Below, piece by piece: positions 1 to 64,000 of a stretch of 64,000 bases of DNA. The notes beneath the pieces were generated by a model. It did no database searches and was not told the DNA's origin. It saw nothing but the letters and a program-made list of their open reading frames with translations. Source of the stretch: Paraburkholderia megapolitana (lineage in GTDB: Bacteria > Pseudomonadota > Gammaproteobacteria > Burkholderiales > Burkholderiaceae); assembly GCF_007556815.1 (NCBI RefSeq), contig NZ_CP041745.1:930001-994000 (forward strand). The letters are read 5' to 3'. Each line of letters opens with the position of its first letter. Position 1 is the stretch's first letter. The position numbers and the translations under genes were made by a program.

Positions 1-8
1 TTCGAACC

Positions 9-3000
9 ATGCCGAGTGACACAACCTTGACGCTTGACCGCCGCACGCCCGGCGACGCGGATTCTGCGAAACCCGCGGGTTCTGCGAATTCCGCGAGTTC
101 CGTGACTCCGGACCAGCCCGCCGACGCGTCCGCGCAGCAGCGCGCCTATGCAATCGCGCGGAAATACGCGGCGTTGCCGGAAGACCGGCGACGTCTCTTT
201 CGCGAGAAGGCGCAGCAGCAGGGCATCGATCCCGCGCGCTTGCCGGTGGTGCCGCTCGTTTCCAGTCACGCATCGCGCTATCCGCTGTCGCATGCGCAGG
301 AGCGTCTGTGGTTTTTGTGGAAGCTCGATCCGCAGAACCCCGCGTACAACCTCGCGCGCGCGGTGCGGCTGACAGGGGCGCTCGATGTGCCCGCGTTGCG
401 TCGCGCGATGGCGGCGCTTGTCGCGCGGCATGGAGCGTTGCGTGCGCGGTTCGTCGAAGAGCAGGGCGTCGCATCGCAGTGGATCGATGCGACGGCCAGC
501 TACAGCTGGCGTGAAATTGCGCTCGACGATCCCGACGCGTTGCGCGACACGCTGCGTGAGCTGGCACGCGAACCGTTCGATCTTTCCGCCGGGCCGTTGC
601 TGCGCGCGAGTCTCGTCGCACTCGGTGGCGAGCGTCACGCGTTGCTGATCGCCACCCATCACATCGTGTCGGATGGCTGGTCGCAGGGGCTGCTGGTGCG
701 CGAGCTGGTCGCGTTGTATCGCGCGGCGCGCCAGGGCGACACCGCGGATCTCGCTGCGGCTTTGCCGCCGCTGCCGATCCATTACGGCGATGTGGCCGCA
801 TGGCAGCGCGAATGGCTCGACAACACGATCGAGAGCGATCTCGCGTACTGGACGCAACAGCTCGGCGGCGACCGGCCGGTGCTCGAACTGCCGCTCGACC
901 GTCCGCGCAATGCGGTGCGCGGCATCGATGGCGGGCGTTGCCGGATCGATGTCGATGCATGGCTGGCGGGCCGGTTGCGCGAACGCGCGCGCGGTCGGCG
1001 TACGACGTTGTTCACATTGCTGCTCGGCGCGTATGCGGTGCTGCTGCATCGCTACGGAGGACAGCGGCATGTGCGGATCGGCGTGCCTTCGGCAGGGCGA
1101 GATCGCAGCGAGACCGAAGGGCTGATCGGTTACTTCGTGAACACGCTGGTGATCGAAGCGGAAGTGGATGGCGCACTGCCGTTCGATGCGCTGCTGGATA
1201 CGCTGCATACGCGCGTGCTGGACGCGCAGGCGCATCAGACGGTGCCATTCGGCCGCATCCTCGACGAGCTGAAAATTGCGCGCGACCTTGGCCGTTCGCC
1301 GCTGTTTCAGGTGATGTTCAATCTCGAGCAGGCGGGCGGCAATGAAGCTGCGGCGACGATGCCTGGTGTGACCGTCGAAGCCGAAGAAGGCGGTACGGAC
1401 ACGGCGCGCTTCGATCTCGTGCTGAACGCGGTCGACGATCGCAGCGGGCTGAAGCTGATGTTCAACTATGCGACTGATGTGTTCGATCGATCGACGATCG
1501 AGCGGTTGTCGGTGCATTACGTTGAGGTGCTGGAGCAACTGGCGGCGGGGGATGGGGTGCGGGTGGGGGCGCTGACGCTGGGTTCTTCTGCTGGAGTGGA
1601 TGTCGCACAGCAGTACGCGTTTGCCTCGCTGGGCGAGCAGTTGGGCGCGCAGGCAGCGCGTTCACCGGATGCAATCGCGGTGCGCTGCGAGGACGCCTCG
1701 TTAAGCTACGCGCAACTCGACGCATGGTCGGGTGCGATTGCTGCACGCCTGGTCGCGCGCGGCGTGCGCGCCGAAACACGCGTGGGCCTGTGCGTGACGC
1801 GTGGCCCGGCGATGCTCGCGGCGCTGCTCGGCGTGATCCGCTCGGGTGGCGCGTTCGTGCCGCTCGACCCGGAGTATCCGGCCGCGCGTCTCGCGCAGAT
1901 GATTGAGGATGCGGGGATCGTGCAGGTGCTCGCCGATGACGCGAGTGCACGACAGGTAGCCGATGTACTGGCGGGTTGTGAAGTGGTGCCGGTGTCGCTC
2001 GATGGCGTACCTGCGGCTGCACCTGTGGTTGCCTTGCACCCGGACCAGCTGGCGTACGTGCTGTACACCTCGGGCTCGACCGGCAAACCCAAGGGCGTAG
2101 CAGTCAGCCACGGCTCGCTGTGGACCCACCTGCAGGACTTCCTGCAGACATACCGCATCACCTCCGCCGATACGGTGCTGCACTCGTCGACGATCAACTT
2201 CGACGTGGCACTGCACGAAACGCTGCCCGCCCTGCTCATGGGCGCGACGGTAGAAATGCGCGGCGTCCAGCCATGGGATCTGCAGAGCCTGAGCGAGCGT
2301 CTGGTGCAGCGTCAGGTGACGTTTGCGCGTATCCCGACCGCGCTGTGGCAGCAGTGGCAGCGCTCGGCGCCGGCGCGCGAGTCGCTGGCGCTGCGCCAGG
2401 TGACAGTCGGTGGTGAAGCACTACCGGGCGATGCGCTGGGCCGCTGGCAGTCGGGACCGCTTGGCGGGATCCGGCTGGATAACCTGTACGGACCGACGGA
2501 AACGACGGTGGCCGCGCTGTACCGCGAAACACTGACAGAGGATGTACAGCAGGTGACGGTGCCGATTGGCAAACCGTACCCGGGTCGCACGGCGCGCGTG
2601 ATCGATGCGTTCGGCGATGCGGCACCGGCGGGCGGTCTTGGAGAGCTGTGCATCGGTGGGCCGACCGTGGCCCGCGGCTACCTGGGACGGGCAGCGCAGA
2701 CAGCGGAGCGCTTCGTGCCGGACCCGTATGGTGAGCCGGGCTCGCGGCAGTACCGCAGTGGCGACCTGTGTCGCATGCGGGCGGACGGCACGGTGGAGTT
2801 CCTCGGACGTCTGGACCAGCAGGTGAAGCTGCGTGGGCAGCGTATCGAACTGGGCGAGATCGAGGCGGTGATGCGCCAGTGCGCGGGTGTGCGCGAGGCG
2901 GCGGTGATCGTCACGGGAGCGGGCGAGCGGCAACGGCTTGCTGGCTATATCGCAGGCGATATCGACACGGGCGTGGTGCAACGCGAACTGGAGCAGAAGC

Positions 3001-5558
3001 TGCCGGCCTACATGGTCCCGTCGACGCTGACGGTGCTGGAGAAGCTGCCGGCGATGCCCAACGGCAAGCTCGACCGCGCGGCGCTGCCGGTACCGCAGGC
3101 ACGCGAGCGCGAGCAGGTGGGCGCACGCAATACGACAGAAGCGAACCTGCTGTCGATCTGGTCGGCGGTACTCGGTCGCGACGATCTGGGCGTGACGGAT
3201 AACTTCTTCGAGGTGGGAGGCGATTCGATCCAGAGCCTGCAGATCATTGCGCGGGCGCGGGAGGCAGGATTGAAGCTCACGCCGCGTCAGGTGTTCGAGC
3301 ATCCGACGGTGGAGCGGCTGGCGTTGCGGGCCGAAGCGGTCGAAGCAGGCGCACAGGACGAAGCAGAGATCACCACGGAGCTCCCGCTCACGCCGATCCA
3401 GCAGTGGTTCTTCGAGCGCTACCCGCAGGGCGAGTCGCACTGGAACCAGTCGGTGCTGCTGAAGGTGGAAGGGCAGCTTGATCCGCAGGCGCTGGAGCAG
3501 GCGGTCAGCGCACTGGGCGCAAGGCACGATGCGTTGCGGCTGCGTTTCGTGCAGACGGAAGCGGGCTGGCGTCAGCGGGTGATTCCCGCAACCGATGTTG
3601 AACAGAACGCACAGGAACACGCACTGATCCATCGCGAGACGCTGAACTCGCTGGAAGAACTCGACGCAGCAGGTCAACGCGTGCAGTCGAGCCTGAGCCT
3701 GACGGAAGGTCCGCTGTGGCGTGTCGGTTACTTCGAGGCGCCACAAAACGAAACACGGCTGCTGGTGGCCATCCACCACCTGGCGGTAGATGGCGTGTCG
3801 TGGCGCGTACTGCTGGAGGAATTGCAGACGGCGTACGCACAGGCCGAACGTCGCGAGACAGTCGCACTACCCGCACCATCGACATCATGGAGTGCATGGG
3901 TACGCCGCGTGCACGACTACGCAGGCCAGGCCGATCGCGTCGCAGAACTCGCGTGGTGGCAAGCCACACTCGATACACCGTCGCTGCGCAGCGGTCCCGT
4001 CTTTGCACCACTTACGCCAACGGCCACGCCGCAGAAAACACTATCGTGGAAGCTATCGCCCGAACGCACCTCGACGCTACTGCGCGAGGCGCCGCGCGCG
4101 TACCGCATGCGCGTCGACGAAGTACTACTCGCAGTGCTGGCGAGCGTCGTCGGGAGCGAAACGGGCCGTAGCGAACTGCTCGTCGAACTCGAAGGGCACG
4201 GCCGCGAGGACGTGATCGACGGTGTCGATCTGAGTCGTACTGTCGGCTGGTTCACGACGCAGTATCCGGTTGCGTTGCCGTGTCACGGTGAGCCTGGCGA
4301 AGCGTTGCATCGCGTGCGCGAGCGGCTCGCAAGCGTGCCGCGGCGCGGCCTGAACTGGGGGCTGTTGTTCAACGGCGCGGATGCCGCGAGCCACGCTGCG
4401 CTTGCCGCGCTGCCGGTGCCCGAAATCAGCTTCAACTACCTGGGCCGCTTCGACCAGACGTTCCAGTCGGCGAGCCGTTTCGACTTTGCGGGCGAATCGT
4501 CGGGCGAAGCGGTCGCGGCATCGACGTTACCGCCGGATCGCGCGCTCGACGTCAACGGCTGGATTGCCGGCGACTCGCTCGAGTTGACGTGGGGCTACGC
4601 GCCGCAACACGTGTCCGATGCGCTCGCCGCGAAACTCGTGGCGGCGTTCGATGCAGCGCTTGCCGCGGCGCTCGATCATCTGTGCGCAGCCGCCGCGAAC
4701 GCGGACGAACCGGCGACACGCCCGGCTATCCCGCTGTCTATCGATCCACGCAGTGTCAACGATGGTGTGATGACGAGCTGGATCGAACGCGCGTCGCTCG
4801 AGGCGTCGTTTGCACCACCCGCGCCGGAAGCACTCGCGCAATGGTTGCGCAGCACCGCTTCGTCGCGGACCGCGTTGCAGCCGGTTGTGCCGCTCAACGC
4901 GCTCGGCGCACCGCATACGTTGTTCTGTCCGCATCCGGGGCACGGGATGATCGGCGAATACCGGACGCTCGCGCACGCACTCAACGGCCGCGCCACGCTG
5001 CACGCGATCCAGGCACCTGGTTTGCGCGATGAGCCATGGCACGGCAACACGTTCGAGGCACTCGCGGCGCATTACGTCGCAAGCGTCGAAGCTGTGCAGC
5101 CGGTGGGCCCGGTCGCGCTACTAGGCTGGTCGTTTGGCGGACGGCTCGCGATCGCCATGGCCGCGCTGCTCGCACAACGTGGCCGCGAGGTGTCGTTTGT
5201 CGGCATCGTCGATACGGCGACGCATTGGGAGCGCGACGCGGAGTCGGACACATCGCCCGACGACGATCCGGCGACCACCGACGCACGCGCGGCACTCGAC
5301 GCAACGTCGTCGTTACTCGGCGCCGCATTCGCCGCCGACGCACTGCACACGCAGCTGCTCGAGCAGCACGTGCTGCCGCACGTCGCCACCGATCTGCACG
5401 TGTGGCGTGCGCTGCGCAATACCGCCGATCCGCGTCGCCGGATGGACTGGGCGCAGCAGACCACGGGACGCACGGTCGACCACCCGGTCGACGCGACACA
5501 CACGAGCATCGTCCATCACCCGGCGTTGCTCGACGCGCTGGTCGCACGGTTCTCCTGA
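9..5558 (+). CDS. Non-ribosomal peptide synthetase, termination module C-A-T-E-TE (siderophore)
   Basis: Single-module NRPS of 1849 residues. Domains in order: condensation (residues ~85-535, HHIVSDG at 217-223); adenylation (~540-1030, YTSGSTGKPKG from 686, NLYGPTETT from 825, terminal NGKLDR); carrier (GGDSIQ, phosphopantetheine Ser1073); epimerization (HHLAVDG at 1256-1262, EGHGRE, then VGWFTTQYP and FNYLGRFDQ signatures); thioesterase (GWSFGG, nucleophile Ser1708; candidate His1831). Aligning the A domain by eye on PheA gives pocket residues D-V-H-R-T-G-L-V-A-K. The module therefore activates one residue, converts it to the D form and releases or cyclizes the peptide. Receptor, binding protein and permease genes follow directly, so the product is probably a siderophore. 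The reading frame is open to the left edge, so an upstream start cannot be excluded. Earlier modules and tailoring genes must lie left of the window. Confidence 0.95.
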   Translation: MPSDTTLTLDRRTPGDADSAKPAGSANSASSVTPDQPADASAQQRAYAIARKYAALPEDRRRLFREKAQQQGIDPARLPVVPLVSSHASRYPLSHAQERLWFLWKLDPQNPAYNLARAVRLTGALDVPALRRAMAALVARHGALRARFVEEQGVASQWIDATASYSWREIALDDPDALRDTLRELAREPFDLSAGPLLRASLVALGGERHALLIATHHIVSDGWSQGLLVRELVALYRAARQGDTADLAAALPPLPIHYGDVAAWQREWLDNTIESDLAYWTQQLGGDRPVLELPLDRPRNAVRGIDGGRCRIDVDAWLAGRLRERARGRRTTLFTLLLGAYAVLLHRYGGQRHVRIGVPSAGRDRSETEGLIGYFVNTLVIEAEVDGALPFDALLDTLHTRVLDAQAHQTVPFGRILDELKIARDLGRSPLFQVMFNLEQAGGNEAAATMPGVTVEAEEGGTDTARFDLVLNAVDDRSGLKLMFNYATDVFDRSTIERLSVHYVEVLEQLAAGDGVRVGALTLGSSAGVDVAQQYAFASLGEQLGAQAARSPDAIAVRCEDASLSYAQLDAWSGAIAARLVARGVRAETRVGLCVTRGPAMLAALLGVIRSGGAFVPLDPEYPAARLAQMIEDAGIVQVLADDASARQVADVLAGCEVVPVSLDGVPAAAPVVALHPDQLAYVLYTSGSTGKPKGVAVSHGSLWTHLQDFLQTYRITSADTVLHSSTINFDVALHETLPALLMGATVEMRGVQPWDLQSLSERLVQRQVTFARIPTALWQQWQRSAPARESLALRQVTVGGEALPGDALGRWQSGPLGGIRLDNLYGPTETTVAALYRETLTEDVQQVTVPIGKPYPGRTARVIDAFGDAAPAGGLGELCIGGPTVARGYLGRAAQTAERFVPDPYGEPGSRQYRSGDLCRMRADGTVEFLGRLDQQVKLRGQRIELGEIEAVMRQCAGVREAAVIVTGAGERQRLAGYIAGDIDTGVVQRELEQKLPAYMVPSTLTVLEKLPAMPNGKLDRAALPVPQAREREQVGARNTTEANLLSIWSAVLGRDDLGVTDNFFEVGGDSIQSLQIIARAREAGLKLTPRQVFEHPTVERLALRAEAVEAGAQDEAEITTELPLTPIQQWFFERYPQGESHWNQSVLLKVEGQLDPQALEQAVSALGARHDALRLRFVQTEAGWRQRVIPATDVEQNAQEHALIHRETLNSLEELDAAGQRVQSSLSLTEGPLWRVGYFEAPQNETRLLVAIHHLAVDGVSWRVLLEELQTAYAQAERRETVALPAPSTSWSAWVRRVHDYAGQADRVAELAWWQATLDTPSLRSGPVFAPLTPTATPQKTLSWKLSPERTSTLLREAPRAYRMRVDEVLLAVLASVVGSETGRSELLVELEGHGREDVIDGVDLSRTVGWFTTQYPVALPCHGEPGEALHRVRERLASVPRRGLNWGLLFNGADAASHAALAALPVPEISFNYLGRFDQTFQSASRFDFAGESSGEAVAASTLPPDRALDVNGWIAGDSLELTWGYAPQHVSDALAAKLVAAFDAALAAALDHLCAAAANADEPATRPAIPLSIDPRSVNDGVMTSWIERASLEASFAPPAPEALAQWLRSTASSRTALQPVVPLNALGAPHTLFCPHPGHGMIGEYRTLAHALNGRATLHAIQAPGLRDEPWHGNTFEALAAHYVASVEAVQPVGPVALLGWSFGGRLAIAMAALLAQRGREVSFVGIVDTATHWERDAESDTSPDDDPATTDARAALDATSSLLGAAFAADALHTQLLEQHVLPHVATDLHVWRALRNTADPRRRMDWAQQTTGRTVDHPVDATHTSIVHHPALLDALVARFS

Positions 5559-5582
5559 ACCGGGAAAAAGACGGGAAAGGGT

Positions 5583-5600
5583 GGCGAACGCGGGTTCGCC
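5583..5600 (+). terminator. Hairpin after the NRPS gene, possible attenuator or weak terminator
   Basis: Arms GGCGAAC and GTTCGCC (7 bp) separated by a 4-base loop, 25 nt after the NRPS stop. No U-tract follows, so a true intrinsic terminator is doubtful. Confidence 0.3.
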
Positions 5601-5698
5601 GCCCCGTTCCAGACTAGCGCCGATTTGCCGCCACCCCTTTCCTGGCGGGCGTTTGCCCGAATTGCTGTACTGCCCTCAGGGGTTTTATTGATTTTGAA

Positions 5699-5713
5699 TG
5701 ATATTGATTCTCG
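5699..5713 (+). promoter_or_regulatory. Putative Fur box upstream of the siderophore receptor
   Basis: TGATATTGATTCTCG matches the 7-1-7 Fur consensus (TGATAAT-N-ATTATCA) at 11 of 14 positions. It lies in an AT-rich island about 100 nt before the receptor start, inside an otherwise GC-rich region. Iron repression of the receptor and the transport genes behind it is the natural reading. No Fur protein is encoded here. Confidence 0.55.
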
Positions 5714-5813
5714 TTTGTATTAATATGCAGCGTTTATCGCAAAAACCCATCGGAAAACTCTCATCGGCGGCACTGCCGGCTCGTTATCGGTTCAATCGGG
5801 GAAGTCAAAAAAA

Positions 5814-8030
5814 ATGAGGAAGCAACAGGTCGGAAAGTCTTTTGGGCTGCGTTTGCGGCCGGGTCACGTCGCGCTGATGCTCGGCGTCATGGCGCTCGCC
5901 GCGCGGGCGCAGGAGGTCGCGCCTGCCGCTACCGCGCCGGCACCGGCGAAGGGTGCTTCGTCCGTGTCGGCGACTGCGACGGACTCGCACACGCTGCCGG
6001 CGATCAAGGTCAATAGTTCGGCGCAAAACCCGCAAGGCCCCGGTGTCGGCTACGTCGCAAAACGCTCGAAGACCGGCACGAAGACCGACTCCGCGTTGAT
6101 CACGAATCCGCAGAGCATCTCGGTCGTTACGCGCCAGCAGATGGACGACCTCGGCGCGCAGACCATCGATCAGGCGCTGCGCTACAGCGCGGGTGTCTAC
6201 ACCCAGGATGGCACCGACGTGCGTTTCGACCAGTTGCGCGGCCGCGGCTTCGATCTCGATTCGTACCTCGACGGGCTGCATCTGTACCAGTCGCCGCGCT
6301 TCGCGACACCGCGTATCGACCCGTACTTCCTCGAACGCATGGAAGTGCTGCACGGGCCGGCGTCGGTGCTGTACGGGCAAGGTAGCCCCGGCGGTCTCGT
6401 CAACTACGTAAGCAAGCTGCCGACCGAAGAGCCGTATCACGAAGTGATGATGCAGGCCGGCAATCACGATAACTACCAGTTGGGCTTCGACTTCAGCGGT
6501 CCGGTCGATGAAGCCGGCACGGTGCTGTATCGCGTGACGGGTATTGGCCGCACGGCGGAAACCCAGGTCAGCGCGATCAAGGACCAGCGAATCGCGATCG
6601 CGCCGTCCGTGACGTTGCGCCCGAACCGCGACACGACGTTTACGCTGCAAGGCAGCTTCCAGCGCGATCCGAACGGCGGCCTGTTCAATCCGGTCACCGC
6701 GAGCGGCACGATCATCTCGAACCCGAACGGCCACATCAGCCCGGGCCAGTACTTCGGCAATCCGAATACCGACGACATGCAGCGCACGCAGTACTGGTTC
6801 GGCTACCAGTTCGACCAGCGCCTGAACGACACCTTCAGCATTTCGCAGAACCTGCGCTATCTGCACATCGACGAGCGCTACTACCAGACCTCGATCACGA
6901 GCGCGCCCGCGGCCGACAATCGCACGGTGTACCTGTGGTCGAATACCGACGACGAGCACTACTCGCAGTTCGAAGTCGATACGCACGGACAGGCGAAATT
7001 CGCGACCGGTCCGGTTCAGCACACGGTGCTGCTCGGCCTCGACTATCAACGTACGTTGCTCGGCGACAGTTACGGCGGTGGCATTGCCGGTACGGTGAAC
7101 ATTTTCAATCCGAATGTCTCGGGCCTGAAAACGATCACGGCCAACCAGCGCGGCGACTGGTCGTCGAGCACGGTGGGTCTCTATCTGCAGGATGAAGCGC
7201 GCTATCGCAACTGGGTGCTCACAGTCGGCCTGCGCGAGGACTTCGTCGGCACGAACCAGCAGTTCACTTCGCCGGCCAACTCGTTCCCTCCGACAGGTCT
7301 CAATCACGCAAACGATCACGCGTTCACGTACCGCGCCGGTCTTGCGTATGAGTTCGACAACGGCATCGTGCCGTTCGTCAGCTACGCGAAGTCGTTCCAG
7401 CCGATCCTCGGTTCGACGTACAGCGGCGCGGCGTTCACGCCGACCACCGGCAAGCAGGTCGAAGCCGGTGTGCGTTATCAGCCGAAGGGATTCGACGGTT
7501 ACTTCTCGCTGTCGGCGTACAACCTGACGCAGGACAACGTCTCGACGACCGACCCGCAGCACCAGCAGTTCTCGATCCAGACGGGCCAGGTGCGCTCGCG
7601 CGGTATCGAAATGGAAGCGCACGCGAACGTCACCGAAAACGTGAAGCTGATCGCGTCGTACTCGTACCTGAACCAGATCGTCACCGAGAGCACGACGGCC
7701 AACTACGGCAAGCGCCCGACCTATGCGCCGCGCCATACCGCCGCGCTGTGGGCCGACTACACGTTCCATCAAGGGCCGCTGCGTAACTTCGGCTTCGGCT
7801 CGGGTGTGCGCTATGTGAGCCAGAGCGAGGGCGACCAGTTCGATTCGTTCCAGGTGCCGTCGCGCGTGCTCGTCGATCTCGGCGCGCACTACACGCTGAA
7901 GGACTGGACGCTCGCGTTGAACGTCAACAACCTGTTCAACCGCGAGTACATCGCCTACTGTAACCTCTCGTCCGTATGTTTCTGGGGTTCGACGCGGACG
8001 GTTCTCGGCACCGCGCGTTATCAATGGTGA
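5814..8030 (+). CDS. TonB-dependent ferric-siderophore receptor
   Basis: Outer-membrane receptor of 738 residues, importing the ferric siderophore with energy from TonB-ExbB-ExbD. An N-terminal signal peptide ends near ALAARAQ. The plug domain follows (typical SISVVTRQQMDDLGAQTIDQAL and LRGRGFD signatures, then ERMEVLHGPASVLYGQGSPGG). The rest is a 22-strand-type barrel rich in alternating aromatic residues, ending in an aromatic residue (ARYQW) as needed for Bam-dependent assembly. Length and motifs fit the FhuA/FoxA/FpvA siderophore class. A putative Fur box precedes it, and the NRPS ends 255 nt upstream. It probably recognises the product of that NRPS. There is no extra N-terminal signalling domain, so it is not a transducing receptor that works with a FecR-type regulator. 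Confidence 0.93.
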   Translation: MRKQQVGKSFGLRLRPGHVALMLGVMALAARAQEVAPAATAPAPAKGASSVSATATDSHTLPAIKVNSSAQNPQGPGVGYVAKRSKTGTKTDSALITNPQSISVVTRQQMDDLGAQTIDQALRYSAGVYTQDGTDVRFDQLRGRGFDLDSYLDGLHLYQSPRFATPRIDPYFLERMEVLHGPASVLYGQGSPGGLVNYVSKLPTEEPYHEVMMQAGNHDNYQLGFDFSGPVDEAGTVLYRVTGIGRTAETQVSAIKDQRIAIAPSVTLRPNRDTTFTLQGSFQRDPNGGLFNPVTASGTIISNPNGHISPGQYFGNPNTDDMQRTQYWFGYQFDQRLNDTFSISQNLRYLHIDERYYQTSITSAPAADNRTVYLWSNTDDEHYSQFEVDTHGQAKFATGPVQHTVLLGLDYQRTLLGDSYGGGIAGTVNIFNPNVSGLKTITANQRGDWSSSTVGLYLQDEARYRNWVLTVGLREDFVGTNQQFTSPANSFPPTGLNHANDHAFTYRAGLAYEFDNGIVPFVSYAKSFQPILGSTYSGAAFTPTTGKQVEAGVRYQPKGFDGYFSLSAYNLTQDNVSTTDPQHQQFSIQTGQVRSRGIEMEAHANVTENVKLIASYSYLNQIVTESTTANYGKRPTYAPRHTAALWADYTFHQGPLRNFGFGSGVRYVSQSEGDQFDSFQVPSRVLVDLGAHYTLKDWTLALNVNNLFNREYIAYCNLSSVCFWGSTRTVLGTARYQW

Positions 8031-8078
8031 TGGTCAGATGCTGTCGATTCACATGCAAGGCAGGCGGCCCATGTCGTC

Positions 8079-9053
8079 ATGCTGAACGGAAAGTCGCTTA
8101 AACGCGTTAACCGCGGGCGCCGCCAGGCGCTCGCCGGTCTCGGCGCGGTGGCGTTTGCCGCGTCGACTTCTGCCGCGGTCTCCGCGGCGGTTTCGTCTGT
8201 GGCTAGTGCTGCGTCTACGCCGGCGGCGTCGACGATGTCGCCCGCACTGCCGCGCAACGCGCGCATCGTCGTGCTCGACTGGGGCTTGATCGAAGTCGTG
8301 CTGTCGCTCGATGTCGTGCCGGTCGGCGTGTCGCGACCCGTGTGGTACACGCGGCTCGACGGCAATCCGCCGCTACCCGCGACGGTCGTCGATACCGGCC
8401 TGCTGTTCCAGCCGAATTTCGAAGTGCTCGAAGCGCTCAAGCCCGATCTGATCGTCGTGACGCCGTGGCACGCGCCGTTGCGTGGGTTGCTCGAGCGCGT
8501 CGCACCGACCTTCACGGTGACGATGTTCGGTCCGGGCCTCGATATCTATTCCACGGTGCGCACGGCAACGCGGCAACTGGCCGCGAAGCTCGGCCGCGAC
8601 GCCGAAGCCGATGTGCTGCTGCAGCGTACGGACCAGCAGATCGCTACAGCCGCGCAAGCTATCGCCACGACGCGCGACGTGCGCCGGCCGCTGTACCTGC
8701 TGCGGCCGCTCGACGGCCGGCACGTGGCGGTGGCCGGTCCGCACAGTCTGTTCGGCGGTGTGATGGGCGAACTCGGGCTCGTCAACGCGTGGCAGGGTTC
8801 GACCGATCCGCTCGGGATGGGCGAGACCGATCTCGCCGCGCTCGCGCAACATGCCGACTCGCAGGTCGTATTGTCCGGCACGCCGCCTGGTGTCCTCGCG
8901 GAGTTGTCGCGCAGTCCGCTCTGGCGTTCGCTGCCGTTCGTCGCGCAGCATCGCGTGCGGCAGATCGGCATGTTTCCGACTGCCGGCGGCCTCGTGGCGG
9001 CGACGCGCTTCGCGACCGCGCTTGCGCAGGCGCTGCAAGGAGTGTCTTCATGA
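8079..9053 (+). CDS. Ferric-siderophore periplasmic binding protein (FhuD-like)
   Basis: 324-residue class III binding protein that would carry the ferric siderophore from the receptor to the inner-membrane permease. The N-terminus contains RRQALAGL followed by a hydrophobic, Ala-rich stretch, which resembles a Tat signal. The mature part shows the FhuD/BtuF-type fold signature: ARIVVLDWGLIEVVLSLDVVPVGVS, then LFQPNFEVLEALKPDLIVVTP, a long connecting helix and the C-terminal lobe. It starts 48 nt after the receptor, and its stop overlaps the permease start (ATGA at 9050-9053), indicating translational coupling. The exact ligand is inferred from the locus only. Confidence 0.9.
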   Translation: MLNGKSLKRVNRGRRQALAGLGAVAFAASTSAAVSAAVSSVASAASTPAASTMSPALPRNARIVVLDWGLIEVVLSLDVVPVGVSRPVWYTRLDGNPPLPATVVDTGLLFQPNFEVLEALKPDLIVVTPWHAPLRGLLERVAPTFTVTMFGPGLDIYSTVRTATRQLAAKLGRDAEADVLLQRTDQQIATAAQAIATTRDVRRPLYLLRPLDGRHVAVAGPHSLFGGVMGELGLVNAWQGSTDPLGMGETDLAALAQHADSQVVLSGTPPGVLAELSRSPLWRSLPFVAQHRVRQIGMFPTAGGLVAATRFATALAQALQGVSS

Positions 9054-11056
9054 ATCACGTGGCCGGCGTATCTGCTGCTCCCGCTGCCCATCGTCCGTGG
9101 CGCCTGCCGGCGTTGCTCGCCATTCTCGCGTTGCTGCTTGCGGCTCATACGTTGTCGGTGCGCCTGCCGTTCTCGCAATGGTCCGGCATGCTGTCCGCGT
9201 TCGCCGATCCATCCGCTGCGACGCTGCCGCAACTCGTCGTGCAATACAGCTGGCTGCCGCGTCTCGCGATTTCATTGCTCGCGGGTGCGGCGCTGTCGCT
9301 TGCGGGTGTCGTGTTCCAGCAGGTGCTGCGCAATCCACTCGCCGAGCCGTTGACGCTAGGTGTATCTGCAGGGGCGTATCTCTCGCTGACGATCGCGGCC
9401 GTGTGGGCACCGGCGCTCGTCGCCGATGCGCGCTTCACGATCGCGCTCGCGGGCGCCGCGCTTGCCATGCTCGCGACGATGGCGCTGACCTGGCGCAAGG
9501 GCTTCGCTGCTGTTTCGGTAGTGCTGGCCGGGATGATCGTGAATCTGTACTGCGGCGCGATCGTGGTGCTGCTCACGGTGATGTTCGAGCGTTCGCTTGC
9601 TGCGGTATTCATCTGGGGTGGCGGTTCGCTCAGTCAGACCGGCTGGCAGACCGTGCTGTGGATGCTGCCGCGCGTTGTTGTCTGCGCAATCGGCGTCGTG
9701 CTGCTGGTGCGTCCGCTCACGCTGTTTTCGCTCGACGATCGCAGTGCGTCGCAGCTCGGTCTGTCGCTTGCGTGGGCACGCCCGGCTGCGCTCGCAGTCG
9801 CAGTCGTGCTCAGCGCTTTCGTGGCCAGCGCCGTCGGCGTGATCGGCTTTATCGGCCTGGCGGGACCGGCGCTCGCGCGGCTCGCGGGCGCGCGACGTCT
9901 GCGCGATCAACTGCTGTGGGCGCCGCTTACCGGCGCGGCCTTGCTTGCGCTCGCCGACCAGGCGGTGCAGTGCCTGCCCGGCGCGTTCGGCGAACTGCTA
10001 CCTACCGGTGCGGCGTTCGCTCTGTTCGGTGGGCCGTTGTTGTTGTGGCTGCTGCGGCGCTTTCGTATCGAAGGTCCGCGCCCCGTAGCCGCCGATGCAG
10101 CCGCGCCGCGTCGTGCACCGTTGCCGCTCGGCCTGCTGCTCGGGGCGCTGCTGGTAGTGGCGATCGTCGTGTCGCTGCGCTTTGCGAAGACGCTGCACGG
10201 CTGGCACTGGACCGGCGCCGCCGAATGGGCCCGCGTCGAATTCTGGCGCGTGCCGCGGCTCGTCGCCTCGGTGTCGGCGGGTGTGATGCTGGCGCTGGCC
10301 GGCACGCTGCTGCAACGCGTGACCGGCAATCCAATGGCGAGCCCCGAACTGCTCGGCGTGAGCGGCGGGGCGATGCTCGGCACGCTCGTGGGAGCCGTAC
10401 TGATGCCCGCGCCGTCGGCGCTCGGGCTGCTAGGCGCAGCGGGCGTCGGCGCATTGCTGTTTCTGCTCGCAATCGTCATGCTCGGACGACGCAATCAGTT
10501 CGCGCCGGGACATCTGCTGCTTGCGGGTGTCGCGCTCAGTGCGCTGTCGCAATCGGTGATCGTTCTTGCGACCGCGAGCGGCAGTGGCTACGCGACGTTG
10601 TTGCGCACGCTGATGTACGGCTCGACGTACCTCGTCAGTCCGGCGACTGCGCTCGTCGTGTGCGTGTGTGCGTTGCTTGCCATCGCCGTTGCGTGGCTCT
10701 GCGGACGCTGGCTCGATATCCTGCCGCTCGGCGCGAACGTCGCCGATGCGCTCGGTGTCGGCACGCGGCGAGCGCGGCTCACGCTGCTGGTGATCGCGGC
10801 GATACTGACTGCGGGCGCGACTACGGTGTTGGGGCCGATGTCGTTCGTCGGGTTGATGGCACCGCATCTTGCGCGGCTGCTCGGCTTTCCGCGCGCGCGC
10901 TCACAGATGCTGATCGCGGCGATGCTCGGCGGGCTGTTGATGGTGGTCGCCGACTGGCTCGGGCGCAATCTCGTGTTCCCGCAGCAGATGCCGGCGGGTG
11001 TGCTGGCGACGTTGATCGGTGGTCCGTATTTGATGTGGCTGTTGCGCCGCCGTTGA
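9050..11056 (+). CDS. Ferric-siderophore ABC permease, tandem double-length (FhuB-like)
   Basis: About 668 residues from the ATG at 9050. This start overlaps the binding-protein stop; the frame is open further upstream, but that region is coding for fhuD in another frame. Two FecCD/BtuC-type halves are fused head to tail. The first contains AGAALSLAGVVFQQVLRNPLAEPLTLGVSAGA, and the second repeats this pattern (AGVMLALAGTLLQRVTGNPMASPELLGVSGGA). Each half has about ten predicted membrane helices. One chain thus forms the whole inner-membrane channel, as in E. coli FhuB (about 660 residues). No ATPase gene (FhuC) or ferric reductase lies next to it, so the ATPase must come from elsewhere, probably left of the window. 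Confidence 0.92.
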   Translation: MNHVAGVSAAPAAHRPWRLPALLAILALLLAAHTLSVRLPFSQWSGMLSAFADPSAATLPQLVVQYSWLPRLAISLLAGAALSLAGVVFQQVLRNPLAEPLTLGVSAGAYLSLTIAAVWAPALVADARFTIALAGAALAMLATMALTWRKGFAAVSVVLAGMIVNLYCGAIVVLLTVMFERSLAAVFIWGGGSLSQTGWQTVLWMLPRVVVCAIGVVLLVRPLTLFSLDDRSASQLGLSLAWARPAALAVAVVLSAFVASAVGVIGFIGLAGPALARLAGARRLRDQLLWAPLTGAALLALADQAVQCLPGAFGELLPTGAAFALFGGPLLLWLLRRFRIEGPRPVAADAAAPRRAPLPLGLLLGALLVVAIVVSLRFAKTLHGWHWTGAAEWARVEFWRVPRLVASVSAGVMLALAGTLLQRVTGNPMASPELLGVSGGAMLGTLVGAVLMPAPSALGLLGAAGVGALLFLLAIVMLGRRNQFAPGHLLLAGVALSALSQSVIVLATASGSGYATLLRTLMYGSTYLVSPATALVVCVCALLAIAVAWLCGRWLDILPLGANVADALGVGTRRARLTLLVIAAILTAGATTVLGPMSFVGLMAPHLARLLGFPRARSQMLIAAMLGGLLMVVADWLGRNLVFPQQMPAGVLATLIGGPYLMWLLRRR

Positions 11057-11082
11057 TGGTGCGATAGCGGTGAGTATTTGCT

Positions 11083-11115
11083 CCGAAGGGCTCGCTTGCG
11101 AGCCCTTCGGTTTTT
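11083..11115. terminator. Rho-independent terminator between convergent fhuB-like and choX-like genes
   Basis: Perfect hairpin with arms CCGAAGGGCTCGC and GAGCCCTTCGG, a short loop and a run of five T on the plus strand. It ends the siderophore transcript; the stem may also serve the minus-strand gene. Confidence 0.85.
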
Positions 11116-11154
11116 GGTGCGGCAGCGCGTGTTGATCGCGCAGATGTTGCGTCG

Positions 11155-12102
11155 TTATTGCACGCCGAGCGCGTGCTTCACCGCGGCGATCCCGTTACTG
11201 CCGTCGAACGCGCTCACGCCGGCCAGCCATTCATCGAGCGCCCGCGGATTGCCCTTAAGCCAGCTTTGCGCAACCACCGTCGGGTCTTGATGATCCATGA
11301 TCGGCACCATCAGATGGTTTTCCATGTCGGTGGTGAACTGCAGGTTGGTCAGTAACCGACCGACGTTCGGGCAACGCTGCATATAGTCGGTCGGCACGAC
11401 CGTGAAGACTTTGGCCGAGCCGTAGTTCGGACCGAACACGTCGTCGCCGCCGCTCAGGTAGGCGATCTTGTAGTCGACGTTCATTGGATGCGGCTCCCAC
11501 GCGAGGAACACGATCATCTTGTGATCGCGGATCTGCCTGCCGACCTGCACCAGCATCGCAGCCTCGCTCGACTCCACCAGCTTGAAACCACCCAGCCCGA
11601 ACTGGTTGGTGTCGATCATCTTTTGCACATGCGCGTTGCCGTTATTGCCCGCGCCGATTCCGTAGATCTTGCCGTCCAGTTGATCGCGGAACTTCGCGAT
11701 GTCGGCGAAGCTCTTCAGACCCGCGTCGGCTGCGTAGGCGGGGACCGCAAGCGTGTATTTCGCACCCACGAGGTTCGGTCGTTCCAGCACCTTCAGCGCA
11801 CCGGCCTGCACGAAAGGCACGACCGTCGATGTCATGCTCGGGTCCCAGTAACCCAGGAACGCGTCGATCTGCTTTTTCTTGATCCCGGCGAAGACGATGG
11901 GCGGCGACGCGATCGTTTTGGTCGGCTGGTAACCGAGATCCTGCAACAGCGCGCTCGCGATGCCCGTGGTCGCGGCGATATCGCTCCAGCCGACATCGCC
12001 GAAGGTTACGCTGCGGCAGGCTTCTGGGTCCCGCGCATAGGCGCTGCCGAGCAGCGCAAGCGATGCGAGGCATGCGCCAGCCAGTTGTACGACGCGTTTC
12101 AT
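11155..12102 (-). CDS. choX: Choline/glycine-betaine ABC transporter substrate-binding protein (ChoX-like)
   Basis: 315 residues from the ATG at 12102, chosen because GGAG sits just upstream and a clear signal peptide follows (MKRVVQLAGACLASLALLGS, cleavage near AYA). The mature protein belongs to the OpuAC/ProX family: CRSVTFGDVGWSDIAATTGIASALLQDLGY at its start, aromatic ligand-box residues such as the W in FLGYWDPSM, and a long C-terminal lobe. The residue pattern is closest to choline-binding ChoX. It delivers a quaternary amine to an inner-membrane ABC permease, but no permease or ATPase gene is adjacent, so it is an orphan component here. Carnitine or betaine remain possible ligands. 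Confidence 0.85.
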   Translation of the reverse strand: MKRVVQLAGACLASLALLGSAYARDPEACRSVTFGDVGWSDIAATTGIASALLQDLGYQPTKTIASPPIVFAGIKKKQIDAFLGYWDPSMTSTVVPFVQAGALKVLERPNLVGAKYTLAVPAYAADAGLKSFADIAKFRDQLDGKIYGIGAGNNGNAHVQKMIDTNQFGLGGFKLVESSEAAMLVQVGRQIRDHKMIVFLAWEPHPMNVDYKIAYLSGGDDVFGPNYGSAKVFTVVPTDYMQRCPNVGRLLTNLQFTTDMENHLMVPIMDHQDPTVVAQSWLKGNPRALDEWLAGVSAFDGSNGIAAVKHALGVQ

Positions 12103-12380
12103 CAAGTGGTCTCCTTCATGGGAATCATGGAAAAGGTCGGCGCAGACAGCGGACGCCCGTCGTTTGCGGATCCGATAACCTGGGAACCTGGGTACCTCGG
12201 TCTCGGTCGGTTGCGACGAGCATAAATTCAAATACACAAAATCACAAGTTTGCAAAAATAAGCACAGAATGGACGACCGCGGCTCGGCTCGGACCTTTGA
12301 AGCACCCAATGGATATGCTAGATTTGCTCCGCCAATCGCAGCCGCATTGAGATTCGCAAGAACATTCGATAAGACCGGGA

Positions 12381-12737
12381 ATGGAGAGTGCTATGTGGAT
12401 CGTGGTGATTGGCCTGCTTGCGAACCTGCTGATGTCGTACGCGGCCTACTCCGATTTTGCGGACATGGCGGCCATGGGTTTGCCCCCATCGATAACAAGC
12501 GCCCTGGTTTATGTGCTGGTATTTTTCTGGGCGCTTTCTCTGGCCGGTTTGATCCTGATCCTTACTGGAAAGAAGAAGCCTGGCGCGATCATGGTGATCG
12601 TCGGTTCGATCATTGTGATTCCGGTGGGACTGATTGCGATCATCGGTGCCCGCAACGTGATCAAGAGTCTAGGCAACGATCTCGACGCGCGCCGCAAGCT
12701 GGCGCCTGGCGGCGACGCTGCGCCGCCGTCCGTATGA
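12381..12737 (+). CDS. Small integral membrane protein, unknown function
   Basis: 118 residues with three hydrophobic segments (about 5-25, 40-62 and 70-92) and a charged C-terminal tail. An alternative start at 12393 has the better ribosome-binding site (GGAGAG at 12383-12388) and would remove four residues. I do not recognise a family. It is followed after 25 nt by another membrane protein with similar small size, so the two may be co-transcribed. Confidence 0.6.
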   Translation: MESAMWIVVIGLLANLLMSYAAYSDFADMAAMGLPPSITSALVYVLVFFWALSLAGLILILTGKKKPGAIMVIVGSIIVIPVGLIAIIGARNVIKSLGNDLDARRKLAPGGDAAPPSV

Positions 12738-12762
12738 CGCCGGATCGAGCGCGGGTGCGACC

Positions 12763-13236
12763 ATGAACGACAGTGGCCGGATGCCCGACATCCTGGAAGT
12801 ACGCGCGACGCGTGGTGCATCGTCGACGATCGTGCTCGGCGGCGTTCTGCTGCTCGTCTCGATCTTTCTGGTGATCGCGCTCGACGATCTGTATGGCCTC
12901 GCCGGCCTGGGCGGTCTCGGTACGTCGGCTGCCGTGATGATCGTGGTCGGTATCTGGAGATTGAAGAGCGCACGCGTGACCTTCCGTCACGATCACTTCG
13001 AAACGAAGGTCGCACCGGCTGTGGGCTGGCATTCGGTGCTCTATTCCGAAGTGACGCAAGTGGAGCAGAAAGGCAAACTGCTGACGCTCTACTACCGCAA
13101 GCACAACGTTGTCGGCACTGCCAGACCGACGCGCGTGAAAATCGGCCTCAACGAAATGCAGGATGACGAGCGCGACGGTTGTATTGCTGCGTTTCGTGCG
13201 CGTCTACCAGCGAGGGTTTTTCAGAGCGCGCGCTAG
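12763..13236 (+). CDS. Membrane protein with two transmembrane helices and a soluble C-terminal domain
   Basis: 157 residues. Two hydrophobic helices (about residues 22-40 and 45-66) are followed by a soluble portion with alternating beta-like segments (VTFRHDHFETKV, SVLYSEVTQVEQKGKLLTLYYRK). That pattern resembles bacterial PH-like domains found in small membrane proteins, but this is an impression, not a family match. It is likely in one unit with the membrane protein just upstream. Confidence 0.6.
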   Translation: MNDSGRMPDILEVRATRGASSTIVLGGVLLLVSIFLVIALDDLYGLAGLGGLGTSAAVMIVVGIWRLKSARVTFRHDHFETKVAPAVGWHSVLYSEVTQVEQKGKLLTLYYRKHNVVGTARPTRVKIGLNEMQDDERDGCIAAFRARLPARVFQSAR

Positions 13237-13238
13237 AC

Positions 13239-13355
13239 ATGAAGTGCGTCGTGTGTGGCGGTGCTCACCGGACGATGCCGATGGGACTGTACGTGTGGGA
13301 GAAAATGCGTACGGACTGCCCGTCGTGGGCAGTCCGTCGCTATCGGCTGAACTAG
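13239..13355 (+). CDS. Possible 38-residue CxxC microprotein
   Basis: A small open frame beginning two bases after the preceding stop encodes MKCVVCGGAHRTMPMG and so on, with a CxxC pair and a third cysteine later. There is no convincing ribosome-binding site, though coupling to the upstream gene is possible. A 10-bp hairpin (13312-13336) lies inside it, so the region may instead be only a transcript end. Low confidence. Confidence 0.2.
   Translation: MKCVVCGGAHRTMPMGLYVWEKMRTDCPSWAVRRYRLN
13312..13336. terminator. Hairpin between convergent genes, probable terminator stem
   Basis: Arms CGGACTGCCC and GGGCAGTCCG, perfect 10-bp stem with loop GTCGT, between the plus-strand membrane-protein genes and the minus-strand rcnB-like gene. 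There is no long T-run on either side. Confidence 0.45.
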
Positions 13356-13368
13356 CTAGTCTCCGGCC

Positions 13369-13731
13369 TTACTGCCCGGAGACCAGGACGTCCGCAATGA
13401 CGCCGGTCGCAATGGCGGCCAGCACGTAGTCGCCATTCACCCCGACCCAGTGATAGCCGCGCGGCGGCTGGCGTAGCCCATGGCCACGCCAGTCGTCGAC
13501 TGCGTAATTGCGGTCCCGGTACTCGGTCGGGAGGCGGTCGCCGCGATGCCAGTCGCTATGCGGAATAGGGCCGCCTTCTCTATGAACATCGGCGTCATGG
13601 TAGCCATGGCCGCCGCGGGGGCCGCCGTGCTCTGGGCCTTGCCGCGGACCATCCGGACGTTGCTGGGCGAGGGCTGAGGTTGTTCCCAGCAGCGAAACCA
13701 GGACTAGCTGTGCGATCGTTTTTGTCTTCAT
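13369..13731 (-). CDS. RcnB-family periplasmic protein
   Basis: 120 residues from the ATG at 13731, which begins a signal peptide (MKTKTIAQLVLVSLLGTTSALAQ). A Gly/His/Pro-rich linker follows (GPEHGGPRGGHGYHDADVHREGG), then the RcnB signature: RGDRLPTEYRDRNYAVDDWRGHGLRQPPRGYHWV with a C-terminal hydrophobic segment. RcnB-family proteins in enterics act in nickel/cobalt homeostasis. Burkholderia genomes carry many members of unknown function. No metal efflux gene is adjacent, so a metal role here is only inferred from the family and the His-rich linker. Confidence 0.85.
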   Translation of the reverse strand: MKTKTIAQLVLVSLLGTTSALAQQRPDGPRQGPEHGGPRGGHGYHDADVHREGGPIPHSDWHRGDRLPTEYRDRNYAVDDWRGHGLRQPPRGYHWVGVNGDYVLAAIATGVIADVLVSGQ

Positions 13732-13921
13732 GTACGTGTCTCTCGATAAGGGAGTCGATGACGGTACAGGCAGTGTCGGTGCGCAAGCCCCAGGCCAGCG
13801 GGCTGGTGACACGGCCAGCGTTACGCTCGCGGCGCGGCCGTTCGAGGTCTGGGACCCGATGGCTACGATGCGATGACGTGCGCACATGATCGCATGGATC
13901 GTGTAAGCGTCGCATGAACGG

Positions 13922-15646
13922 TCAGTGACGGGCCAGTTCGTCGCGGACGGCGGCGAGCCACAGGGCCACCGCATGCGCGCCGGGGTCGGCAAAACCCAAT
14001 GCGCGATCGCCGACGTAGCTGGAGCGGCCAAGGCGCGGTTGCATCGAAGCGGTACTTGCTGCGCCTGTGCGGGCTGCATCGACGGCGGCCTGTAACGCAG
14101 CGCCGTTGTTGTGCGATTGCGCGAGCGCGGCCCGCAGCGCGTCGGCCGCCGGGTGCAGCGCGTCGACCATCGTGCGGTCGCCGGGATGGGCGCCGCCCAG
14201 TTCCATTACACCATCGACGGCCGCCGTGAATGCCGTCGACCAGTTGCCGGCAGCGGGGGCGCCGACCGCGGAGGATGCATCCAGTGCCGCGGCCGCGCGC
14301 ATCAGCATCACTGCATAGAGCGGCCCCGAGGTGCCGCCCACGACGCGTCTGACCGTCGCGGCCAGGGCACGCAATACCGCACCCGGCGACGTGGCCGCCG
14401 GATAACCGTCGATCTCGTCCAGGATGCCGTGCGCCGCGCGCGCGAGGCTGATGCCGAGGTCGCCGTCGCCGACGCGCTGATCCATCGTGGTCAGTTCTGG
14501 CTCGGCCTCGAGCAGGCACGCGCATACCGCTTCGATGGCCCGACGCAGGGTCGAGCTGGGCGCGAGCCCGGCGACGTGCGTGCCGGTTGGCACAGCCGGG
14601 GCGACCGGGGCAGCCTTCGTTGCAGCACGTGCCACACGCCCACCTGAGGTCGGCCACGCGCTCGTCAGCGCAGGGGCATCGAGCCATGCAAGCCGTTGAT
14701 CGTCGACGCGCAGCAACGTGAGCGATACACCGGCCATCTCGAGTGCGCTCAGGAACGTACCGGCCCACGCACGTTCGACCTGGAGCTGACGCGCGCCGAG
14801 ATAGCGCAACGCTGCACCGGCGACGATGTTCAGTTCGCTCGACGGCGTGCCGCCCAGGTTGTTGACGAGCAATGCGACGCGGTCACCGGCGCGTAGCGAT
14901 CGATCGTCGGCGATGTGTGCGAGCAGACGCTCGACGATCCGGTCGGCCGCTTCGAGCGTGCCGCGCTGCACACCGGGTTCGCCGTGAATGCCGAGACCCC
15001 ATTCGATCTCGTCGCCGGCCAGTTCGAACCCTGGCTTGCCGGCGGCCGGCACCGTGCAGGACGTGAGTGCTACGCCCATCGTGCCGAGTTCCGCGGCGAC
15101 GGCGCGCGCGACCCGCGCGACCTCGTCGAGCGAACGGCCTTCGGCGGCGGCCGCTCCGGCGATCTTGTGCACCAGCACCGTCCCCGCGAGCCCACGGCGC
15201 CCCGCGTGCGCACCGCCCGCCGAGAGCGCCACGTCGTCGGCCACGACCGCCATTTCGACGGCGATGCCTTCGGCGCGCGCGATTTCTGCGGCGAGACCGA
15301 AGTTCAGGCGGTCGCCGGTGTAACTCTTGACGATGAGCAGCACGCCCGCAGGGCCGGCCACGGCCCGGATCGCGTCGAGCACCGCGTCGACCGATGGCGA
15401 CGTGAACACTTCGCCCGCGACCGCCGCGCTCAGCATGCCCGCGCCGACATAGCCGCCGTGCGCGGGTTCGTGGCCGGAGCCGCCTCCCGAAATCAGCGCG
15501 ACTTCGCCGCGCGCGGCAGCCGCTGCGGCGTCTGCGCGCACGACGATCGTGGTGCCTTGTAGCAACGCCAGGTTCGGGTTCAGCGCGGCCAGTCCGTCGA
15601 GCATCTCGGGTACGACGGAGGCGACATCGTTGATGAGTTTTTTCAT
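13922..15646 (-). CDS. dhaKL: Dihydroxyacetone kinase, fused DhaK-DhaL (ATP-dependent)
   Basis: 574 residues, phosphorylating dihydroxyacetone to dihydroxyacetone phosphate using ATP. The N-terminal DhaK domain (about 1-330) has the substrate loop GGGSGHEPAHGGYVG (from 54) and the covalent-binding histidine in GLGIHGEPG (His221). A proline/alanine linker leads to the C-terminal DhaL nucleotide domain (about 360-574) with the Mg-binding DQRVGDGDLG motif and the GGTSGPLYA loop. This is the Citrobacter/eukaryote type of single-chain kinase, not the PTS-dependent DhaKLM type, and no DhaM is present. Neighbours give no glycerol context. Related kinases act on triose or erythrulose, so the sugar is inferred from the family. 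Confidence 0.93.
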   Translation of the reverse strand: MKKLINDVASVVPEMLDGLAALNPNLALLQGTTIVVRADAAAAAARGEVALISGGGSGHEPAHGGYVGAGMLSAAVAGEVFTSPSVDAVLDAIRAVAGPAGVLLIVKSYTGDRLNFGLAAEIARAEGIAVEMAVVADDVALSAGGAHAGRRGLAGTVLVHKIAGAAAAEGRSLDEVARVARAVAAELGTMGVALTSCTVPAAGKPGFELAGDEIEWGLGIHGEPGVQRGTLEAADRIVERLLAHIADDRSLRAGDRVALLVNNLGGTPSSELNIVAGAALRYLGARQLQVERAWAGTFLSALEMAGVSLTLLRVDDQRLAWLDAPALTSAWPTSGGRVARAATKAAPVAPAVPTGTHVAGLAPSSTLRRAIEAVCACLLEAEPELTTMDQRVGDGDLGISLARAAHGILDEIDGYPAATSPGAVLRALAATVRRVVGGTSGPLYAVMLMRAAAALDASSAVGAPAAGNWSTAFTAAVDGVMELGGAHPGDRTMVDALHPAADALRAALAQSHNNGAALQAAVDAARTGAASTASMQPRLGRSSYVGDRALGFADPGAHAVALWLAAVRDELARH

Positions 15647-15762
15647 GGTCGGGTGGATCCTCGGAAGACTGGGAGGCGTTGGAAGCGCTGAAAGTGGCCG
15701 GCGTTTTTCAGGTGCCTGTTGCGGCTGCTGAACATGATAGATCGGCCGGCGGCGGGTTTGTG

Positions 15763-16086
15763 CTAACGCAGGAACTTCCCGACCTTTCGCTCCAGCAACG
15801 CGATCAGTTCAGGCTGCATGAAGGTATAGCGGTCCGGGATGTCGAGACACACCAGTCTTTTGCTCTTCAGATGCGCAGCGAAGGCTTTCGACAGTCTGGC
15901 CTTGTGCGCCGACTCCATCACGAAGACGATATCGGCCCATGCGAGCTGCTCGATCGACAGCACGGTCACTGCATCGGGCGCGAGGCCTGCCGAATCTGTC
16001 TCGATGCCGGGCCAGCTCGAGAACACTTCTTCCGCAGTCGGGCTGCGCAAGCGGTTCCGGCTACAGATGAAGAGTGCGCGCGTCAC
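15763..16086 (-). CDS. Low-molecular-weight protein-tyrosine-phosphatase-like protein
   Basis: 107 residues. It has the C-x5-R phosphate loop right at the N-terminus (CSRNRLRSPT, Cys8 and Arg14) and a late DIPDRY segment that corresponds to the general-acid Asp loop of low-molecular-weight tyrosine phosphatases. It is shorter than classic members (about 150 residues) and has a basic loop in place of the usual CxGNxCRS. It belongs to a compact subgroup often seen as stand-alone genes in Burkholderia and Pseudomonas. The substrate is unknown. The rhomboid gene ends 37 nt upstream on the same strand. Confidence 0.8.
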   Translation of the reverse strand: MTRALFICSRNRLRSPTAEEVFSSWPGIETDSAGLAPDAVTVLSIEQLAWADIVFVMESAHKARLSKAFAAHLKSKRLVCLDIPDRYTFMQPELIALLERKVGKFLR

Positions 16087-16123
16087 GTCTTTCGTTCCTG
16101 CAAGGTCATTGTTTGGCTCACGC

Positions 16124-17668
16124 TCAGCGACGCGCAGCCAGCTTCACGACCAGCGCATGCTCGCGTCTCGCATCCTCGAGCACGGCCTTGATCTTCTGCG
16201 CATGGGGCGAATCGATACTTTCGTGCGTCGTGGAAGCGTCGGCGAGCCCGAGCATCGCGTGTCGCATGTCGTCGTAGTAGCGAAGCAACGCGGCTCGCAG
16301 TGGCTCGCGCGCCGAGCCCGGAGGCAACGGCGTGTTGTTGATCCGCTGATACAGCGCATCCCACTCCGGCCAGAGCGCAGTGCGTATCTTGGCTTCGAAC
16401 TCGGTGCGCTGCGCTGGCACGTGCGCCATTTTCGCCACGCTCTGCAGGTCCATGAGCGCCTTTTGTTCCGCAGCCGACTGCTGCTGCAGCGCGAGCGCGA
16501 AGGCTCGTTCCTCGCGTGCCTCCGGACTTGTATTCGAGCGTACCGCGAGGAAAAGGAGCGCAGCCGAGACGAACGCGGCAAGCGATACCGCGAGGAGTGC
16601 GGTATCGCGTGGATCGCTGCGGGCCTCGGCGGGATCGACGGGCTGAGCCAGCAACCAGCCCATCAGCAGGCCCGCACAGAGACCGCCGACATGCGCGGCA
16701 TTATCGGTGCCACGATTCGTGAGGCCGTTGAACAGGCCAAACGCCACCACGAGAATGGCCGAGCGAAATCGCTGCGCGCGGATCGTCGCTGGCATGCTCG
16801 AACGATAGCGGATCACATACGCCAGCAACGCGCCGAGCACGCCGAAGATCGCCCCCGACGCACCCGCACTGTTGAGATTGGGATGCCAGTAAAGGCTGAC
16901 CAGACTCGCTGTAAGCCCCGAGAATAGATAAAGCGCGGCGAAGCGCAGGTTGCCGAACAGGCGCTCGACGATCATGCCCACCTGGGCGAGCACGATCATG
17001 TTGAAGGCGACGTGCGTGAGACTGAAGTGGACGAAGACCGCCGTGATCAGCCGCCACCATTCGCCGTCGAGCGTATTGGGGCCGAAATTGGAACCGAAAG
17101 CGAGCGCCGCGCTGCTACGGATGTTCGGGAAGCCAGCGCCATTGCCCACCATGACCGCGTACACGAGCACATTGAGCGCGATGATTGCCCACGTTACCCA
17201 GACGTAGGGGGTACGCGTTTCCACGCCGTCGAGGAAGCGCTCCAGCGTCTCGGCTGCGGCGGCGAAGCCGGGCGTCATCGTGTTGGGCAACTGCGCGGCG
17301 ATTGCGCGCGCGTCGGGCCGACTCTGCGCCTGGATCAGGATCACGCGGGCCTTGCCTGTTTCGGTAGCGGCTTCGAAGCGCACGAGCCTGCCGGTGACGA
17401 CGACGTTGTGGATGGCTCGCAGCGGCATCTGCAGATCGATTTCGACATCGGCTCCGAACATGCGCCGGGCCAGCGCGAGAATGCGCACGTCGCTGCCTGT
17501 AAACAGGATTGCGCCGCGCGCGCTGAACGAGCGCGCGCGATACTCGCCGCGCCGTTGATACAGCCCCGAACCGTAGGCGATGTCGTAGCGGTCCGCTTTG
17601 GGGGATTCGACGGCGGTGTCGGGGAAGCGTGTCGCCTCACGTCCCCAGGTGGGTTCCTCGCGGCTCAT
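16124..17668 (-). CDS. Rhomboid-family intramembrane serine protease with N-terminal cytosolic domain
   Basis: 514 residues. A soluble N-terminal region (about 1-150) precedes a six-helix rhomboid core (about 155-345). The core shows the HxxxxHxxxN motif (His214, His219, Asn223), the nucleophile in GASGAIFG (Ser271) and the catalytic His326 in AAHVGGL. The catalytic dyad is therefore complete. A seventh hydrophobic segment and a long charged, helical C-terminal domain (about 370-514) follow; this tail is not part of the usual GlpG plan. Its start (ATG at 17668) overlaps the stop of the upstream oxidoreductase gene by 4 nt, indicating translational coupling. Substrates are unknown. Confidence 0.9.
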   Translation of the reverse strand: MSREEPTWGREATRFPDTAVESPKADRYDIAYGSGLYQRRGEYRARSFSARGAILFTGSDVRILALARRMFGADVEIDLQMPLRAIHNVVVTGRLVRFEAATETGKARVILIQAQSRPDARAIAAQLPNTMTPGFAAAAETLERFLDGVETRTPYVWVTWAIIALNVLVYAVMVGNGAGFPNIRSSAALAFGSNFGPNTLDGEWWRLITAVFVHFSLTHVAFNMIVLAQVGMIVERLFGNLRFAALYLFSGLTASLVSLYWHPNLNSAGASGAIFGVLGALLAYVIRYRSSMPATIRAQRFRSAILVVAFGLFNGLTNRGTDNAAHVGGLCAGLLMGWLLAQPVDPAEARSDPRDTALLAVSLAAFVSAALLFLAVRSNTSPEAREERAFALALQQQSAAEQKALMDLQSVAKMAHVPAQRTEFEAKIRTALWPEWDALYQRINNTPLPPGSAREPLRAALLRYYDDMRHAMLGLADASTTHESIDSPHAQKIKAVLEDARREHALVVKLAARR

Positions 17669-18894
17669 GGATTCTTCACCGTGGCTCCATGCTGCATCTG
17701 CTCGAACAGTTCCGCGACCTGTCGAACCGCTGTTTCGGATGCCGCGCGATCCGGCGTGACGTCGCTGTTGTTGTAGTTGCCGGTGTCGCCGAGTACCTGA
17801 ACCAGCACACCGTCGCTGCGCGGCACCACGCTGAAGTGCCGTGTGCTCAAGCCGTATTTCACTTCCGGTTGTGGAATTAACCGCGCGGTCTGACCGCGTA
17901 CCGGCACGATCGAATCGTCGGCGAACAACGCTTTCGCGCCGTAGCCCGTTGCATTGATCAGCGTGCGCTCGGGGAGCTTCAGCAGTTCGTGCGGCTCGTT
18001 GAACTCGCGTACCTCGATCTTGCCGCCGGCCGCGAGAAAATCGGCCATCAGCATGCGTGCGTAGGTGCTGATGTTGAACATCAACGTCGTGTAGCGGCGT
18101 ACATGAGGCTGCGGAAACGGATAACTTCCCGGCGCCAGGGTCACGGAGCGCGGCGTGAGATCGCGCACGCGGTCGTAGAGTTCGCCGTACGCGGGCTCGT
18201 CGGATACGGTTTCGCCGGGCTGGCTAAACGGCGTGTCGGATAGCGAATAACCGTCGATCCACTCGATCGGTCGGCCGGGCAGGCCTAACAAGCTTTGATA
18301 CATGCCGAACGACGCACGCGTCATCTCTTCCCAGGTCGCACCGAAGCTGTCTGCATGCTGCGCGTCGCAGATGCGCGAGTCGGGTGTCCACAGCCCGGAG
18401 GCGCGCATCGAATAGACATCGGGCGGCAGAGCCTTCGCGTAGATGCGCACCGTGAGCCCGGCCCGCTGCGCGAGCAACGCGGAAGTCAGGCCCAGCGCAC
18501 CGCAACCGATCACGCCGAGATTGCGTACGCCGGTAGTTTGCGCAATGTGCAGCGCACGCGCACTCGACCCCCACGACAGCGACCAGCCGCTGCCGCCGTG
18601 CCCGTAGTTGTGCACGATCGCCGTGTGCCCGACACGTTCCATTTCGATGCGCGGTCCGGCGGCGCGGAACGGCCGCGTGCAGACATAGATGCCGGTGATC
18701 CGGTCGACCTGCGCCCTGATCGGTGCGAGTACGACGTCGTCCGGCTGCAGGCGGGTGGTGAGCGGCGGTGCGGTGGTGTCGCGAGTGCGCGTGGGCGGGG
18801 GCGCCACGGGCTGCCTCGCGCACGATGCGGTGACGGCGGTCGTTGCGACTGCCAGCGTTGCGCCGGCGTGACGTAGAAATTGACGTCGTTGCAC
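17665..18894 (-). CDS. Circularly permuted D-amino-acid-oxidase-like FAD oxidoreductase, exported
   Basis: 409 residues from a GTG start preceded by GGAG. The N-terminus (RRQFLRHAG plus hydrophobic stretch, then SCARQ) looks like a Tat or lipoprotein signal. The domain order is unusual. The block that normally closes D-amino-acid oxidases (VCTRPFRAAGPRIE at 71-84, then HNYGHGGSGWSLSWG at 95-109) comes first. Only then appears the FAD-binding Rossmann motif (VIGCGALGLTSALLAQRAG, GxGxxG at 130-135), followed by the usual catalytic domain including the ASGLWTP segment. The chain ends where the missing segment would normally continue. All expected motifs are present, so it is probably an active oxidoreductase. 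The substrate is unknown. The rhomboid gene overlaps its stop. Confidence 0.85.
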   Translation of the reverse strand: MQRRQFLRHAGATLAVATTAVTASCARQPVAPPPTRTRDTTAPPLTTRLQPDDVVLAPIRAQVDRITGIYVCTRPFRAAGPRIEMERVGHTAIVHNYGHGGSGWSLSWGSSARALHIAQTTGVRNLGVIGCGALGLTSALLAQRAGLTVRIYAKALPPDVYSMRASGLWTPDSRICDAQHADSFGATWEEMTRASFGMYQSLLGLPGRPIEWIDGYSLSDTPFSQPGETVSDEPAYGELYDRVRDLTPRSVTLAPGSYPFPQPHVRRYTTLMFNISTYARMLMADFLAAGGKIEVREFNEPHELLKLPERTLINATGYGAKALFADDSIVPVRGQTARLIPQPEVKYGLSTRHFSVVPRSDGVLVQVLGDTGNYNNSDVTPDRAASETAVRQVAELFEQMQHGATVKNP

Positions 18895-19162
18895 TAACGG
18901 ACTCCGTACCAGGACAAGAGAGGGTGGCGTGAATCGAGTATGGCGAATATCTCACGAGCGCATCGGAAAGGATATTTCTCTTGTCGGGCTTTTGCGTCGT
19001 GGCGACGCGGACATAACAGATCGCTTACGGTAGACTGCGCGAGGTGGAAATAAGCGGCAAAATCGATGAAGCGGTATGGGTGAAATCGGCAGTTCGATAA
19101 TATTCGCATGACCGGAAGATTTTGAAAAATCAGATTAACCATCATCCCAAAGTCATCTAAAA

Positions 19163-19921
19163 ATGAAAATCCTTCAGCGCATTTTGATGCTTGCCCTGGT
19201 TTTCTGGCTTGCCGCCTGTAGCCAGGCCGGTCTTCCGTCCGCCGCATCGCCGCTGGCGCCGACCGATGCCGCCGCCGATCGCCCCGGGCTCGGCACCGCC
19301 TGGGGCGAGACCGTGAGCTCGGTGACCCACAGCGTCAAGTTCGAGCGCGCCGACAACAACACCCCCGACGACATCACGGCGATCTATTACAACGACACGA
19401 TTAAGAGCAATGCCGGCGATTCGCGCGCCAGTCTCTCGATGGCAAGCGGGGCGATCAATCTCCGGTTTCGCGACGGCAACAACAACACGCTGAATCTGCT
19501 GCGCGGCGGCAATGGACGGTGGAATATCGTCGGGAAAGCCGGGGATCACTACGAGATGGTTTTATATAACAAGAGCCGGGCGCCTTATGAAGTGGTTTCC
19601 AGTGTGGACGGTCTCGACGTTATCTCGGGGCGGCCCGGCAGTTATCACACAGGCGGATATATCCTCTATCCGGGCAAGACATTGGTAATCGACGGCTTCC
19701 GGAAGAATGAAAGGGAAGTGGCGGCATTCCGCTTTTCGTCGGTTCCGCACAGTTATGTCGCGAACACGTCGAATGGCGATGTCGCCAATGTCGGTGTGAT
19801 CGGCGTCGCGCTGTTTGCCGAGAAGGACTCGGAGGCGGCGATCCGGATGAAAGCCAATCCGTTCCCGCAAAACACGCAGAGCGACAGTCGCTTTGCGCCA
19901 CCGCCCGACTCGATCCCATGA
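19163..19921 (+). CDS. Putative lipoprotein, unknown function
   Basis: 252 residues with a lipoprotein signal: MKILQRILMLALVFWLAAC, with the lipobox cysteine at 19. The mature part looks beta-rich, with segments such as ITAIYYNDTI, INLRFRDGNNNTLNLL and HYEMVLYNKSRAPYEVVSSVDGLDVI, then GGYILYPGKTLVIDGFRK. It reads as an all-beta domain of a kind seen in uncharacterised secreted proteins of Burkholderia. The C-terminal tail is Pro/Asp/Asn-rich and likely disordered. No neighbour suggests a role. Confidence 0.8.
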   Translation: MKILQRILMLALVFWLAACSQAGLPSAASPLAPTDAAADRPGLGTAWGETVSSVTHSVKFERADNNTPDDITAIYYNDTIKSNAGDSRASLSMASGAINLRFRDGNNNTLNLLRGGNGRWNIVGKAGDHYEMVLYNKSRAPYEVVSSVDGLDVISGRPGSYHTGGYILYPGKTLVIDGFRKNEREVAAFRFSSVPHSYVANTSNGDVANVGVIGVALFAEKDSEAAIRMKANPFPQNTQSDSRFAPPPDSIP

Positions 19922-19978
19922 TTCAATAGCGAGGCCGCGCCGCAGGACCTTCGCGCGGCGGCAATGCTGGGAGCATCG

Positions 19979-20182
19979 ATGGAACGCGTGTTCATGCTAA
20001 GGGGGCGAGCGGTCGCACGACTCCTCGAAATTCGCAACGGCCTGCCGGGCAGCAGTGCGGCTGCGTCGGGCGCCACGCTCGCTGCTGTCGAACAGCTGCT
20101 CTTCGATCTCAGGGCTGGGCGTATCGACAGCTTCGTGCTGCCGATCGAGACGCCGGTGCAGGTGTTCGTCACCGACGACTAG
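19979..20182 (+). CDS. Small hypothetical protein
   Basis: 67 residues from the ATG at 19979, chosen over an ATG five codons upstream because GGGAG lies five bases before it. The product is soluble, with a helical middle part (SGATLAAVEQLLFDLRAG) and a beta-like end (IDSFVLPIETPVQVFV). No family recognised. Its stop overlaps the convergent LysR gene's stop by four bases. Confidence 0.45.
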   Translation: MERVFMLRGRAVARLLEIRNGLPGSSAAASGATLAAVEQLLFDLRAGRIDSFVLPIETPVQVFVTDD

Positions 20183-21102
20183 ATAAGGGTCGCGTCTGCG
20201 GGACCGTGGCTGCTGGCCGATTCTCTCAACAAGTCGATGAGCGCACGCAATCCCGCTGGAATGTGACGATTGCCCGGGAAGTAGAGGAACAGGCCAGGGA
20301 TGACTGGACACCAGTCTTCAAGCACGGCAACGAGCCGTCGACGGGCAAGCGCGGTGCGCACGTAAGGCTCCGGCACGTAAGCGATTCCCAGGCTGTCGAG
20401 CGCTGCGTCGACCATCAGCGCATTGCTATTGAGCGTCAGCACGCCGGGCGGATCGATGGTGAATTCCTGCCCATGACGCGCAAACTCCCAGCGATATCGT
20501 TTCCCACCCGGCAGACGCTGCCGGATGCACTGGTGCTGCAGAAGCTCTTCCGGCACGACCGGCCGCCCATGTTTGCGACAGTAGCCTGGCGACGCAACTG
20601 CCAGAAACCGCACATCGCCACCGACGCGGACCGCGATCATGTCCTTGTGCAAGGCTTCACCGAGCCGGACACCCGCATCGAATCCTTCTTCGACGATGTC
20701 GACCAGCCTGCCGTCTGCCACGAGGTCGAGTTCGATGTCCGGATAGAGTGCAAGAAAGCGTGGCACGACGGTTTGCAGCAGTTGCCTGATGGCCCCTTCG
20801 TTGCCGTTGATTCTGAGCGTTCCGCTCACGTGCCCGTCGATCTGCGCGACATCCTCCAGCACTTCATCGAGATCTCTTAGCACCGGATTGAGCCGTTTCA
20901 ACAAGCGCTCGCCCGCATCGGTCAGCGACACGCTGCGCGTCGTCCGGTGCAGCAGGCGCACGCCCAGGTCGTTTTCCAGTCCACGCATGGCGTGGCTCAG
21001 CGCTGAACGGGATACACCGAGCTGGTCGGCGGCCTGGCGGAAGCTGCGCCTGGCGGCGACTTCCATGAATGCCTGGAGGTCGGACAGAGTAGGTTGATTC
21101 AT
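20179..21102 (-). CDS. LysR-family transcriptional regulator
   Basis: 307 residues. The N-terminal winged helix-turn-helix (LSDLQAFMEVAARRSFRQAADQLGVSRSALSHAMRGLENDLGVRLLHRTTRSVSLTDAG) is typical of LysR proteins. The C-terminal half is a periplasmic-binding-protein-like effector domain (from about 90). Sequence style (SVSLTDAGERLL, YCRKHGRPVVPEELLQHQCIRQRLPGGKRYRWEF) places it in the large subgroup that regulates a divergently transcribed oxidoreductase. The SDR gene lies 98 nt away in the opposite direction, and an inverted repeat sits between them, so it most likely controls that gene and itself. Confidence 0.92.
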   Translation of the reverse strand: MNQPTLSDLQAFMEVAARRSFRQAADQLGVSRSALSHAMRGLENDLGVRLLHRTTRSVSLTDAGERLLKRLNPVLRDLDEVLEDVAQIDGHVSGTLRINGNEGAIRQLLQTVVPRFLALYPDIELDLVADGRLVDIVEEGFDAGVRLGEALHKDMIAVRVGGDVRFLAVASPGYCRKHGRPVVPEELLQHQCIRQRLPGGKRYRWEFARHGQEFTIDPPGVLTLNSNALMVDAALDSLGIAYVPEPYVRTALARRRLVAVLEDWCPVIPGLFLYFPGNRHIPAGLRALIDLLRESASSHGPADATLI

Positions 21103-21139
21103 TGGTGAAAATTCCTCACCGGTTCATGCCGATTGGCGA

Positions 21140-21157
21140 TGATTCTAAACGCAATCA
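21140..21157. promoter_or_regulatory. Candidate LysR operator in the divergent intergenic region
   Basis: Inverted repeat TGATT-N8-AATCA in the 98-nt gap between the LysR gene and the SDR gene. Many LysR sites are short AT-rich dyads of this size, so it is a reasonable binding-site candidate, but short dyads occur by chance. Confidence 0.4.
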
Positions 21158-21200
21158 TACTGCTCTAGCATCGACCATGTGAACTCAACAGGAGCTGAGC

Positions 21201-22025
21201 ATGGCAAAGAACTGGTTGATTACCGGTGCATCGAGCGGACTTGGACGCGGACTCGCCGAGCGGCTGCTCGAGCGTGGCGATGGTGTCGTCGCGACGATAC
21301 GCAAGAGCGGTGCGCTCGACGATCTGCTGACGCGCTATCGCGACCGGTTGCAGGTAACCGGGTGCGATGTCACTGACGTCGCAGCTATCAGGGAAACGGT
21401 TGCGCAGGCGTTCGAACGCATGGGACGAATCGACGTGGTGGTCAGCAATGCCGCGTACGGGCTATTCGGTGCCGCCGAGGAACTGACCGATACGCAGATC
21501 GAACGTCAGATTGCGACCAATCTGACCGGTTCGATTCAGGTGATACGCGCGGCCATTCCCTATTTGCGGAATCAGGGCGGCGGGCGCATCGTCCAGGTGT
21601 CGTCTGAAGGCGGGCAGGTCGCGTACCCGGCTTTCAATCTTTATCACGCGACCAAATGGGGTATCGAGGGCTTCGTCGAGTCCGTCGCCAAAGAGGTCGC
21701 TGCTTTCGGGATCGATTTCCTGATCGTGGAACCCGGTCCGACCCGGACTAATTTTGGAGCCGGTCTCGATCACGCCACGCCGATGAGTTGTTACGACGAC
21801 ACGCCTGCTGGCGAAATCCGGCGCGCGATCGCAACCGGGTACTTCGCGCATTTTGGCGACGCGCGAAAGACTGTCGACGCGATGATTGCGGCGATCGACA
21901 GTCCGAACCCACCGTTCCGGCTGCCGTTAGGCCGCTCCGCTTACGATTCGATTCGCGAGGCGCTGCTCGGCAGGCTCAAGGTATTGGAGTCGCAAAAGGA
22001 CGTGGCGCTATCGGTGATGGAATAG
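21201..22025 (+). CDS. Short-chain dehydrogenase/reductase (classical SDR)
   Basis: 274 residues. Nucleotide-binding TGASSGLG motif near residue 8, NAAYG motif, catalytic Ser in VSSEGG and the YHATK motif (Tyr and Lys of the active site), followed by the PGPTRTNF loop. An AGGAG ribosome site lies seven bases before the ATG. It is the target gene of the divergent LysR regulator. The family reduces carbonyls or oxidises alcohols with NAD(P)(H). The substrate cannot be told from the sequence, and the absence of an Asp after the first beta-alpha-beta slightly favours NADP. Confidence 0.9.
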   Translation: MAKNWLITGASSGLGRGLAERLLERGDGVVATIRKSGALDDLLTRYRDRLQVTGCDVTDVAAIRETVAQAFERMGRIDVVVSNAAYGLFGAAEELTDTQIERQIATNLTGSIQVIRAAIPYLRNQGGGRIVQVSSEGGQVAYPAFNLYHATKWGIEGFVESVAKEVAAFGIDFLIVEPGPTRTNFGAGLDHATPMSCYDDTPAGEIRRAIATGYFAHFGDARKTVDAMIAAIDSPNPPFRLPLGRSAYDSIREALLGRLKVLESQKDVALSVME

Positions 22026-22039
22026 CGCCCGAACCGATG

Positions 22040-23722
22040 CTATGCCTCGCGCGTCTTCACCATCGTGGGCTTGATGCCGACCGCATCCAGCGCTTCGTGC
22101 ATGGTCCGGAAGATCTGCGTCTCACCGAGCACTTTGCTGATGCCATGCCGGTTCATGTCCGAGCGCAAGTACTGGTTCACGCGCGCGAAGATGACCTTGA
22201 TGCCGCGCTCCTTGAGCGACTCGCACAGATCGCTGACCGAACGTGCCGCGGAGTAATCCAGATCGGTAATCGCCCCGGCGTCGACGATGAACGTGTGCAC
22301 CGGGTCCGGCGCGCGCTCGACAAGACTCTGCACTTCGTCGACGAAGAAATGATCGTTGGCGTAGAACAGATCGGCGCCGAAGCGATAGACGATCAGCCCC
22401 GGCGCCGTCTCGCAGCCCGGCGTGGCCGGCACCGGCACCCACAGCGAATCGGGGCCTGGTGTCAGCATCATCGTGTGTGGGCGGTAGCTGTGCCGCACGT
22501 GTATCAGCAGCGACAGCACGACGGCAAGCAGGATGCCCTGTTCCACACCGATCAACACGACGGCGGCCGCGGTGAAGACTGCCAGCGTGAATTCGCTGGG
22601 GGTCTCGTGGCGAATCGCGCTCAGGCTTTTCAGGTTGACGAGCCCGATTGCAATCGTAAAGACGATGCCGGCCAGAATGCAGTGCGGCAGGTACTGCAGC
22701 CATCCGCTCAGAAACAGCAGCACGAACACGACGACCGCGGCGAACACCACTTGCGCGAACTGGCTGCGCGCGCCGGCGCGCTCGGCCATCGCCGTCTGTG
22801 TCGGGCTGCCGTTGACGACAAACGCGCCCGTGAAGGCGGCCGCTGCATTGGCGACGGCGATCCCCAGAATGTCGGCGTTTTCATCGACGGTTTCGTGATA
22901 CTTCTCTGCGAAGACACGTCCTGCTGCGGCGCTTTGCGCGACGATCATCGCGAAGCACGACGCGGCGACAGGCAACAGGTCGAGCGTTTGTCGCAAGCTG
23001 ACGAACGGCAGATGCAGCGACGGCAAGCCGCCCGCCACCGGTCCGATCACCGAGATGCCGTGGCCGGCAAAGTCATAGAAGTAACTCGCGGCGATCCCGG
23101 CGATGACCGCGAAGAGCGACACCGGGAGCTTCGGCGCAAACCGCTTGCTGATCAGGACGCAGATCACGACGAGTAACGAAATGGCCAGCGTCGGCAGGTT
23201 GATCTGGTTCAGATGCAGCAGGATCAGCCCGAGCTGCGTGACCGTGCGCGACGCGTGTCCTGGAACACCGAGCATGTCGCCGAGCATTGCGATGCCGACC
23301 TGCACACCGACGCCCGACAGAAAACCGACCAGAACCGTGCGCGACAGAAAATCGGCGAGAAAACCGAGCTTGAAGATACGCGCGAGCAGCAGCATCCCCG
23401 CGGTCAGCATTGCCACCGCGCCGGCCAGCGCGACGTATGCGCCGCTCGCGATCGGCGCCATGGTGGACAGCTGGCTCGCGAAGATGGTTGCGGTCGCGGA
23501 ATCGGCGGCGACGACCAGGTGGCGGGAGGCACCGAAAATCGCGAAGGCGACGATCGGCAGCAATACCGTATACAGGCCGGTTACCGCGGGCATGCCGGCT
23601 ATGCGGGCATAGCCGAGCACCTGGGGAATATTCATCGACGCGAGCGTGATGCCCGCTAGCGCATCGCGCAGTGCAGCCGCGCGGCCAAGAGGAAGTACAC
23701 CCTTTAACAGATGAAGTCGCAT
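22040..23722 (-). CDS. SulP-family anion transporter with STAS domain
   Basis: 560 residues. The N-terminal SLC26/SulP membrane domain shows AGITLASMNIPQVLGYARIAGMPAVTGLYT in the first helices and the later NGSPTQTAMAERAGARSQFAQ signature. About 12-14 hydrophobic segments reach residue ~420. A cytosolic STAS domain closes the protein (about 440-550; FIVDAGAITDLDYSAARSVSDLCESLKERGI). Family members carry sulfate, bicarbonate or dicarboxylates. No sulfur or carbonic-anhydrase gene is adjacent, so the substrate is open. It converges on the SDR gene with a 14-nt gap. Confidence 0.92.
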   Translation of the reverse strand: MRLHLLKGVLPLGRAAALRDALAGITLASMNIPQVLGYARIAGMPAVTGLYTVLLPIVAFAIFGASRHLVVAADSATATIFASQLSTMAPIASGAYVALAGAVAMLTAGMLLLARIFKLGFLADFLSRTVLVGFLSGVGVQVGIAMLGDMLGVPGHASRTVTQLGLILLHLNQINLPTLAISLLVVICVLISKRFAPKLPVSLFAVIAGIAASYFYDFAGHGISVIGPVAGGLPSLHLPFVSLRQTLDLLPVAASCFAMIVAQSAAAGRVFAEKYHETVDENADILGIAVANAAAAFTGAFVVNGSPTQTAMAERAGARSQFAQVVFAAVVVFVLLFLSGWLQYLPHCILAGIVFTIAIGLVNLKSLSAIRHETPSEFTLAVFTAAAVVLIGVEQGILLAVVLSLLIHVRHSYRPHTMMLTPGPDSLWVPVPATPGCETAPGLIVYRFGADLFYANDHFFVDEVQSLVERAPDPVHTFIVDAGAITDLDYSAARSVSDLCESLKERGIKVIFARVNQYLRSDMNRHGISKVLGETQIFRTMHEALDAVGIKPTMVKTREA

Positions 23723-24154
23723 CGCCGTTTCCCAAAGAGATTGGGTATATAAGAGTTATCGAGCGGAACCGTGGAGCGTCGAGGTGCCGAAGCGTCGAAG
23801 CGTCAGTATCCGGGCAGCAATGAAACGATGAACCGGCGTAAGCCGTTTGGAGGCCAGACGGCCAGCCGTACATAGGCAGCAAAGTTACCACGGCTTGGGC
23901 GGGTTCGAGGCGAACTGCGGGCGCGGCGTAGTAGAGTGTTGGGCCAAACGAAGCCGTTATTTCGCGGGAATTCAGCGTTTTGTTGCGGTCTTTGTGTCAT
24001 CGGCGGCGTGGGTTCACGCGTTAGAGGAGCACTGGGATCCCCAGGGCACCGTCGCGCCGTCGCGTGATTTCGCCGACATCCAACGCTTTTCGCTCGCGTT
24101 AGTTAGCCCGCAGGTTTCCGATTCGCTTATCTCTTCCGCACGAGCCCGATCTTC
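23723..24154. other. Intergenic region with a diverged direct repeat
   Basis: 432 nt between divergent genes, so both promoters must lie here. It contains two imperfect copies of a ~36-nt segment (starting at 23955 and 24063, sharing ATTTCGC at their 5' ends and related sequence after it). No RNA gene or convincing coding region seen. Confidence 0.4.
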
Positions 24155-25165
24155 ATGTCATTTTCTATCGTTTCGATCAAGAGGGCCGCTGCGCTGGCCG
24201 CATCGCTTTGCGTCCTGTTTGTCACAGCGGATCACGCGTATGCCGCCGACAACGTCATCGTGCTCGATTCCGGCGAAGCACAACTGAACCTGATCGACGA
24301 AACCACGCATAAGGTCATCGGCACGGAGCCGACCGGCAAGGAACCGCACCATCTGCAGATCACGCCCGACGGCCGGTCGCTGATCGTCGCCGATTCGGTG
24401 TCCAACGACCTGCTGTTTCTCGATCCGCACACGGGCAAGGTGCAGCGTCGCCTCGAAGATATCGAGGACCCGTATCAGCTTGGCTTCTCACCGGATCACA
24501 AGTGGTTCGTCACGGCCGGGCTCAGACTCGACCGGGTCGACATCTACCATTACGACGGCCAGAACCTCGTGCTCGCGAAACGCGTGCCGCTCGCGAAGAC
24601 GCCGAGCCACATGACGTTCGCCTCCGACAACCGCACCGTATTCGTCACGCTGCAGGACACCGGCGAAGTCGCCGCGATCGATCTGCCGACGCAGACCGTG
24701 CTGTGGAAGCTGCACATCGGCAACACGCCGGCCGGCCTGTGGATGACGCCCAACGATCGCTATCTGCTGATCGGCATGACCGGCGAGGACGACGTTGCGG
24801 TTATCGACTGGCACAAGCAGCAGGTCGTCAAACGAATCCAGACCGGGCGCGGCGCGCACAACTTCCGCAATCTCGATGACGGCCAGCACATCGCGGTCAC
24901 GAACCGCGTGGAGAGCACGATCAGTATTCTCGATTACAACGCGCTGACAAAAGTCGCGGACATCACCGGCCTGATGCCAGGCCCCGACGATATGGAGCTG
25001 TCCTCCGATCGCCGCTACCTGTGGGTCACGTTTCGTTTCGCCAAGCATGTGGGCATCATCGACCTGACGACGCATAAACTTATCGATACCATTGCGGTCG
25101 GACGTTCGCCGCACGGACTGTTTTTTGCGAACCGTGCGCCGATTTACGCGCCTAACCCGGACTGA
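24155..25165 (+). CDS. Secreted YVTN-type beta-propeller protein
   Basis: 336 residues with a signal peptide ending near AYA (residues 1-27). The mature part is built of about seven propeller blades, each with a variant of the HLQITPDGRSLIVADSVSNDLLFLD pattern (VIDxxTxKVxxxIxTG-PHxxxxSPDG), the YVTN family hallmark. Such proteins are periplasmic, often accompanying metal, alcohol or lipid-modifying redox enzymes, and their exact role is rarely known. The membrane hydroxylase gene follows after 71 nt on the same strand, so the two are probably one transcript. Confidence 0.88.
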   Translation: MSFSIVSIKRAAALAASLCVLFVTADHAYAADNVIVLDSGEAQLNLIDETTHKVIGTEPTGKEPHHLQITPDGRSLIVADSVSNDLLFLDPHTGKVQRRLEDIEDPYQLGFSPDHKWFVTAGLRLDRVDIYHYDGQNLVLAKRVPLAKTPSHMTFASDNRTVFVTLQDTGEVAAIDLPTQTVLWKLHIGNTPAGLWMTPNDRYLLIGMTGEDDVAVIDWHKQQVVKRIQTGRGAHNFRNLDDGQHIAVTNRVESTISILDYNALTKVADITGLMPGPDDMELSSDRRYLWVTFRFAKHVGIIDLTTHKLIDTIAVGRSPHGLFFANRAPIYAPNPD

Positions 25166-25236
25166 GGCGGCTTCCGGTTTTGGGTACTGGTCTGGGCAGT
25201 AGCTTTGAGTAACACCCGCAATTCAAGAGGTTTTCG

Positions 25237-26244
25237 ATGATTCACGAAATTCTCGGGCAACTCGACAACGGCATCTCGGCACTGCAAACGCTGCTGTACG
25301 TCGATGTGGTGCAGCCGTTTTTCTACCGTTTCGGGCTGATGGGCTACGACGAGGATACGTATGACGCGCTCTACTGGGTGATTGTCGGCGTGCTCGAAAT
25401 CGTCGTTACCTATCTCGCACTGCGGCCACTCGAAGCGCTGCGACCCATCGAGGCCTGGTCCGATCGCAAGGCACTGCGCTCGGACGTGATCTACACGTGG
25501 ATCGCCAAGCTGGGCATCATCAACATCGCGTTCTTCTTCATGCTGCAGCCACTGTTTAACCATTGGCAAAGCCTGATGGCGATCTACAACGTGCCGAACA
25601 TCGACGTGGACAGCCTTTGGCCCGGCGTGACCGATCAACCGGTCGTGTCGTTCCTGATCTACCTGATCGTGCTCGACTTCTTCGGCTACTGGTATCACCG
25701 CTGGCAGCATCGCTTCGGCGTCTGGTGGGAACTGCATGCCGTGCACCACAGCCAGCAGCAGATGTCGCTGTGGGCCGACGATCGCAATCACTTCCTCGAC
25801 GACATCATTCAGGCCGCGTTCTTCGCGGCGATTTCGCTGTTCATCGGCGTGCAGCCGGCCCAGTTCGTGGTGCTCGTCGCCGTCGGCAACTTCATGCAGA
25901 GCGTGCAGCACGTGAACGCACGGCTTCCTTATGGATGGCTGCTTGAACGCGTGATCGTGAGCCCGATCTTTCATCGGCGGCATCATGCGATCGGCTACGG
26001 TCACGAAGGCGTGCGCTACGGCTGCAACTTCGGCGTGCTGTTTCCGTGGTGGGACATGATGTTCGGAACGGTGTCGTGGAACCGTACCGTCGAGCCAACC
26101 GGTATTCGCGACCAGCTGCCGGTGCCGCACGGTGCGGCCCGTTCGTATGGCGAGGGTCTGCTTGCGCAACAGTGGTACGCGTTTGGCCGGATCGTGAAGC
26201 GTTTGCGCGGACAGCGCAATTACGCGGGCGGCGCGACGCGCTGA
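25237..26244 (+). CDS. Sterol desaturase / fatty-acid hydroxylase superfamily membrane enzyme
   Basis: 335 residues with membrane segments near 45-65, 85-110 and 140-160. The di-iron histidine cluster is complete: HRWQH, HAVHH, and later HRRHHA, the classic HX3-4H / HX2-3HH pattern. Family members hydroxylate or desaturate lipids, carotenoids or hopanoid/sterol-like substrates using O2 and two ferrous irons. The substrate here is unknown. An AGAGG ribosome site precedes the ATG. The YVTN propeller gene lies just upstream. Confidence 0.9.
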   Translation: MIHEILGQLDNGISALQTLLYVDVVQPFFYRFGLMGYDEDTYDALYWVIVGVLEIVVTYLALRPLEALRPIEAWSDRKALRSDVIYTWIAKLGIINIAFFFMLQPLFNHWQSLMAIYNVPNIDVDSLWPGVTDQPVVSFLIYLIVLDFFGYWYHRWQHRFGVWWELHAVHHSQQQMSLWADDRNHFLDDIIQAAFFAAISLFIGVQPAQFVVLVAVGNFMQSVQHVNARLPYGWLLERVIVSPIFHRRHHAIGYGHEGVRYGCNFGVLFPWWDMMFGTVSWNRTVEPTGIRDQLPVPHGAARSYGEGLLAQQWYAFGRIVKRLRGQRNYAGGATR

Positions 26245-26273
26245 ACCCTTCTTTTCAGTCACAAGGTGTTGTT

Positions 26274-26732
26274 GTGGAATCTATTGTTTTTCGTTCGGCG
26301 TTGCTCTCCGATGTTCCCGCTATCGTCGCGTTGCTTGCCGACGACGCAATCGGCAGTCACCGCGAAGTGTTGGGCGAACCGCTCGACAGCCGGTACGTCG
26401 AGGCTTTTCGCGCCATTGAAGCCGATACGAACCAGCGGTTAGTGGTCGTGGTCGACGGCAACGAGGTGATCGGCACGCTGCAACTTTCGTTTGTTCCGGG
26501 GCTCGCCCGGACGGGCATGTGGCGCGGGCAGATCGAAGCGGTGCGCATCGCGGCGCATCGCCGTGCTTCGGGTCTTGGCCAGCGCATGATCGAATGGGCC
26601 ATCGAAGAATGCCGGGCGCGCCACTGCGGGCTCGTTCAACTGACTACCGACAAGAGCCGGGCGGACGCGCAGCGGTTTTATGACAGGCTTGGTTTCACTG
26701 CGAGTCATGAGGGTTACAAGCTGGCGTTGTAA
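26274..26732 (+). CDS. GNAT-family N-acetyltransferase
   Basis: 152 residues from a GTG start at 26274 with AAGG eight bases upstream; there is no usable ATG in this frame. The fold signature is clear: VFRSALLSDVPAIVALLADD at the N-terminus, the acetyl-CoA loop in EAVRIAAHRRASGLGQRMIEWAIEECRARHCGLVQLTTDKSRADAQRFYDRLGF. The Q/RxxGxG/A loop is represented by RRASGLG. It transfers an acetyl group from acetyl-CoA to an amine, and the acceptor is unknown. It starts 29 nt after the membrane hydroxylase. Confidence 0.9.
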   Translation: MESIVFRSALLSDVPAIVALLADDAIGSHREVLGEPLDSRYVEAFRAIEADTNQRLVVVVDGNEVIGTLQLSFVPGLARTGMWRGQIEAVRIAAHRRASGLGQRMIEWAIEECRARHCGLVQLTTDKSRADAQRFYDRLGFTASHEGYKLAL

Positions 26733-26789
26733 AGCGCGGGGTGCGGCGACTTTCGTATCGTCTTGCGGTGCGTTACGCGCTTACCGCTC

Positions 26790-27422
26790 TTACCGCGCTC
26801 TCTGCGCCAGCGCCCCGGTTGCGCCGTCGGCCAGCAGTTCGCCGACTCTTGCGCGCAGCATCGGCAGAATTTCACGATCGAACCACGGGTGTCGTACGAA
26901 CCAGGCCACGTTGCGCGGCGACGGATGAGGCAACGCGATGACGGCTGGCGCATAGTCGCGCCATGCCGCGACCGTGTCGGCGAGCGATTCCTTGCGGCGC
27001 TCCGCGAGGAAATGCCGCTGTGCGTATTGGCCGATCAGCAACGTCAGCTCGATATGCGGCATCAACGCAAGCACCCTGTCGAGCCATAGCGGCGCGCACT
27101 CGGGCCGCGGCGGCAAGTCGCCGCTCTTGCCTTTGCCTGGATAGCAGAAACCCATCGGCACAATTGCGAACTGCGTTTCATCGTAGAAGGTCGTGTCGTC
27201 GACGTCGAGCCATGTGCGCAGCCGCTTGCCACTTGCGTCGTTCCACGGGATACCGCTCGCGTGTACGCGGGCACCGGGTGCTTGTCCGACAATCAGAATG
27301 CGCGCTTTCGTAGACGCCCTTACGACCGGACGCGGGCCGTGTGGAAGATGAGCGGCGCAGACCGTGCACGCGCGGATTTCGCGCAGCAGCGTGTCGAGCG
27401 GGGTGGGGGGCGACGCGGGCAT
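26790..27422 (-). CDS. Uracil-DNA glycosylase family protein
   Basis: 210 residues from the ATG at 27422. It belongs to the UDG superfamily with the N-terminal cysteine motif CTVCAAHLP (family 4-like, [4Fe-4S] type partly kept), then VGQAPGARVHASGIPWNDASGKRLRTWL, corresponding to the active-site GQAPG/GxxPG motif with the following DASG. The C-terminal LPHPSPRN box (HPSPRN) is the second active-site motif. These proteins remove uracil from DNA; some subgroups act on other bases or bind single-stranded DNA. A further upstream start in the same frame would add unrelated Pro-rich sequence and was rejected. Confidence 0.88.
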   Translation of the reverse strand: MPASPPTPLDTLLREIRACTVCAAHLPHGPRPVVRASTKARILIVGQAPGARVHASGIPWNDASGKRLRTWLDVDDTTFYDETQFAIVPMGFCYPGKGKSGDLPPRPECAPLWLDRVLALMPHIELTLLIGQYAQRHFLAERRKESLADTVAAWRDYAPAVIALPHPSPRNVAWFVRHPWFDREILPMLRARVGELLADGATGALAQRAR

Positions 27423-27548
27423 GGGTATCGGTGGGGGCGCGGATACGTAGGTGGCAAGTGTATCGCGGGCCGCTGCTTGCTCTCGTGATTGTGTACTGCT
27501 GAAATATGCGGGTCTGAAGTGATTGGACCCAAGGCCAAGGAGGGCATC

Positions 27549-27812
27549 GTGCTGTATCCCACCTATATCCAGCCCGGCGACGCGAAACACGCGCACGGCA
27601 TCGAGTTTCCCGACTTTCCCGGCTGCTATTCGGCCGCTGACGACTGGGCCGATATTCCGGCCAATGCACAGGAAGCTGCGGAAGCTCATTTTGCAGATGG
27701 TGAGCCGGTTCCGGCACCGTCAGCGCTCGAGCAGTGGTTGAGCCATCCAGATTACCAGGGCGGTGCGTGGATGCTTATCGACATCGACTTGTCGAAGATC
27801 AAAAACGCCTAG
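27549..27812 (+). CDS. HicB-like antitoxin-type protein (solitary)
   Basis: 87 residues from a GTG at 27549; AGGAGG ends five bases before it, a strong ribosome site that decides this start over an ATG/GTG further upstream. The N-terminal half has the HicB partial RNase-H-like fold: YPTYIQPGDAKHAHGIEFPDFPGCYSAADDWADIPANAQEAAEAHF, with the FPDFPGC motif. HicB normally neutralises an adjacent HicA RNA-cleaving toxin, but no HicA frame was seen nearby. The C-terminal part lacks a recognisable DNA-binding motif, so this may be an orphan or a HicB-like protein of another function. A glycine riboswitch begins 78 nt after its stop. Confidence 0.75.
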   Translation: MLYPTYIQPGDAKHAHGIEFPDFPGCYSAADDWADIPANAQEAAEAHFADGEPVPAPSALEQWLSHPDYQGGAWMLIDIDLSKIKNA

Positions 27813-27889
27813 TCAGAAACGCCACCGCCAAAGCGCCCCTCTTGCACAAACCCCGCGCTTTGTATAACGTTCCGGTGTTCATCAACGCA

Positions 27890-28076
27890 GCGCGGAAGAG
27901 ATCGCCCGGTTTTCACGGACGACGCCGACGGAGCAACCGCCCCGGAAACTCTCAGGCACCCAGGACCGCGCAGCAAGAACATCTGGAGAGCGGCGCTGTT
28001 GTTCACGCGCCCACCGAAGGGGATTTCCGCGCCGCCACGGCAGGGAAGAAACTCTCAGGTCCACGGACAGATGGGG
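27890..28076 (+). ncRNA. Tandem glycine riboswitch
   Basis: Two aptamers in series. The first contains GCCGACGGAGCAACCGCC followed by GGAAACTCTCAGGCA and AGGACCGC; the second has CTGGAGAGC, ACCGAAGGGG, then AAACTCTCAGGTCCACGGACAGA. These are the invariant elements of glycine riboswitches. The pair sits in the leader of the dadA-like gene, whose ATG is about 45 nt after the second aptamer. Glycine presumably switches on expression of this amino-acid oxidoreductase. Confidence 0.93.
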
Positions 28077-28120
28077 CATCGACGCCAACCGGCGATGCTC
28101 AACTCTTTCTGGACCTTGTC

Positions 28121-29350
28121 ATGCACCATATCGCCATCATCGGCGCCGGTATTACCGGCGTCACGACTGCCTACGCCCTGCGCAAACGCGGATTCGACGT
28201 CACCCTCATCGAGCGCCATCGCTACGCCGCGATGGAAACTTCGTTTGCGAATGGCGGCCAGTTGTCCGCGAGTAACGCGGAAGTGTGGAACAGCACGTCG
28301 ACCGTGCTCAAAGGGCTGCGCTGGATGTTCACCGCGGATGCCCCGCTCCTGCTCAGCCTCAAACCGAGCTGGCACAAGTACTCGTGGATGGCCGAGTTTC
28401 TCGCGCAGATTCCACGGTATCGCGCGAATACCGTCGAGACCGTCAGGCTCGCGATCAAGGCGCGCGAGTTTCTTTTCTCGATCGCCGAACGCGAGCACAT
28501 CGATTTCGATCTGGAAACGCGCGGCATTCTGCACTTGTATCCGGATCGTCGCGGGTTCGAAGCGGCGTCGAAGGTGAACGTGCTGCTGCGTGAAGGCGGG
28601 CTCGATCGTCGTGCCGTCACCGATGGCGAGATCCACGCGATCGAACCGACGCTAACCAGCAACTTCTACGGCGGTTTCTTTACACCGTCCGATTCCACCG
28701 GCGACATTCACAAATTCACGCGCGGCCTCAGCGACGCGTGCGTGCGCGACGGTGTGCGTTTTCTGTATGACACGGAGATTGCCGACATCACGCAGCGTAG
28801 CGACGGTCGCTTCGAAATCGTTGCAACGCAGCCGGACGCACCGTCGAACGGCGATCGCTACGACAGCGTGATCGTGTGTGCCGGCGCGCATAGCCGACAG
28901 TTTGCGGCGATGCTTGGCGATCACGTGAATGTGTACCCGGTGAAGGGTTACTCGATCACCGTCTGTCTCGACGATGAAACCAGCCGCCGCAGTGCGCCGT
29001 GGGTGAGCCTGCTCGACGATGGCGCGAAGATCGTCACCAGTCGTTTGGGCGCCGATCGCTTTCGCGTTGCGGGCACAGCGGAAATCAACGGCTTCAATCG
29101 CGACATTCGCGCGGAACGCATTGCGCCGTTGATCAACTGGACGCGTCGGCATTTTCCGGAAGTGTCGACGTCGCGCGTCGTGCCGTGGGCGGGGCTGCGG
29201 CCGATGATGCCGGGCATGCTGCCCAAAGTAGGACCGGGCAGGCGGCGCGGCGTGTTCTACAACACGGGACATGGGCACCTTGGCTGGACGCTTTCGGCGG
29301 CGACGGCGGAAGGCGTCGCGCTGGCAGTCGAGGCGTCGCTCGGGCATTGA
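28121..29350 (+). CDS. dadA: FAD-dependent D-amino-acid dehydrogenase (DadA-like), glycine-riboswitch-controlled
   Basis: 409 residues from the ATG at 28121, which directly follows the riboswitch. The N-terminus carries the FAD-binding GAGITGVTTAYALRKRGFDVTLIER (GxGxxG) and the FANGGQLSASNAEVW motif of DadA. The C-terminus contains WAGLRPMMPGMLPKVGP and the GHGHLGWTLSAATAEG motif. The enzyme oxidises D-amino acids (classically D-alanine) or glycine to the 2-oxo acid plus ammonia. Control by a glycine sensor suggests glycine, or D-amino acids linked to it, as the physiological substrate. Known DadA is slightly longer (about 420-430). The frame is open upstream through the riboswitch, but that is non-coding. 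Confidence 0.92.
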   Translation: MHHIAIIGAGITGVTTAYALRKRGFDVTLIERHRYAAMETSFANGGQLSASNAEVWNSTSTVLKGLRWMFTADAPLLLSLKPSWHKYSWMAEFLAQIPRYRANTVETVRLAIKAREFLFSIAEREHIDFDLETRGILHLYPDRRGFEAASKVNVLLREGGLDRRAVTDGEIHAIEPTLTSNFYGGFFTPSDSTGDIHKFTRGLSDACVRDGVRFLYDTEIADITQRSDGRFEIVATQPDAPSNGDRYDSVIVCAGAHSRQFAAMLGDHVNVYPVKGYSITVCLDDETSRRSAPWVSLLDDGAKIVTSRLGADRFRVAGTAEINGFNRDIRAERIAPLINWTRRHFPEVSTSRVVPWAGLRPMMPGMLPKVGPGRRRGVFYNTGHGHLGWTLSAATAEGVALAVEASLGH

Positions 29351-29395
29351 GCGCGGTAACCGCTAGAATCGCGGTTTTAGCCCGGAAAAACGCCC

Positions 29396-30850
29396 ATGTC
29401 TTTTGCCTCGCTTGGCCTGATCGAGCCGTTGCTGCGTAATCTGCAGGATCTCGATTACCAGACCCCTACGCCGGTGCAGGCCAAGGCGATTCCTGTTGTG
29501 CTCGATGGCAAGGACGTCATGGCTGCGGCGCAGACCGGCACGGGTAAAACGGCCGGTTTTGCGCTGCCGCTGCTGCAACGGCTGGTGCAACACGGCCCGG
29601 CAGTGTTCAGCAACCGAGCGCGTGCTCTGGTGCTGGTGCCCACGCGCGAACTGGCTGAGCAAGTGCTGCAAAGCTTTATCGATTACGGCAAAGGGCTCGA
29701 CTTACGATTTCTTGCCGCCTATGGCGGCGTGAGTATCAACCCGCAGATGATGACGTTGCGCAAAGGCGTCGATGTGCTCGTTGCTACGCCTGGCCGTTTG
29801 CTGGATCTGAATCGCCAGAACGCAGTGCAGTTCGATCAGGTGCAAACGCTGGTGCTGGATGAAGCCGATCGCATGCTGGATCTGGGCTTTGCACGCGAAC
29901 TCAACGCCGTCTTTGCTGCGTTACCCACTCAACGCCAGACCTTGCTGTTTTCGGCCACGTTTAGCGATGAGATTCGTGCCATGGCGGCGAGCATTTTGCG
30001 CGCCCCGGTCCATATCAGCGTCAGCCCGCCCAATGCCACGGCCAGCAGGATCAAGCAGTGGGTGGTGACGGTGGATAAAAAGAACAAGCCTGACCTCTTC
30101 ATGCACCTTGTGGCGGAGAACAACTGGCAGCATGCGCTGGTGTTCGTCAAAACGCGCAACGGCGTGGAGTACCTGGCGGCCATGCTCGATGAAGCGGGCT
30201 ATGCGGTCGACACCATCCACGGCGACAAACCGCAACCCGCGCGTCTGCGTGCGCTGGAGCGCTTCAAGACCGGCGAAGTACAGATGCTGGTCGCCACCGA
30301 TGTGGCTGCGCGCGGGCTCGATATCGACGACCTGCCGCTCGTGATCAACGTCGATCTGCCGATCGTGGCGCAAGACTATGTGCATCGTATTGGCCGTACT
30401 GGTCGTGCGGGTGCTAGTGGTGTGGCGGTGTCGCTTGTGTGTGCCGATGAAGCGCCGCAACTGGCCGCGATTGAAGCGCTGATCCGGCAGACGTTGCGGC
30501 GGGAAGAGGAGCCGGGTTTTGAAGCTGAGCATCGCGTGCCGCAGACTAGTTCTACAGGCGAGATTATCAAGAAGCCTAAAAAGCTTAAGAAGCCTAAGGT
30601 GCTGCAAGCTGCGCCGGGTGCTGTGCAGGTGCCTGGCAAAAAACCGCGGGTGCAAAGTGGCGAAGACAAACGCAAGCCTGCGGCGCAGCGCGTTCTGGCT
30701 GCAGGTAAAAGTACAAGCGGCACAGGCTTCTCCGGCGGTAATCCATTCAGCGTGCAAAAACCACGCAGCAAACCCGCCAGCAAGCCGGTTGCGGGTTCAC
30801 GTAAGCCGGCTGGCAAATCCGCCGGTGGTCGTGGCAAACGTCAACCCTGA
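29396..30850 (+). CDS. DEAD-box ATP-dependent RNA helicase (RhlE-like)
   Basis: 484 residues. Canonical motifs in order: Q motif (FASLGLIEPLLRNL, TPVQAKAIP), motif I AQTGTGKT, Ia PTRELAEQV, Ib TPGRLLDL, II DEAD in VLDEADRMLDLGF, III SAT, then DVAARGLDI and motif VI HRIGRTGRAG. A basic, Lys/Ser/Gly-rich C-terminal tail (about 395-484) follows, typical of RhlE proteins and used for RNA contact. It unwinds RNA duplexes in ribosome assembly or RNA decay. Named RhlE-like rather than a firm symbol because Burkholderia genomes carry several paralogs. Confidence 0.93.
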   Translation: MSFASLGLIEPLLRNLQDLDYQTPTPVQAKAIPVVLDGKDVMAAAQTGTGKTAGFALPLLQRLVQHGPAVFSNRARALVLVPTRELAEQVLQSFIDYGKGLDLRFLAAYGGVSINPQMMTLRKGVDVLVATPGRLLDLNRQNAVQFDQVQTLVLDEADRMLDLGFARELNAVFAALPTQRQTLLFSATFSDEIRAMAASILRAPVHISVSPPNATASRIKQWVVTVDKKNKPDLFMHLVAENNWQHALVFVKTRNGVEYLAAMLDEAGYAVDTIHGDKPQPARLRALERFKTGEVQMLVATDVAARGLDIDDLPLVINVDLPIVAQDYVHRIGRTGRAGASGVAVSLVCADEAPQLAAIEALIRQTLRREEEPGFEAEHRVPQTSSTGEIIKKPKKLKKPKVLQAAPGAVQVPGKKPRVQSGEDKRKPAAQRVLAAGKSTSGTGFSGGNPFSVQKPRSKPASKPVAGSRKPAGKSAGGRGKRQP

Positions 30851-30904
30851 TTCGTGGGGCGAGTAACGTCAGCCATAGACCTCGCCGAGCTTTTCACACC
30901 GACG

Positions 30905-31489
30905 TCAAGGCATCAGTACCGTGTCGACGACATGAATCACGCCGTTCGATTGCATCACGTCGCCAATCGTCACATGCGCGACGTCGCCCTTGTCGTCGGT
31001 GATCGCCCACCCCTTGCCGTCCTTGCTGACGATCAGCGAATCGCCCTCGACCGTTTTCAGGCTCGCCTTGCCGCCACCCTGATCGACTGCCATCGCGAGG
31101 TCGTGCGCGGTGATGCGACCCGGTACGACGTGATACGTGAGCACTTTCACGAGCGTTGCCTTGTTCTCCGGCTTGAGCAGCGTCTGGACGGTTCCGGGCG
31201 GCAATGCGGCAAATGCCTCGTTGGTCGGTGCGAAGACCGTGAAGGGTCCGGTGCCCGACAGCGTATCCACGAGACCGCCTGCCTTGACGGCTGCTACCAG
31301 CGTCGTGTGGTCTTTCGAATTCACCGCGTTGGCAATGATATTTTTCGACGGGTACATCGCGGCGCCGCCGACTTCTACCGTATTGTCGGTGGACATCGAT
31401 CCGGCCGTCGCGGCGGGCACGACCGTTCCCAACGCCAGTGCGAGCGCGAGCATCGCACCGATGGTCTTCATCTGGTTACAGGATTGCAT
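30905..31489 (-). CDS. Secreted fasciclin (FAS1) domain protein
   Basis: 194 residues from the ATG at 31489 (GGAGAA just upstream), with a signal peptide ending near ATAGS. The mature protein is a single FAS1 domain: NAVNSKDHTTLVAAVKAGGLVDTLSGTGPFTVFAPTNEAFAALPPGTVQTLL, then the H-box YHVVPG and the C-terminal VIHVVDTVLMP. FAS1 proteins are extracellular adhesion or cell-envelope proteins. It lies 128 nt behind a sigma factor/anti-sigma pair. That arrangement parallels mycobacterial SigK-RskA, which controls the fasciclin proteins MPT70 and MPT83. Confidence 0.9.
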   Translation of the reverse strand: MQSCNQMKTIGAMLALALALGTVVPAATAGSMSTDNTVEVGGAAMYPSKNIIANAVNSKDHTTLVAAVKAGGLVDTLSGTGPFTVFAPTNEAFAALPPGTVQTLLKPENKATLVKVLTYHVVPGRITAHDLAMAVDQGGGKASLKTVEGDSLIVSKDGKGWAITDDKGDVAHVTIGDVMQSNGVIHVVDTVLMP

Positions 31490-31538
31490 TTCGGTTCTCC
31501 CCGAAAGATCGACGCTTCCGGACTGGAAGCAATCGGAG

Positions 31539-31565
31539 ATACGGGTCGAACGAACCGACGGATGC
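31539..31565 (-). promoter_or_regulatory. Possible ECF (SigK-type) promoter of the fasciclin gene
   Basis: On the minus strand GCATCC, 15 nt, CCGTAT, ending 50 nt before the fasciclin ATG. Mycobacterial SigK promoters carry CCATCC and CCGAAT elements with similar spacing. The match is imperfect and rests on memory of that consensus. Confidence 0.3.
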
Positions 31566-31617
31566 ACGTACTTCGATAAATACACAGACATGCGAAGTGC
31601 GTTGCCGCAGAAACGGC

Positions 31618-32349
31618 TTATGCACCACCAATTCCCCCTTTCGCGAGCACGGGCCCGGTTGGCTGTCCGGTAGGCGACCCGCCGTACGGTTCCAGCGACA
31701 CAGCGAGGATGGCCCGAGGGTCCAGTTGTGCGAGTCGGGCTGGCGGCAGCGTGACGATAGTCGGCCGGTCGGCGGCGATCACACCGAGCGAGACAGGTCG
31801 AGCGCCCGACGGGATGAGCCACAGCTCGGTGGAACGACCGGCGGCGACTGCCGTGCCGCTCGCCGGAACGATCACCATGCGGGCACGCTGAACGTCGACG
31901 GTAGCGGTCCATCCTGCTCCACCGTCTTCACGGCCGATATTCGCAACCAGGTAGCCGCTATTGCCCGGCACCTCCGGCACCGCGACGGGTCCACGCCAGA
32001 CAGGCACCACGGCCACGATTGCCAGCACCACAGCCGCGACGCTCGAACCGATACCGACCCAGCGCCACAAGCGAACGTTGTCCCACAGCCTCGCGCGAGG
32101 CCGATACGGCGCGGCCGACGCGAAACCGAGTTCGGACTGGATGCGCGCCAGCACATAGGGCGCCGGCGCGATCTCGCCGACATCCTCGCTCAGCGGCACC
32201 AGGCGTTCCTGCCAGCGCGCTACGTTCGCGGCGAGCCGGGGGTCGTGCTGCATCGCCTCCTCGATCTGCCTGCGCTCGTCAGCGTCGAGCACGCCCAGTG
32301 CATACTCGGCGCACCGCAGTTCGTCGGGATCGTGTGAGGGCGTATTCAT
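31618..32349 (-). CDS. Anti-sigma factor, RskA family
   Basis: 243 residues. The cytosolic N-terminal sigma-binding domain (about 1-75) has the RskA pattern DELRCAEYALGVLDADERRQIEEAMQHDPRLAANVARWQERLVPL. A single transmembrane helix (about 97-118) leads to an extracytoplasmic C-terminal RskA domain with the VVIPAS-type and ELWLIPSGARPVSLGV motifs. It holds the neighbouring ECF sigma factor inactive at the membrane until proteolysis. Its ATG overlaps the sigma-factor stop by four bases (32346-32349), so the two are translated together in fixed ratio. Confidence 0.9.
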   Translation of the reverse strand: MNTPSHDPDELRCAEYALGVLDADERRQIEEAMQHDPRLAANVARWQERLVPLSEDVGEIAPAPYVLARIQSELGFASAAPYRPRARLWDNVRLWRWVGIGSSVAAVVLAIVAVVPVWRGPVAVPEVPGNSGYLVANIGREDGGAGWTATVDVQRARMVIVPASGTAVAAGRSTELWLIPSGARPVSLGVIAADRPTIVTLPPARLAQLDPRAILAVSLEPYGGSPTGQPTGPVLAKGGIGGA

Positions 32350-32945
32350 TGATCGAGGCAGGTTTTGAGCTGAATCAGGCTACGCCGGATCCAGCTTTTC
32401 ATGGTACCGAGCGGCACGCTCAGGCGCACAGCCAGTTCGGCATACGTCGCACCCGTAAAAAAGGCTTCTCGTACGAGGGTTCCCTGCTGGGCGGGCAGTG
32501 CGTCGAGGCACCGTTCCAGGCGCCGCTTCTCCTGACTGCGCTCTGCCATTGCGGCCGGCGAAGGATGCTCGTCGGCGAGTTCCTCTTCCATCGATGCGTC
32601 CAGCGGTTCCTCGCGGCGGCGCCGTAAGCGATCGATGGCCCGGTTGCGCGCGATGGTCGCGAGCCAGGTAACGGCGCTGGCGAGCCCTGGGTCGAAGCTT
32701 GCAGCCTGGCGCCATACCGTGACATAGACGTCTTGAAGCACTTCTTCGGCTTCACCGCGATCGCGCAGCATTCTCACGCACACGCCGAACAGTTTGGCGG
32801 AGGTGCGTTGATAGAGCGCGGCGAATGCTGCCTGGTCGCCTTCGCCCGCCTCATGCAACAGGCGGTTCAGCTCATTGCGGCGATGGGCCTCAACTCCGTT
32901 CAACAGACGGTCGTCATCGGTCGCTGCATTTCGTTGCATGTCCAT
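32346..32945 (-). CDS. ECF-type RNA polymerase sigma factor (SigK-like)
   Basis: 199 residues from the ATG at 32945, chosen because AGGGAG stands a few bases before it; an ATG 23 codons upstream would add a non-conserved stretch. The protein has sigma-2 (FAALYQRTSAKLFGVCVRMLRDRGEAEEVLQDVYVTVW and the RNRAIDRLRRRRE DNA-contact segment) and sigma-4 (TYAELAVRLSVPLGTMKSWIRRSLIQL) and no other region, as in ECF factors. The RskA-type anti-sigma partner is encoded right behind it. It likely drives this operon and the fasciclin gene in response to an envelope signal. Confidence 0.9.
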   Translation of the reverse strand: MDMQRNAATDDDRLLNGVEAHRRNELNRLLHEAGEGDQAAFAALYQRTSAKLFGVCVRMLRDRGEAEEVLQDVYVTVWRQAASFDPGLASAVTWLATIARNRAIDRLRRRREEPLDASMEEELADEHPSPAAMAERSQEKRRLERCLDALPAQQGTLVREAFFTGATYAELAVRLSVPLGTMKSWIRRSLIQLKTCLDQ

Positions 32946-33038
32946 CGCGCTCCCTGCGGGTTGGCTGCGCGTAATCGGGAATAACAGCAACGTCGCCGTG
33001 TGGTGGCCACTCAAAGCGCGTGCTGTCTGCGCATGTGG

Positions 33039-33187
33039 TCATCGCCTGCTCGACGAAAACCAGACGATCATCGCCATCGGTACCGGAAGCGCAATACTGA
33101 GTACCACCTGACTGACGATCAAGGCCCGGGTCGGATTCGCACCAAAACCGATTACAACAAATGCCGGCAACATTGTCACGAACCGTC
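33039..33187 (-). pseudogene. Relic of an NRAMP-family (mntH-like) metal transporter gene
   Basis: Reading the minus strand from 33187 gives RFVTMLPAFVVIGFG, then ANPTRALIVSQVVLSIALPVP and MAMIVWFSSSRR before a stop at 33039. This is the conserved region around the penultimate helices of NRAMP Mn/Fe transporters (xxTxALVxSQVVLSxxLPxP). A stop codon (TGA where Arg is expected) stands right before it, and the upstream coding sequence is gone. Only about 50 codons remain, so the gene is decayed. It lies just upstream of the ECF sigma gene. Confidence 0.7.
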
Positions 33188-33518
33188 ATCGCAGGCGCGA
33201 AGACAAACCGTCTTTCAACGAAGAGCGAAATCACCTTCCGGAGAGACGGCGAGTCCTCATTGACCTCTACGGAGCGGATGGATCGACGGATGCAGGCGAA
33301 CAAAAATATAGTCGACGACGCCGCGCGATAGCGTCGATCGGCGGCGCAGGGTAGAGAGGCAGTTCGCGACGAACGTCGGCGAATGAGAGGAGCCCGGTAG
33401 TGGCGGGCGGCCGGGTTCCAGCAGGAAGTATCGGCCGCACGGATTTTTGCACGAACTGTGGCGATGGTTTTTCACCTATCCGCCACAGTTCTCACTTTCT
33501 GCAGTACCTGATGACACT
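33188..33518. other. Intergenic region without recognised genes
   Basis: About 330 nt between the NRAMP relic and the glycoside-hydrolase gene. Small frames on both strands show no ribosome site or family pattern. Part of it may be further decayed transporter sequence, but I could not read it. Confidence 0.4.
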
Positions 33519-35810
33519 TCAGTCCGAAGACACAAGCGAACCCGAAGGCACAATCCGCAACCCATCCGGCCTACGCGCAAACGGACTCCACCACGTCAGA
33601 TGCATACTCGCCGCGCCGGTGTTATGCACATACTCGACCTTGATCGAAGCATGTCGCCGCGCTTTCAACCAGACCGTACCGCTCACCGTCGACAGCGACG
33701 CACTCTTCTTGTTGATCACCTCCACGCCATCGATCCACAGACGCGCCACGTTATCGCTATTGATCGAGAACCGGTACGGCCCGTTAACCGCAGCTTCGAT
33801 TGCCCCAGTCCACCGCACGCCATAGCCGGTAGCATTCACCCCCGCCGAAGCATCCGGCGAATCAGTCCCGCGCTCAGTATTCAGATCGAAGTCGATCAAC
33901 GGCGTAATCGAAGTCTTCACCGGAGCACTATTGAAAGTCGGATCGTTGTAGTACCCGACATTCAGCACAGGCAGCTTCACATAGAACCCACCGGTCAACG
34001 CCTGCATCTCCGCCGTCGACCACGGGTGCCCGTCAGGATAGATCGTCCCCTGGAACGGCGTCGCCGGTTCGACGGTAGCAGGTGCGCTCGGTACTTGCCC
34101 CCAATGGAAGCGCGTATTCGTGCGACCGATCATCAACTCCCAGATGATGAAGCCCGTCGTGCCGCCGTAGTTCGAAACAATACCCGCCATCGTCTGGCCG
34201 GTCGTCCCCGGAAAACCGCGTTGCAGCGTTTCCGAGTTCAACGCATTGACGCTGCTGCCGTTGATCGGACCGGTGTACGGATTGTTGTACGGGTGGAACG
34301 CGTAGAAGTCGGAGAAGTAGCTGCCTTCGTCTTCCTGCACCTGCGGCGAGTTGATCGGTTGCGTCGCGCCCGCATTCAGGATCGCAATGCGCGCGTCGTT
34401 CATCATCACCGCACGCGTTTCCTGCAGTGCGCCGTTACCGCTGCAACCGGGTTCGTTCATCGGCTCCCAGAAGACGATACGTGGATCGTTCCGGTGCGGC
34501 GCGACGAAGTCGGTGATGTAGTTCGCGAGGCTCGCCTTGTACGTCACGTTCGGATTCGACGCACTCGGCTGGAAGTACGCCTGTTCGATCGGTGTACCTG
34601 GCGACTGTACCCACCGGCTGTTATGCACGCCCCAGATCGGCGCGGGCTGCGGACCGTATTCCGGTGTCTGGTTCCAGCAGTCGTCATAGAAGATCGGTGA
34701 CACCTTGATGCCGTGACGCGCGGCGATCTCGAGCAGGTTCTCGAACTTGCTCAGGAACGCGACACGATCGTTGGCCCATACCAGGTAGTGCAGGTACACC
34801 GAGATCGTGTTGATGCCGTACGTCTGCGCGTAGGTCAGTTCGCGGTTCACGACGGCGGGATCGTAGTTCTGCCAGAAGTCGATTGCGTTCACCGCGGTCG
34901 ACGACGAGTACACCATGCCGACCACCTTCGAGAAATCGTAGGTCGGCGAGGTGACCGTCGGGTACGTCTTGATCGTGATGTTGCTGAACGTCGCACCGAC
35001 ACCGAAGCGGCGCAGGCCGAAGCTGCCCGACGCGAACGCCGCAGGCAGTGCGTTGGTCGCGTCGTTGAGGCTCAGCACGCGTTGCTGGTCGAGATCGACG
35101 GTGATCGCCGTGCCGCTCGTCGTGACCTTCAGATGGTGCGTGCTGCCACCCACTATCGTGCTGATCGGATAGTCGATGAAGTTGGTCCAGTTGTTGTTCT
35201 CGCGGCCCACCACGAGCGTGTGCGCGGCGGTGTCGAGACCGATGAAGTAACCGGTCAGGCTGTCGAAGCCGCCGGCCGTCGGGTTGGTCGTGCGGACGAT
35301 AAAGCCCGCGTTTGCCGGGCCGTTGCCGACCGGTGGCGTAACCGTCACGTCGGCTTCGTACGAGGCGGTCGTATACGTATTCGCGAGCGCGACGGCCTTG
35401 TCGCCGGCCCCGGTACCGTTGGTCGCGGGGGCGGGAATCGTTACGCTGCCGCTCGTCGTGCCCGGCGCCCAGCCCTGGGTCGAACCGGGCGAGAGATAGC
35501 TCGTGAAGTCGCCGAAGCTGAGCGTCGTAGTCGACAGCACAGGGGGCGGCGGGGGCGGTGTGTACGGCGGCAGGTTCTGGTCGGGATCGCGGATCACGAC
35601 CGGCGGCGTGGTGGTCTTCATCCCGAGCGCAACGCCTTGCGCCGCCTTGAATTCGCTTTCTACATTCGACGCCGCCGCAGCCGATGCAGCCGCCGCGTTA
35701 GCGGCCACCGACACCTGCTTGTTTGATGTCGAGACGGCCGATGGCGAATCGCCATTGCCGCCGCAAGCGGCCAGCATCGCTGCTGCCGCCAGCACCAGAT
35801 AATTGCGCAC
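33519..35810 (-). CDS. Secreted lipoprotein glycoside hydrolase with PA14 domain
   Basis: 763 residues. It has a lipoprotein signal (MRNYLVLAAAAMLAAC, lipobox Cys16) and a low-complexity Ala/Ser region. A short proline-rich linker (PPYTPPPPPPV) follows. Next is a beta-sandwich LamG/DUF1080-like domain (about 95-290, TGYFIGLDTAAHTLVVGRENNNW). A TIM-barrel of cellulase (GH5-like) type (about 300-600) holds the acid/base Glu in FWEPMNEPG and a probable nucleophile Glu in GFIIWELMIG. A C-terminal PA14-like carbohydrate-binding domain (about 620-750; GPYRFSINSDNVARLWIDGVEVI) ends the protein. It is likely anchored at the outer membrane and acts on an environmental polysaccharide whose identity cannot be told. 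Confidence 0.85.
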   Translation of the reverse strand: MRNYLVLAAAAMLAACGGNGDSPSAVSTSNKQVSVAANAAAASAAAASNVESEFKAAQGVALGMKTTTPPVVIRDPDQNLPPYTPPPPPPVLSTTTLSFGDFTSYLSPGSTQGWAPGTTSGSVTIPAPATNGTGAGDKAVALANTYTTASYEADVTVTPPVGNGPANAGFIVRTTNPTAGGFDSLTGYFIGLDTAAHTLVVGRENNNWTNFIDYPISTIVGGSTHHLKVTTSGTAITVDLDQQRVLSLNDATNALPAAFASGSFGLRRFGVGATFSNITIKTYPTVTSPTYDFSKVVGMVYSSSTAVNAIDFWQNYDPAVVNRELTYAQTYGINTISVYLHYLVWANDRVAFLSKFENLLEIAARHGIKVSPIFYDDCWNQTPEYGPQPAPIWGVHNSRWVQSPGTPIEQAYFQPSASNPNVTYKASLANYITDFVAPHRNDPRIVFWEPMNEPGCSGNGALQETRAVMMNDARIAILNAGATQPINSPQVQEDEGSYFSDFYAFHPYNNPYTGPINGSSVNALNSETLQRGFPGTTGQTMAGIVSNYGGTTGFIIWELMIGRTNTRFHWGQVPSAPATVEPATPFQGTIYPDGHPWSTAEMQALTGGFYVKLPVLNVGYYNDPTFNSAPVKTSITPLIDFDLNTERGTDSPDASAGVNATGYGVRWTGAIEAAVNGPYRFSINSDNVARLWIDGVEVINKKSASLSTVSGTVWLKARRHASIKVEYVHNTGAASMHLTWWSPFARRPDGLRIVPSGSLVSSD

Positions 35811-36222
35811 CTGTATCTCCTGAGATCCCGTCTAATAAGAGGTCTGGGTCATTATTATTAATTTATTCCGAACGTCCTTTGGACGGACGATACAGTGCTA
35901 CGCCAGAACCGCAGGCGCTTGCAGGGAAGTTTTGGTAATGAATTTAGATGATGAATAATATTATTACTAAGAGATATCTCTATCAGGACTAACCCTGAAA
36001 GAACGCGGCGGCACGCTTAGGCCTAACGTAGCCGGTGCCCGTTCCGACGGAAGATCCATGGTGGCGCCCCATCGCACCGTTGTTGGGATCGATGCACATT
36101 CGTCGATCTTGCTGCGACCTCGTCAGGATGGGCCAGGTGCCCACTGAGCCCTTGAGACAAACGCCGTAGAAGCCTTGCTGCATAAGACCGGACGCGCTCG
36201 ATCGCCGCACGGATATGCGCAA
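35811..36222. other. AT-rich divergent intergenic region
   Basis: About 410 nt, markedly AT-richer than the surroundings at 35850-35870 and 35935-35985. It includes GAGATATCTC (a perfect palindrome near 35980) and CGTCC-TTT-GGACG. It must hold the glycoside-hydrolase promoter and any enhancer for the sigma-54 promoter that follows. No gene seen. Confidence 0.5.
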
Positions 36223-36238
36223 TGGCACGCTTTCTGCA
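36223..36238 (+). promoter_or_regulatory. Sigma-54 promoter of the allophanate/biuret operon
   Basis: TGGCACGCTTTCTGCA matches the sigma-54 consensus TGGCACG-N4-TTGCA with one mismatch, and the invariant GG and GC are exactly 10 bases apart. Transcription should begin about 12 nt further on, inside the palindromic operator. This fits nitrogen (NtrC) control of an operon releasing ammonia from ureides. It also shows that the ATG at 36222 overlapping this box is not a real start. Confidence 0.75.
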
Positions 36239-36246
36239 ATACGCAT

Positions 36247-36268
36247 CCAATCTTGTATTCAAGATTGG
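36247..36268. promoter_or_regulatory. Perfect palindromic operator, probable GntR/FadR-family site
   Basis: Arms CCAATCTTG and CAAGATTGG with a TATT spacer, ending four bases before the allophanate hydrolase ATG. The core TTGTATTCAA resembles TTGTATACAA-type sites of FadR-subfamily regulators. The operon's last gene encodes such a regulator, so autoregulated repression at the transcription start is likely. Confidence 0.7.
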
Positions 36269-36272
36269 ACTC

Positions 36273-38120
36273 ATGAACGATCAACTCAACACCCGGGCCG
36301 CTCTTTCGATCGAAACGCTAGGCGATCGCTACGCGCAAGGCACCCTCACGCCGACACAGTGTGTCGAGGCAGTGTTACAGCGAATCGAGTCGATCGACCG
36401 GCCCGAGATATGGACGCAACGCGTCGCCGCCGAAGCGCTATACGCGCGCGCCGCAGAACTCGAAGCGCTATACCGCGCCGGGGGCGTCTCGGTGCTGGAA
36501 CTCATGCCGCTGTTCGGCGTGCCGTTCGCGGTGAAGGACAACATCGACGTGGCGGGCATGCCAACTACGGCGGCCTGCCCGGCGTTCGCGTATACGCCGC
36601 ATGAATCTGCGTTTGCCGTGCAGCTTCTGCTGGAGGCCGGTGCAATTCTGGTCGGCAAGACCAATCTCGATCAGTTTGCGACGGGTCTCGTCGGCGTGCG
36701 TTCGCCGTACGGCGCGGTGCGCCAGGTGGAGTTTCCCGAACGTGTGTCGGGTGGCTCGAGTTCGGGTTCGGCGGTCGCGGTCGCGAGCGGTTGCGTCGCG
36801 TTCTCGCTGGGCACCGATACGGCAGGATCGGGGCGCGTGCCCGCAGGCTTTAACGAACTCGTCGGCCTGAAGCCGACGCTTGGGCTGGTCAGCAAGCGCG
36901 GCGTCGTGCCGGCGTGCAAAAGCCTCGACTGCGTATCGATTTTCGCCAACGATGTCGCCGACGCCTGGCACGTCCTCGCACAACTCGCGCGCTTCGACGC
37001 GTCCGATAGTTTCGCGCGCGAGGTGAGCGTGCTCGCTCCGACTTCGGCGCCGCCGCGCATCGGCGTGCCCGCGCGTGCGGAGTTCTTCGGCGATGGCGAG
37101 GCGGCTCAGGCATTTCAGGCGTCGCTCGATGGACTGTCGGAGGTGTTGCAGGCGCAACCGCTGCCCATCGATCTCACGCCGCTCACGCAAGTCTCCGCGT
37201 TGCTCTACGACGGCCCATGGGTCGCGGAGAGGCGCGCGGCTATCGGCGCATTCTTCGACGCGCAGCGCGATGCGATCGACCCGGTCGTCGCCGCCGTGAT
37301 CGCGAAAGCGGACCGCTACAGCGCAGTCGATACGTTCAACGCGCAATACCGTCTCGCCGAATTGAAACGGCAGGCCGACAAGCTCTTCGATGACATCGAT
37401 GTGCTGATCGTCCCGACCACGCCAACGCATCCGACCATCGCCGCGGTGCAGGCCAACCCGATCGAACTGAACAGCCAGCTCGGTTACTACACGAACTTCG
37501 TCAATCTGCTGGACCTGTGTGCGTTAGCGGTGCCGTGTGTGCGCCGCGGCGACGGTCTGCCTGCCGGCGTCACGCTGATCGCACCGGCCGGCGCGGATCA
37601 TCGGTTGGCGGTATTGGGTGCGCGCATTCAGGCGCGTTTCTTCGAGTCCGAGTCGCACGAAGCCGCCTGCATCGAATCGCAACCGTTGCCCAGCAGCGAG
37701 CCGTCGGTCGTGCTTGCTGTAGTCGGCGCGCATCTGCGCGGTCAGCCGTTGAACCGGCAATTGCACGAAGCAGGGGCGCGATTTATCGAAGCGACCCGCA
37801 CGACACCGGACTATCAGCTCTTCGCACTAGCCGGGACGACACCACCGAAGCCCGCACTCGCGCGCATGTCGGTGGCCACCGCACACACAAATGCAATCGC
37901 CATCGAACTATGGCAAGTGCCGCTGCGCCACTTCGGCTCGTTTGTCGCGCAGATTCCGGCACCGCTCGGGATCGGCACCGTGCAGGTTGCCGACGGCCGC
38001 AGCGTGAAGGGTTTCATCTGCGAGCCGGCCGCGCTTGCCGATCAAGCCGGTGCGCTCGACATCACCGCGCACGGCGGATGGCTCGCCTATCTGGACAGCG
38101 TCGCTGCACCGATTCAATAA
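36273..38120 (+). CDS. atzF: Allophanate hydrolase (AtzF-type)
   Basis: 615 residues from the ATG at 36273; an ATG at 36222 lies within the sigma-54 promoter and is rejected. The N-terminal amidase-signature domain has the Ser-cisSer-Lys triad: Lys88 in AVKDN, Ser162 in SGGSSSGSA and Ser186 in TDTAGSGRVP. The spacing matches AtzF. The C-terminal domain (about 450-615, PLNRQLHEAGARFIEATRTTPDYQLFAL) completes the allophanate hydrolase architecture. It cleaves allophanate to ammonia and CO2, the last step in biuret and cyanuric-acid breakdown. No urea carboxylase is nearby, so the allophanate source is not urea but most likely the biuret hydrolase in the same operon. Confidence 0.93.
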   Translation: MNDQLNTRAALSIETLGDRYAQGTLTPTQCVEAVLQRIESIDRPEIWTQRVAAEALYARAAELEALYRAGGVSVLELMPLFGVPFAVKDNIDVAGMPTTAACPAFAYTPHESAFAVQLLLEAGAILVGKTNLDQFATGLVGVRSPYGAVRQVEFPERVSGGSSSGSAVAVASGCVAFSLGTDTAGSGRVPAGFNELVGLKPTLGLVSKRGVVPACKSLDCVSIFANDVADAWHVLAQLARFDASDSFAREVSVLAPTSAPPRIGVPARAEFFGDGEAAQAFQASLDGLSEVLQAQPLPIDLTPLTQVSALLYDGPWVAERRAAIGAFFDAQRDAIDPVVAAVIAKADRYSAVDTFNAQYRLAELKRQADKLFDDIDVLIVPTTPTHPTIAAVQANPIELNSQLGYYTNFVNLLDLCALAVPCVRRGDGLPAGVTLIAPAGADHRLAVLGARIQARFFESESHEAACIESQPLPSSEPSVVLAVVGAHLRGQPLNRQLHEAGARFIEATRTTPDYQLFALAGTTPPKPALARMSVATAHTNAIAIELWQVPLRHFGSFVAQIPAPLGIGTVQVADGRSVKGFICEPAALADQAGALDITAHGGWLAYLDSVAAPIQ

Positions 38121-38155
38121 CCAACTTTCTCCAACACTCTGAAACGGATCACGCC

Positions 38156-39253
38156 ATGACCCATCGTCGCGATTTCCTCAAGCACGCAGGCCTGCTGACG
38201 CTCGGCTCGATGCTGCCTTTCAAATCGATCTTCGCGGCGAGTCCGCTCACGGTCGGCGCGATCTATGTCGGCGCGCGCGGCGACTACGGTTACAACCAGG
38301 CGGAAGCCGCGGCGGCGAACGTCGTGAAGAAGCTGCCCAATGTGAAAGTCGTCGAAGAAGAGAACGTGCCGGAAACGATCGCGGTGCAGAAGTCGATGGA
38401 GGCGATGATCGAACAGGACGGCGCGACGCTGATCTTCGCGACCTCGTTCGGCTACTTCGATCCGCATGTGCTGAAGATTGCCGCGAAGTATCCGAAGGTT
38501 CGTTTCGCGCATTGTGGCGGCCTGTGGAAGCAGGGCAACCCGCCGAACATCGTGAGCTACTTCGGTTATATCGACGAATGCCAGTACCTGAACGGCGTCG
38601 TCGCGGGCCATATGAGCAAGAGCAAGAAACTCGGCTTCGTTGCCGCGAAGCCGATCCCGCAGGTGCTGCGCAATATCAACGCGTTCACATTGGGCGCGCA
38701 ATCGGTCGATCCGTCGATCACGACTCACGTGATCTTCACCGGCGACTGGTCGATGCCGGTCAAGGAAGCAGAAGCGACCAACAGTCTCATCGATCAGGGA
38801 TGCGACGTACTGACCTGCCACGTCGACAGTCCGAAGGTCGTGATCGAAACTGCCGAGAAGCGCGGCGCAATGAGCTGCGGTTATCACGCAAGCCAGGCAG
38901 CGCTCGCGCCGAAGGGCTACCTGACCGGCGCGGAATGGGACTGGGCGACACCGTTCCGGCTCATCGTCGCCAATGCACAGGCGGGCAAGCCGCAACCGAA
39001 CATCCTGCGCGGCGGCCTGAAAGAAGGCTTCGTGAAGATGTCGCCATATGGCACGAAGGTGACGCCCGAAGCGAAGTCGAACGCCGACGCAGTCAAGGCA
39101 AAGATGATGGCCGGTCAGTTCGTGATCTTCAAGGGACCGGTCAAGGACAACAAGGGCGGTGTTGCGATTGCCGATGGCGTGAGTCATGTGCAGACGGACT
39201 ACGTGCTCGAAAGCATGAACTATCTCGTGGCGGGTGTGGTTGGGCAGATTTGA
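38156..39253 (+). CDS. BMP-family ABC transporter substrate-binding protein
   Basis: 365 residues with a signal peptide (MTHRRDFLKHAGLLTLGSMLPFKSIFA; the RRDFLK motif is Tat-like). The mature part is a BMP/PnrA-type binding protein: PLTVGAIYVGARGDYGYNQAEA at its start, ATSFGYFDPHVLKIAAKYPKVRFAHCGG and FGYIDECQYLNGVVAG. BMP proteins typically bind purine nucleosides or related small heterocycles and ureides. It starts 36 nt after the hydrolase gene and is followed by both permeases and the ATPase of its transporter. Here it probably binds biuret or a larger ureide. Confidence 0.88.
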   Translation: MTHRRDFLKHAGLLTLGSMLPFKSIFAASPLTVGAIYVGARGDYGYNQAEAAAANVVKKLPNVKVVEEENVPETIAVQKSMEAMIEQDGATLIFATSFGYFDPHVLKIAAKYPKVRFAHCGGLWKQGNPPNIVSYFGYIDECQYLNGVVAGHMSKSKKLGFVAAKPIPQVLRNINAFTLGAQSVDPSITTHVIFTGDWSMPVKEAEATNSLIDQGCDVLTCHVDSPKVVIETAEKRGAMSCGYHASQAALAPKGYLTGAEWDWATPFRLIVANAQAGKPQPNILRGGLKEGFVKMSPYGTKVTPEAKSNADAVKAKMMAGQFVIFKGPVKDNKGGVAIADGVSHVQTDYVLESMNYLVAGVVGQI

Positions 39254-39292
39254 TGTGCTTCGTTGCGGCGTGTCATTTCTCAAGGAGCGTCG

Positions 39293-40432
39293 ATGCTTAC
39301 TAACGCAAATGCCAACGCAAGTACCAACGCAAATGCCGCGCGGCTGGTTCTCGGCGTGCTGCCCGCATTGCCGACCTTGCTCGCGCTGACCGGCACGCTG
39401 CTGCTGTTCATGCTGTTTCTGCTCGTGCAGGGTGCGCCTGCACTCGATGCGATCGGGTTGATTTTCGAAGGCGCGTTTGGTTCGTCGTTTGCGTGGCAGA
39501 GCACCTTGCTGCGCGCTGCGCCGCTGATGCTGACCGCGTTATGCGTGGCGTTGCCGGCGCAGGTTGGCCTGATTGTGATCGGCGGCGAAGGGGCGCTTGC
39601 GCTTGGCGGGCTCGCGGCCGCCGTGATGCCGCAGTGGTTGCCGACCGCTACGCCGTGGTTCGTCGCGACTCCGCTGATGGCGCTCGCAGGCATGCTGGCC
39701 GGCGGCGCATGGATCGGCGCAGTCGGCGCGCTGCGTCACCGGCGCGGTGTCAACGAGACGATCAGCAGCCTGCTGATGTCGTATATCGCGATCGCGCTAT
39801 TCAAGTTTCTTGTCGAAGGACCGTTGCGCGATCCGGCGAGTCTGAACAAACCGTCGACGTTGCCGGTGCCGGATGCGCTGACTATCGGTTCGCTGCCGGG
39901 GCTCGATGTGCATTGGGGCTTGTTGTGGGGTGTGCTCGCATGCGTCGCGGCGTGGGTGTTCGTCAGGCACAGCACGCGCGGTTTCGCGATGCGCGTGGTC
40001 GGCGGCAACGTGCGGGCTGCGCGTCTCGTTGGTTTGCCGGTCGCGAGACTCGCGCTCGCTGCGTGCGTGCTCGGCGGTGCGGCGGCCGGTCTGGCCGGTA
40101 TGTTCGAAGTCGCAGCCGTGCAAGGCAGTGCGAATGCGGCTCTGCTCGTCGGTTACGGCTATAGCGGCATTCTCGTTGCGTTTGCCGCGCGCCAGAATCC
40201 GCTGGCGATTGTCGTTTGCGCGGTGATCGTTGGCGGTATCGAGGCGAGCGGCAGCTTGTTGCAGCGGCGCCTCGGTCTACCCGATGCGACCACGCTGGTT
40301 CTACAGGGATTGCTGTTCGCGAATTTGCTCGCGTGGGAAGCGCTTGGCGGACGGCTCGCCGCGTGGCGCGTGAAGTTGCAGGCGCTGGCGGCGACAGCGG
40401 TACCGGTTCAGATGGAGAAGACTCATGCCTGA
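39293..40432 (+). CDS. ABC transporter permease, BMP/RbsC-type (first)
   Basis: 379 residues from the ATG at 39293, chosen for AAGGAG seven bases upstream and the adjacent N-terminal Asn/Ala repeat (NANANASTNANAA). About eight to nine hydrophobic segments follow, with the branched-permease family motif (QVGLIVIGGEGALALGGL, RRGVNETISSLLMSYIA, GYGYSGILVAFAARQNPLAI). It pairs with the next permease to form the transmembrane channel. The next gene starts eight bases before its stop, indicating coupled translation. Confidence 0.9.
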   Translation: MLTNANANASTNANAARLVLGVLPALPTLLALTGTLLLFMLFLLVQGAPALDAIGLIFEGAFGSSFAWQSTLLRAAPLMLTALCVALPAQVGLIVIGGEGALALGGLAAAVMPQWLPTATPWFVATPLMALAGMLAGGAWIGAVGALRHRRGVNETISSLLMSYIAIALFKFLVEGPLRDPASLNKPSTLPVPDALTIGSLPGLDVHWGLLWGVLACVAAWVFVRHSTRGFAMRVVGGNVRAARLVGLPVARLALAACVLGGAAAGLAGMFEVAAVQGSANAALLVGYGYSGILVAFAARQNPLAIVVCAVIVGGIEASGSLLQRRLGLPDATTLVLQGLLFANLLAWEALGGRLAAWRVKLQALAATAVPVQMEKTHA

Positions 40433-41351
40433 CATGCATTCGCCGCTTGTGGTGTTGCTGTTGTCGTTGATCGCAGGTGCGATTCGCGTGAGCACGCCGT
40501 ATCTGTTCGTGAGTCTCGGCGAGTGTCTGACCGAGAAAGGCGGTCGCGTGAATCTCGGGCTGGAGGGCATTCTCGTGTCCGGCGCGATGAGCGGCTATGC
40601 GGCGAGCTATCTGTCCGGTTCGGCGTGGCTCGGTGTGCTTGCCGCGGGACTGGTCGGATTGCTGTTCGGTTGCCTGCACGGTCTTGTGTGTTCGTTGCCG
40701 CGCGTGTCCGATATCGCGTTCGGGATTGCGTTGATGCTGCTCGGTACGGGTCTCGCATTCTTTCTCGGCAAGCCGTTTATCGAACCGCAGGCGCCGATGC
40801 TGGCGTCGCTCGATTTCGGTCGCTGGACCGCCTCGTCGCAACTGCACAACGCGCTGCACATCAACCCCTTGTTTGCGATCGGTGTGGTGCTTGCCTTCGT
40901 CTTGCAATGGGGACTGCGCAATACGCGTTGGGGCATGACGCTCCGGCTCGTCGGCGATCACGCGGAGGCGGCGCGCGCGCTGGGCTATCCGCTCACACGC
41001 ATCCGTATCGCGGCCACCGCGGTGGGCGGTTTCTGCGCGGGTGTCGGCGGCGCTTATCTGTCGCTTGTCTATCCGGGCAGCTGGAACGAAGGACTGTCGA
41101 GCGGGCAGGGCTTGATGGCAGTGGCCCTCGTGATCTTCGCGCGCTGGCAGCCGCTGCGCTGTCTGTACGCGGCGTTGCTGTTCGGCGCGGCCGGTGCGCT
41201 CGGTCCCGCGCTGCAGGCGATCGGCGTGACGAGTGGCTACTACCTGTACAACGCGGCGCCGTATGTGCTGACGCTGCTGATCATGATCGTCAACTGTCGC
41301 CCGGACCGCACGCTTGCCGGCGCGCCGGGCGAGCTGAGTCTGACGCGCTGA
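40425..41351 (+). CDS. ABC transporter permease, BMP/RbsC-type (second)
   Basis: 308 residues with about eight membrane segments. Family motifs include TPYLFVSLGECLTEKGGRVNLGLEGILVSGAMSGYAA near the N-terminus and GLMAVALVIFARWQPLRCLYAALLFGAAGAL near the C-terminus, which form the conserved permease pattern. It forms a heterodimer with the preceding permease. The biuret hydrolase gene begins 24 nt downstream, so transport and catabolic genes are interleaved in the same transcript. Confidence 0.9.
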   Translation: MPDMHSPLVVLLLSLIAGAIRVSTPYLFVSLGECLTEKGGRVNLGLEGILVSGAMSGYAASYLSGSAWLGVLAAGLVGLLFGCLHGLVCSLPRVSDIAFGIALMLLGTGLAFFLGKPFIEPQAPMLASLDFGRWTASSQLHNALHINPLFAIGVVLAFVLQWGLRNTRWGMTLRLVGDHAEAARALGYPLTRIRIAATAVGGFCAGVGGAYLSLVYPGSWNEGLSSGQGLMAVALVIFARWQPLRCLYAALLFGAAGALGPALQAIGVTSGYYLYNAAPYVLTLLIMIVNCRPDRTLAGAPGELSLTR

Positions 41352-41375
41352 GATTCTCCGCAAGGATCGATAAAC

Positions 41376-42068
41376 ATGAACCGATACATCGAAGCCAGAC
41401 CGTACCCCTGGCCGTATAACGGCGATCTGCAAGCCGCGAACACTGCACTCGTCATCATCGATATGCAGACGGATTTCTGCGGCTACGGCGGTTACGTTGA
41501 CAAGATGGGGTATGACCTGTCGCTGACGCGCGCACCGATCGAACCGATTCGCGGTGTGCTTGCGGTGATGCGCGCACAGGGCTTCACGATCATTCATACG
41601 CGCGAGGGGCATCGTCCGGACCTCTCCGATCTCCCCGCCAATAAACGCTGGCGTAGCCGGCGCGCGGGGACCGACGGTGTCGGCATCGGCGATGCGGGTC
41701 CGTGCGGCAAGATCCTCGTGCGCGGCGAACCGGGCTGGCAGATCATCGACGAACTCGCACCACTGCCCGGCGAGATCGTGATCGACAAGCCAGGCAAGGG
41801 CTCGTTTTGTGCCACCGATCTCGAACTGATCCTGCGCACACGCGGCATCGAGAATCTCGTGCTGACCGGCATCACCACCGATGTCTGCGTCCACACCACG
41901 ATGCGCGAAGCAAACGATCGCGGCTTCGAATGCACCGTGCTGGCGGACTGCTGCGGCGCGACCGACCAGAGCAATCACGCTGCCGCGCTGCATATGATCA
42001 CGATGCAGGGCGGTGTGTTCGGCACGGTGTCCGATTCGCAAGCGCTGCTCGCAGCGCTCGGCGGCTGA
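41376..42068 (+). CDS. biuH: Biuret hydrolase (cysteine hydrolase, isochorismatase fold)
   Basis: 230 residues. The N-terminus (PYPWPYNG, then [27 protein letters not shown]) and body ([67 protein letters not shown]) agree closely with the biuret hydrolase of Rhizobium leguminosarum as I remember it. The catalytic triad is Asp29, Lys138 and Cys171, corresponding to Asp36, Lys142 and Cys175 of that enzyme. It hydrolyses biuret to allophanate and ammonia. The allophanate is then taken by the hydrolase encoded at the operon's start. An AAGGA ribosome site precedes the ATG. Substrate identity is from residue agreement, not assay. Confidence 0.88.
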
Positions 42069-42070
42069 TC

Positions 42071-43732
42071 ATGGCTGCCATCGGACAGTTGCCGGCGCGT
42101 TCCGGCGCCGCGGGCATCGAAGTGCTGGGTGCGTCGAAATCGTTCGGCGCGTTTCGCGCACTCGACGACGTCTCGATCAAGATCGCTCCGGGCACGATAC
42201 ACGCACTGCTCGGCGAAAACGGCGCAGGCAAGAGCACGCTGGTGAAGGGACTCGTCGGGTATGGGTTGCTCGACGAAGGGCAGATCGTCGTCGACGGTCG
42301 TGAGGTCGCGATTGCATCGCCGCGCGATGCGCAGGCACTTGGCATTGGCATGGTGTATCAGCACTTCACGCTTGCCGCGGGGTTGTCGGTAGAAGAGAAC
42401 CTGCTGCTCACGCGCGGTAGCCTGCCGTGGACGATCGACTGGAAAACCGAGCGCGCGGCACTGACCGTGTTCATGCAACGCATGCCGTTCAGGTTGCCGC
42501 TTGATGCGCCGGTCGCAGGGTTAGCCGCGGGAGAAAAGCAGAAGCTCGAGATCTTGAAGCAGTTGTACTTGCAACAACGCTTCCTGATTCTCGACGAGCC
42601 GACCTCGGTGCTGACGCCGCAGGAAGCAGATGAAGTACTCGGCCTGATGCGCGCGTTGACGACGCGCTGCGAATTGACCGTGTTGATGATCACGCACAAG
42701 TTTCGCGAAGTGATGGCGTACGCCGACGATGTGACCGTGTTGCGCAAAGGGCGCTGCGTGGGCACCTCGGCGGTGGTGAACACTGGGCGCGAGCAACTCG
42801 CGAACTGGATGATGGGCACCGCCGATGCGTCGTCCGGCTCAGCACCGTTGCATGTGCCGGCCGCGCCAGAACGCGCCGCACGCCGACCGGTCGATCGCGA
42901 GGCACCGGTACGGCTCGCGATGCGCGATGTCTCGATCGACGACGATCGCGGCCACACAGCGGTACGACACGTCACGCTCGATGTGCGTGCCGGCGAAATT
43001 CTCGGTCTCGCGGGAGTATCGGGGAACGGACAGAAAGAACTGGTCGAAGCACTGGTCGGCCAACGGCACCTTGCAGCGGGCGAAATGCGGATCGCCGACC
43101 GGCCGTATCGCGCGACTCGCGAAGAAATGACTGCGCTGCGCGTGTTCGCGATCCCCGAAGAGCCGTTGAAAAATGCCTGCGTGGCCGGCATGAGCATTGC
43201 GGAGAACCTGGCCTTGCGCGATTTCGATCGCGCGCCGGTTCGCCGCGGCGGCTGGCGACTCGACCGCGCCGCATTGCGCGCACGCGCCGAACGCCGGATT
43301 CACGATTTCAACGTGCGGCCGCCGGTCCCCGAGCGTGCGATCGGCACGCTCTCGGGCGGCAACGTGCAGCGCGCGGTGCTGGCGCGCGAACTCGGTCAAC
43401 CGGTGGACGTGTTGATCGTCGCGAATCCTGTGTTTGGTCTCGACTTCGCGTCGGTGGCCGACATTCATGCACGCTTGCTCGCAGCGCGCGATGCAGGCGC
43501 GGCGGTGTTGCTCGTTAGCGAAGATCTCGATGAGCTGCTCGAACTCGCGGACCGGATCGCGGTGATGGCGGAAGGCCGACTGGTGTTCGAAACACCGGCA
43601 GAGCAGGCCGAGCGTGCGGTGTTGGGTCAACACATGGCGGGGCACAGCAGCGAGCCAACGCATACGTCGGAGCGAGCCGCCGTGGCGCCGCAATCGTCAC
43701 GTGCGTCTGCTTACTCCGGAGCTAAACCATGA
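42071..43732 (+). CDS. ABC transporter ATPase, double-domain sugar/nucleoside type
   Basis: 553 residues from the ATG at 42071. Two ABC domains lie in one chain: the first with Walker [10 protein letters not shown], signature-like [10 protein letters not shown] and Walker [11 protein letters not shown]; the second with a degenerate Walker A (GVSGNGQKE), signature [15 protein letters not shown] and a Walker B of altered sequence ([13 protein letters not shown]). Such asymmetry is typical of the BMP/RbsA-type importers. It energises the transporter whose other parts are encoded upstream. It begins two bases after the biuret hydrolase stop and overlaps the next hydrolase gene by four. Confidence 0.92.
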
Positions 43733-44391
43733 CCGTCGAAATCGCCGCACAACCGGGACCGTTCGCATTCGACGCGTCACACACCGCGTTGATCGTGATC
43801 GACATGCAGCGCGATTTCATCGAACCCGGTGGCTTTGGCGAGTCGCTCGGCAATGATGTCTCGCTGCTTGCCGCGATCGTGCCGGCCGTTGCAGAACTGC
43901 TGGCGCTCGCGCGGACCGACGGCTGGACGATCGTGCATACACGCGAGTCGCATGCGCCGGATCTGTCCGACTGTCCGCCCGCGAAGCGGCTGCGCGGCAC
44001 ACCACGCATGCGAATCGGCGATCCGGGACCGATGGGGCGCATTCTCGTGCGCGGCGAACCGGGCAATGCGATCGTCGACGCGCTCGCGCCGGCCGCGGGC
44101 GAAATCGTGATCGATAAGCCCGGCAAAGGCGCGTTCTATGTGACCACGCTCGACGACGAACTGCGCGCACGCGAGATCACGCATCTGGTGTTTGCGGGCG
44201 TGACGACGGAAGTGTGCGTGCAGTCCTCAATGCGTGAAGCCAACGATCGCGGCTACACCTGTCTACTCGTCGAAGACGCAACGGCAAGCTATTTTCCTGC
44301 GTTCAAACAGGCGAGTCTCGAGATGATCCGTTCGCAGGGCGGCATTGTCGGCTGGACAGCGCCGCTTGCGGCGTTCACGATGGAGCGATGA
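43729..44391 (+). CDS. Second cysteine hydrolase (isochorismatase family), possible triuret or ureide hydrolase
   Basis: 220 residues, paralogous to the biuret hydrolase three genes upstream. It shares [68 protein letters not shown] and [23 protein letters not shown], with the complete triad Asp25, Lys130, Cys163. The substrate pocket differs (FYVTTLD for FCATDLE, TEVCV for TDVCV). Known pathways pair biuret hydrolase with a related triuret hydrolase, so triuret or another ureide is the likely substrate. The start overlaps the ATPase stop (ATGA), and its stop overlaps the next gene. Confidence 0.88.
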
Positions 44392-44795
44392 CCATGGATG
44401 TGAACCGCCCCGAAATCGTCGCCGAAGTGGCGGCGGCATTTGCCGACTACGAGCGCGCACTCGTTGCACACGAAGTCGATACGATGAACGCCTTGTTCTG
44501 GCATACGCCGCAGACCGTGCGTTACGGCATTGCCGAAGTTCAGCATGGCGGTGAAGCGATCCGCGCGTGGCGCGCAGACTGCGAACCGGTGCCGGTCTCG
44601 CGACGGTTGCATCGCACGGTAGTGACGACGTTCGGTAGCGACTATGCGACAGTCAGCACCGAATTCACGAGCGATGCGACACCGCTGCTCGGCAGGCAGA
44701 TGCAGACGTGGGCGAGACTCGGTGCCCCGCAGGAAACCGGCGCGGGCTGGAAGATCGTGGCTGCGCACGTCAGTCTGATTGCGGCTCCCGAATGA
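44388..44795 (+). CDS. AtzH-like (DUF3225, NTF2-fold) protein
   Basis: 135 residues; start overlaps the preceding gene's stop (ATGA at 44388-44391). The sequence ([57 protein letters not shown]) has the SnoaL/NTF2-like pattern of the AtzH group. AtzH homologs sit in s-triazine and cyanuric-acid gene clusters beside amidase-signature hydrolases, where their role is uncertain. Here no AtzE/AtzG pair is present, so it may support the allophanate hydrolase or act on a ureide intermediate. No assigned catalytic residues. Confidence 0.8.
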
Positions 44796-44830
44796 TCAAC
44801 CCTGAAAACCCGGCGAGGAGATCGCGCACC

Positions 44831-45580
44831 ATGTCCGAACACGAGACGAGCGACACGACACCGGCAGACGCAGAGTCTGACGCGACGAATGTGCCGAACG
44901 CACCGAACGCGCTGGCCGAGCAGGTCTATCAGCGGCTGAAGACCGACATCTTCAGTTTCCGGCTATTTCCGGGCGACCGGTTCTCCGAGAACGATATCGC
45001 GCAGTATTACGGCGTGTCGCGCACACCGATGCGCGATGGGCTGTTCCGGCTGCAACGCGAGGGTTATCTGGAGGTCGGTTTTCGGCGCGGCTGGAAGGTT
45101 GCGCAGATCGACTTCGATCAGCTCGATCAGCTTTACGATCTGCGTATCGTGCTGGAACTCGCTGCGCTCGAGCGCCTCGGCGCCGGCGATGCGCCGCATG
45201 CCGCCATCGATACACTCAAGGCGATATGGTGCATCGAGCCCGAGCAGCGCGAAAGCGATTCGGTAGTGATGTTCGCGATGGATGAGGATTTTCATCGGCA
45301 ACTCGTGGCGGCGACCGGTAACGGCGAAATGCTCCGGGTGCACAACGACGTGACCGAGCGGATTCGCATTGTGCGACGCCTCGATTTTCTGAAACCGCAT
45401 CGCACCAGCGCAACCTACGAAGAACACGGGAAGATGCTGCAACTGATCGAACGCGCGAGGGTGGCCGAGGCCAGCATCCTGTTGCGTGCGCATATTACGC
45501 AGAGCAAGCTTGAAGTGCGCAAGATCACACTGTCGATGCTCGCAGCGGCTCGCGATGTGAAGTTTCCGTTTGTTTCGTAG
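44831..45580 (+). CDS. GntR-family (FadR/FCD subfamily) transcriptional regulator
   Basis: 249 residues from the ATG at 44831, with GAGGAG about ten bases upstream. An ATG at 44792 overlapping the previous stop is an alternative. An acidic disordered N-terminus (about 1-30) is followed by a winged helix (LAEQVYQRLKTDIFSFRLFPGDRFSENDIAQYYGVSRTPMRDGLFRLQREGYLEV), then an all-helical FCD ligand domain with metal-type residues (DEDFHRQLV, EEHGKMLQLIERARV). It closes the operon and most likely binds the palindrome at 36247-36268, with a ureide or product as effector. Confidence 0.9.
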   Translation: MSEHETSDTTPADAESDATNVPNAPNALAEQVYQRLKTDIFSFRLFPGDRFSENDIAQYYGVSRTPMRDGLFRLQREGYLEVGFRRGWKVAQIDFDQLDQLYDLRIVLELAALERLGAGDAPHAAIDTLKAIWCIEPEQRESDSVVMFAMDEDFHRQLVAATGNGEMLRVHNDVTERIRIVRRLDFLKPHRTSATYEEHGKMLQLIERARVAEASILLRAHITQSKLEVRKITLSMLAAARDVKFPFVS

Positions 45581-45900
45581 TGCGCGTGGTGAGCGCGAAT
45601 TGAAAGCCTTGTAAGCGTAATTGCTAATCCAAGCGCTTCCGCGCGCGGGTACGCTCCCTTCGTACCCGCACCACCGCCTTCTCTTGCCCGATGTCACGCA
45701 TTCGACATCCGCCATCGGCAGCATGTCCGCCTGACTGGCCGATCAATGCCAGAGCGACAAGCCGGTCGCAGGTACGCTGGCATCGCATCACTCCGATCCC
45801 CGATTCCAGATCCGTGTGCCGTTCAGGCGCGCCTCTCGCACTCCGTCGGCAGAAAAGCAAACGCGAAGACAGCAGCAACCCCACAAGCAAGGAGCGAGTT
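45581..45900. other. Intergenic region with a 9-bp hairpin
   Basis: 320 nt between the regulator and the MFS gene. The hairpin arms GCGGGTACG (45645-45653) and CGTACCCGC (45661-45669) enclose a 7-base loop. It may end the preceding operon, although no U-tract follows. The MFS promoter must lie here. No coding sequence recognised. Confidence 0.45.
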
Positions 45901-47388
45901 ATGCATGACGCGGCAGATCCCCAAGGCTTGCGGCCCAGCAGTACGAAGTCGGTCCAGCAGTACATCGACGAACGCCCGATGTGGCCCGACGGAACGCATC
46001 TCCCGACGGTACCGATGACCGGCATGCAGTGGCGCATCTGGGCACTCGCGGCCGCCGGCAAATTCTTCGAAGGCTTCGTGGTGTTCATGACGGGCGTCGC
46101 GCTCCCGCTGATCTCGCGCGAGTTCGGCATCGGTGCCGCGCAGAACGGCCTGATCAGCGCGGCCAGCTTGATGGGGATTCTGGTCGGTGCGGTTGGTCTC
46201 GGTGGCATGTCCGATTACTTCGGGCGCAAGCGGATGTTCATCGTCGAGATGATCATCTTCGTCGCGTTTCTCGTGCTGCTGGTGTTCTGCACGAATTTCG
46301 TTTCGCTGGTGATCTGTCTGTTTGGTCTCGGCGTCGCGCTCGGCTGCGACTATCCGACCGCGCACATGATCATCTCCGAAAGTATTCCCAGCAGCGCGCG
46401 CGGCAAGCTCGTGCTGGCTGCGTTCGGTTTCCAGGCGTTAGGCGCGCTGGGTGGCACGGCGGTGGGCTTCCTCGTCCTGTCGACGATTCCGAATCTCGAT
46501 GCGTGGCGCTGGATGTACGGCACGGCGATCATCCCGGCTCTCGCCGTGACCATTGGTCGCTTCTTCATCACAGAGAGCCCGAGCTGGCTGCATATTCGTG
46601 GCGCCGTCGACCGCGCCGAAGCCGCCACACGTCGTCTGCTCGTACGCGCGCCGCAGTATCCGACGAGCATCGCGTTATCGCGTGAAGTCGAACTGGCCGC
46701 TGCCGGCCACGGCGGCAAGGGGAGCTTTCTCGCGTTGTTCGCAAAGCGCAACCGGCGCGCGACGATCCTTGCTTCGGTGCCGTGGTTTTTGCAGGATCTC
46801 GGTACGTATGGCATCGGCATCTTTACACCGACCATTCTTGCCGCGGCATTCGGTAGCAAGCCCGACCATGTGCGCAGCATCACCGATCTGATTCTCAACG
46901 ACATCCTCGCCGCAAAAGGGGCTGCGCTCATCACCATGCTGCTGATCGTCGGCATTGTGTTCGCGGTGATTCTCGCGGACAAGGTTGGGCGGATCTGGCT
47001 GCAGGTGGTCGGTTTTATCGGTTGCGCAGCGGGTTTGCTCGTTGCTTCGTTTTCCGATGGCTTTGAAGGATCGACCAAGACGGTGGTGATCTTCGCGGGC
47101 TTCATGTTGTTCAACTTCATGACCAACCTGGGCCCTAACGCGCAGACCTATCTGCTGGCCGGTGAAGTGTTTCCGACCGCGATTCGCGGTACGGGGGCGG
47201 GGTTTGCGGCGGCGGTCGGCAAGATCGGCGCGGTCGCGACTGCGTTCCTGTTTCCGATTCTGCTGACGGGCATCGGTACGGCGCCGCTGCTCTACATCCT
47301 CGTGGGCACGTCGATTCTCGGCGCGGTGGTCACGTGGCTATACCGCATCGAAACGAACGGGGTGAGTCTTGACGAGATCGGGCGCTAG
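45901..47388 (+). CDS. Major facilitator superfamily transporter (sugar/organic-acid:H+ symporter type)
   Basis: 495 residues from the ATG at 45901 with AAGGAG seven bases upstream; extension upstream was rejected. About twelve hydrophobic segments. Motifs of the sugar-porter/aromatic-acid MFS type are seen: GLGGMSDYFGRKRMFIVEM (loop 2-3), GCDYPTAHMIISESIPSSARGKLVLAAF, and the late GEVFPTAIRGTGAGFAAAVGKIGA signature. The substrate cannot be told: inositol, sugar acid, aromatic acid and phosphate-linked compounds are all carried by this group. No catabolic gene is adjacent on the right side. Confidence 0.88.
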   Translation: MHDAADPQGLRPSSTKSVQQYIDERPMWPDGTHLPTVPMTGMQWRIWALAAAGKFFEGFVVFMTGVALPLISREFGIGAAQNGLISAASLMGILVGAVGLGGMSDYFGRKRMFIVEMIIFVAFLVLLVFCTNFVSLVICLFGLGVALGCDYPTAHMIISESIPSSARGKLVLAAFGFQALGALGGTAVGFLVLSTIPNLDAWRWMYGTAIIPALAVTIGRFFITESPSWLHIRGAVDRAEAATRRLLVRAPQYPTSIALSREVELAAAGHGGKGSFLALFAKRNRRATILASVPWFLQDLGTYGIGIFTPTILAAAFGSKPDHVRSITDLILNDILAAKGAALITMLLIVGIVFAVILADKVGRIWLQVVGFIGCAAGLLVASFSDGFEGSTKTVVIFAGFMLFNFMTNLGPNAQTYLLAGEVFPTAIRGTGAGFAAAVGKIGAVATAFLFPILLTGIGTAPLLYILVGTSILGAVVTWLYRIETNGVSLDEIGR

Positions 47389-47456
47389 GCGCGCTTGAGT
47401 CACATCGTCAGGCTTCTCGCAGAAGAGATGATTTTCGCGTATCGACGGAGACATAG

Positions 47457-48560
47457 ATGACCGACCACCGTAAGAAACACGCGTTGCGCTTGTCCTGGCA
47501 ACAACGCTGGCGACCACTCGTCGCGGCACCGTTGTGCGTGGCCGCGCTTACCTTGATGACAAGCTCGTTGACCCACGCGCAAGACCTCACGTTGCGCGAA
47601 ACCGGCTCGACGCTGCTGTACCCGCTCTTTACGACGTGGGTCGATGCATACACGAAGACACATCCCGGCGTGCACATCACCGTGGGTGCGACCGGTTCGG
47701 GCAACGGTATCGAGCAGGTGCTGGCGGGCAAGGTGGAGATCGGCGCATCCGATGCGTACATGTCCGATGTCGAAATGCGGCAACACCCGCAAGTCATCAA
47801 CGTGCCGCTCGCTATCGCGGCGCAGACGGTCAACTACAACGTGGCGGGGCTGAACGCAACGCATCTGAAGCTGGACGGCACGGTGCTCGCCGCGATCTAT
47901 TCAGGTGCGATTCGCAACTGGGACGCACCGCAGATCGCGGCGCTCAATCCGGGCGTGAAATTGCCACATCAGGCGATCGTGCCGATTCATCGTGCCGAGG
48001 GATCGGGCGATACGTTTGTGTTCACGCAGTTCCTGTCGTTCGCGACGTCCGACTGGGAAAACGCTCACGGATACGGTACGACGATTGCGTGGCCGAGCGT
48101 GCCGGGTAGTGCGACGGCGGTGGGCAACGATGGCATGGTGAAGGCGTTGCAGGCGACGCCTGGGTCGATTGGGTACGTCGGTGTCAGCTTCACTGACAAA
48201 CTATCGGCGGCGCAACTCGGCACTGCGGCACTCAAGAACGGTGCCGGAGAATTTGTCTTGCCGAGCAAGGAGACGATTACTGCGGGAGCTGCTTCGCTCG
48301 GTCCGCGTACGCCGGCCGATGAACGTCTGAGCCTCGTGTTTGCGCCTGCACCGGGTACGTATCCGCTCGTCAACTATGAGTACGCGATTGTGTCGACGAA
48401 GCAAGCCGACGCGACGACTGCCGCTGCGTTACGCAGATTCCTGCTGTGGTCGATCGTGCCGTCCGAAACGAATGAAGCGTACCTCGACACCGTGCACTTC
48501 ATTCCGCTGCCGCCGCATACGTGGGAGTTGAGCCAGGCGCAGATCCAGTCGATCAAATAG
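47457..48560 (+). CDS. PstS-family phosphate-binding protein (orphan)
   Basis: 367 residues with a signal peptide ending near THAQ (about residue 42). The mature part has the phosphate-binding protein signature: ETGSTLLYPLFTTWVDAYTKTHPGVHITVGATGSGNGIEQVLAGKVEIGASD, then the PIHRAEGSGDTFVFTQFLS segment, giving the Thr-Gly-Ser and Arg-Glu-Gly-Ser-Gly contacts expected for phosphate. pstC, pstA and pstB are not adjacent, so it is a solitary homolog. It may serve the genome's main Pst system under particular conditions or bind another anion. The DUF302 gene converges on it. Confidence 0.87.
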   Translation: MTDHRKKHALRLSWQQRWRPLVAAPLCVAALTLMTSSLTHAQDLTLRETGSTLLYPLFTTWVDAYTKTHPGVHITVGATGSGNGIEQVLAGKVEIGASDAYMSDVEMRQHPQVINVPLAIAAQTVNYNVAGLNATHLKLDGTVLAAIYSGAIRNWDAPQIAALNPGVKLPHQAIVPIHRAEGSGDTFVFTQFLSFATSDWENAHGYGTTIAWPSVPGSATAVGNDGMVKALQATPGSIGYVGVSFTDKLSAAQLGTAALKNGAGEFVLPSKETITAGAASLGPRTPADERLSLVFAPAPGTYPLVNYEYAIVSTKQADATTAAALRRFLLWSIVPSETNEAYLDTVHFIPLPPHTWELSQAQIQSIK

Positions 48561-48966
48561 CGTCGCTGGAGACCGCAGCGCTCACCAACGCAGCCACACC
48601 GCTAAGCGGCTTCACCAGATCATCTGGCAAGCCGTGCCGCTGCTGCAGATATTGCGCCGCGTTGTACGAGACCCAGACGTGTTTCTCCGCGTCCTCCCAC
48701 ACCAGCACCTTGAGCGGCAGATCGAGGGCCGCAGTGGGCACCGTTTGCATGAGCGGTGTACCGGCGCGCGGATTGCCGAACACGAGCAACTGCGACGGTT
48801 GCATCGCAAGACCTTCGCGTTGCGCGTCGCCGCTGAAGTCGATGTGCGCGAACAGCGTCAATTGCTTTGCCTTGATCAGCGATTCAAACCTCGCGACGGT
48901 TTCCTGCACCGAATGGCCGCTGGCGACCGTAACGATTCCGTGATCGGTAGTTTGATGAGCGGACAT
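48553..48966 (-). CDS. DUF302 domain protein
   Basis: 137 residues from the ATG at 48966, preceded by GGAGAAG. The domain pattern is HSVQETVARFESLIKAKQLTLFAHIDFSGDAQREGLAMQPSQLLVFGNPRAGTPLM with the following LPLKVLVWED, which is diagnostic for DUF302. Proteins of this family are small cytosolic dimers of unknown function. Its stop overlaps the convergent phosphate-binding gene by eight bases. Confidence 0.88.
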   Translation of the reverse strand: MSAHQTTDHGIVTVASGHSVQETVARFESLIKAKQLTLFAHIDFSGDAQREGLAMQPSQLLVFGNPRAGTPLMQTVPTAALDLPLKVLVWEDAEKHVWVSYNAAQYLQQRHGLPDDLVKPLSGVAALVSAAVSSDAI

Positions 48967-49150
48967 TGCTTCTCCACAGTAGGCGAGACTCGAGGGATTC
49001 AGATTCTCCCGTGAATCATAGACCGGGCGACCGCACCGCAGATTACAGCGCACTTTCGTTTACGTCCGCTTTACACCAAACTCGCACTTCTTTCGAAATT
49101 CGCTATGCCGCCTTGCGTAGAGTCGCTGAATCCGGAAGAAGGCGAACCCT

Positions 49151-49849
49151 ATGCATGGAATCAACGCACTGAACGGAATGGCCGGCGCGCGCTTGCGCCT
49201 GGCATCGGTTCTCAAGGCTGCATTCGTGACGATCGTTTTTTTGCTGGCCGGTTTCTCGCCAGCTACCAACGCACAGTCGATCCCGGCTCCGCTGGTTGCA
49301 AGCGATAGCGCGGCCGATGCCGCAGCGACACCGATTGCCCCCGAACTGGACGATATCGTCAGCGCGCTTTGTGCACAGTTTCGCGTGACGCGAGCCGATT
49401 CGATCAAGATCGCTCATGCCGTGCTCACCGAAGCGAACCGCTACGGCATGTCACCTGTTTTACTGCTGGCCGTGATGGCGGTCGAATCGGGTTTCAACCG
49501 TCACGCAGTGAGTGTGGCCGGGGCGAGGGGGCTCATGCAGATACTGCCGGCCGCGCATCCGCAACTGCTTGCGCGCGCCGGCGATCTGTCCGATCCCGCG
49601 ACCAATGTGCACCTTGGGTCGGCGATACTGCGCGGCTATCTCGACGACGCCGACGGCGATCTCGGCGCCGCGCTACATCGATATAGCGGCGGCGGACGAG
49701 GATATGCGCGCCGTGTGGACCAGCGGATGCAGCAGTTCAACGCGCACTTTCAAAGCGTGGCCAACGCAAACCCCAACGCCAACCCCGCCGCAGCGACCAA
49801 ACCCTTCCTCTATACCGCCTGGCACCCGGACGATTCCGCAGGCCAGTAA
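49151..49849 (+). CDS. Lytic transglycosylase (SLT domain)
   Basis: 232 residues with an N-terminal signal (about 1-43, hydrophobic TIVFLLAGF). The SLT domain covers about 95-210. The catalytic Glu stands in VMAVESGF, and the ARGLMQILP motif and the SGGGRGYARRVDQRM end segment follow. It cleaves peptidoglycan glycan strands with 1,6-anhydro product formation. The C-terminus carries an Asn/Ala/Pro-rich repeat (NANPNANPAA). The following molybdate locus is separately promoted, so no functional link is implied. Confidence 0.9.
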   Translation: MHGINALNGMAGARLRLASVLKAAFVTIVFLLAGFSPATNAQSIPAPLVASDSAADAAATPIAPELDDIVSALCAQFRVTRADSIKIAHAVLTEANRYGMSPVLLLAVMAVESGFNRHAVSVAGARGLMQILPAAHPQLLARAGDLSDPATNVHLGSAILRGYLDDADGDLGAALHRYSGGGRGYARRVDQRMQQFNAHFQSVANANPNANPAAATKPFLYTAWHPDDSAGQ

Positions 49850-49895
49850 CGCCACGCTTCGTTTCCCCCGTCTTCAAGCAGAAAGCCCGCAGCTC

Positions 49896-49923
49896 GTCGT
49901 AATATATGGGCCGTTATAACGAT
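49896..49923. promoter_or_regulatory. ModE-type operator upstream of the molybdate transport genes
   Basis: Half-sites GTCGTAATATA and GTTATAACGAT separated by six bases. Each half agrees with 9 of 11 positions of the E. coli ModE site (ATCGTTATATA and its complement). It ends 13 nt before the modA start, where bound ModE-molybdate would block transcription. ModE itself is not in the window. Confidence 0.8.
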
Positions 49924-49935
49924 ACGGGGAATGAC

Positions 49936-50811
49936 ATGTTTCGCAAGCTGCTGCTGTCGTGTGCGGTGTTGACAGGTGTGTTGAGCGCGAGCGCCCACGC
50001 TGCCGACGATACAACGGTCAACGTGCTGTACGCCGGTTCGCTGGTCAACCTGATGGAGCGCAGCGTAGGTCCGGCGTTCGAGAAGGAAACCGGCCTGCAC
50101 TTCCAGGGCTATGCGGCCGGCTCGAACAAGATCGCCAACGAGATCAAGGGCAAGCTGCGCCGCGGCGACGTGTTCATCAGCGCGAGCCCGAAGGTGAATA
50201 CGAGCCTCATGGGTGCGGCCAACGGCGATCATGTGAACTGGTATGTGAGCTTCGCCGAATCGCCGCTGATGATCGGCTACAACCCGCAAAGCCGCTTCGC
50301 CGCCGACTTCAAGAAGAAACGCTGGGACCAGGTGCTGCAGGAACCGGGCATCCGTATCGGCCGAACCGATCCGAAGCTCGATCCAAAGGGCGCGTTTACC
50401 GTCGAGATGATGAACAAGGCGGCCGAGCTTTATCATCAGCCGGATCTCGTCGAGAAGACGCTTGGAGCGCCCGACAACCCCGAGCAGGTACTGCCCGAAG
50501 AGACGCTCGTTGGACGTTTGCAATCGGGCCAGCTCGATGCAGGGTTTTTCTATTCGACCGAAACATCGGACCTGAAAATTCCCGCCTTCCGTCCCGCGCC
50601 TGAACTGCAGGCCAAGGCCAGCTATACGCTGACCATCTTGAGCGATGCGGCGAATGCCGCCGGCGCGACGCGCTTCGTCGATTTTCTGTTGAGCGAGAAA
50701 GGGCGTGCGTTGCTGAAGGAACATGGCGTCGACGTGATCAAGCCGGTGGTGACCGGCGATGCGCGCGCCGTGCCGCCGTCGTTGCAGGCCGTGATCGACG
50801 CGGCGCAATGA
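49936..50811 (+). CDS. modA: Molybdate/tungstate-binding periplasmic protein (ModA/WtpA-like)
   Basis: 291 residues from the ATG at 49936; the ATG at 49906 lies inside the ModE site and is rejected. The signal peptide ends near AHA. The mature part is a type-2 oxyanion binding protein: TVNVLYAGSLVNLMERSVGPAFEKETGLHFQGYAAGSNKIANEIKGKLRRGDVFISAS. The YAGSLV segment and the long C-terminal lobe place it with the WtpA/ModA group that binds molybdate or tungstate. Its stop overlaps the fused permease-ATPase gene by four bases. Expression is presumably repressed by ModE when molybdate is plentiful. Confidence 0.85.
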   Translation: MFRKLLLSCAVLTGVLSASAHAADDTTVNVLYAGSLVNLMERSVGPAFEKETGLHFQGYAAGSNKIANEIKGKLRRGDVFISASPKVNTSLMGAANGDHVNWYVSFAESPLMIGYNPQSRFAADFKKKRWDQVLQEPGIRIGRTDPKLDPKGAFTVEMMNKAAELYHQPDLVEKTLGAPDNPEQVLPEETLVGRLQSGQLDAGFFYSTETSDLKIPAFRPAPELQAKASYTLTILSDAANAAGATRFVDFLLSEKGRALLKEHGVDVIKPVVTGDARAVPPSLQAVIDAAQ

Positions 50812-52643
50812 TGCGTTCCGCGCCGCGGCCCTTGCTGTGGCTCGCCGCGCTGCTCGCGGTTTATCTGTGTGCGCCGTTTCTCGCGAGCATTCCGCAGATC
50901 GGTCACGCGGACTGGGCGAGCGTCGACTGGCGGGCGACGTGGTCGGCCGTTGGCGTGTCTGCCGCCAGTGCGAGCGTCGCGGCGCTGATCATCCTCGCGG
51001 GCGGCGTGCCGCTCGGTTACTGGCTCGCGCGATCGTCGTCGCGCTGGACGGCGTTACTCGGTTTCGTGGTGCAACTGCCGCTCGCGTTGCCGCCGCTCAC
51101 GAGCGGTGTGTTGCTGCTGTTTCTGCTCGGGCCGTATAGCTGGATCGGTCGCGTGTTCGGTGGCATGTTGACCGATTCGTTTGCCGGCATTGTCCTCGCC
51201 GAGACGTTTGTTGCTGCGCCGTTCCTGATCGTGGCAGCGCGCTCGGCGTTCGCCGCGGTCGATCCCGTGTTCGACGATGTAGCGGCCACGCTTGGTCATC
51301 ATGCAGGCAGCCGTTTTTTCCGCGTAATGCTCCCCGTTGCATGGCCCGCGATACGTGCCGGTCTCGCGCTTGCGTGGTTGCGTGCGTTTGGCGAATTCGG
51401 CGCGACAGTGATGGTTGCCTATCACCCGTATTCGTTGCCGGTCTACACGTACGTCGTGTTCGGCGGTCAGGGTCTGCCCGCGATGATGCCGTTGTTGTTG
51501 CCGACGTTGGCGATCGCTTTAGTGTGTGCCGCACTATCGATCTATAGTCGCGGCAATCGCGCAGGCACACTTGCAAAGATGGACAACGGCGACGAACCGC
51601 CAGTCATCGCAGCGACTTCGGCAACCGCAAGTGCTGCGCCCGATCTGCGGCTTGCTGTGCAGCTAGCCAGACACCTCGGCACGTTCAGTCTCGACATCGC
51701 GTGGGCACCATCGACACGACGACTCGCGATCATCGGTCCTTCAGGGTCGGGCAAATCGATGGCGCTGCGCCTGATCGCCGGGCTGGAGCCGAACGAGGGC
51801 GGTGCGGTGACGCTCGGCGGAATCGATCTAGATGGGCAGCCGCCCGAGCGACGGCAGATCGGTTATATGCCGCAGGACTACGGCCTGTTTCCACACATGA
51901 CGGTCGCACAGCAACTCGCGTTTCCCGTCGATGCCGATACAGCGAGCGCACAGTACTGGCTCGAACATCTTGGTCTCGCTGCACTGGTCGATCGTTTGCC
52001 GCATCAGCTGTCATTCGGTCAGCGCCAGCGCGTTGCGCTCGCTCGCGCGCTGACGCGTCACAACCAGTTGCTGCTGTTCGACGAGCCGTTTGCAGCACTC
52101 GATACACCGCGGCGGCGGCGCTTACAGCAATCGTTGCGCGATCTACAGCGGGAAATCTCCGCGGTCACGGTCATCGTCACGCACGATCCCGACGAGGCTG
52201 CGCTACTCGCCGACGAAGTACTGGTAATCGAACACGGACGCGTTCTACAAAGCGGTCCAGTCGAACAGGTCTTCGAGCAACCGGCCACGATGCGCGTCGC
52301 CGAGTTGCTAGGCTTGCACAATGTCGGGCAGGGCGTGATCAAGGCGCCGGGGTTGATTGAAGCCCGCGGTGGATTCGTGCTGGAAACGGCCGATCGTTCA
52401 ATCCCGTCGGGGTGTGAGGTGATGTGGCGAGTGTCGTCGCATGCAATCGTGCCATCGCCGAACGGAGTGCACGTAGGCGTGATTGGCGCGGTCGGGTTAC
52501 GGCACGGCGAACGCTACGTCAGCGTGAACGTGGGCAGCGTCTGCCTTGAGTTTGCCAACGAAGATGACGGTCGGCACGAAAGCGATCGCTGCCAGTTTGC
52601 TATCGATCCAGCCGGGGTCTCGGTGTGGAGATGTCGCGTGTAG
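50808..52643 (+). CDS. modBC: Fused molybdate ABC permease-ATPase (ModB-ModC)
   Basis: 611 residues joining two normally separate proteins. The N-terminal permease (about 1-245) has five to six helices and the EAA loop (AATLGHHAGSRFFRVMLPVAWPAIRAGLALAWLRAFGEFGATVM). A charged linker (about 250-275) leads to the ABC ATPase: Walker A GPSGSGKS, signature LSFGQRQRVALARAL (LSFGQ instead of LSGGQ), Walker B LLLFDEPFAALD and the H-loop VTHD. The C-terminal part (about 500-611) resembles the MOP molybdate-binding domain. The fusion fixes a 1:1 ratio of permease and ATPase. The start overlaps the modA stop. Confidence 0.88.
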   Translation: MMRSAPRPLLWLAALLAVYLCAPFLASIPQIGHADWASVDWRATWSAVGVSAASASVAALIILAGGVPLGYWLARSSSRWTALLGFVVQLPLALPPLTSGVLLLFLLGPYSWIGRVFGGMLTDSFAGIVLAETFVAAPFLIVAARSAFAAVDPVFDDVAATLGHHAGSRFFRVMLPVAWPAIRAGLALAWLRAFGEFGATVMVAYHPYSLPVYTYVVFGGQGLPAMMPLLLPTLAIALVCAALSIYSRGNRAGTLAKMDNGDEPPVIAATSATASAAPDLRLAVQLARHLGTFSLDIAWAPSTRRLAIIGPSGSGKSMALRLIAGLEPNEGGAVTLGGIDLDGQPPERRQIGYMPQDYGLFPHMTVAQQLAFPVDADTASAQYWLEHLGLAALVDRLPHQLSFGQRQRVALARALTRHNQLLLFDEPFAALDTPRRRRLQQSLRDLQREISAVTVIVTHDPDEAALLADEVLVIEHGRVLQSGPVEQVFEQPATMRVAELLGLHNVGQGVIKAPGLIEARGGFVLETADRSIPSGCEVMWRVSSHAIVPSPNGVHVGVIGAVGLRHGERYVSVNVGSVCLEFANEDDGRHESDRCQFAIDPAGVSVWRCRV

Positions 52644-52648
52644 CGACG

Positions 52649-53086
52649 TCAATGAAATGCCTGGCGCGCCAGCAGCTTCCATGCGCCATGCTGCTTCTGC
52701 CACACGAGCAGGACGTTGAGGTTGACGTCGCTCACCTTGCCGTCGGACTCGACCGTACCGGCGAAGTGATCGCGCATCACAGCGGTATCACCGGTGACGG
52801 CCGTCACGCTTTGCGTCAGATCGATCCGCCGATACTTTGTCTGTCCGCTCGCAATCGTCGTGACGAATTCCGTCTGGTTCTGCACGAGTCCATTGGAGTG
52901 TCCGTACGATAGCGTGTCGGCGGTCGCGTCCTTCATCTGTTGTGCGTCGCCCGCGATCATCGCTGCGCTCAAGCGTTGCATCGCGTCGTTGACCGCGCTT
53001 TCATCGGCGGGACTGGCAAATGCGCTGGTAATTGCGCTGGACGCGAGCAGCAGACCGGCTGCGACAGACAACACGAATTTTTTCAT
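52649..53086 (-). CDS. Exported NTF2-like (SnoaL/DUF4440-type) protein
   Basis: 145 residues from the ATG at 53086 (AAGGAG upstream), with a signal peptide ending near AFAS. The mature domain has the NTF2-like pattern DESAVNDAMQRLSAAMIAGDAQQMKDATADTLSYGHSNGLVQNQTEFVTTIASG and ends with WKLLARQAFH. Family members are small pocket-bearing proteins of diverse and often unknown function. It converges on the fused molybdate gene and is separated from the bicupin gene by 56 nt. Confidence 0.82.
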   Translation of the reverse strand: MKKFVLSVAAGLLLASSAITSAFASPADESAVNDAMQRLSAAMIAGDAQQMKDATADTLSYGHSNGLVQNQTEFVTTIASGQTKYRRIDLTQSVTAVTGDTAVMRDHFAGTVESDGKVSDVNLNVLLVWQKQHGAWKLLARQAFH

Positions 53087-53142
53087 CGATGAACTCCTTG
53101 TGATCGATAGCAAGGTGGGGCAGCTATCAACCGCCCCTGTAC

Positions 53143-54228
53143 TCAAGCATTCATTGCTGCATCGCGCGGATTCAGACGGCCAACCATCAAGGGATCGGAC
53201 GGCGTAAACGGAAACTGCGGCAAGTTACGCTCGAGCACACCGAATGTCGCTCCGATCACCTCGCGTGAAAATGCAGTCACGCTGGTCCTGCAGCCGATAT
53301 CTCCCGGCGTGGGCTGGTCGAAGAAAATCAAAAAGTGAAAACCATCGTCACCGAGCGTTTCGATGTGGTGAGGATATGCACGAGGGACAAAATATACATC
53401 GCCTTGCTTGAGTTCGTACTCGTCGAGCGAACCATCGGGGTCCAGCACGCGCATTCTGGCGCTACCTTTCTCGACATAGCCCATTTCAGCGGTCTCGGGG
53501 TGCCAGTGCACATCTCTCATACCGTTCTCCTTGATACGCAGCGAGTACATGGAGATGTCTTCGAGTGCCGCCCAGTATTGTTTGCGCGCAAGATGCGCGG
53601 AGCCAAAGTTGTAGGAGAGCGGCGCATGCTGTCCTTCGACATCGAACAGACGCGCATTGGGTAATCCGGTGGTCGATGGCACGACGGCATTGCCTTGCCG
53701 ACGCACAATCTGTTTAGCCGATGAGCGATCGAATGCCGCAAACGCGGATGCAGGCAGATCGTAAGTGTTTCCTAACACCGCATTGGTCATCGCATTGAAG
53801 GTGGAATGCAGCGAGAAGTGCTGAGGGCGCTCGTTGCGCAACGCGATGATCAGCTCGGCAGGATCCTGGCCGATGTTCTCGATGTGGTAAATCGCGCCGG
53901 ATTCAACGTGATACATCTGACCGGGTTTCACCACGAACGACGAGAACGATGCGCTGTTTCCTAAGGTCGATACGAGCACGGTGCCCGATGCACAGTACGC
54001 AAGCTGGTTGGCGTTGACGTTCCACTGCGGTTCGCGGAGCGCGCCCGGATTCAGAACGATGCGCTTGATGGACAGGCACTTCAGAATAGGCAGGACACTT
54101 GCATCCACCGCACTGATGAAACCGTCCTCGCTTTCGAAGACGGGTTTAGCGGCGAGCAACGAAATGATGTGGGGAGATCTGGCTTGCATGATGTCGGATC
54201 CATTCAAATGAAATTGGCCGTTATTCAT
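53143..54228 (-). CDS. Bicupin protein with degenerate first cupin (oxalate-decarboxylase-like)
   Basis: 361 residues from the ATG at 54228; an alternative start at 54189 cannot be excluded. There are two cupin domains. In the second (about 225-320) the metal motif is intact: VHWHPETAEMGYVEKG with a later PHHIETL. In the first (about 55-140) the corresponding segment reads REPQWNVNANQLAYCASG, so the histidine ligands and the following Glu are replaced. Such bicupins resemble oxalate decarboxylases, which normally bind Mn in both halves. Here only one metal site is likely, and no Glu-lid loop was identified. A signal peptide is not evident. Confidence 0.82.
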   Translation of the reverse strand: MNNGQFHLNGSDIMQARSPHIISLLAAKPVFESEDGFISAVDASVLPILKCLSIKRIVLNPGALREPQWNVNANQLAYCASGTVLVSTLGNSASFSSFVVKPGQMYHVESGAIYHIENIGQDPAELIIALRNERPQHFSLHSTFNAMTNAVLGNTYDLPASAFAAFDRSSAKQIVRRQGNAVVPSTTGLPNARLFDVEGQHAPLSYNFGSAHLARKQYWAALEDISMYSLRIKENGMRDVHWHPETAEMGYVEKGSARMRVLDPDGSLDEYELKQGDVYFVPRAYPHHIETLGDDGFHFLIFFDQPTPGDIGCRTSVTAFSREVIGATFGVLERNLPQFPFTPSDPLMVGRLNPRDAAMNA

Positions 54229-54714
54229 CTGCCCAGGTACGCTTTACATCCGTTGCCTAGCACAAGGCGTTATTTTGACCGCTAGTCTGCAGGCAGATTC
54301 TGGTGGTCGGATGAGCATCGAGGCGCTCAAGCCAACACTGAGAAGCATAGGACAAAAAATTAATAATCATGTCGTTGTGCCAAAGTCCTCTTTGTCACAC
54401 TAGAGGATGACATCCAATGTCGCGTTTGGACCAGACCGCGTCGCTTCAGCGAAGGTCATATGCCCGCCAAAAATTAGCATCCGCGATGTACTACGCATCT
54501 GCTAATGCATCCACTAAGGCATCCGTAACGGAGTTGTCTTAAAGAACGTATACCTGTCATATCGCGTCGCTAGATTAGCGGAAGACATGCGGCCCATGCC
54601 TTCCAGAATTGCCCTGCACTGAAGAAGCTGCCGTTACGACGGGTACGCGAATACCTGTCTTGTCATCGTTGTGCAAACCCCTGGTGAAACAACCCTACAA
54701 AGGTGGTGCTTTAC
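54229..54714. other. Intergenic region with a 12-bp direct-repeat array
   Basis: 486 nt between divergent genes. It contains the GCATC-repeat array described separately, two nearly identical ACCTGTC segments (around 54552 and 54651), and no recognisable gene. Promoters for both flanking genes are expected here. Confidence 0.45.
54471..54524 (+). repeat. Short direct repeats with 12-bp spacing upstream of phospholipase C
   Basis: The core GCATCC/T occurs at 54477, 54495, 54507 and 54519. The last three are spaced exactly 12 nt and share the left flank CTA (consensus CTAANGCATCC). Directly repeated, helix-phase-related sites suggest cooperative binding by a regulator, but no family motif is recognised. 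Confidence 0.45.
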
Positions 54715-56859
54715 ATGGCAAAGATAAGCAGACGTACATTCCTCGAGCGCGCGGCACAGACGGCCGGCGCGGCAACGCTAGCGGGCGCGATACCGGAGAG
54801 CATCCGGCGCGCCCTCGCGATCGAACCGGCCCGCGTGACGGGCACCGTCGAGGATGTCGCGCATATCGTCGTCCTGATGCAGGAAAATCGCAGTTTCGAC
54901 CACTATTTCGGCTCGTTTCCCGGCGTTCGAGGCTTCAACGATCCGCGTACGGTGCTGCGCGCCGACGGCAAGCTGAACTGGTATCAGGCGTACAACGGAC
55001 GCGATTACGTGCCATGGCACTTCGATACGTCGACTACTTCGGCGCAATGGCTGTCGTCCGACTATCACGACTGGACCTCGTATCACAACCTGTGGAACGA
55101 AGGCCGCTGCGACAAGTGGATGGCGGTGCAGTGGCCGACCGCGATCGGCTATTACGAGCGCACCGATCTGCCGTACTACTATCCGCTCGCCGAAGCATTC
55201 ACGATTTGCGATGCCTACCATCAGTCGATGCTCGGGCCGACCAATACCAATCGCCTGTACCTGATGACGGGTACCGCATCGCCGAATAGCGACGGCACGA
55301 ACGTCGCGACCAGCAACTTCATGAGCGATACGGGGACGACGGTGTCCTGGAACACGTTTCCCGAACGTTTGCAACAGGCCGGTATCGACTGGCGCATCTA
55401 TCAGGACGGCGGCGCCGGATCGTACAATGCAGTCGCGAACTTCCTGACCAGCCACAACTGGATCGACAACAAGAACAATTTCGACTGCAATGCGCTAGCG
55501 TGGTTTTCGCAGTTCAGATCCGCGGCGACTACGTCGGACCTGTATCAACGCGGGATGAGCGTGCGCGGCATTTCGACGCTGCGCGACGATGTGCTTGCCA
55601 ACCGTCTGCCGCAGGTGTCATGGATCATTCCGCCGTTTTCGTCGTCCGAGCACCCGTGGTGGGGGCCGTCGTTTGGCGAGCAGTACGTTTCGCGCATTCT
55701 CGAGGCGCTGACGTCCAATCCCGACGTATGGGCGAAGACGGTGTTCCTGATCTGCTACGACGAAGGCGATGGTGGCTACGACCACGTTACGGCACCGGTA
55801 CCGCCGTGGAAGGCCGGCAAGGGCTTGTCGACAGTGAGCGTCGAAGGCGAGATCGAACAGACGTCGGGCCTGCCTATCGGCCTTGGCCCGCGCGTACCGC
55901 TGCTCGCGATATCGCCGTGGTCGAAGGGCGGCTGGACCAGTTCGGAAGTGTTCGACCACACGTCGGTCATCCGCTTTATCGAAAAGCGCTTCCTCGGTCA
56001 GTATCCGAGCGTCTACGAAAGCAATATCACGCCATGGCGCAGGGCTGTTTGCGGCGATCTGACATCGGTATTCGATTTCGCTGGCACCGCCGATGCATCG
56101 GTACCGCAGAACCTGCTGAACACAAATGCCACCGAGGCGCAGCTCGACTACGCGTACTGGACACAGTTCTATTTCGCGTCGCCCGCATATCCGTCTTCCT
56201 ATCCGGCGCAGAACGCACCGTTGCCTGTCCAGGAGCCAGGACAGCGCAAAGCGCGGCCCGTACCGTACGAGCTGTTTGCGGAAGCCGCGGTGAACCTGAC
56301 TGCCGGCACGATCCAGCTTGCGTTCACCAACAACGGCAAGGCCATTCCAGGCAACGCGCAAGGCGTTTCCGCCGCGGTGTTCCAGGTGAACGACGCAAAG
56401 AGTAGCGATGGTCCGCGGTTCTATACGATTCAGAGCGGCAACCAGCTGGCGGACCAGTGGTCGCCTGTGCGCGATTCACAGGGGCTCTACGATCTGTCGG
56501 TGTATGGGCCGAACGGTTTCTATCGTGCGTTCACGGGCAACGTCACGGGACAGGCGACGCTCGAAGTCACCGTCGCCTATCTGCCCAATGGCAATCTGAT
56601 CGTCATGGCGCGCAATACCGGCAAGACCGTGCGCACCGTGACGGTGGTGGACAACGCTTATGGCGGCGCTACACGTACCGGCCAGATCGCGCCTGGGAGC
56701 ACCGGCAGAATGGAGTGGAATACGTCGGCAAGCGGCGGATGGTATGACCTGAGCGTCACGACGAACGTCGAGACGGGTTACCTGAGAAGGCTTGCCGGCC
56801 ATGTCGAAACGGGCAGCGCCAGTGTGACCGATCCGCTATTCAAGGCGAGGCAGGTGTAA
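54715..56859 (+). CDS. plcN: Phosphocholine-type phospholipase C, Tat-exported
   Basis: 714 residues from the ATG at 54715. The Tat signal ISRRTFLERAAQTAGAA begins the protein. The catalytic domain (about 45-480) has QENRSFDHYFGSFPGVRGF with metal-ligand Glu57-Asn58, the TNTNRLYLMTG nucleophile region, YDEGDGGYDHV, and GLGPRVPLLAISPWSKGGW with FDHTSVIRFIEKRF, the signature of the PC-PLC/acid-phosphatase superfamily. Two C-terminal beta domains (about 510-710) follow, as in PlcH/PlcN. It hydrolyses phosphatidylcholine or related lipids outside the cell. A PlcR-like accessory gene follows three bases after its stop. Confidence 0.9.
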   Translation: MAKISRRTFLERAAQTAGAATLAGAIPESIRRALAIEPARVTGTVEDVAHIVVLMQENRSFDHYFGSFPGVRGFNDPRTVLRADGKLNWYQAYNGRDYVPWHFDTSTTSAQWLSSDYHDWTSYHNLWNEGRCDKWMAVQWPTAIGYYERTDLPYYYPLAEAFTICDAYHQSMLGPTNTNRLYLMTGTASPNSDGTNVATSNFMSDTGTTVSWNTFPERLQQAGIDWRIYQDGGAGSYNAVANFLTSHNWIDNKNNFDCNALAWFSQFRSAATTSDLYQRGMSVRGISTLRDDVLANRLPQVSWIIPPFSSSEHPWWGPSFGEQYVSRILEALTSNPDVWAKTVFLICYDEGDGGYDHVTAPVPPWKAGKGLSTVSVEGEIEQTSGLPIGLGPRVPLLAISPWSKGGWTSSEVFDHTSVIRFIEKRFLGQYPSVYESNITPWRRAVCGDLTSVFDFAGTADASVPQNLLNTNATEAQLDYAYWTQFYFASPAYPSSYPAQNAPLPVQEPGQRKARPVPYELFAEAAVNLTAGTIQLAFTNNGKAIPGNAQGVSAAVFQVNDAKSSDGPRFYTIQSGNQLADQWSPVRDSQGLYDLSVYGPNGFYRAFTGNVTGQATLEVTVAYLPNGNLIVMARNTGKTVRTVTVVDNAYGGATRTGQIAPGSTGRMEWNTSASGGWYDLSVTTNVETGYLRRLAGHVETGSASVTDPLFKARQV

Positions 56860-56862
56860 GCG

Positions 56863-57486
56863 ATGAACCGGCAGAACTTGCTATGGGCGGCCGCTGCGAT
56901 TGTCGTGGCGGGTGCCGCGGTGTCTGGCGTGCTGCTCAGTAGCGGTCCTGGCAGCGGCCACAATAGTAGTGCGCAACAGCCCGCCAGTTCGCTGGCGGGC
57001 GATGCGTCTTCAGTGCAGAACAGCAAGGTGAACACCATGTCGTCCTCAACGCCGGCGGATTTTCAGGCGCAACTCGAAGCATATGGACTCAAGCGCGGCC
57101 AGTTGTCTGCCGATGCACGTCGTACAGAAGCGCAGCGGTTGATCGACGAGCTTAAACAAGGCGCGCAGGCGGGCACGATCGATCCGCGCCACGCGTCGGA
57201 TCTTGCCGACATGCTATGGCCCGATGCGGAACCGGATGCCACGAAGCGCGTCGCGCGCAGCGACGCATTGCACCAGACGTTGCGTGACATCGCGATGCCG
57301 CCTGTGACGCCGTCTCCGCAACGTGAGCAGCAAGATCAGTCGTATGCGGTAGCGAGCCGGCAGGTGATCGCCGATGTCACGTCGAGTGTTTCGGATCGAA
57401 CCGAGCAGCGTGTGCAGATCGATGAACGTTTGCGCGATCTGCGCAAGCGCATTTACGGCGATGCAGATGCAGGGCGCTCGCGATAA
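56863..57486 (+). CDS. plcR: PlcR-like phospholipase C accessory protein (first)
   Basis: 207 residues, the same length as Pseudomonas PlcR, which supports folding and export of phospholipase C. An uncleaved N-terminal membrane helix (about 6-27) or signal is followed by a low-complexity Ser/Gly-rich linker and a helical domain: ADFQAQLEAYGLKRGQLSADARRTEAQRLIDELKQG, then SVSDRTEQRVQIDERLRDLRKRIYG. The start is three bases after the phospholipase stop, so it is co-translated with it. A second related protein is encoded 338 nt downstream. Confidence 0.82.
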   Translation: MNRQNLLWAAAAIVVAGAAVSGVLLSSGPGSGHNSSAQQPASSLAGDASSVQNSKVNTMSSSTPADFQAQLEAYGLKRGQLSADARRTEAQRLIDELKQGAQAGTIDPRHASDLADMLWPDAEPDATKRVARSDALHQTLRDIAMPPVTPSPQREQQDQSYAVASRQVIADVTSSVSDRTEQRVQIDERLRDLRKRIYGDADAGRSR

Positions 57487-57824
57487 CAGCCGCAGCATGA
57501 CACGCTGTCCGGATCGGACCCATTGAACGGCCACCTGTGCACTTGTTCGCGTGTCGTGCTGTTTCTATCCTTCAGTGTCGGGCGTGGTTTGCGCGGCGAT
57601 GGCTATCGTTGGTACGACAGCGCGATCCATCGTTATGCGAAATGACATTGCTGCGCAGACTCGCCCGACTTCACGGTGACGCATTGTCACCGAGCACACA
57701 TCCGGATAGCCGATAGTGCTCAACCTCTAAATTTCGGCGTGCCACGCAGAATATTTCCGTCTATTATTGCCGCATAATGCAACAAATTGCAACATAAAGA
57801 AGCAAAATAAAGCAGGGAGACGTG
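57487..57824. other. Intergenic region before the second accessory gene
   Basis: 338 nt. The stretch at 57755-57815 is AT-rich and probably holds a promoter for the next gene, which has a clear GGGAG ribosome site. No RNA or coding feature recognised. Confidence 0.45.
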
Positions 57825-58529
57825 ATGCAAAAATCGAGGCTTTCATGGAGTCTGTTGGCAGTACTACTGGTGAGCGGCACCATCGCCGCGGCATGGTGGT
57901 ACAGCACGTCATCGAGTGCAGCGGCTACGCAGCCCGCCAGTGCTGCCGTGCCCACGCAGCAGGCAGCGCCGTCCGGGCAGACACAGGCAGCATCGACAGC
58001 CGGCCCTGCGGAGCGGCGCCTCGATATCGCGGCCTTGCGCAAGAGTCTGGCCGGCCGCCCCGACGCTGAAGCGGAAGTTCAACGCATCCTCGCGTTTGCG
58101 CGCTTCCAGGATCAGGTTGCCGACTACGGTGCTAATCGCAAGAACATGTCCGACCAGGATAAACGCATCCTCGCGCAACAGATCCTTGGCGAACTGCCCG
58201 AGCACGTTGCGCGCAACGAGATCGTTCCGGTGCAGGCCGAAGCACTGAGCGCGGCGCTGCTGATGGATGCCGAGCCCGATCCGGCTACGCGTGATGCCGC
58301 GATCCAGAACATGCAGCAGCAGTGGAACAGCTACGCGCAACAGACGGTTGGCCCGTCGCCTGCGCAGGACCCGCGTTTTCAGACTTACTCGCAGCAGGCC
58401 AAACAGATCGTCGACCAGGTGCAGGCAACCGTGCGCGATCCCGACCAGCAGCAAACGATCATCGGCCAGCGCTTGCAGACGCTGCGCACGCAGATCTACG
58501 ACGGCGGCGCTCCGTCCGGTACGAACTGA
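57825..58529 (+). CDS. PlcR-like accessory protein (second)
   Basis: 234 residues from the ATG at 57825, preceded by GGGAG. It has an N-terminal hydrophobic anchor (about 7-27), an Ala/Thr/Gln-rich linker and a helical C-terminal domain ending ATVRDPDQQQTIIGQRLQTLRTQIYDGG. It resembles the first accessory protein in layout (membrane anchor, linker, helical domain, terminal LRxRIY/LRTQIY motif). The middle (FARFQDQVADYGANRKNMSDQDKRILAQQILGELPEHV) also recalls lipase-chaperone helices. It stands directly before the two Notum-like hydrolases and may be their folding or secretion partner rather than that of phospholipase C. Confidence 0.75.
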   Translation: MQKSRLSWSLLAVLLVSGTIAAAWWYSTSSSAAATQPASAAVPTQQAAPSGQTQAASTAGPAERRLDIAALRKSLAGRPDAEAEVQRILAFARFQDQVADYGANRKNMSDQDKRILAQQILGELPEHVARNEIVPVQAEALSAALLMDAEPDPATRDAAIQNMQQQWNSYAQQTVGPSPAQDPRFQTYSQQAKQIVDQVQATVRDPDQQQTIIGQRLQTLRTQIYDGGAPSGTN

Positions 58530-58603
58530 ACGTCGCTTAGTCGCATCTATAGCGTCCCGTCAGAGGACGTTAGAACAGTCGCATCCATAAACAGGGAAGA
58601 GAC

Positions 58604-59959
58604 ATGCTTTCAATACGCCTCATCTTGCGGCTGTGCGTCGCATTCTTGTTGAGCTTGACCGTGTTCAACGCTCATGCAGCAACCGCTCCGGCTACGCCCG
58701 ATCCATCGATTCCGTACTACTCGTGGTACGAAGTGACGCTGCCGGAGGACACAGGTGCGAGTTGTGGCAACGGCACGCCGATGCGCTTCTATATCAATCG
58801 CGCGCAGTCGGACAATATGCTGATCGGTTTCGAGGGTGGTGGTGCGTGCTGGGACTATGGTTCCTGCTCGGGCGACACGACCGGCATAGAGTCGAAGATC
58901 GGCGCATCCAATCCCAACGGTATCCCGCACAACTACATGAACGGTACGACAGTCGAGTCGCTTACGTCGACCTTCGAGTCGCCGATCATGACGCGTATCA
59001 ACTTCCTCACGTGGCTGGTAGGTGAGCCTCAGGTAGAAACCCAGAACTGGACCCAGGTTTTTCTACCCTATTGCAGTGGGGATATCAGCACTGGCAACGC
59101 GATCCAGAACTACAACGGGCCAAATGGTAACTGGCGCCTGCAGCATTTCGCGGGTGTGAAAAACACTCAGGCGGTCATGCAATGGCTTGCGTCCCATGGC
59201 TTCGCGAAACCACAACGCCTGCTGGTGTGGGGGCTTAGCGCGGGTGGTTATGGAGCACTGACCAACTACGCTCCGGTTCGGGACACGTTGCAGCCGCAGG
59301 CCAGTAGCTCGTTGCTCGATGACGCGGGAACGGTTTTCGTTACGCCGTTCAATGCCGATCCGTCCACACATCCTTCCGTTCGCATCTATAACGTCATCCG
59401 GCAGCAATGGAACTGGGCAGGCGGAGCAGGTTTCCTGAAGACTCTGCGCGGTATGCTGGGCAAGGCTTTCGATACCAACAATGTGGGCAGCATCTATCAG
59501 GCACTGAGCGAGAAGTATCCGCACGATCGTCTGGGTTACGCGAGCTTCCAGCAGGACAAGGTGATCTCCGCGTTCCACTACTTCCTGTTCGATCCAACGG
59601 TCGCTGCGTTGCCCGATATCGCATCGAAATCCGCGGCTTCGCTGGCGCTGTTCAATGAAGAGCTGCCGGGGATCAAGACAGAACTGAACGGGCTCACGAA
59701 CTTCGGTTATTACATCCCGTGGGCGCGCGGCGACTTCATCGACAACCACACGGTTACGGCGGTGACGTTCTCCGGCACTGGCATCAACGAGAACGGTATT
59801 GATGCCCACGTCGGCGACTTCGTCAACAACCTGCTCAACCAGAAAGATCCGCTGGACACACCGGTGATGAAGGCATTCAGAACCGATCAGTCGTCCGACT
59901 TTGCGTGGACATCGGTTGCCGGGTTTCTTATGAGCCTCTTTAACGTCAATCTGATATGA
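58604..59959 (+). CDS. Secreted pectin-acetylesterase/Notum-family serine hydrolase (first)
   Basis: 451 residues with a signal peptide ending near AHA (about residue 25). The alpha/beta-hydrolase of the pectinacetylesterase (Notum) family is recognisable: YYSWYEVTLPEDTGASCGNGTPMRFYINRAQSDNMLIGFEGGGACWDY, with the oxyanion GGGACWDY segment, then VWGLSAGGYGALT, nucleophile Ser212, and a later DFIDNHTVTAVTFSG region near the Asp/His. The family de-O-acylates sugars or lipids. The bacterial substrate is not known. The paralog follows 116 nt downstream, with a further secretion-accessory gene upstream. Confidence 0.85.
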   Translation: MLSIRLILRLCVAFLLSLTVFNAHAATAPATPDPSIPYYSWYEVTLPEDTGASCGNGTPMRFYINRAQSDNMLIGFEGGGACWDYGSCSGDTTGIESKIGASNPNGIPHNYMNGTTVESLTSTFESPIMTRINFLTWLVGEPQVETQNWTQVFLPYCSGDISTGNAIQNYNGPNGNWRLQHFAGVKNTQAVMQWLASHGFAKPQRLLVWGLSAGGYGALTNYAPVRDTLQPQASSSLLDDAGTVFVTPFNADPSTHPSVRIYNVIRQQWNWAGGAGFLKTLRGMLGKAFDTNNVGSIYQALSEKYPHDRLGYASFQQDKVISAFHYFLFDPTVAALPDIASKSAASLALFNEELPGIKTELNGLTNFGYYIPWARGDFIDNHTVTAVTFSGTGINENGIDAHVGDFVNNLLNQKDPLDTPVMKAFRTDQSSDFAWTSVAGFLMSLFNVNLI

Positions 59960-60075
59960 CGCCGGCGTACGCGCGGTAGCCGAGCTATCGCGCATCGATT
60001 CGACATAACCACGCAGTAGCCCGCTCGCCCGCTGCGAATGAAAGAACACCCTGTATCCATCGACAAGGAGGAGAA

Positions 60076-61452
60076 ATGTCCGCATTCAAATACATCAAGC
60101 AACTGGGCGTAGCGGGTTTGTTCGGCATGGCAATGGCAAGCGGTCACGCGGCCGACACGACTGCGCCTGACCCATCCATTCCGTACTATTCGTGGTTCGA
60201 AGTGACCTTGCCCGAAAGCACCGGCGCGAACTGCGGCAATGGCACGCCGCTGCGGTTCTATGTGAACCGCGCGCAGTCCGACAGCGTGCTTTTCATGATG
60301 CAGCCGGGTGGCGCGTGCTGGGACTACGGCACCTGCACGCAGACGTCGACGGGTGCCGAAGCAGGGTTGGGCGGCTTCAATCCGGACGGCATTCCGCACA
60401 ACTACGTGAACGGTACGGCCGACGAAAGCCTGATGACGTCATTCCTATCGCCGCTGCTCACACGCATGGACCTCGAGCACATTCTGGTCGGCGAGCCGTC
60501 GGTTGAAACGCAGAACTGGACCCAGGTCTATGTTCCGTATTGCAGCGGCGATATCCACATGGGCAACTCGGTACGCAACTACACATCGCCAACCGGCGAC
60601 TGGCGCATTCAGCACTTCAGCGGAACCAAGAACATTCAGGCGGTGAGCCAGTGGCTCGTCGATCACGGGTTGAGCAAACCAAACCGCTTGCTCGTGTACG
60701 GCATGAGCGCGGGCGGCTACGGCACACTCGCCAACTACGCGACGATCCGCAATACGCTGCAGCCGCAGTTGCATAGCTCGCTGCTGGATGACGCCGGTAC
60801 CGTATTCATCACGCCGTTCAATGCCGATCCGACGACGCATCCTTCGGTGGGGCTATACGACAAGGTTCGCACCGAATGGAACCTGACGGGACAGGGCAGC
60901 ATGATTGCGGTGAACAGCAAGCTGCTCAAGAACTTCGACCCCAACAATATGGGTAGTGCGTACGCGGCACTCTCTGCCACGTTCCCGCACGACCGTTTCG
61001 GCTTTGCGTCGTATCAGCAGGACAAGATCATCGCGGCGTATCACTACCGCGCGTTCGTGCCGGCGGTCATCGCGGCGCCGGATGACACGACTAAAGACTC
61101 GCTGTCGCTCGCCATGTTCGACAACGAGCTGGATGGACTCAAGCAGGCGTTGAACCCGTTGCCGAATTTCGGTTATTACATGCCGTGGGCGCGTAACGAC
61201 TTCATCGACAACCATCAGGTCACCGCGGTCAGCTTCACAGGCTCGGGGATTCACGAGAACGGTATCAACGCGGACGTCGGCAATTTCGTCAACGACCTGC
61301 TCAACCAGAAGGACCCGTCCGATACGCCGGTCATGAAGGCGTTCCGGACCGAGCAGTGGTCCGACTTCACGTTCTCGACTTTCCTCGCGTGGCTCGACAG
61401 TGTTCTCAACCTGACTGGAGAAGCGGGGCCGATTTCAACTCACCACGCTTGA
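60076..61452 (+). CDS. Secreted pectin-acetylesterase/Notum-family serine hydrolase (second)
   Basis: 458 residues, paralog of the preceding gene with the same layout: signal peptide ending near HAAD, GGACWDYGTC, nucleophile Ser211 in VYGMSAGGYGTLA, and the matching C-terminal core DVGNFVNDLLNQKDPSDTPVMKAFRT. Protein identity by eye is high, which points to a tandem duplication. It has its own AAGGAGGAG-like ribosome site (60066-60073). A strong terminator follows at 61559. The two enzymes may have diverged in substrate while sharing one accessory factor. Confidence 0.85.
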   Translation: MSAFKYIKQLGVAGLFGMAMASGHAADTTAPDPSIPYYSWFEVTLPESTGANCGNGTPLRFYVNRAQSDSVLFMMQPGGACWDYGTCTQTSTGAEAGLGGFNPDGIPHNYVNGTADESLMTSFLSPLLTRMDLEHILVGEPSVETQNWTQVYVPYCSGDIHMGNSVRNYTSPTGDWRIQHFSGTKNIQAVSQWLVDHGLSKPNRLLVYGMSAGGYGTLANYATIRNTLQPQLHSSLLDDAGTVFITPFNADPTTHPSVGLYDKVRTEWNLTGQGSMIAVNSKLLKNFDPNNMGSAYAALSATFPHDRFGFASYQQDKIIAAYHYRAFVPAVIAAPDDTTKDSLSLAMFDNELDGLKQALNPLPNFGYYMPWARNDFIDNHQVTAVSFTGSGIHENGINADVGNFVNDLLNQKDPSDTPVMKAFRTEQWSDFTFSTFLAWLDSVLNLTGEAGPISTHHA

Positions 61453-61530
61453 TAACACACTGGCTGCTGCGATCCCGTGGGGCGCGGCAGCCAGTGCAGT
61501 GTTCCTATAAACGCGGTGTTGTCTCTCAGG

Positions 61531-61557
61531 TCCCGCTTGCACCCTCGACGGGACCTT
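61531..61557 (+). terminator. Hairpin downstream of the hydrolase pair
   Basis: GGTCCCG paired with CGGGACC across a 13-base loop, followed by TTT. It stands directly before a second, stronger hairpin. Confidence 0.45.
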
Positions 61558-61558
61558 T

Positions 61559-61586
61559 GCCAAGACCGCCAGGTCTTGGCCTTTTT
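61559..61586 (+). terminator. Rho-independent terminator
   Basis: Perfect hairpin with arms GCCAAGACC and GGTCTTGGC, loop GCCA, then CTTTTT. It ends the secretome island and insulates the DeoR gene. Confidence 0.85.
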
Positions 61587-61714
61587 ATATCTAGGCTGAT
61601 CACACTGCGTATCTGTCATTCCAATATGGGTTTGATTGGAAATGCGAGGGAACGGCTATCGTCCGATGGCCGCCTTTGCTAGACTGGCCGCCATCGCATC
61701 TTCCGCCGGCCCCC

Positions 61715-62488
61715 ATGTTCTCGACCCAACGCAAAGCTGAAATCATGCGCATGCTGCGCGCGAAACAGACCTGCACGATCACCGAGCTTGCAGAAGTTTT
61801 CGCCGTATCGGACGAGACCATCCGGCGCAACATCAAGCCGTTGATTGCCGAGGGGCTGCTGGTCAAGGTCCATGGCGGCATCATGTTGCCCGACCGGCTC
61901 GACGAACCGCCGTTCCAGCGCCGGATGCAGGAAAACGACGCGGCGAAGCGGGTGATCGCCGCGCAGGTCGGCGAACTGGTACGCGACGGCGACTCACTGA
62001 TTCTCGACGGCGGCACCACTTGCGTCCACGTCGCGCAGGCGTTATGCGCCCGTTCGCGTCTGACCGTCGTCACCAATTCCACCGAGATCGCGCACATGCT
62101 GGCCACGCGCAACGACAATCGCGTGTTCATCACCGGCGGCGAGTTGCGTGCCGACGACGCAGCGGCGTTCGGCGAAAGCGTGCTGGCCTTCATGCGTCAG
62201 TTCTATGTCCGCTATGCGATCGTCTCGGTAACTGCGATCGATGCGCAAGGCCGCTTTATGGACGCCCAACCCGCCGATGTCGCGTATTCGCTTGCCGCGT
62301 TTGCGCAGGCGGAGCGTCGCGTGGTCGTCGCGGATCACGCGAAGTTTGGACACAGCGCACTGGTGCATGCGTTCGGCGCGGAGGCGGTGAATCTGCTGAT
62401 CACCGACGAGGCGCCGTCGCCGGCACTGGCTCAGGTGCTGGCCGCGGCGGGTGTCGAAGTTTGCTACGGCGCACCGGAAGCGGCCTAA
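61715..62488 (+). CDS. DeoR-family transcriptional regulator
   Basis: 257 residues from the ATG at 61715. The N-terminal helix-turn-helix (RKAEIMRMLRAKQTCTITELAEVFAVSDETIRRNIKPLIAEGLLVKVHGGIML) with the typical RVHGG end is followed by a sugar-phosphate sensor domain with ILDGGTT, TNSTEIA, and the late DHAKFGHSALV segment. DeoR proteins repress sugar or polyol catabolic genes until a phosphorylated sugar binds. No such genes are adjacent in the window, so its target is unknown. An upstream in-frame ATG at 61676 would add a segment without conservation and was rejected. Confidence 0.9.
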   Translation: MFSTQRKAEIMRMLRAKQTCTITELAEVFAVSDETIRRNIKPLIAEGLLVKVHGGIMLPDRLDEPPFQRRMQENDAAKRVIAAQVGELVRDGDSLILDGGTTCVHVAQALCARSRLTVVTNSTEIAHMLATRNDNRVFITGGELRADDAAAFGESVLAFMRQFYVRYAIVSVTAIDAQGRFMDAQPADVAYSLAAFAQAERRVVVADHAKFGHSALVHAFGAEAVNLLITDEAPSPALAQVLAAAGVEVCYGAPEAA

Positions 62489-62514
62489 GCCGTAAGCCGG
62501 GTGATGGCCTGCAC

Positions 62515-64000
62515 TTACCACTGCATCGACCCACCGACACCAAACGCCGTACCACCCGCACTCAAACTCGCGCCGGCCCGCACCTTGATGTTTTCGGTGA
62601 TCCGGGCTGTGCCGCCAATCGCCGTTGCCTGATAGCCGCGATACGATCCGACGCCGACGCCGAGCGACAGGGTCTTGCCCTTGTCGACTTCGGGAATCAT
62701 CGTCAGCGCAGTCGCTGCCGCTACGCCCGAGTAGGCGTTGCGTGCCGTGTCGTTGACGCTCTGCTGCAATTGTCCGAAGCGCTGGTCCGTGTAGCCATTC
62801 GCCTGCGAAAGCGCGGAGTTGAGCTGGTTCACGTTGACCGCATCGGTGCCGCTTACGCCACTGCCGACATTGGTCATGCGTCGCTCGTTGCTCACCGAGC
62901 CGACCGATACGGTGTTGTCTTCGGAGGCGACTGAGTTGTTGCCAAGCGCGACGGAGTTCGTGCCGCTTGCGTGAGCACCGTTACCGAGCGCGGTACTGCC
63001 CGTGCCCGACGCAACGCTTCCGCTTCCCGCCGCGGTCGCATTGGCTGCATTCGCGACCGGTGCCTGATAGGTAGACGGATTGCCGGCGATCAACGATCCG
63101 CCAGCGGACGAAGCATTGTTGCCTGCACCATTCGATGCAGCCGGAGCAACCGGCTTGATGCTGTTCGACAGCGAGCTCATTGCGGCTTGCAACTGGCTCA
63201 GGTTCACTGCATCGGTTGCCTGCGTACCGGCGGCGACGTTGGTGATCTGGCGCAGCGAACCGGCGAGACCGACCGATACCGCACCGAGTGCCGTGGTGAA
63301 GTTGGCGCCGGAAATCGGATCGGTGAACGTTCCTGCTGCGCGATTCGCGATCGATCCCGAGCCCAGTGCAACGCCACCCGCTGTCGTCACGCTGGAATTC
63401 GCGCCGAGCGCGAGCGACGAGCCGCCCGTTGCGCTTGCGTTCGAGCCGAGTGCGACATCATGAGTCATGGTCGCATTCGAACCGGCCACGCCAGCCACCG
63501 CACCGGTGCCTTGCGCAATGCTGTTATCGCCGTTGGCGATCGCATTCGAACCCGTCGCGATCGAACCGTTACCCGTCGCGCTTGCCGACGGGCCGATCGC
63601 TACGCTATCGGTGCCGGTCGCGCTGCTATCCGGTTGCGTCGAATTCGCGTGGAAGTACTTGATGCCCGCACCGCTATTGATGTTCTGCACGGAGTTCGTG
63701 ACCGAATCGATGGCCTGGTTGGTCGCATTCAGCTGTGCACCGTTGACCGCATCGGTGCTGGTTGCATTGACTGCGCCGGCCGCGACGTTGGTGATCTTCT
63801 GCGGTGCGCTGCTACCGTGGCTCGCGTCATAGGCGCCCAGTGTGCTGTTCCATTGCAATGCGTTTTGTTGCAAGCCGTTGATGTTCGATGCATTCGTCGA
63901 CACGTTGCCTTGCAGCGTCGTGACATTCGCTTCCGTCGTCGTCATGCGTTTGCCGAGGCCCGTGACGGCTTGATTCGTCGCATTGAGTTGCGAGCCGTTG
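62515..64000 (-). CDS. Trimeric autotransporter adhesin (YadA-like), C-terminal part, partial
   Basis: 495 codons to the right edge, open beyond it; the ATG near 63945 is internal. The C-terminus is a YadA anchor: coiled-coil stalk (DAVNVNQLNSALSQANGYTDQRFGQLQQSVNDTARNAYSGVAAATALTMIPEVDKGKTLSLGVGVGSYRGYQATAIGG) ending in an aromatic residue (GSMQW). Upstream are repeated left-handed beta-roll head motifs (SxAIGxxAxAxGxxSxAxGxxA) and neck motifs (ITNVAAGTQATDAVNLSQL), appearing at least three times. It forms a surface trimer that adheres to hosts or surfaces. The head and any signal peptide lie outside the window. Confidence 0.93.
   Translation of the reverse strand, partial: NGSQLNATNQAVTGLGKRMTTTEANVTTLQGNVSTNASNINGLQQNALQWNSTLGAYDASHGSSAPQKITNVAAGAVNATSTDAVNGAQLNATNQAIDSVTNSVQNINSGAGIKYFHANSTQPDSSATGTDSVAIGPSASATGNGSIATGSNAIANGDNSIAQGTGAVAGVAGSNATMTHDVALGSNASATGGSSLALGANSSVTTAGGVALGSGSIANRAAGTFTDPISGANFTTALGAVSVGLAGSLRQITNVAAGTQATDAVNLSQLQAAMSSLSNSIKPVAPAASNGAGNNASSAGGSLIAGNPSTYQAPVANAANATAAGSGSVASGTGSTALGNGAHASGTNSVALGNNSVASEDNTVSVGSVSNERRMTNVGSGVSGTDAVNVNQLNSALSQANGYTDQRFGQLQQSVNDTARNAYSGVAAATALTMIPEVDKGKTLSLGVGVGSYRGYQATAIGGTARITENIKVRAGASLSAGGTAFGVGGSMQW

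Follow-up and report, generated by a model that had tools for sequence, protein, structure and literature searches.

The nine genes at positions 36273–45580 of the window, a 64,000-nucleotide stretch of the Paraburkholderia megapolitana genome (contig NZ_CP041745.1, positions 930,001 to 994,000 of the forward strand), very probably form an operon with which this soil bacterium scavenges nitrogen from triuret and biuret, through import followed by breakdown to ammonia. Both compounds are impurities of urea fertiliser (PMC7948467), and it therefore matters to know which soil bacteria use them. The earlier note regarded the pathway as poorly described, a view that does not stand: the route from triuret via carboxybiuret and biuret to allophanate was established in 2020, when operons with trtA, biuH and atzF were also reported (PMC7948467), and in 2025 atzF, biuH, trtA, trtB and bmpA-nupABC were described as collocated, with gntR genes in the same figure (PMC12625717). 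With the enzymatic pathway already published, what appears to be new is a predicted promoter/operator pair, a putative AtzE-free class of AtzH-like proteins, and an importer apparently devoid of the purine-binding Glu.

Gene content and order

All nine genes lie on the + strand, each as an open frame with an ATG and a stop codon:

36273..38120, +, atzF, allophanate hydrolase (amidase plus AH_C domain; PF01425 and PF21986; TIGR02713 771.6 bits, cut-off 511)
38156..39253, +, BMP/PnrA-type solute-binding protein (PF02608 Bmp; closest solved AtzT 6pi5 and 3s99)
39293..40432, +, ABC permease 1 (PF02653)
40425..41351, +, ABC permease 2 (PF02653)
41376..42068, +, biuH, biuret hydrolase (PF00857; best PDB 6azo/5bk6; BiuH-type residues)
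42071..43732, +, ABC ATPase with two ABC_tran stretches (PF00005)
43729..44391, +, trtA, predicted triuret hydrolase (PF00857; best PDB 6xix; all discriminating residues)
44388..44795, +, atzH-like gene of the AtzE-free class, candidate 1-carboxybiuret decarboxylase (PF11533; 79% identical to 2owp)
44792..45580, +, GntR/FCD regulator, predicted local repressor (PF00392 and PF07729)

The genes are separated by short gaps (atzF-BMP 35 nt, BMP-permease 1 39 nt, permease 2-biuH 24 nt, biuH-ATPase 2 nt) or overlap, by 8 nt between the two permease genes and by 4 nt each at ATPase/trtA, trtA/atzH-like and atzH-like/GntR. The frames, families and spacing thus agree with the nine-gene operon that had been claimed, as does the same order in loci of the genus. 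The overlaps among supposedly co-transcribed genes are likewise present, and co-transcription of all nine would be expected from their close spacing. The AtzH-like gene is one of the nine, though it was not named in the text of the earlier note.

When the genus Paraburkholderia was assigned by nearest named hits, all nine genes were found in the same order in 27 of 33 other same-genus loci, an additional formamidase gene being present in six of these; five further loci lack atzF and keep the other eight in order (two with the formamidase gene), and a single locus is decayed, leaving 32 intact. Because the gene order is kept in 32 of the 33, the operon is not a chance arrangement. Among a wider set of 80 named-genome loci, 65 have the six-gene core BMP-permease-permease-BiuH-ATPase-TrtA in that order.

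Two cysteine hydrolases and the proposed route

The two paralogous hydrolases both retain the Asp-Lys-Cys triad (Asp24-Lys129-Cys162 in TrtA), as had been noticed before. The first, which had been matched to known biuret hydrolase, indeed passes the NCBIfam biuret amidohydrolase cut-off (NF050097, 410.3 vs 370 bits). The second, for which triuret had been proposed as the best-fitting substrate, has as its best solved relative 6xix, the crystallised triuret hydrolase TrtA of Herbaspirillum sp. BH-1 (320 bits, vs 219 for the next enzyme, 6xjm), and carries the published TrtA-type residues F35, N41, A134, E160, Y187, Q202 and I205 as well as Val157-Thr158, where BiuH of the window has Y, Y, S, D, T and V at TrtA positions 35, 41, 134, 160, 187 and 205. 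The full 15-position residue set was found in 43 of 44 TrtA-labelled and 37 of 39 BiuH-labelled rows (loci L039-L083). The claim that the pockets differ stands in so far as differences exist; they are mainly second-shell, and most first-shell residues compared are common to both enzymes.

A gene duplication that left two biuret hydrolases, or a second enzyme of generalist type, in either case without a part in the use of triuret, is very unlikely. Among NCBIfam models the second enzyme does match BiuH best, several of its relatives are labelled ‘biuret amidohydrolase’ by their sources, and Rhodococcus sp. Mel has a BiuH that acts as a generalist (PMC7948467); yet the match, at 251.2 bits, falls under the cut-off of 370, TrtA is the best PDB match by 100 bits, and the TrtA residue set is complete. 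With TrtA as best solved relative, all the published TrtA-type residues and a neighbour that has the BiuH set, the assignment is supported, and the second hydrolase is a TrtA for which triuret activity is predicted.

The chemistry of TrtA, BiuH and AtzF has been shown in relatives and is carried over here by analogy. TrtA would convert triuret to 1-carboxybiuret with release of one ammonia, 1-carboxybiuret, whose published half-life is about 20 min, would lose CO2 either spontaneously or, possibly, with the aid of the AtzH-like protein, BiuH would hydrolyze biuret to allophanate and ammonia, and AtzF would release ammonia and CO2 from allophanate. The route triuret, biuret, allophanate, ammonia, as originally suggested, is in keeping with these enzyme matches and with the published sequence of steps (PMC7948467).

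Comparable systems are known from other species. In Herbaspirillum sp. BH-1 and in Rhizobium leguminosarum 3841, homologues of TrtA, BiuH and AtzF with the residue sets found in the window are likewise encoded by a single operon; the text compared mentions the decarboxylase TrtB and deals neither with the importer nor with regulation (PMC7948467). The atzF-biuH-trtA-trtB-bmpA/nupABC clusters of ammonia-oxidising bacteria share the enzymes, the BMP importer and a putative decarboxylase, with gntR in the figure, whereas the promoter, operator and residue analysis given here for the window is absent from the passages compared (PMC12625717).

The AtzH-like protein and the BMP-type importer

Another parallel is the cyanuric acid operon atzDGEHF of Pseudomonas sp. 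ADP, which has in common with the window AtzF and an AtzH family member with Tyr22 and Arg46 (PMC6219798). Unlike in that system, AtzD has no match in this genome, and of the 13 matches to the AtzE model none passes the cut-off. In addition, two docked pocket residues of AtzH are replaced in the window protein, Arg66 by Cys and Arg96 by Ser. With AtzE linkage scored by AtzE queries, all 63 AtzE-adjacent copies have Arg66 and none of the 64 copies from TrtA loci without AtzE does, and the Arg66-less, AtzE-free class is suggested to consist of 1-carboxybiuret decarboxylases. In a tree of 137 rows and 125 columns, Arg66 changes four times and AtzE linkage five times (best tree), giving five independent pairs on all branches and only one on well-supported branches, so that no significance can be claimed for the pattern; across 200 pairings, the single well-supported pair mostly agreed and in a few cases showed no difference.

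This decarboxylase activity may already have been published under the name TrtB. TrtB was also sought as a gene beside atzD, but in 30 short AtzD-family loci no homologue of AtzH lay within ~1.5 kb at E values up to 1e-5, and the search could therefore not identify it. The HpxZ model NF033625 is passed by the AtzH-like protein (148.2 vs cut-off 135), a label that may mislead, since there is no oxalurate gene among the nine.

Alternatively, though this is rather unlikely, the protein may share the activity of AtzH, which forms allophanate from 1,3-dicarboxyurea, or play no part in the breakdown of triuret. Consistent with this are the retention of Tyr22 and Arg46 and the absence of Arg66 and Arg96 variants from the five AtzH variants reported as impaired in the passages compared (PMC6219798). 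Moreover, one locus (L290) retains a Cys66 copy without trtA in the 14 kb examined, a formamidase gene standing in its place, and an AtzH would be dispensable in an enterobacterial plasmid cassette, as no AtzH gene is annotated there. Against it, the source of dicarboxyurea is not known here, given the lack of AtzE-model matches over the cut-off and a single PF11533 gene in the genome; there is, besides, no AtzE-query match on the TrtA strand in the 32 intact genus loci. The gene directly follows trtA in all 32 of them, and hence is no decaying leftover in the genus.

The binding protein, which together with the two permeases and the ATPase makes up a four-gene ABC importer, was said to belong to a purine-nucleoside BMP type. 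The BMP type is correct, while ‘nucleoside’ is not, because its nearest solved relatives bind nucleobases, guanine in the case of AtzT of Pseudomonas sp. ADP (6pi5; PMC6834077) and adenine in that of 3s99. Compared with AtzT, the Tyr45 and Trp194 sandwich, Ser97, Phe98 and Asn169 are kept, and Asn218 is changed to His, Asn220 to Asp and Thr139 to Gln. Gln stands in place of the purine-binding Glu165, and Glu is absent at this position from all 103 cassette rows. The importer resembles nucleobase binders without having their purine-binding Glu, and triuret and/or biuret would be taken up through it.

The closeness to AtzT and 3s99, the occurrence of an AtzD-family gene on the same strand as trtA in 9 of the 65 named core loci and the HpxZ label, which refers to oxalurate catabolism, could indicate that in nature the operon chiefly serves the use of a different nitrogen compound (a purine base, an s-triazine such as cyanuric acid, or oxalurate), with triuret and biuret minor. 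This is improbable in view of the Gln at position 165, the absence of an AtzD-family match from this genome and from the 32 intact same-genus loci, and the absence of AtzE over the curated cut-off.

A dedicated triuret/biuret importer is part of a broader reading, quite conceivable if somewhat short of probable, in which AtzH-like proteins fall into two functional classes, one AtzE-linked with Arg66 and acting on dicarboxyurea, the other AtzE-free, TrtA-linked, without Arg66 and decarboxylating 1-carboxybiuret, to which the window protein and 2owp (Bxe_B1374), a solved orphan, would belong. If true, 1-carboxybiuret decarboxylation would pass TrtA's product to BiuH at once.

Predicted promoter, operator and significance

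Two predicted control sites precede atzF:

36223..36238, +, sigma54-type promoter TGGCACGCTTTCTGCA (-24/-12), 10/11 positions of the consensus TGGCAC-N5-TTGCW, with GG-N10-GC
36246..36269, no strand assigned, predicted GntR operator, a perfect 10-nt inverted repeat TCCAATCTTG-TATT-CAAGATTGGA overlapping the expected transcription start

A strict sigma54 pattern has two matches in the whole window on both strands. Each of the 32 intact same-genus loci has a like site 29–31 nt upstream of the operator core, and in these loci the GntR/FCD gene and the operator also occur together. The operator 16-mer, with up to two mismatches, is found in a single place in the 7.63-Mb genome, and the reversed control pattern gave one match. 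Against the proposed control, the operator core is present outside the genus in only 4 of 12 loci of one set, and in 21 of 80 named loci, eight of them named Paraburkholderia or Burkholderia. By computation, the pairing of a sigma54-type promoter with a GntR-type operator, seen both in the window and in all 32 intact loci, is a new prediction.

Nitrogen limitation would turn on the sigma54 promoter, and the GntR protein would sit on the start-site operator until released in the presence of a ureide. Sigma54-dependent nitrogen control has been reported for the atz system of Pseudomonas sp. ADP (PMC6834077), which resembles the promoter predicted here, but that system has AtzR where the window has a GntR/FCD regulator. 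Putative NtrC sites (25 of 33 loci scoring at least 9 of 12, vs 139 of 330 shuffles) are not clearly above shuffles, which leaves NtrC no more than a candidate activator of the sigma54 promoter; sigma70 promoter and terminator scans were no better than shuffles. An ntrC mutant of Burkholderia cenocepacia H111 showed improved rather than impaired growth on biuret (PMC5491218), which would weigh against the proposed control if that strain carries the operon.

These insights would tie a set of triuret genes, whose control sites are conserved in 32 further genomes of the genus (27 with atzF in place), to a promoter of the nitrogen-starvation type. They also provide candidate functions for the solved orphan 2owp and for an importer named purine-binding or nucleoside type in some records.

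The operon and its two hydrolases

The host genome comprises 7.63 Mb in three contigs, and the following genes concern us here:

36273-45580, + strand: nine-gene operon, defined by open frames and family matches
41376-42068, + strand: first hydrolase gene, biuH
43729-44391, + strand: second hydrolase gene, trtA
44388-44795, + strand: AtzH-like gene
45691-47388, + strand: MFS transporter gene, downstream of the operon

The nine + strand genes, which encode the allophanate hydrolase AtzF, a BMP binding protein and two permeases, two isochorismatase-type hydrolases with an ABC ATPase between them, and finally an AtzH-like protein and a GntR/FCD regulator, confirm the operon with two cysteine hydrolases described in the earlier note, and their gaps of 2-39 nt or overlaps of 4-8 nt make a single transcript likely. 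The MFS gene is probably not a member, because no match to it was found in the other compared loci.

The first hydrolase scores above the curated cut-off for biuret amidohydrolase; among solved structures, those of BiuH (6azo, 5bk6, 6azs and 6azn) match it best. The second falls below that cut-off (251 bits vs 370). Its top match among solved structures, at 320 bits against 219 for the next enzyme, is 6xix, the TrtA triuret hydrolase from Herbaspirillum sp. BH-1. Named relatives among the best 120 matches of this second hydrolase come mostly from Paraburkholderia and Caballeronia, and some from Cupriavidus. TrtA has been described as differing from BiuH at F35, N41, A134, E160, Y187 and I205, with Q202 held in another place (PMC7948467). 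At positions 35, 41, 134, 160, 187, 205 and 202, the second hydrolase carries F, N, A, E, Y, I and Q, and the first Y, Y, S, D, T, V and Q. Within loci L039-L083, to which this residue test was confined, the full TrtA set occurs in 43 of 44 TrtA-labelled rows (the exception being the decayed locus L071) and the BiuH set in 37 of 39 BiuH-labelled rows, the other two being more distant relatives in L073. Triuret as the second hydrolase's substrate, as proposed earlier, is supported by its best solved relative and its TrtA-type residues; the accompanying wording on different pocket residues needs correction, as most first-shell residues compared are identical in the two enzymes.

Gene order and related cassettes

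A TrtA relative (E <=1e-60) was found in 42 of the 146 genomes searched, 34 from the same genus (own included in both counts) and 8 from other genera of the order. Among the 33 other same-genus loci, the full order atzF-BMP-permease-permease-biuH-ATPase-trtA-atzH-gntR is present in 27, lacks atzF in five and is decayed in one; an extra formamidase gene lies between ATPase and trtA in 8 of the 32 intact loci. No atzF stands in front of the importer in the same-genus loci L039, L041, L044, L058 and L064. The decayed copy L071 (G073) has its ATPase in three matches, a TrtA with S41 and H187 and a partial AtzH, and matches to importer binding protein, permease and biuH are absent from the 15 kb examined.

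The named-genome set consists of the best 80 of 585 confirmed loci, at least five of which duplicate a same-genus locus, and 65 of these 80 keep the six-gene core (BMP-permease-permease-BiuH-ATPase-TrtA) in order. Nine of the remaining 15 are cut upstream by a contig end; in L119, L125 and L156 trtA is instead accompanied by AtzE genes and a distant BMP importer, L140 has trtA and atzF only, the genes of L121 are arranged differently, and in L152 a permease match is split.

Formamidase is a frequent extra cassette gene (32 of the 65 core loci among the best 80 of 585), placed mostly in the permease 2/biuH or ATPase/trtA gap, as in L195 (about 5468-6541) and L065 (about 8014-9010), and two examples exceed the NF009803 cut-off. 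Nine of the same 65 loci carry, on the TrtA strand, a gene of the AtzD family (cyanuric acid hydrolase/barbiturase); loci with such a gene between biuH and ATPase (L093, L097, L112, L118, L130, L141, L147 and others) are mostly alphaproteobacterial, judging by record titles.

On the Enterobacter cloacae plasmid pENT-784 (L205, 1799-11422), a relative with atzF, BMP importer, formamidase, biuH, trtA (TrtA identity 67%) and gntR, with no annotated AtzH, sits between two transposase genes. It is matched in 28 of 72,556 plasmid records, mostly from Klebsiella, Enterobacter and Citrobacter, with at least 80% of the cassette in 18 and at least 99% identity in 21, and in none of 5,426 E. coli genomes searched. 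TrtA-family matches at E <=1e-40 also occur in 78 Escherichia plasmid records, but these may represent different hydrolases from the same family.

A candidate promoter switch

36223-36238: sigma54-type site
36246-36269: perfect inverted repeat whose end lies three bases upstream of the start codon of atzF

No paper on regulation of the triuret/biuret operon was found in the open-access literature searched. The core of this repeat, a predicted operator, reads CTTGTATTCAAG and precedes the first gene with at most one mismatch in 32 of 32 intact same-genus loci, a count which, like the other promoter and operator counts, comes from loci related to each other and so does not represent independent events; in the five same-genus loci without atzF it precedes bmp. 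With up to two mismatches, the operator 16-mer occurs at a single place in the genome, and the reversed control pattern gives one match. A sigma54-type site with GG-N10-GC lies 29-31 nt before the core in the window and all 32 loci, scoring at least 9/11 in 31 of the 33 and 8 in two; among 990 shuffled stretches, 50 contain a site scoring at least 9 within 280 nt.

In other genera, the core was recovered in a minority of cases, 4 of 12 loci from other-genus regions of the 146-genome search, and in 21 of the 80 named loci (best 80 of 585), 8 of them named Paraburkholderia or Burkholderia. Fourteen of 18 non-genus core loci (L206 included) were examined, and a sigma54-like site is present in 12, at 14, 22 or 28-31 nt upstream, and absent before the core in the Reyranella loci L106 and L158. 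The expected transcription start falls inside the operator repeat, a position from which the GntR/FCD regulator is probably a repressor. NtrC sites, sought at the operon promoters, could not be demonstrated.

The AtzH-like protein and the importer ligand

Over 132 columns the AtzH-like protein shares 79% identity with 2owp (Bxe_B1374), a structure deposited under the description hypothetical protein and assigned by its UniRef name to Paraburkholderia xenovorans LB400. For the AtzH of Pseudomonas sp. ADP it has been proposed that Tyr22 and Arg46 serve to convert 1,3-dicarboxyurea to allophanate, and that the pocket also contains Arg63, Arg66, Arg73 and Arg96 (PMC6219798). The window protein shares Tyr22, Arg46, Arg63 and Arg73, whereas Cys66 and Ser96 stand in place of Arg66 and Arg96.

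In a set of 140 AtzH-like genes (L039-L083, L085-L164, L195-L204 and L254-L296; a few of them from the same genome), Arg occupies position 66 in all 63 that have an adjacent AtzE and in none of 64 from AtzE-free TrtA loci whose upstream side is visible. With AtzE elsewhere in a TrtA locus, position 66 is Leu in three and Arg in two; with AtzE elsewhere and no TrtA, Arg in one; with neither, Arg in four and Cys in one; and where a contig end truncates the upstream side, Arg in one and Gln in one. This distribution fits a second class without Arg66, whose substrate would be a monocarboxylate, the 1-carboxybiuret that TrtA yields. Against such a class, AtzH variants at Arg66 and Arg96 are absent from those listed as impaired (PMC6219798), independent changes on the tree are few, and a Cys66 copy occurs without TrtA in L290, a related cassette with a formamidase gene at the trtA position and no trtA in the 14 kb examined. 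A carboxybiuret decarboxylase, TrtB, has been reported as co-occurring with TrtA (PMC12625717, PMC7948467), a name that may already cover the activity proposed here. DUF3225, the former name of the AtzH-like family, appears in a single paper of the open-access literature searched. NCBIfam NF033625 (HpxZ equivalog) and source names label the window protein and its TrtA-operon relatives as oxalurate catabolism, a naming that is probably misleading for them.

The closest solved relatives of the binding protein are AtzT (guanine, KD 110 nM) and 3s99 (modelled with adenine). In an alignment of 103 rows, window included (108 minus AtzT, 3s99, L198 and the distant L119 and L125 proteins), the purine-binding Glu165 occurs in none, being Gln in 89 and Ser, Thr or Ile in 14, and Trp194 is kept in all. 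His218 and Asp220 are common to 3s99 and so do not mark this importer group. These residues suggest that the ligand would be planar, uncharged and rich in amide groups, as triuret and biuret are.

The view of this operon as a poorly described pathway is not borne out, and novelty is low, because the triuret pathway and its gene cluster are already in print. What the published pathway leaves to be tested is the candidate promoter switch, the proposed class of AtzH-like proteins and the ligand of the importer.
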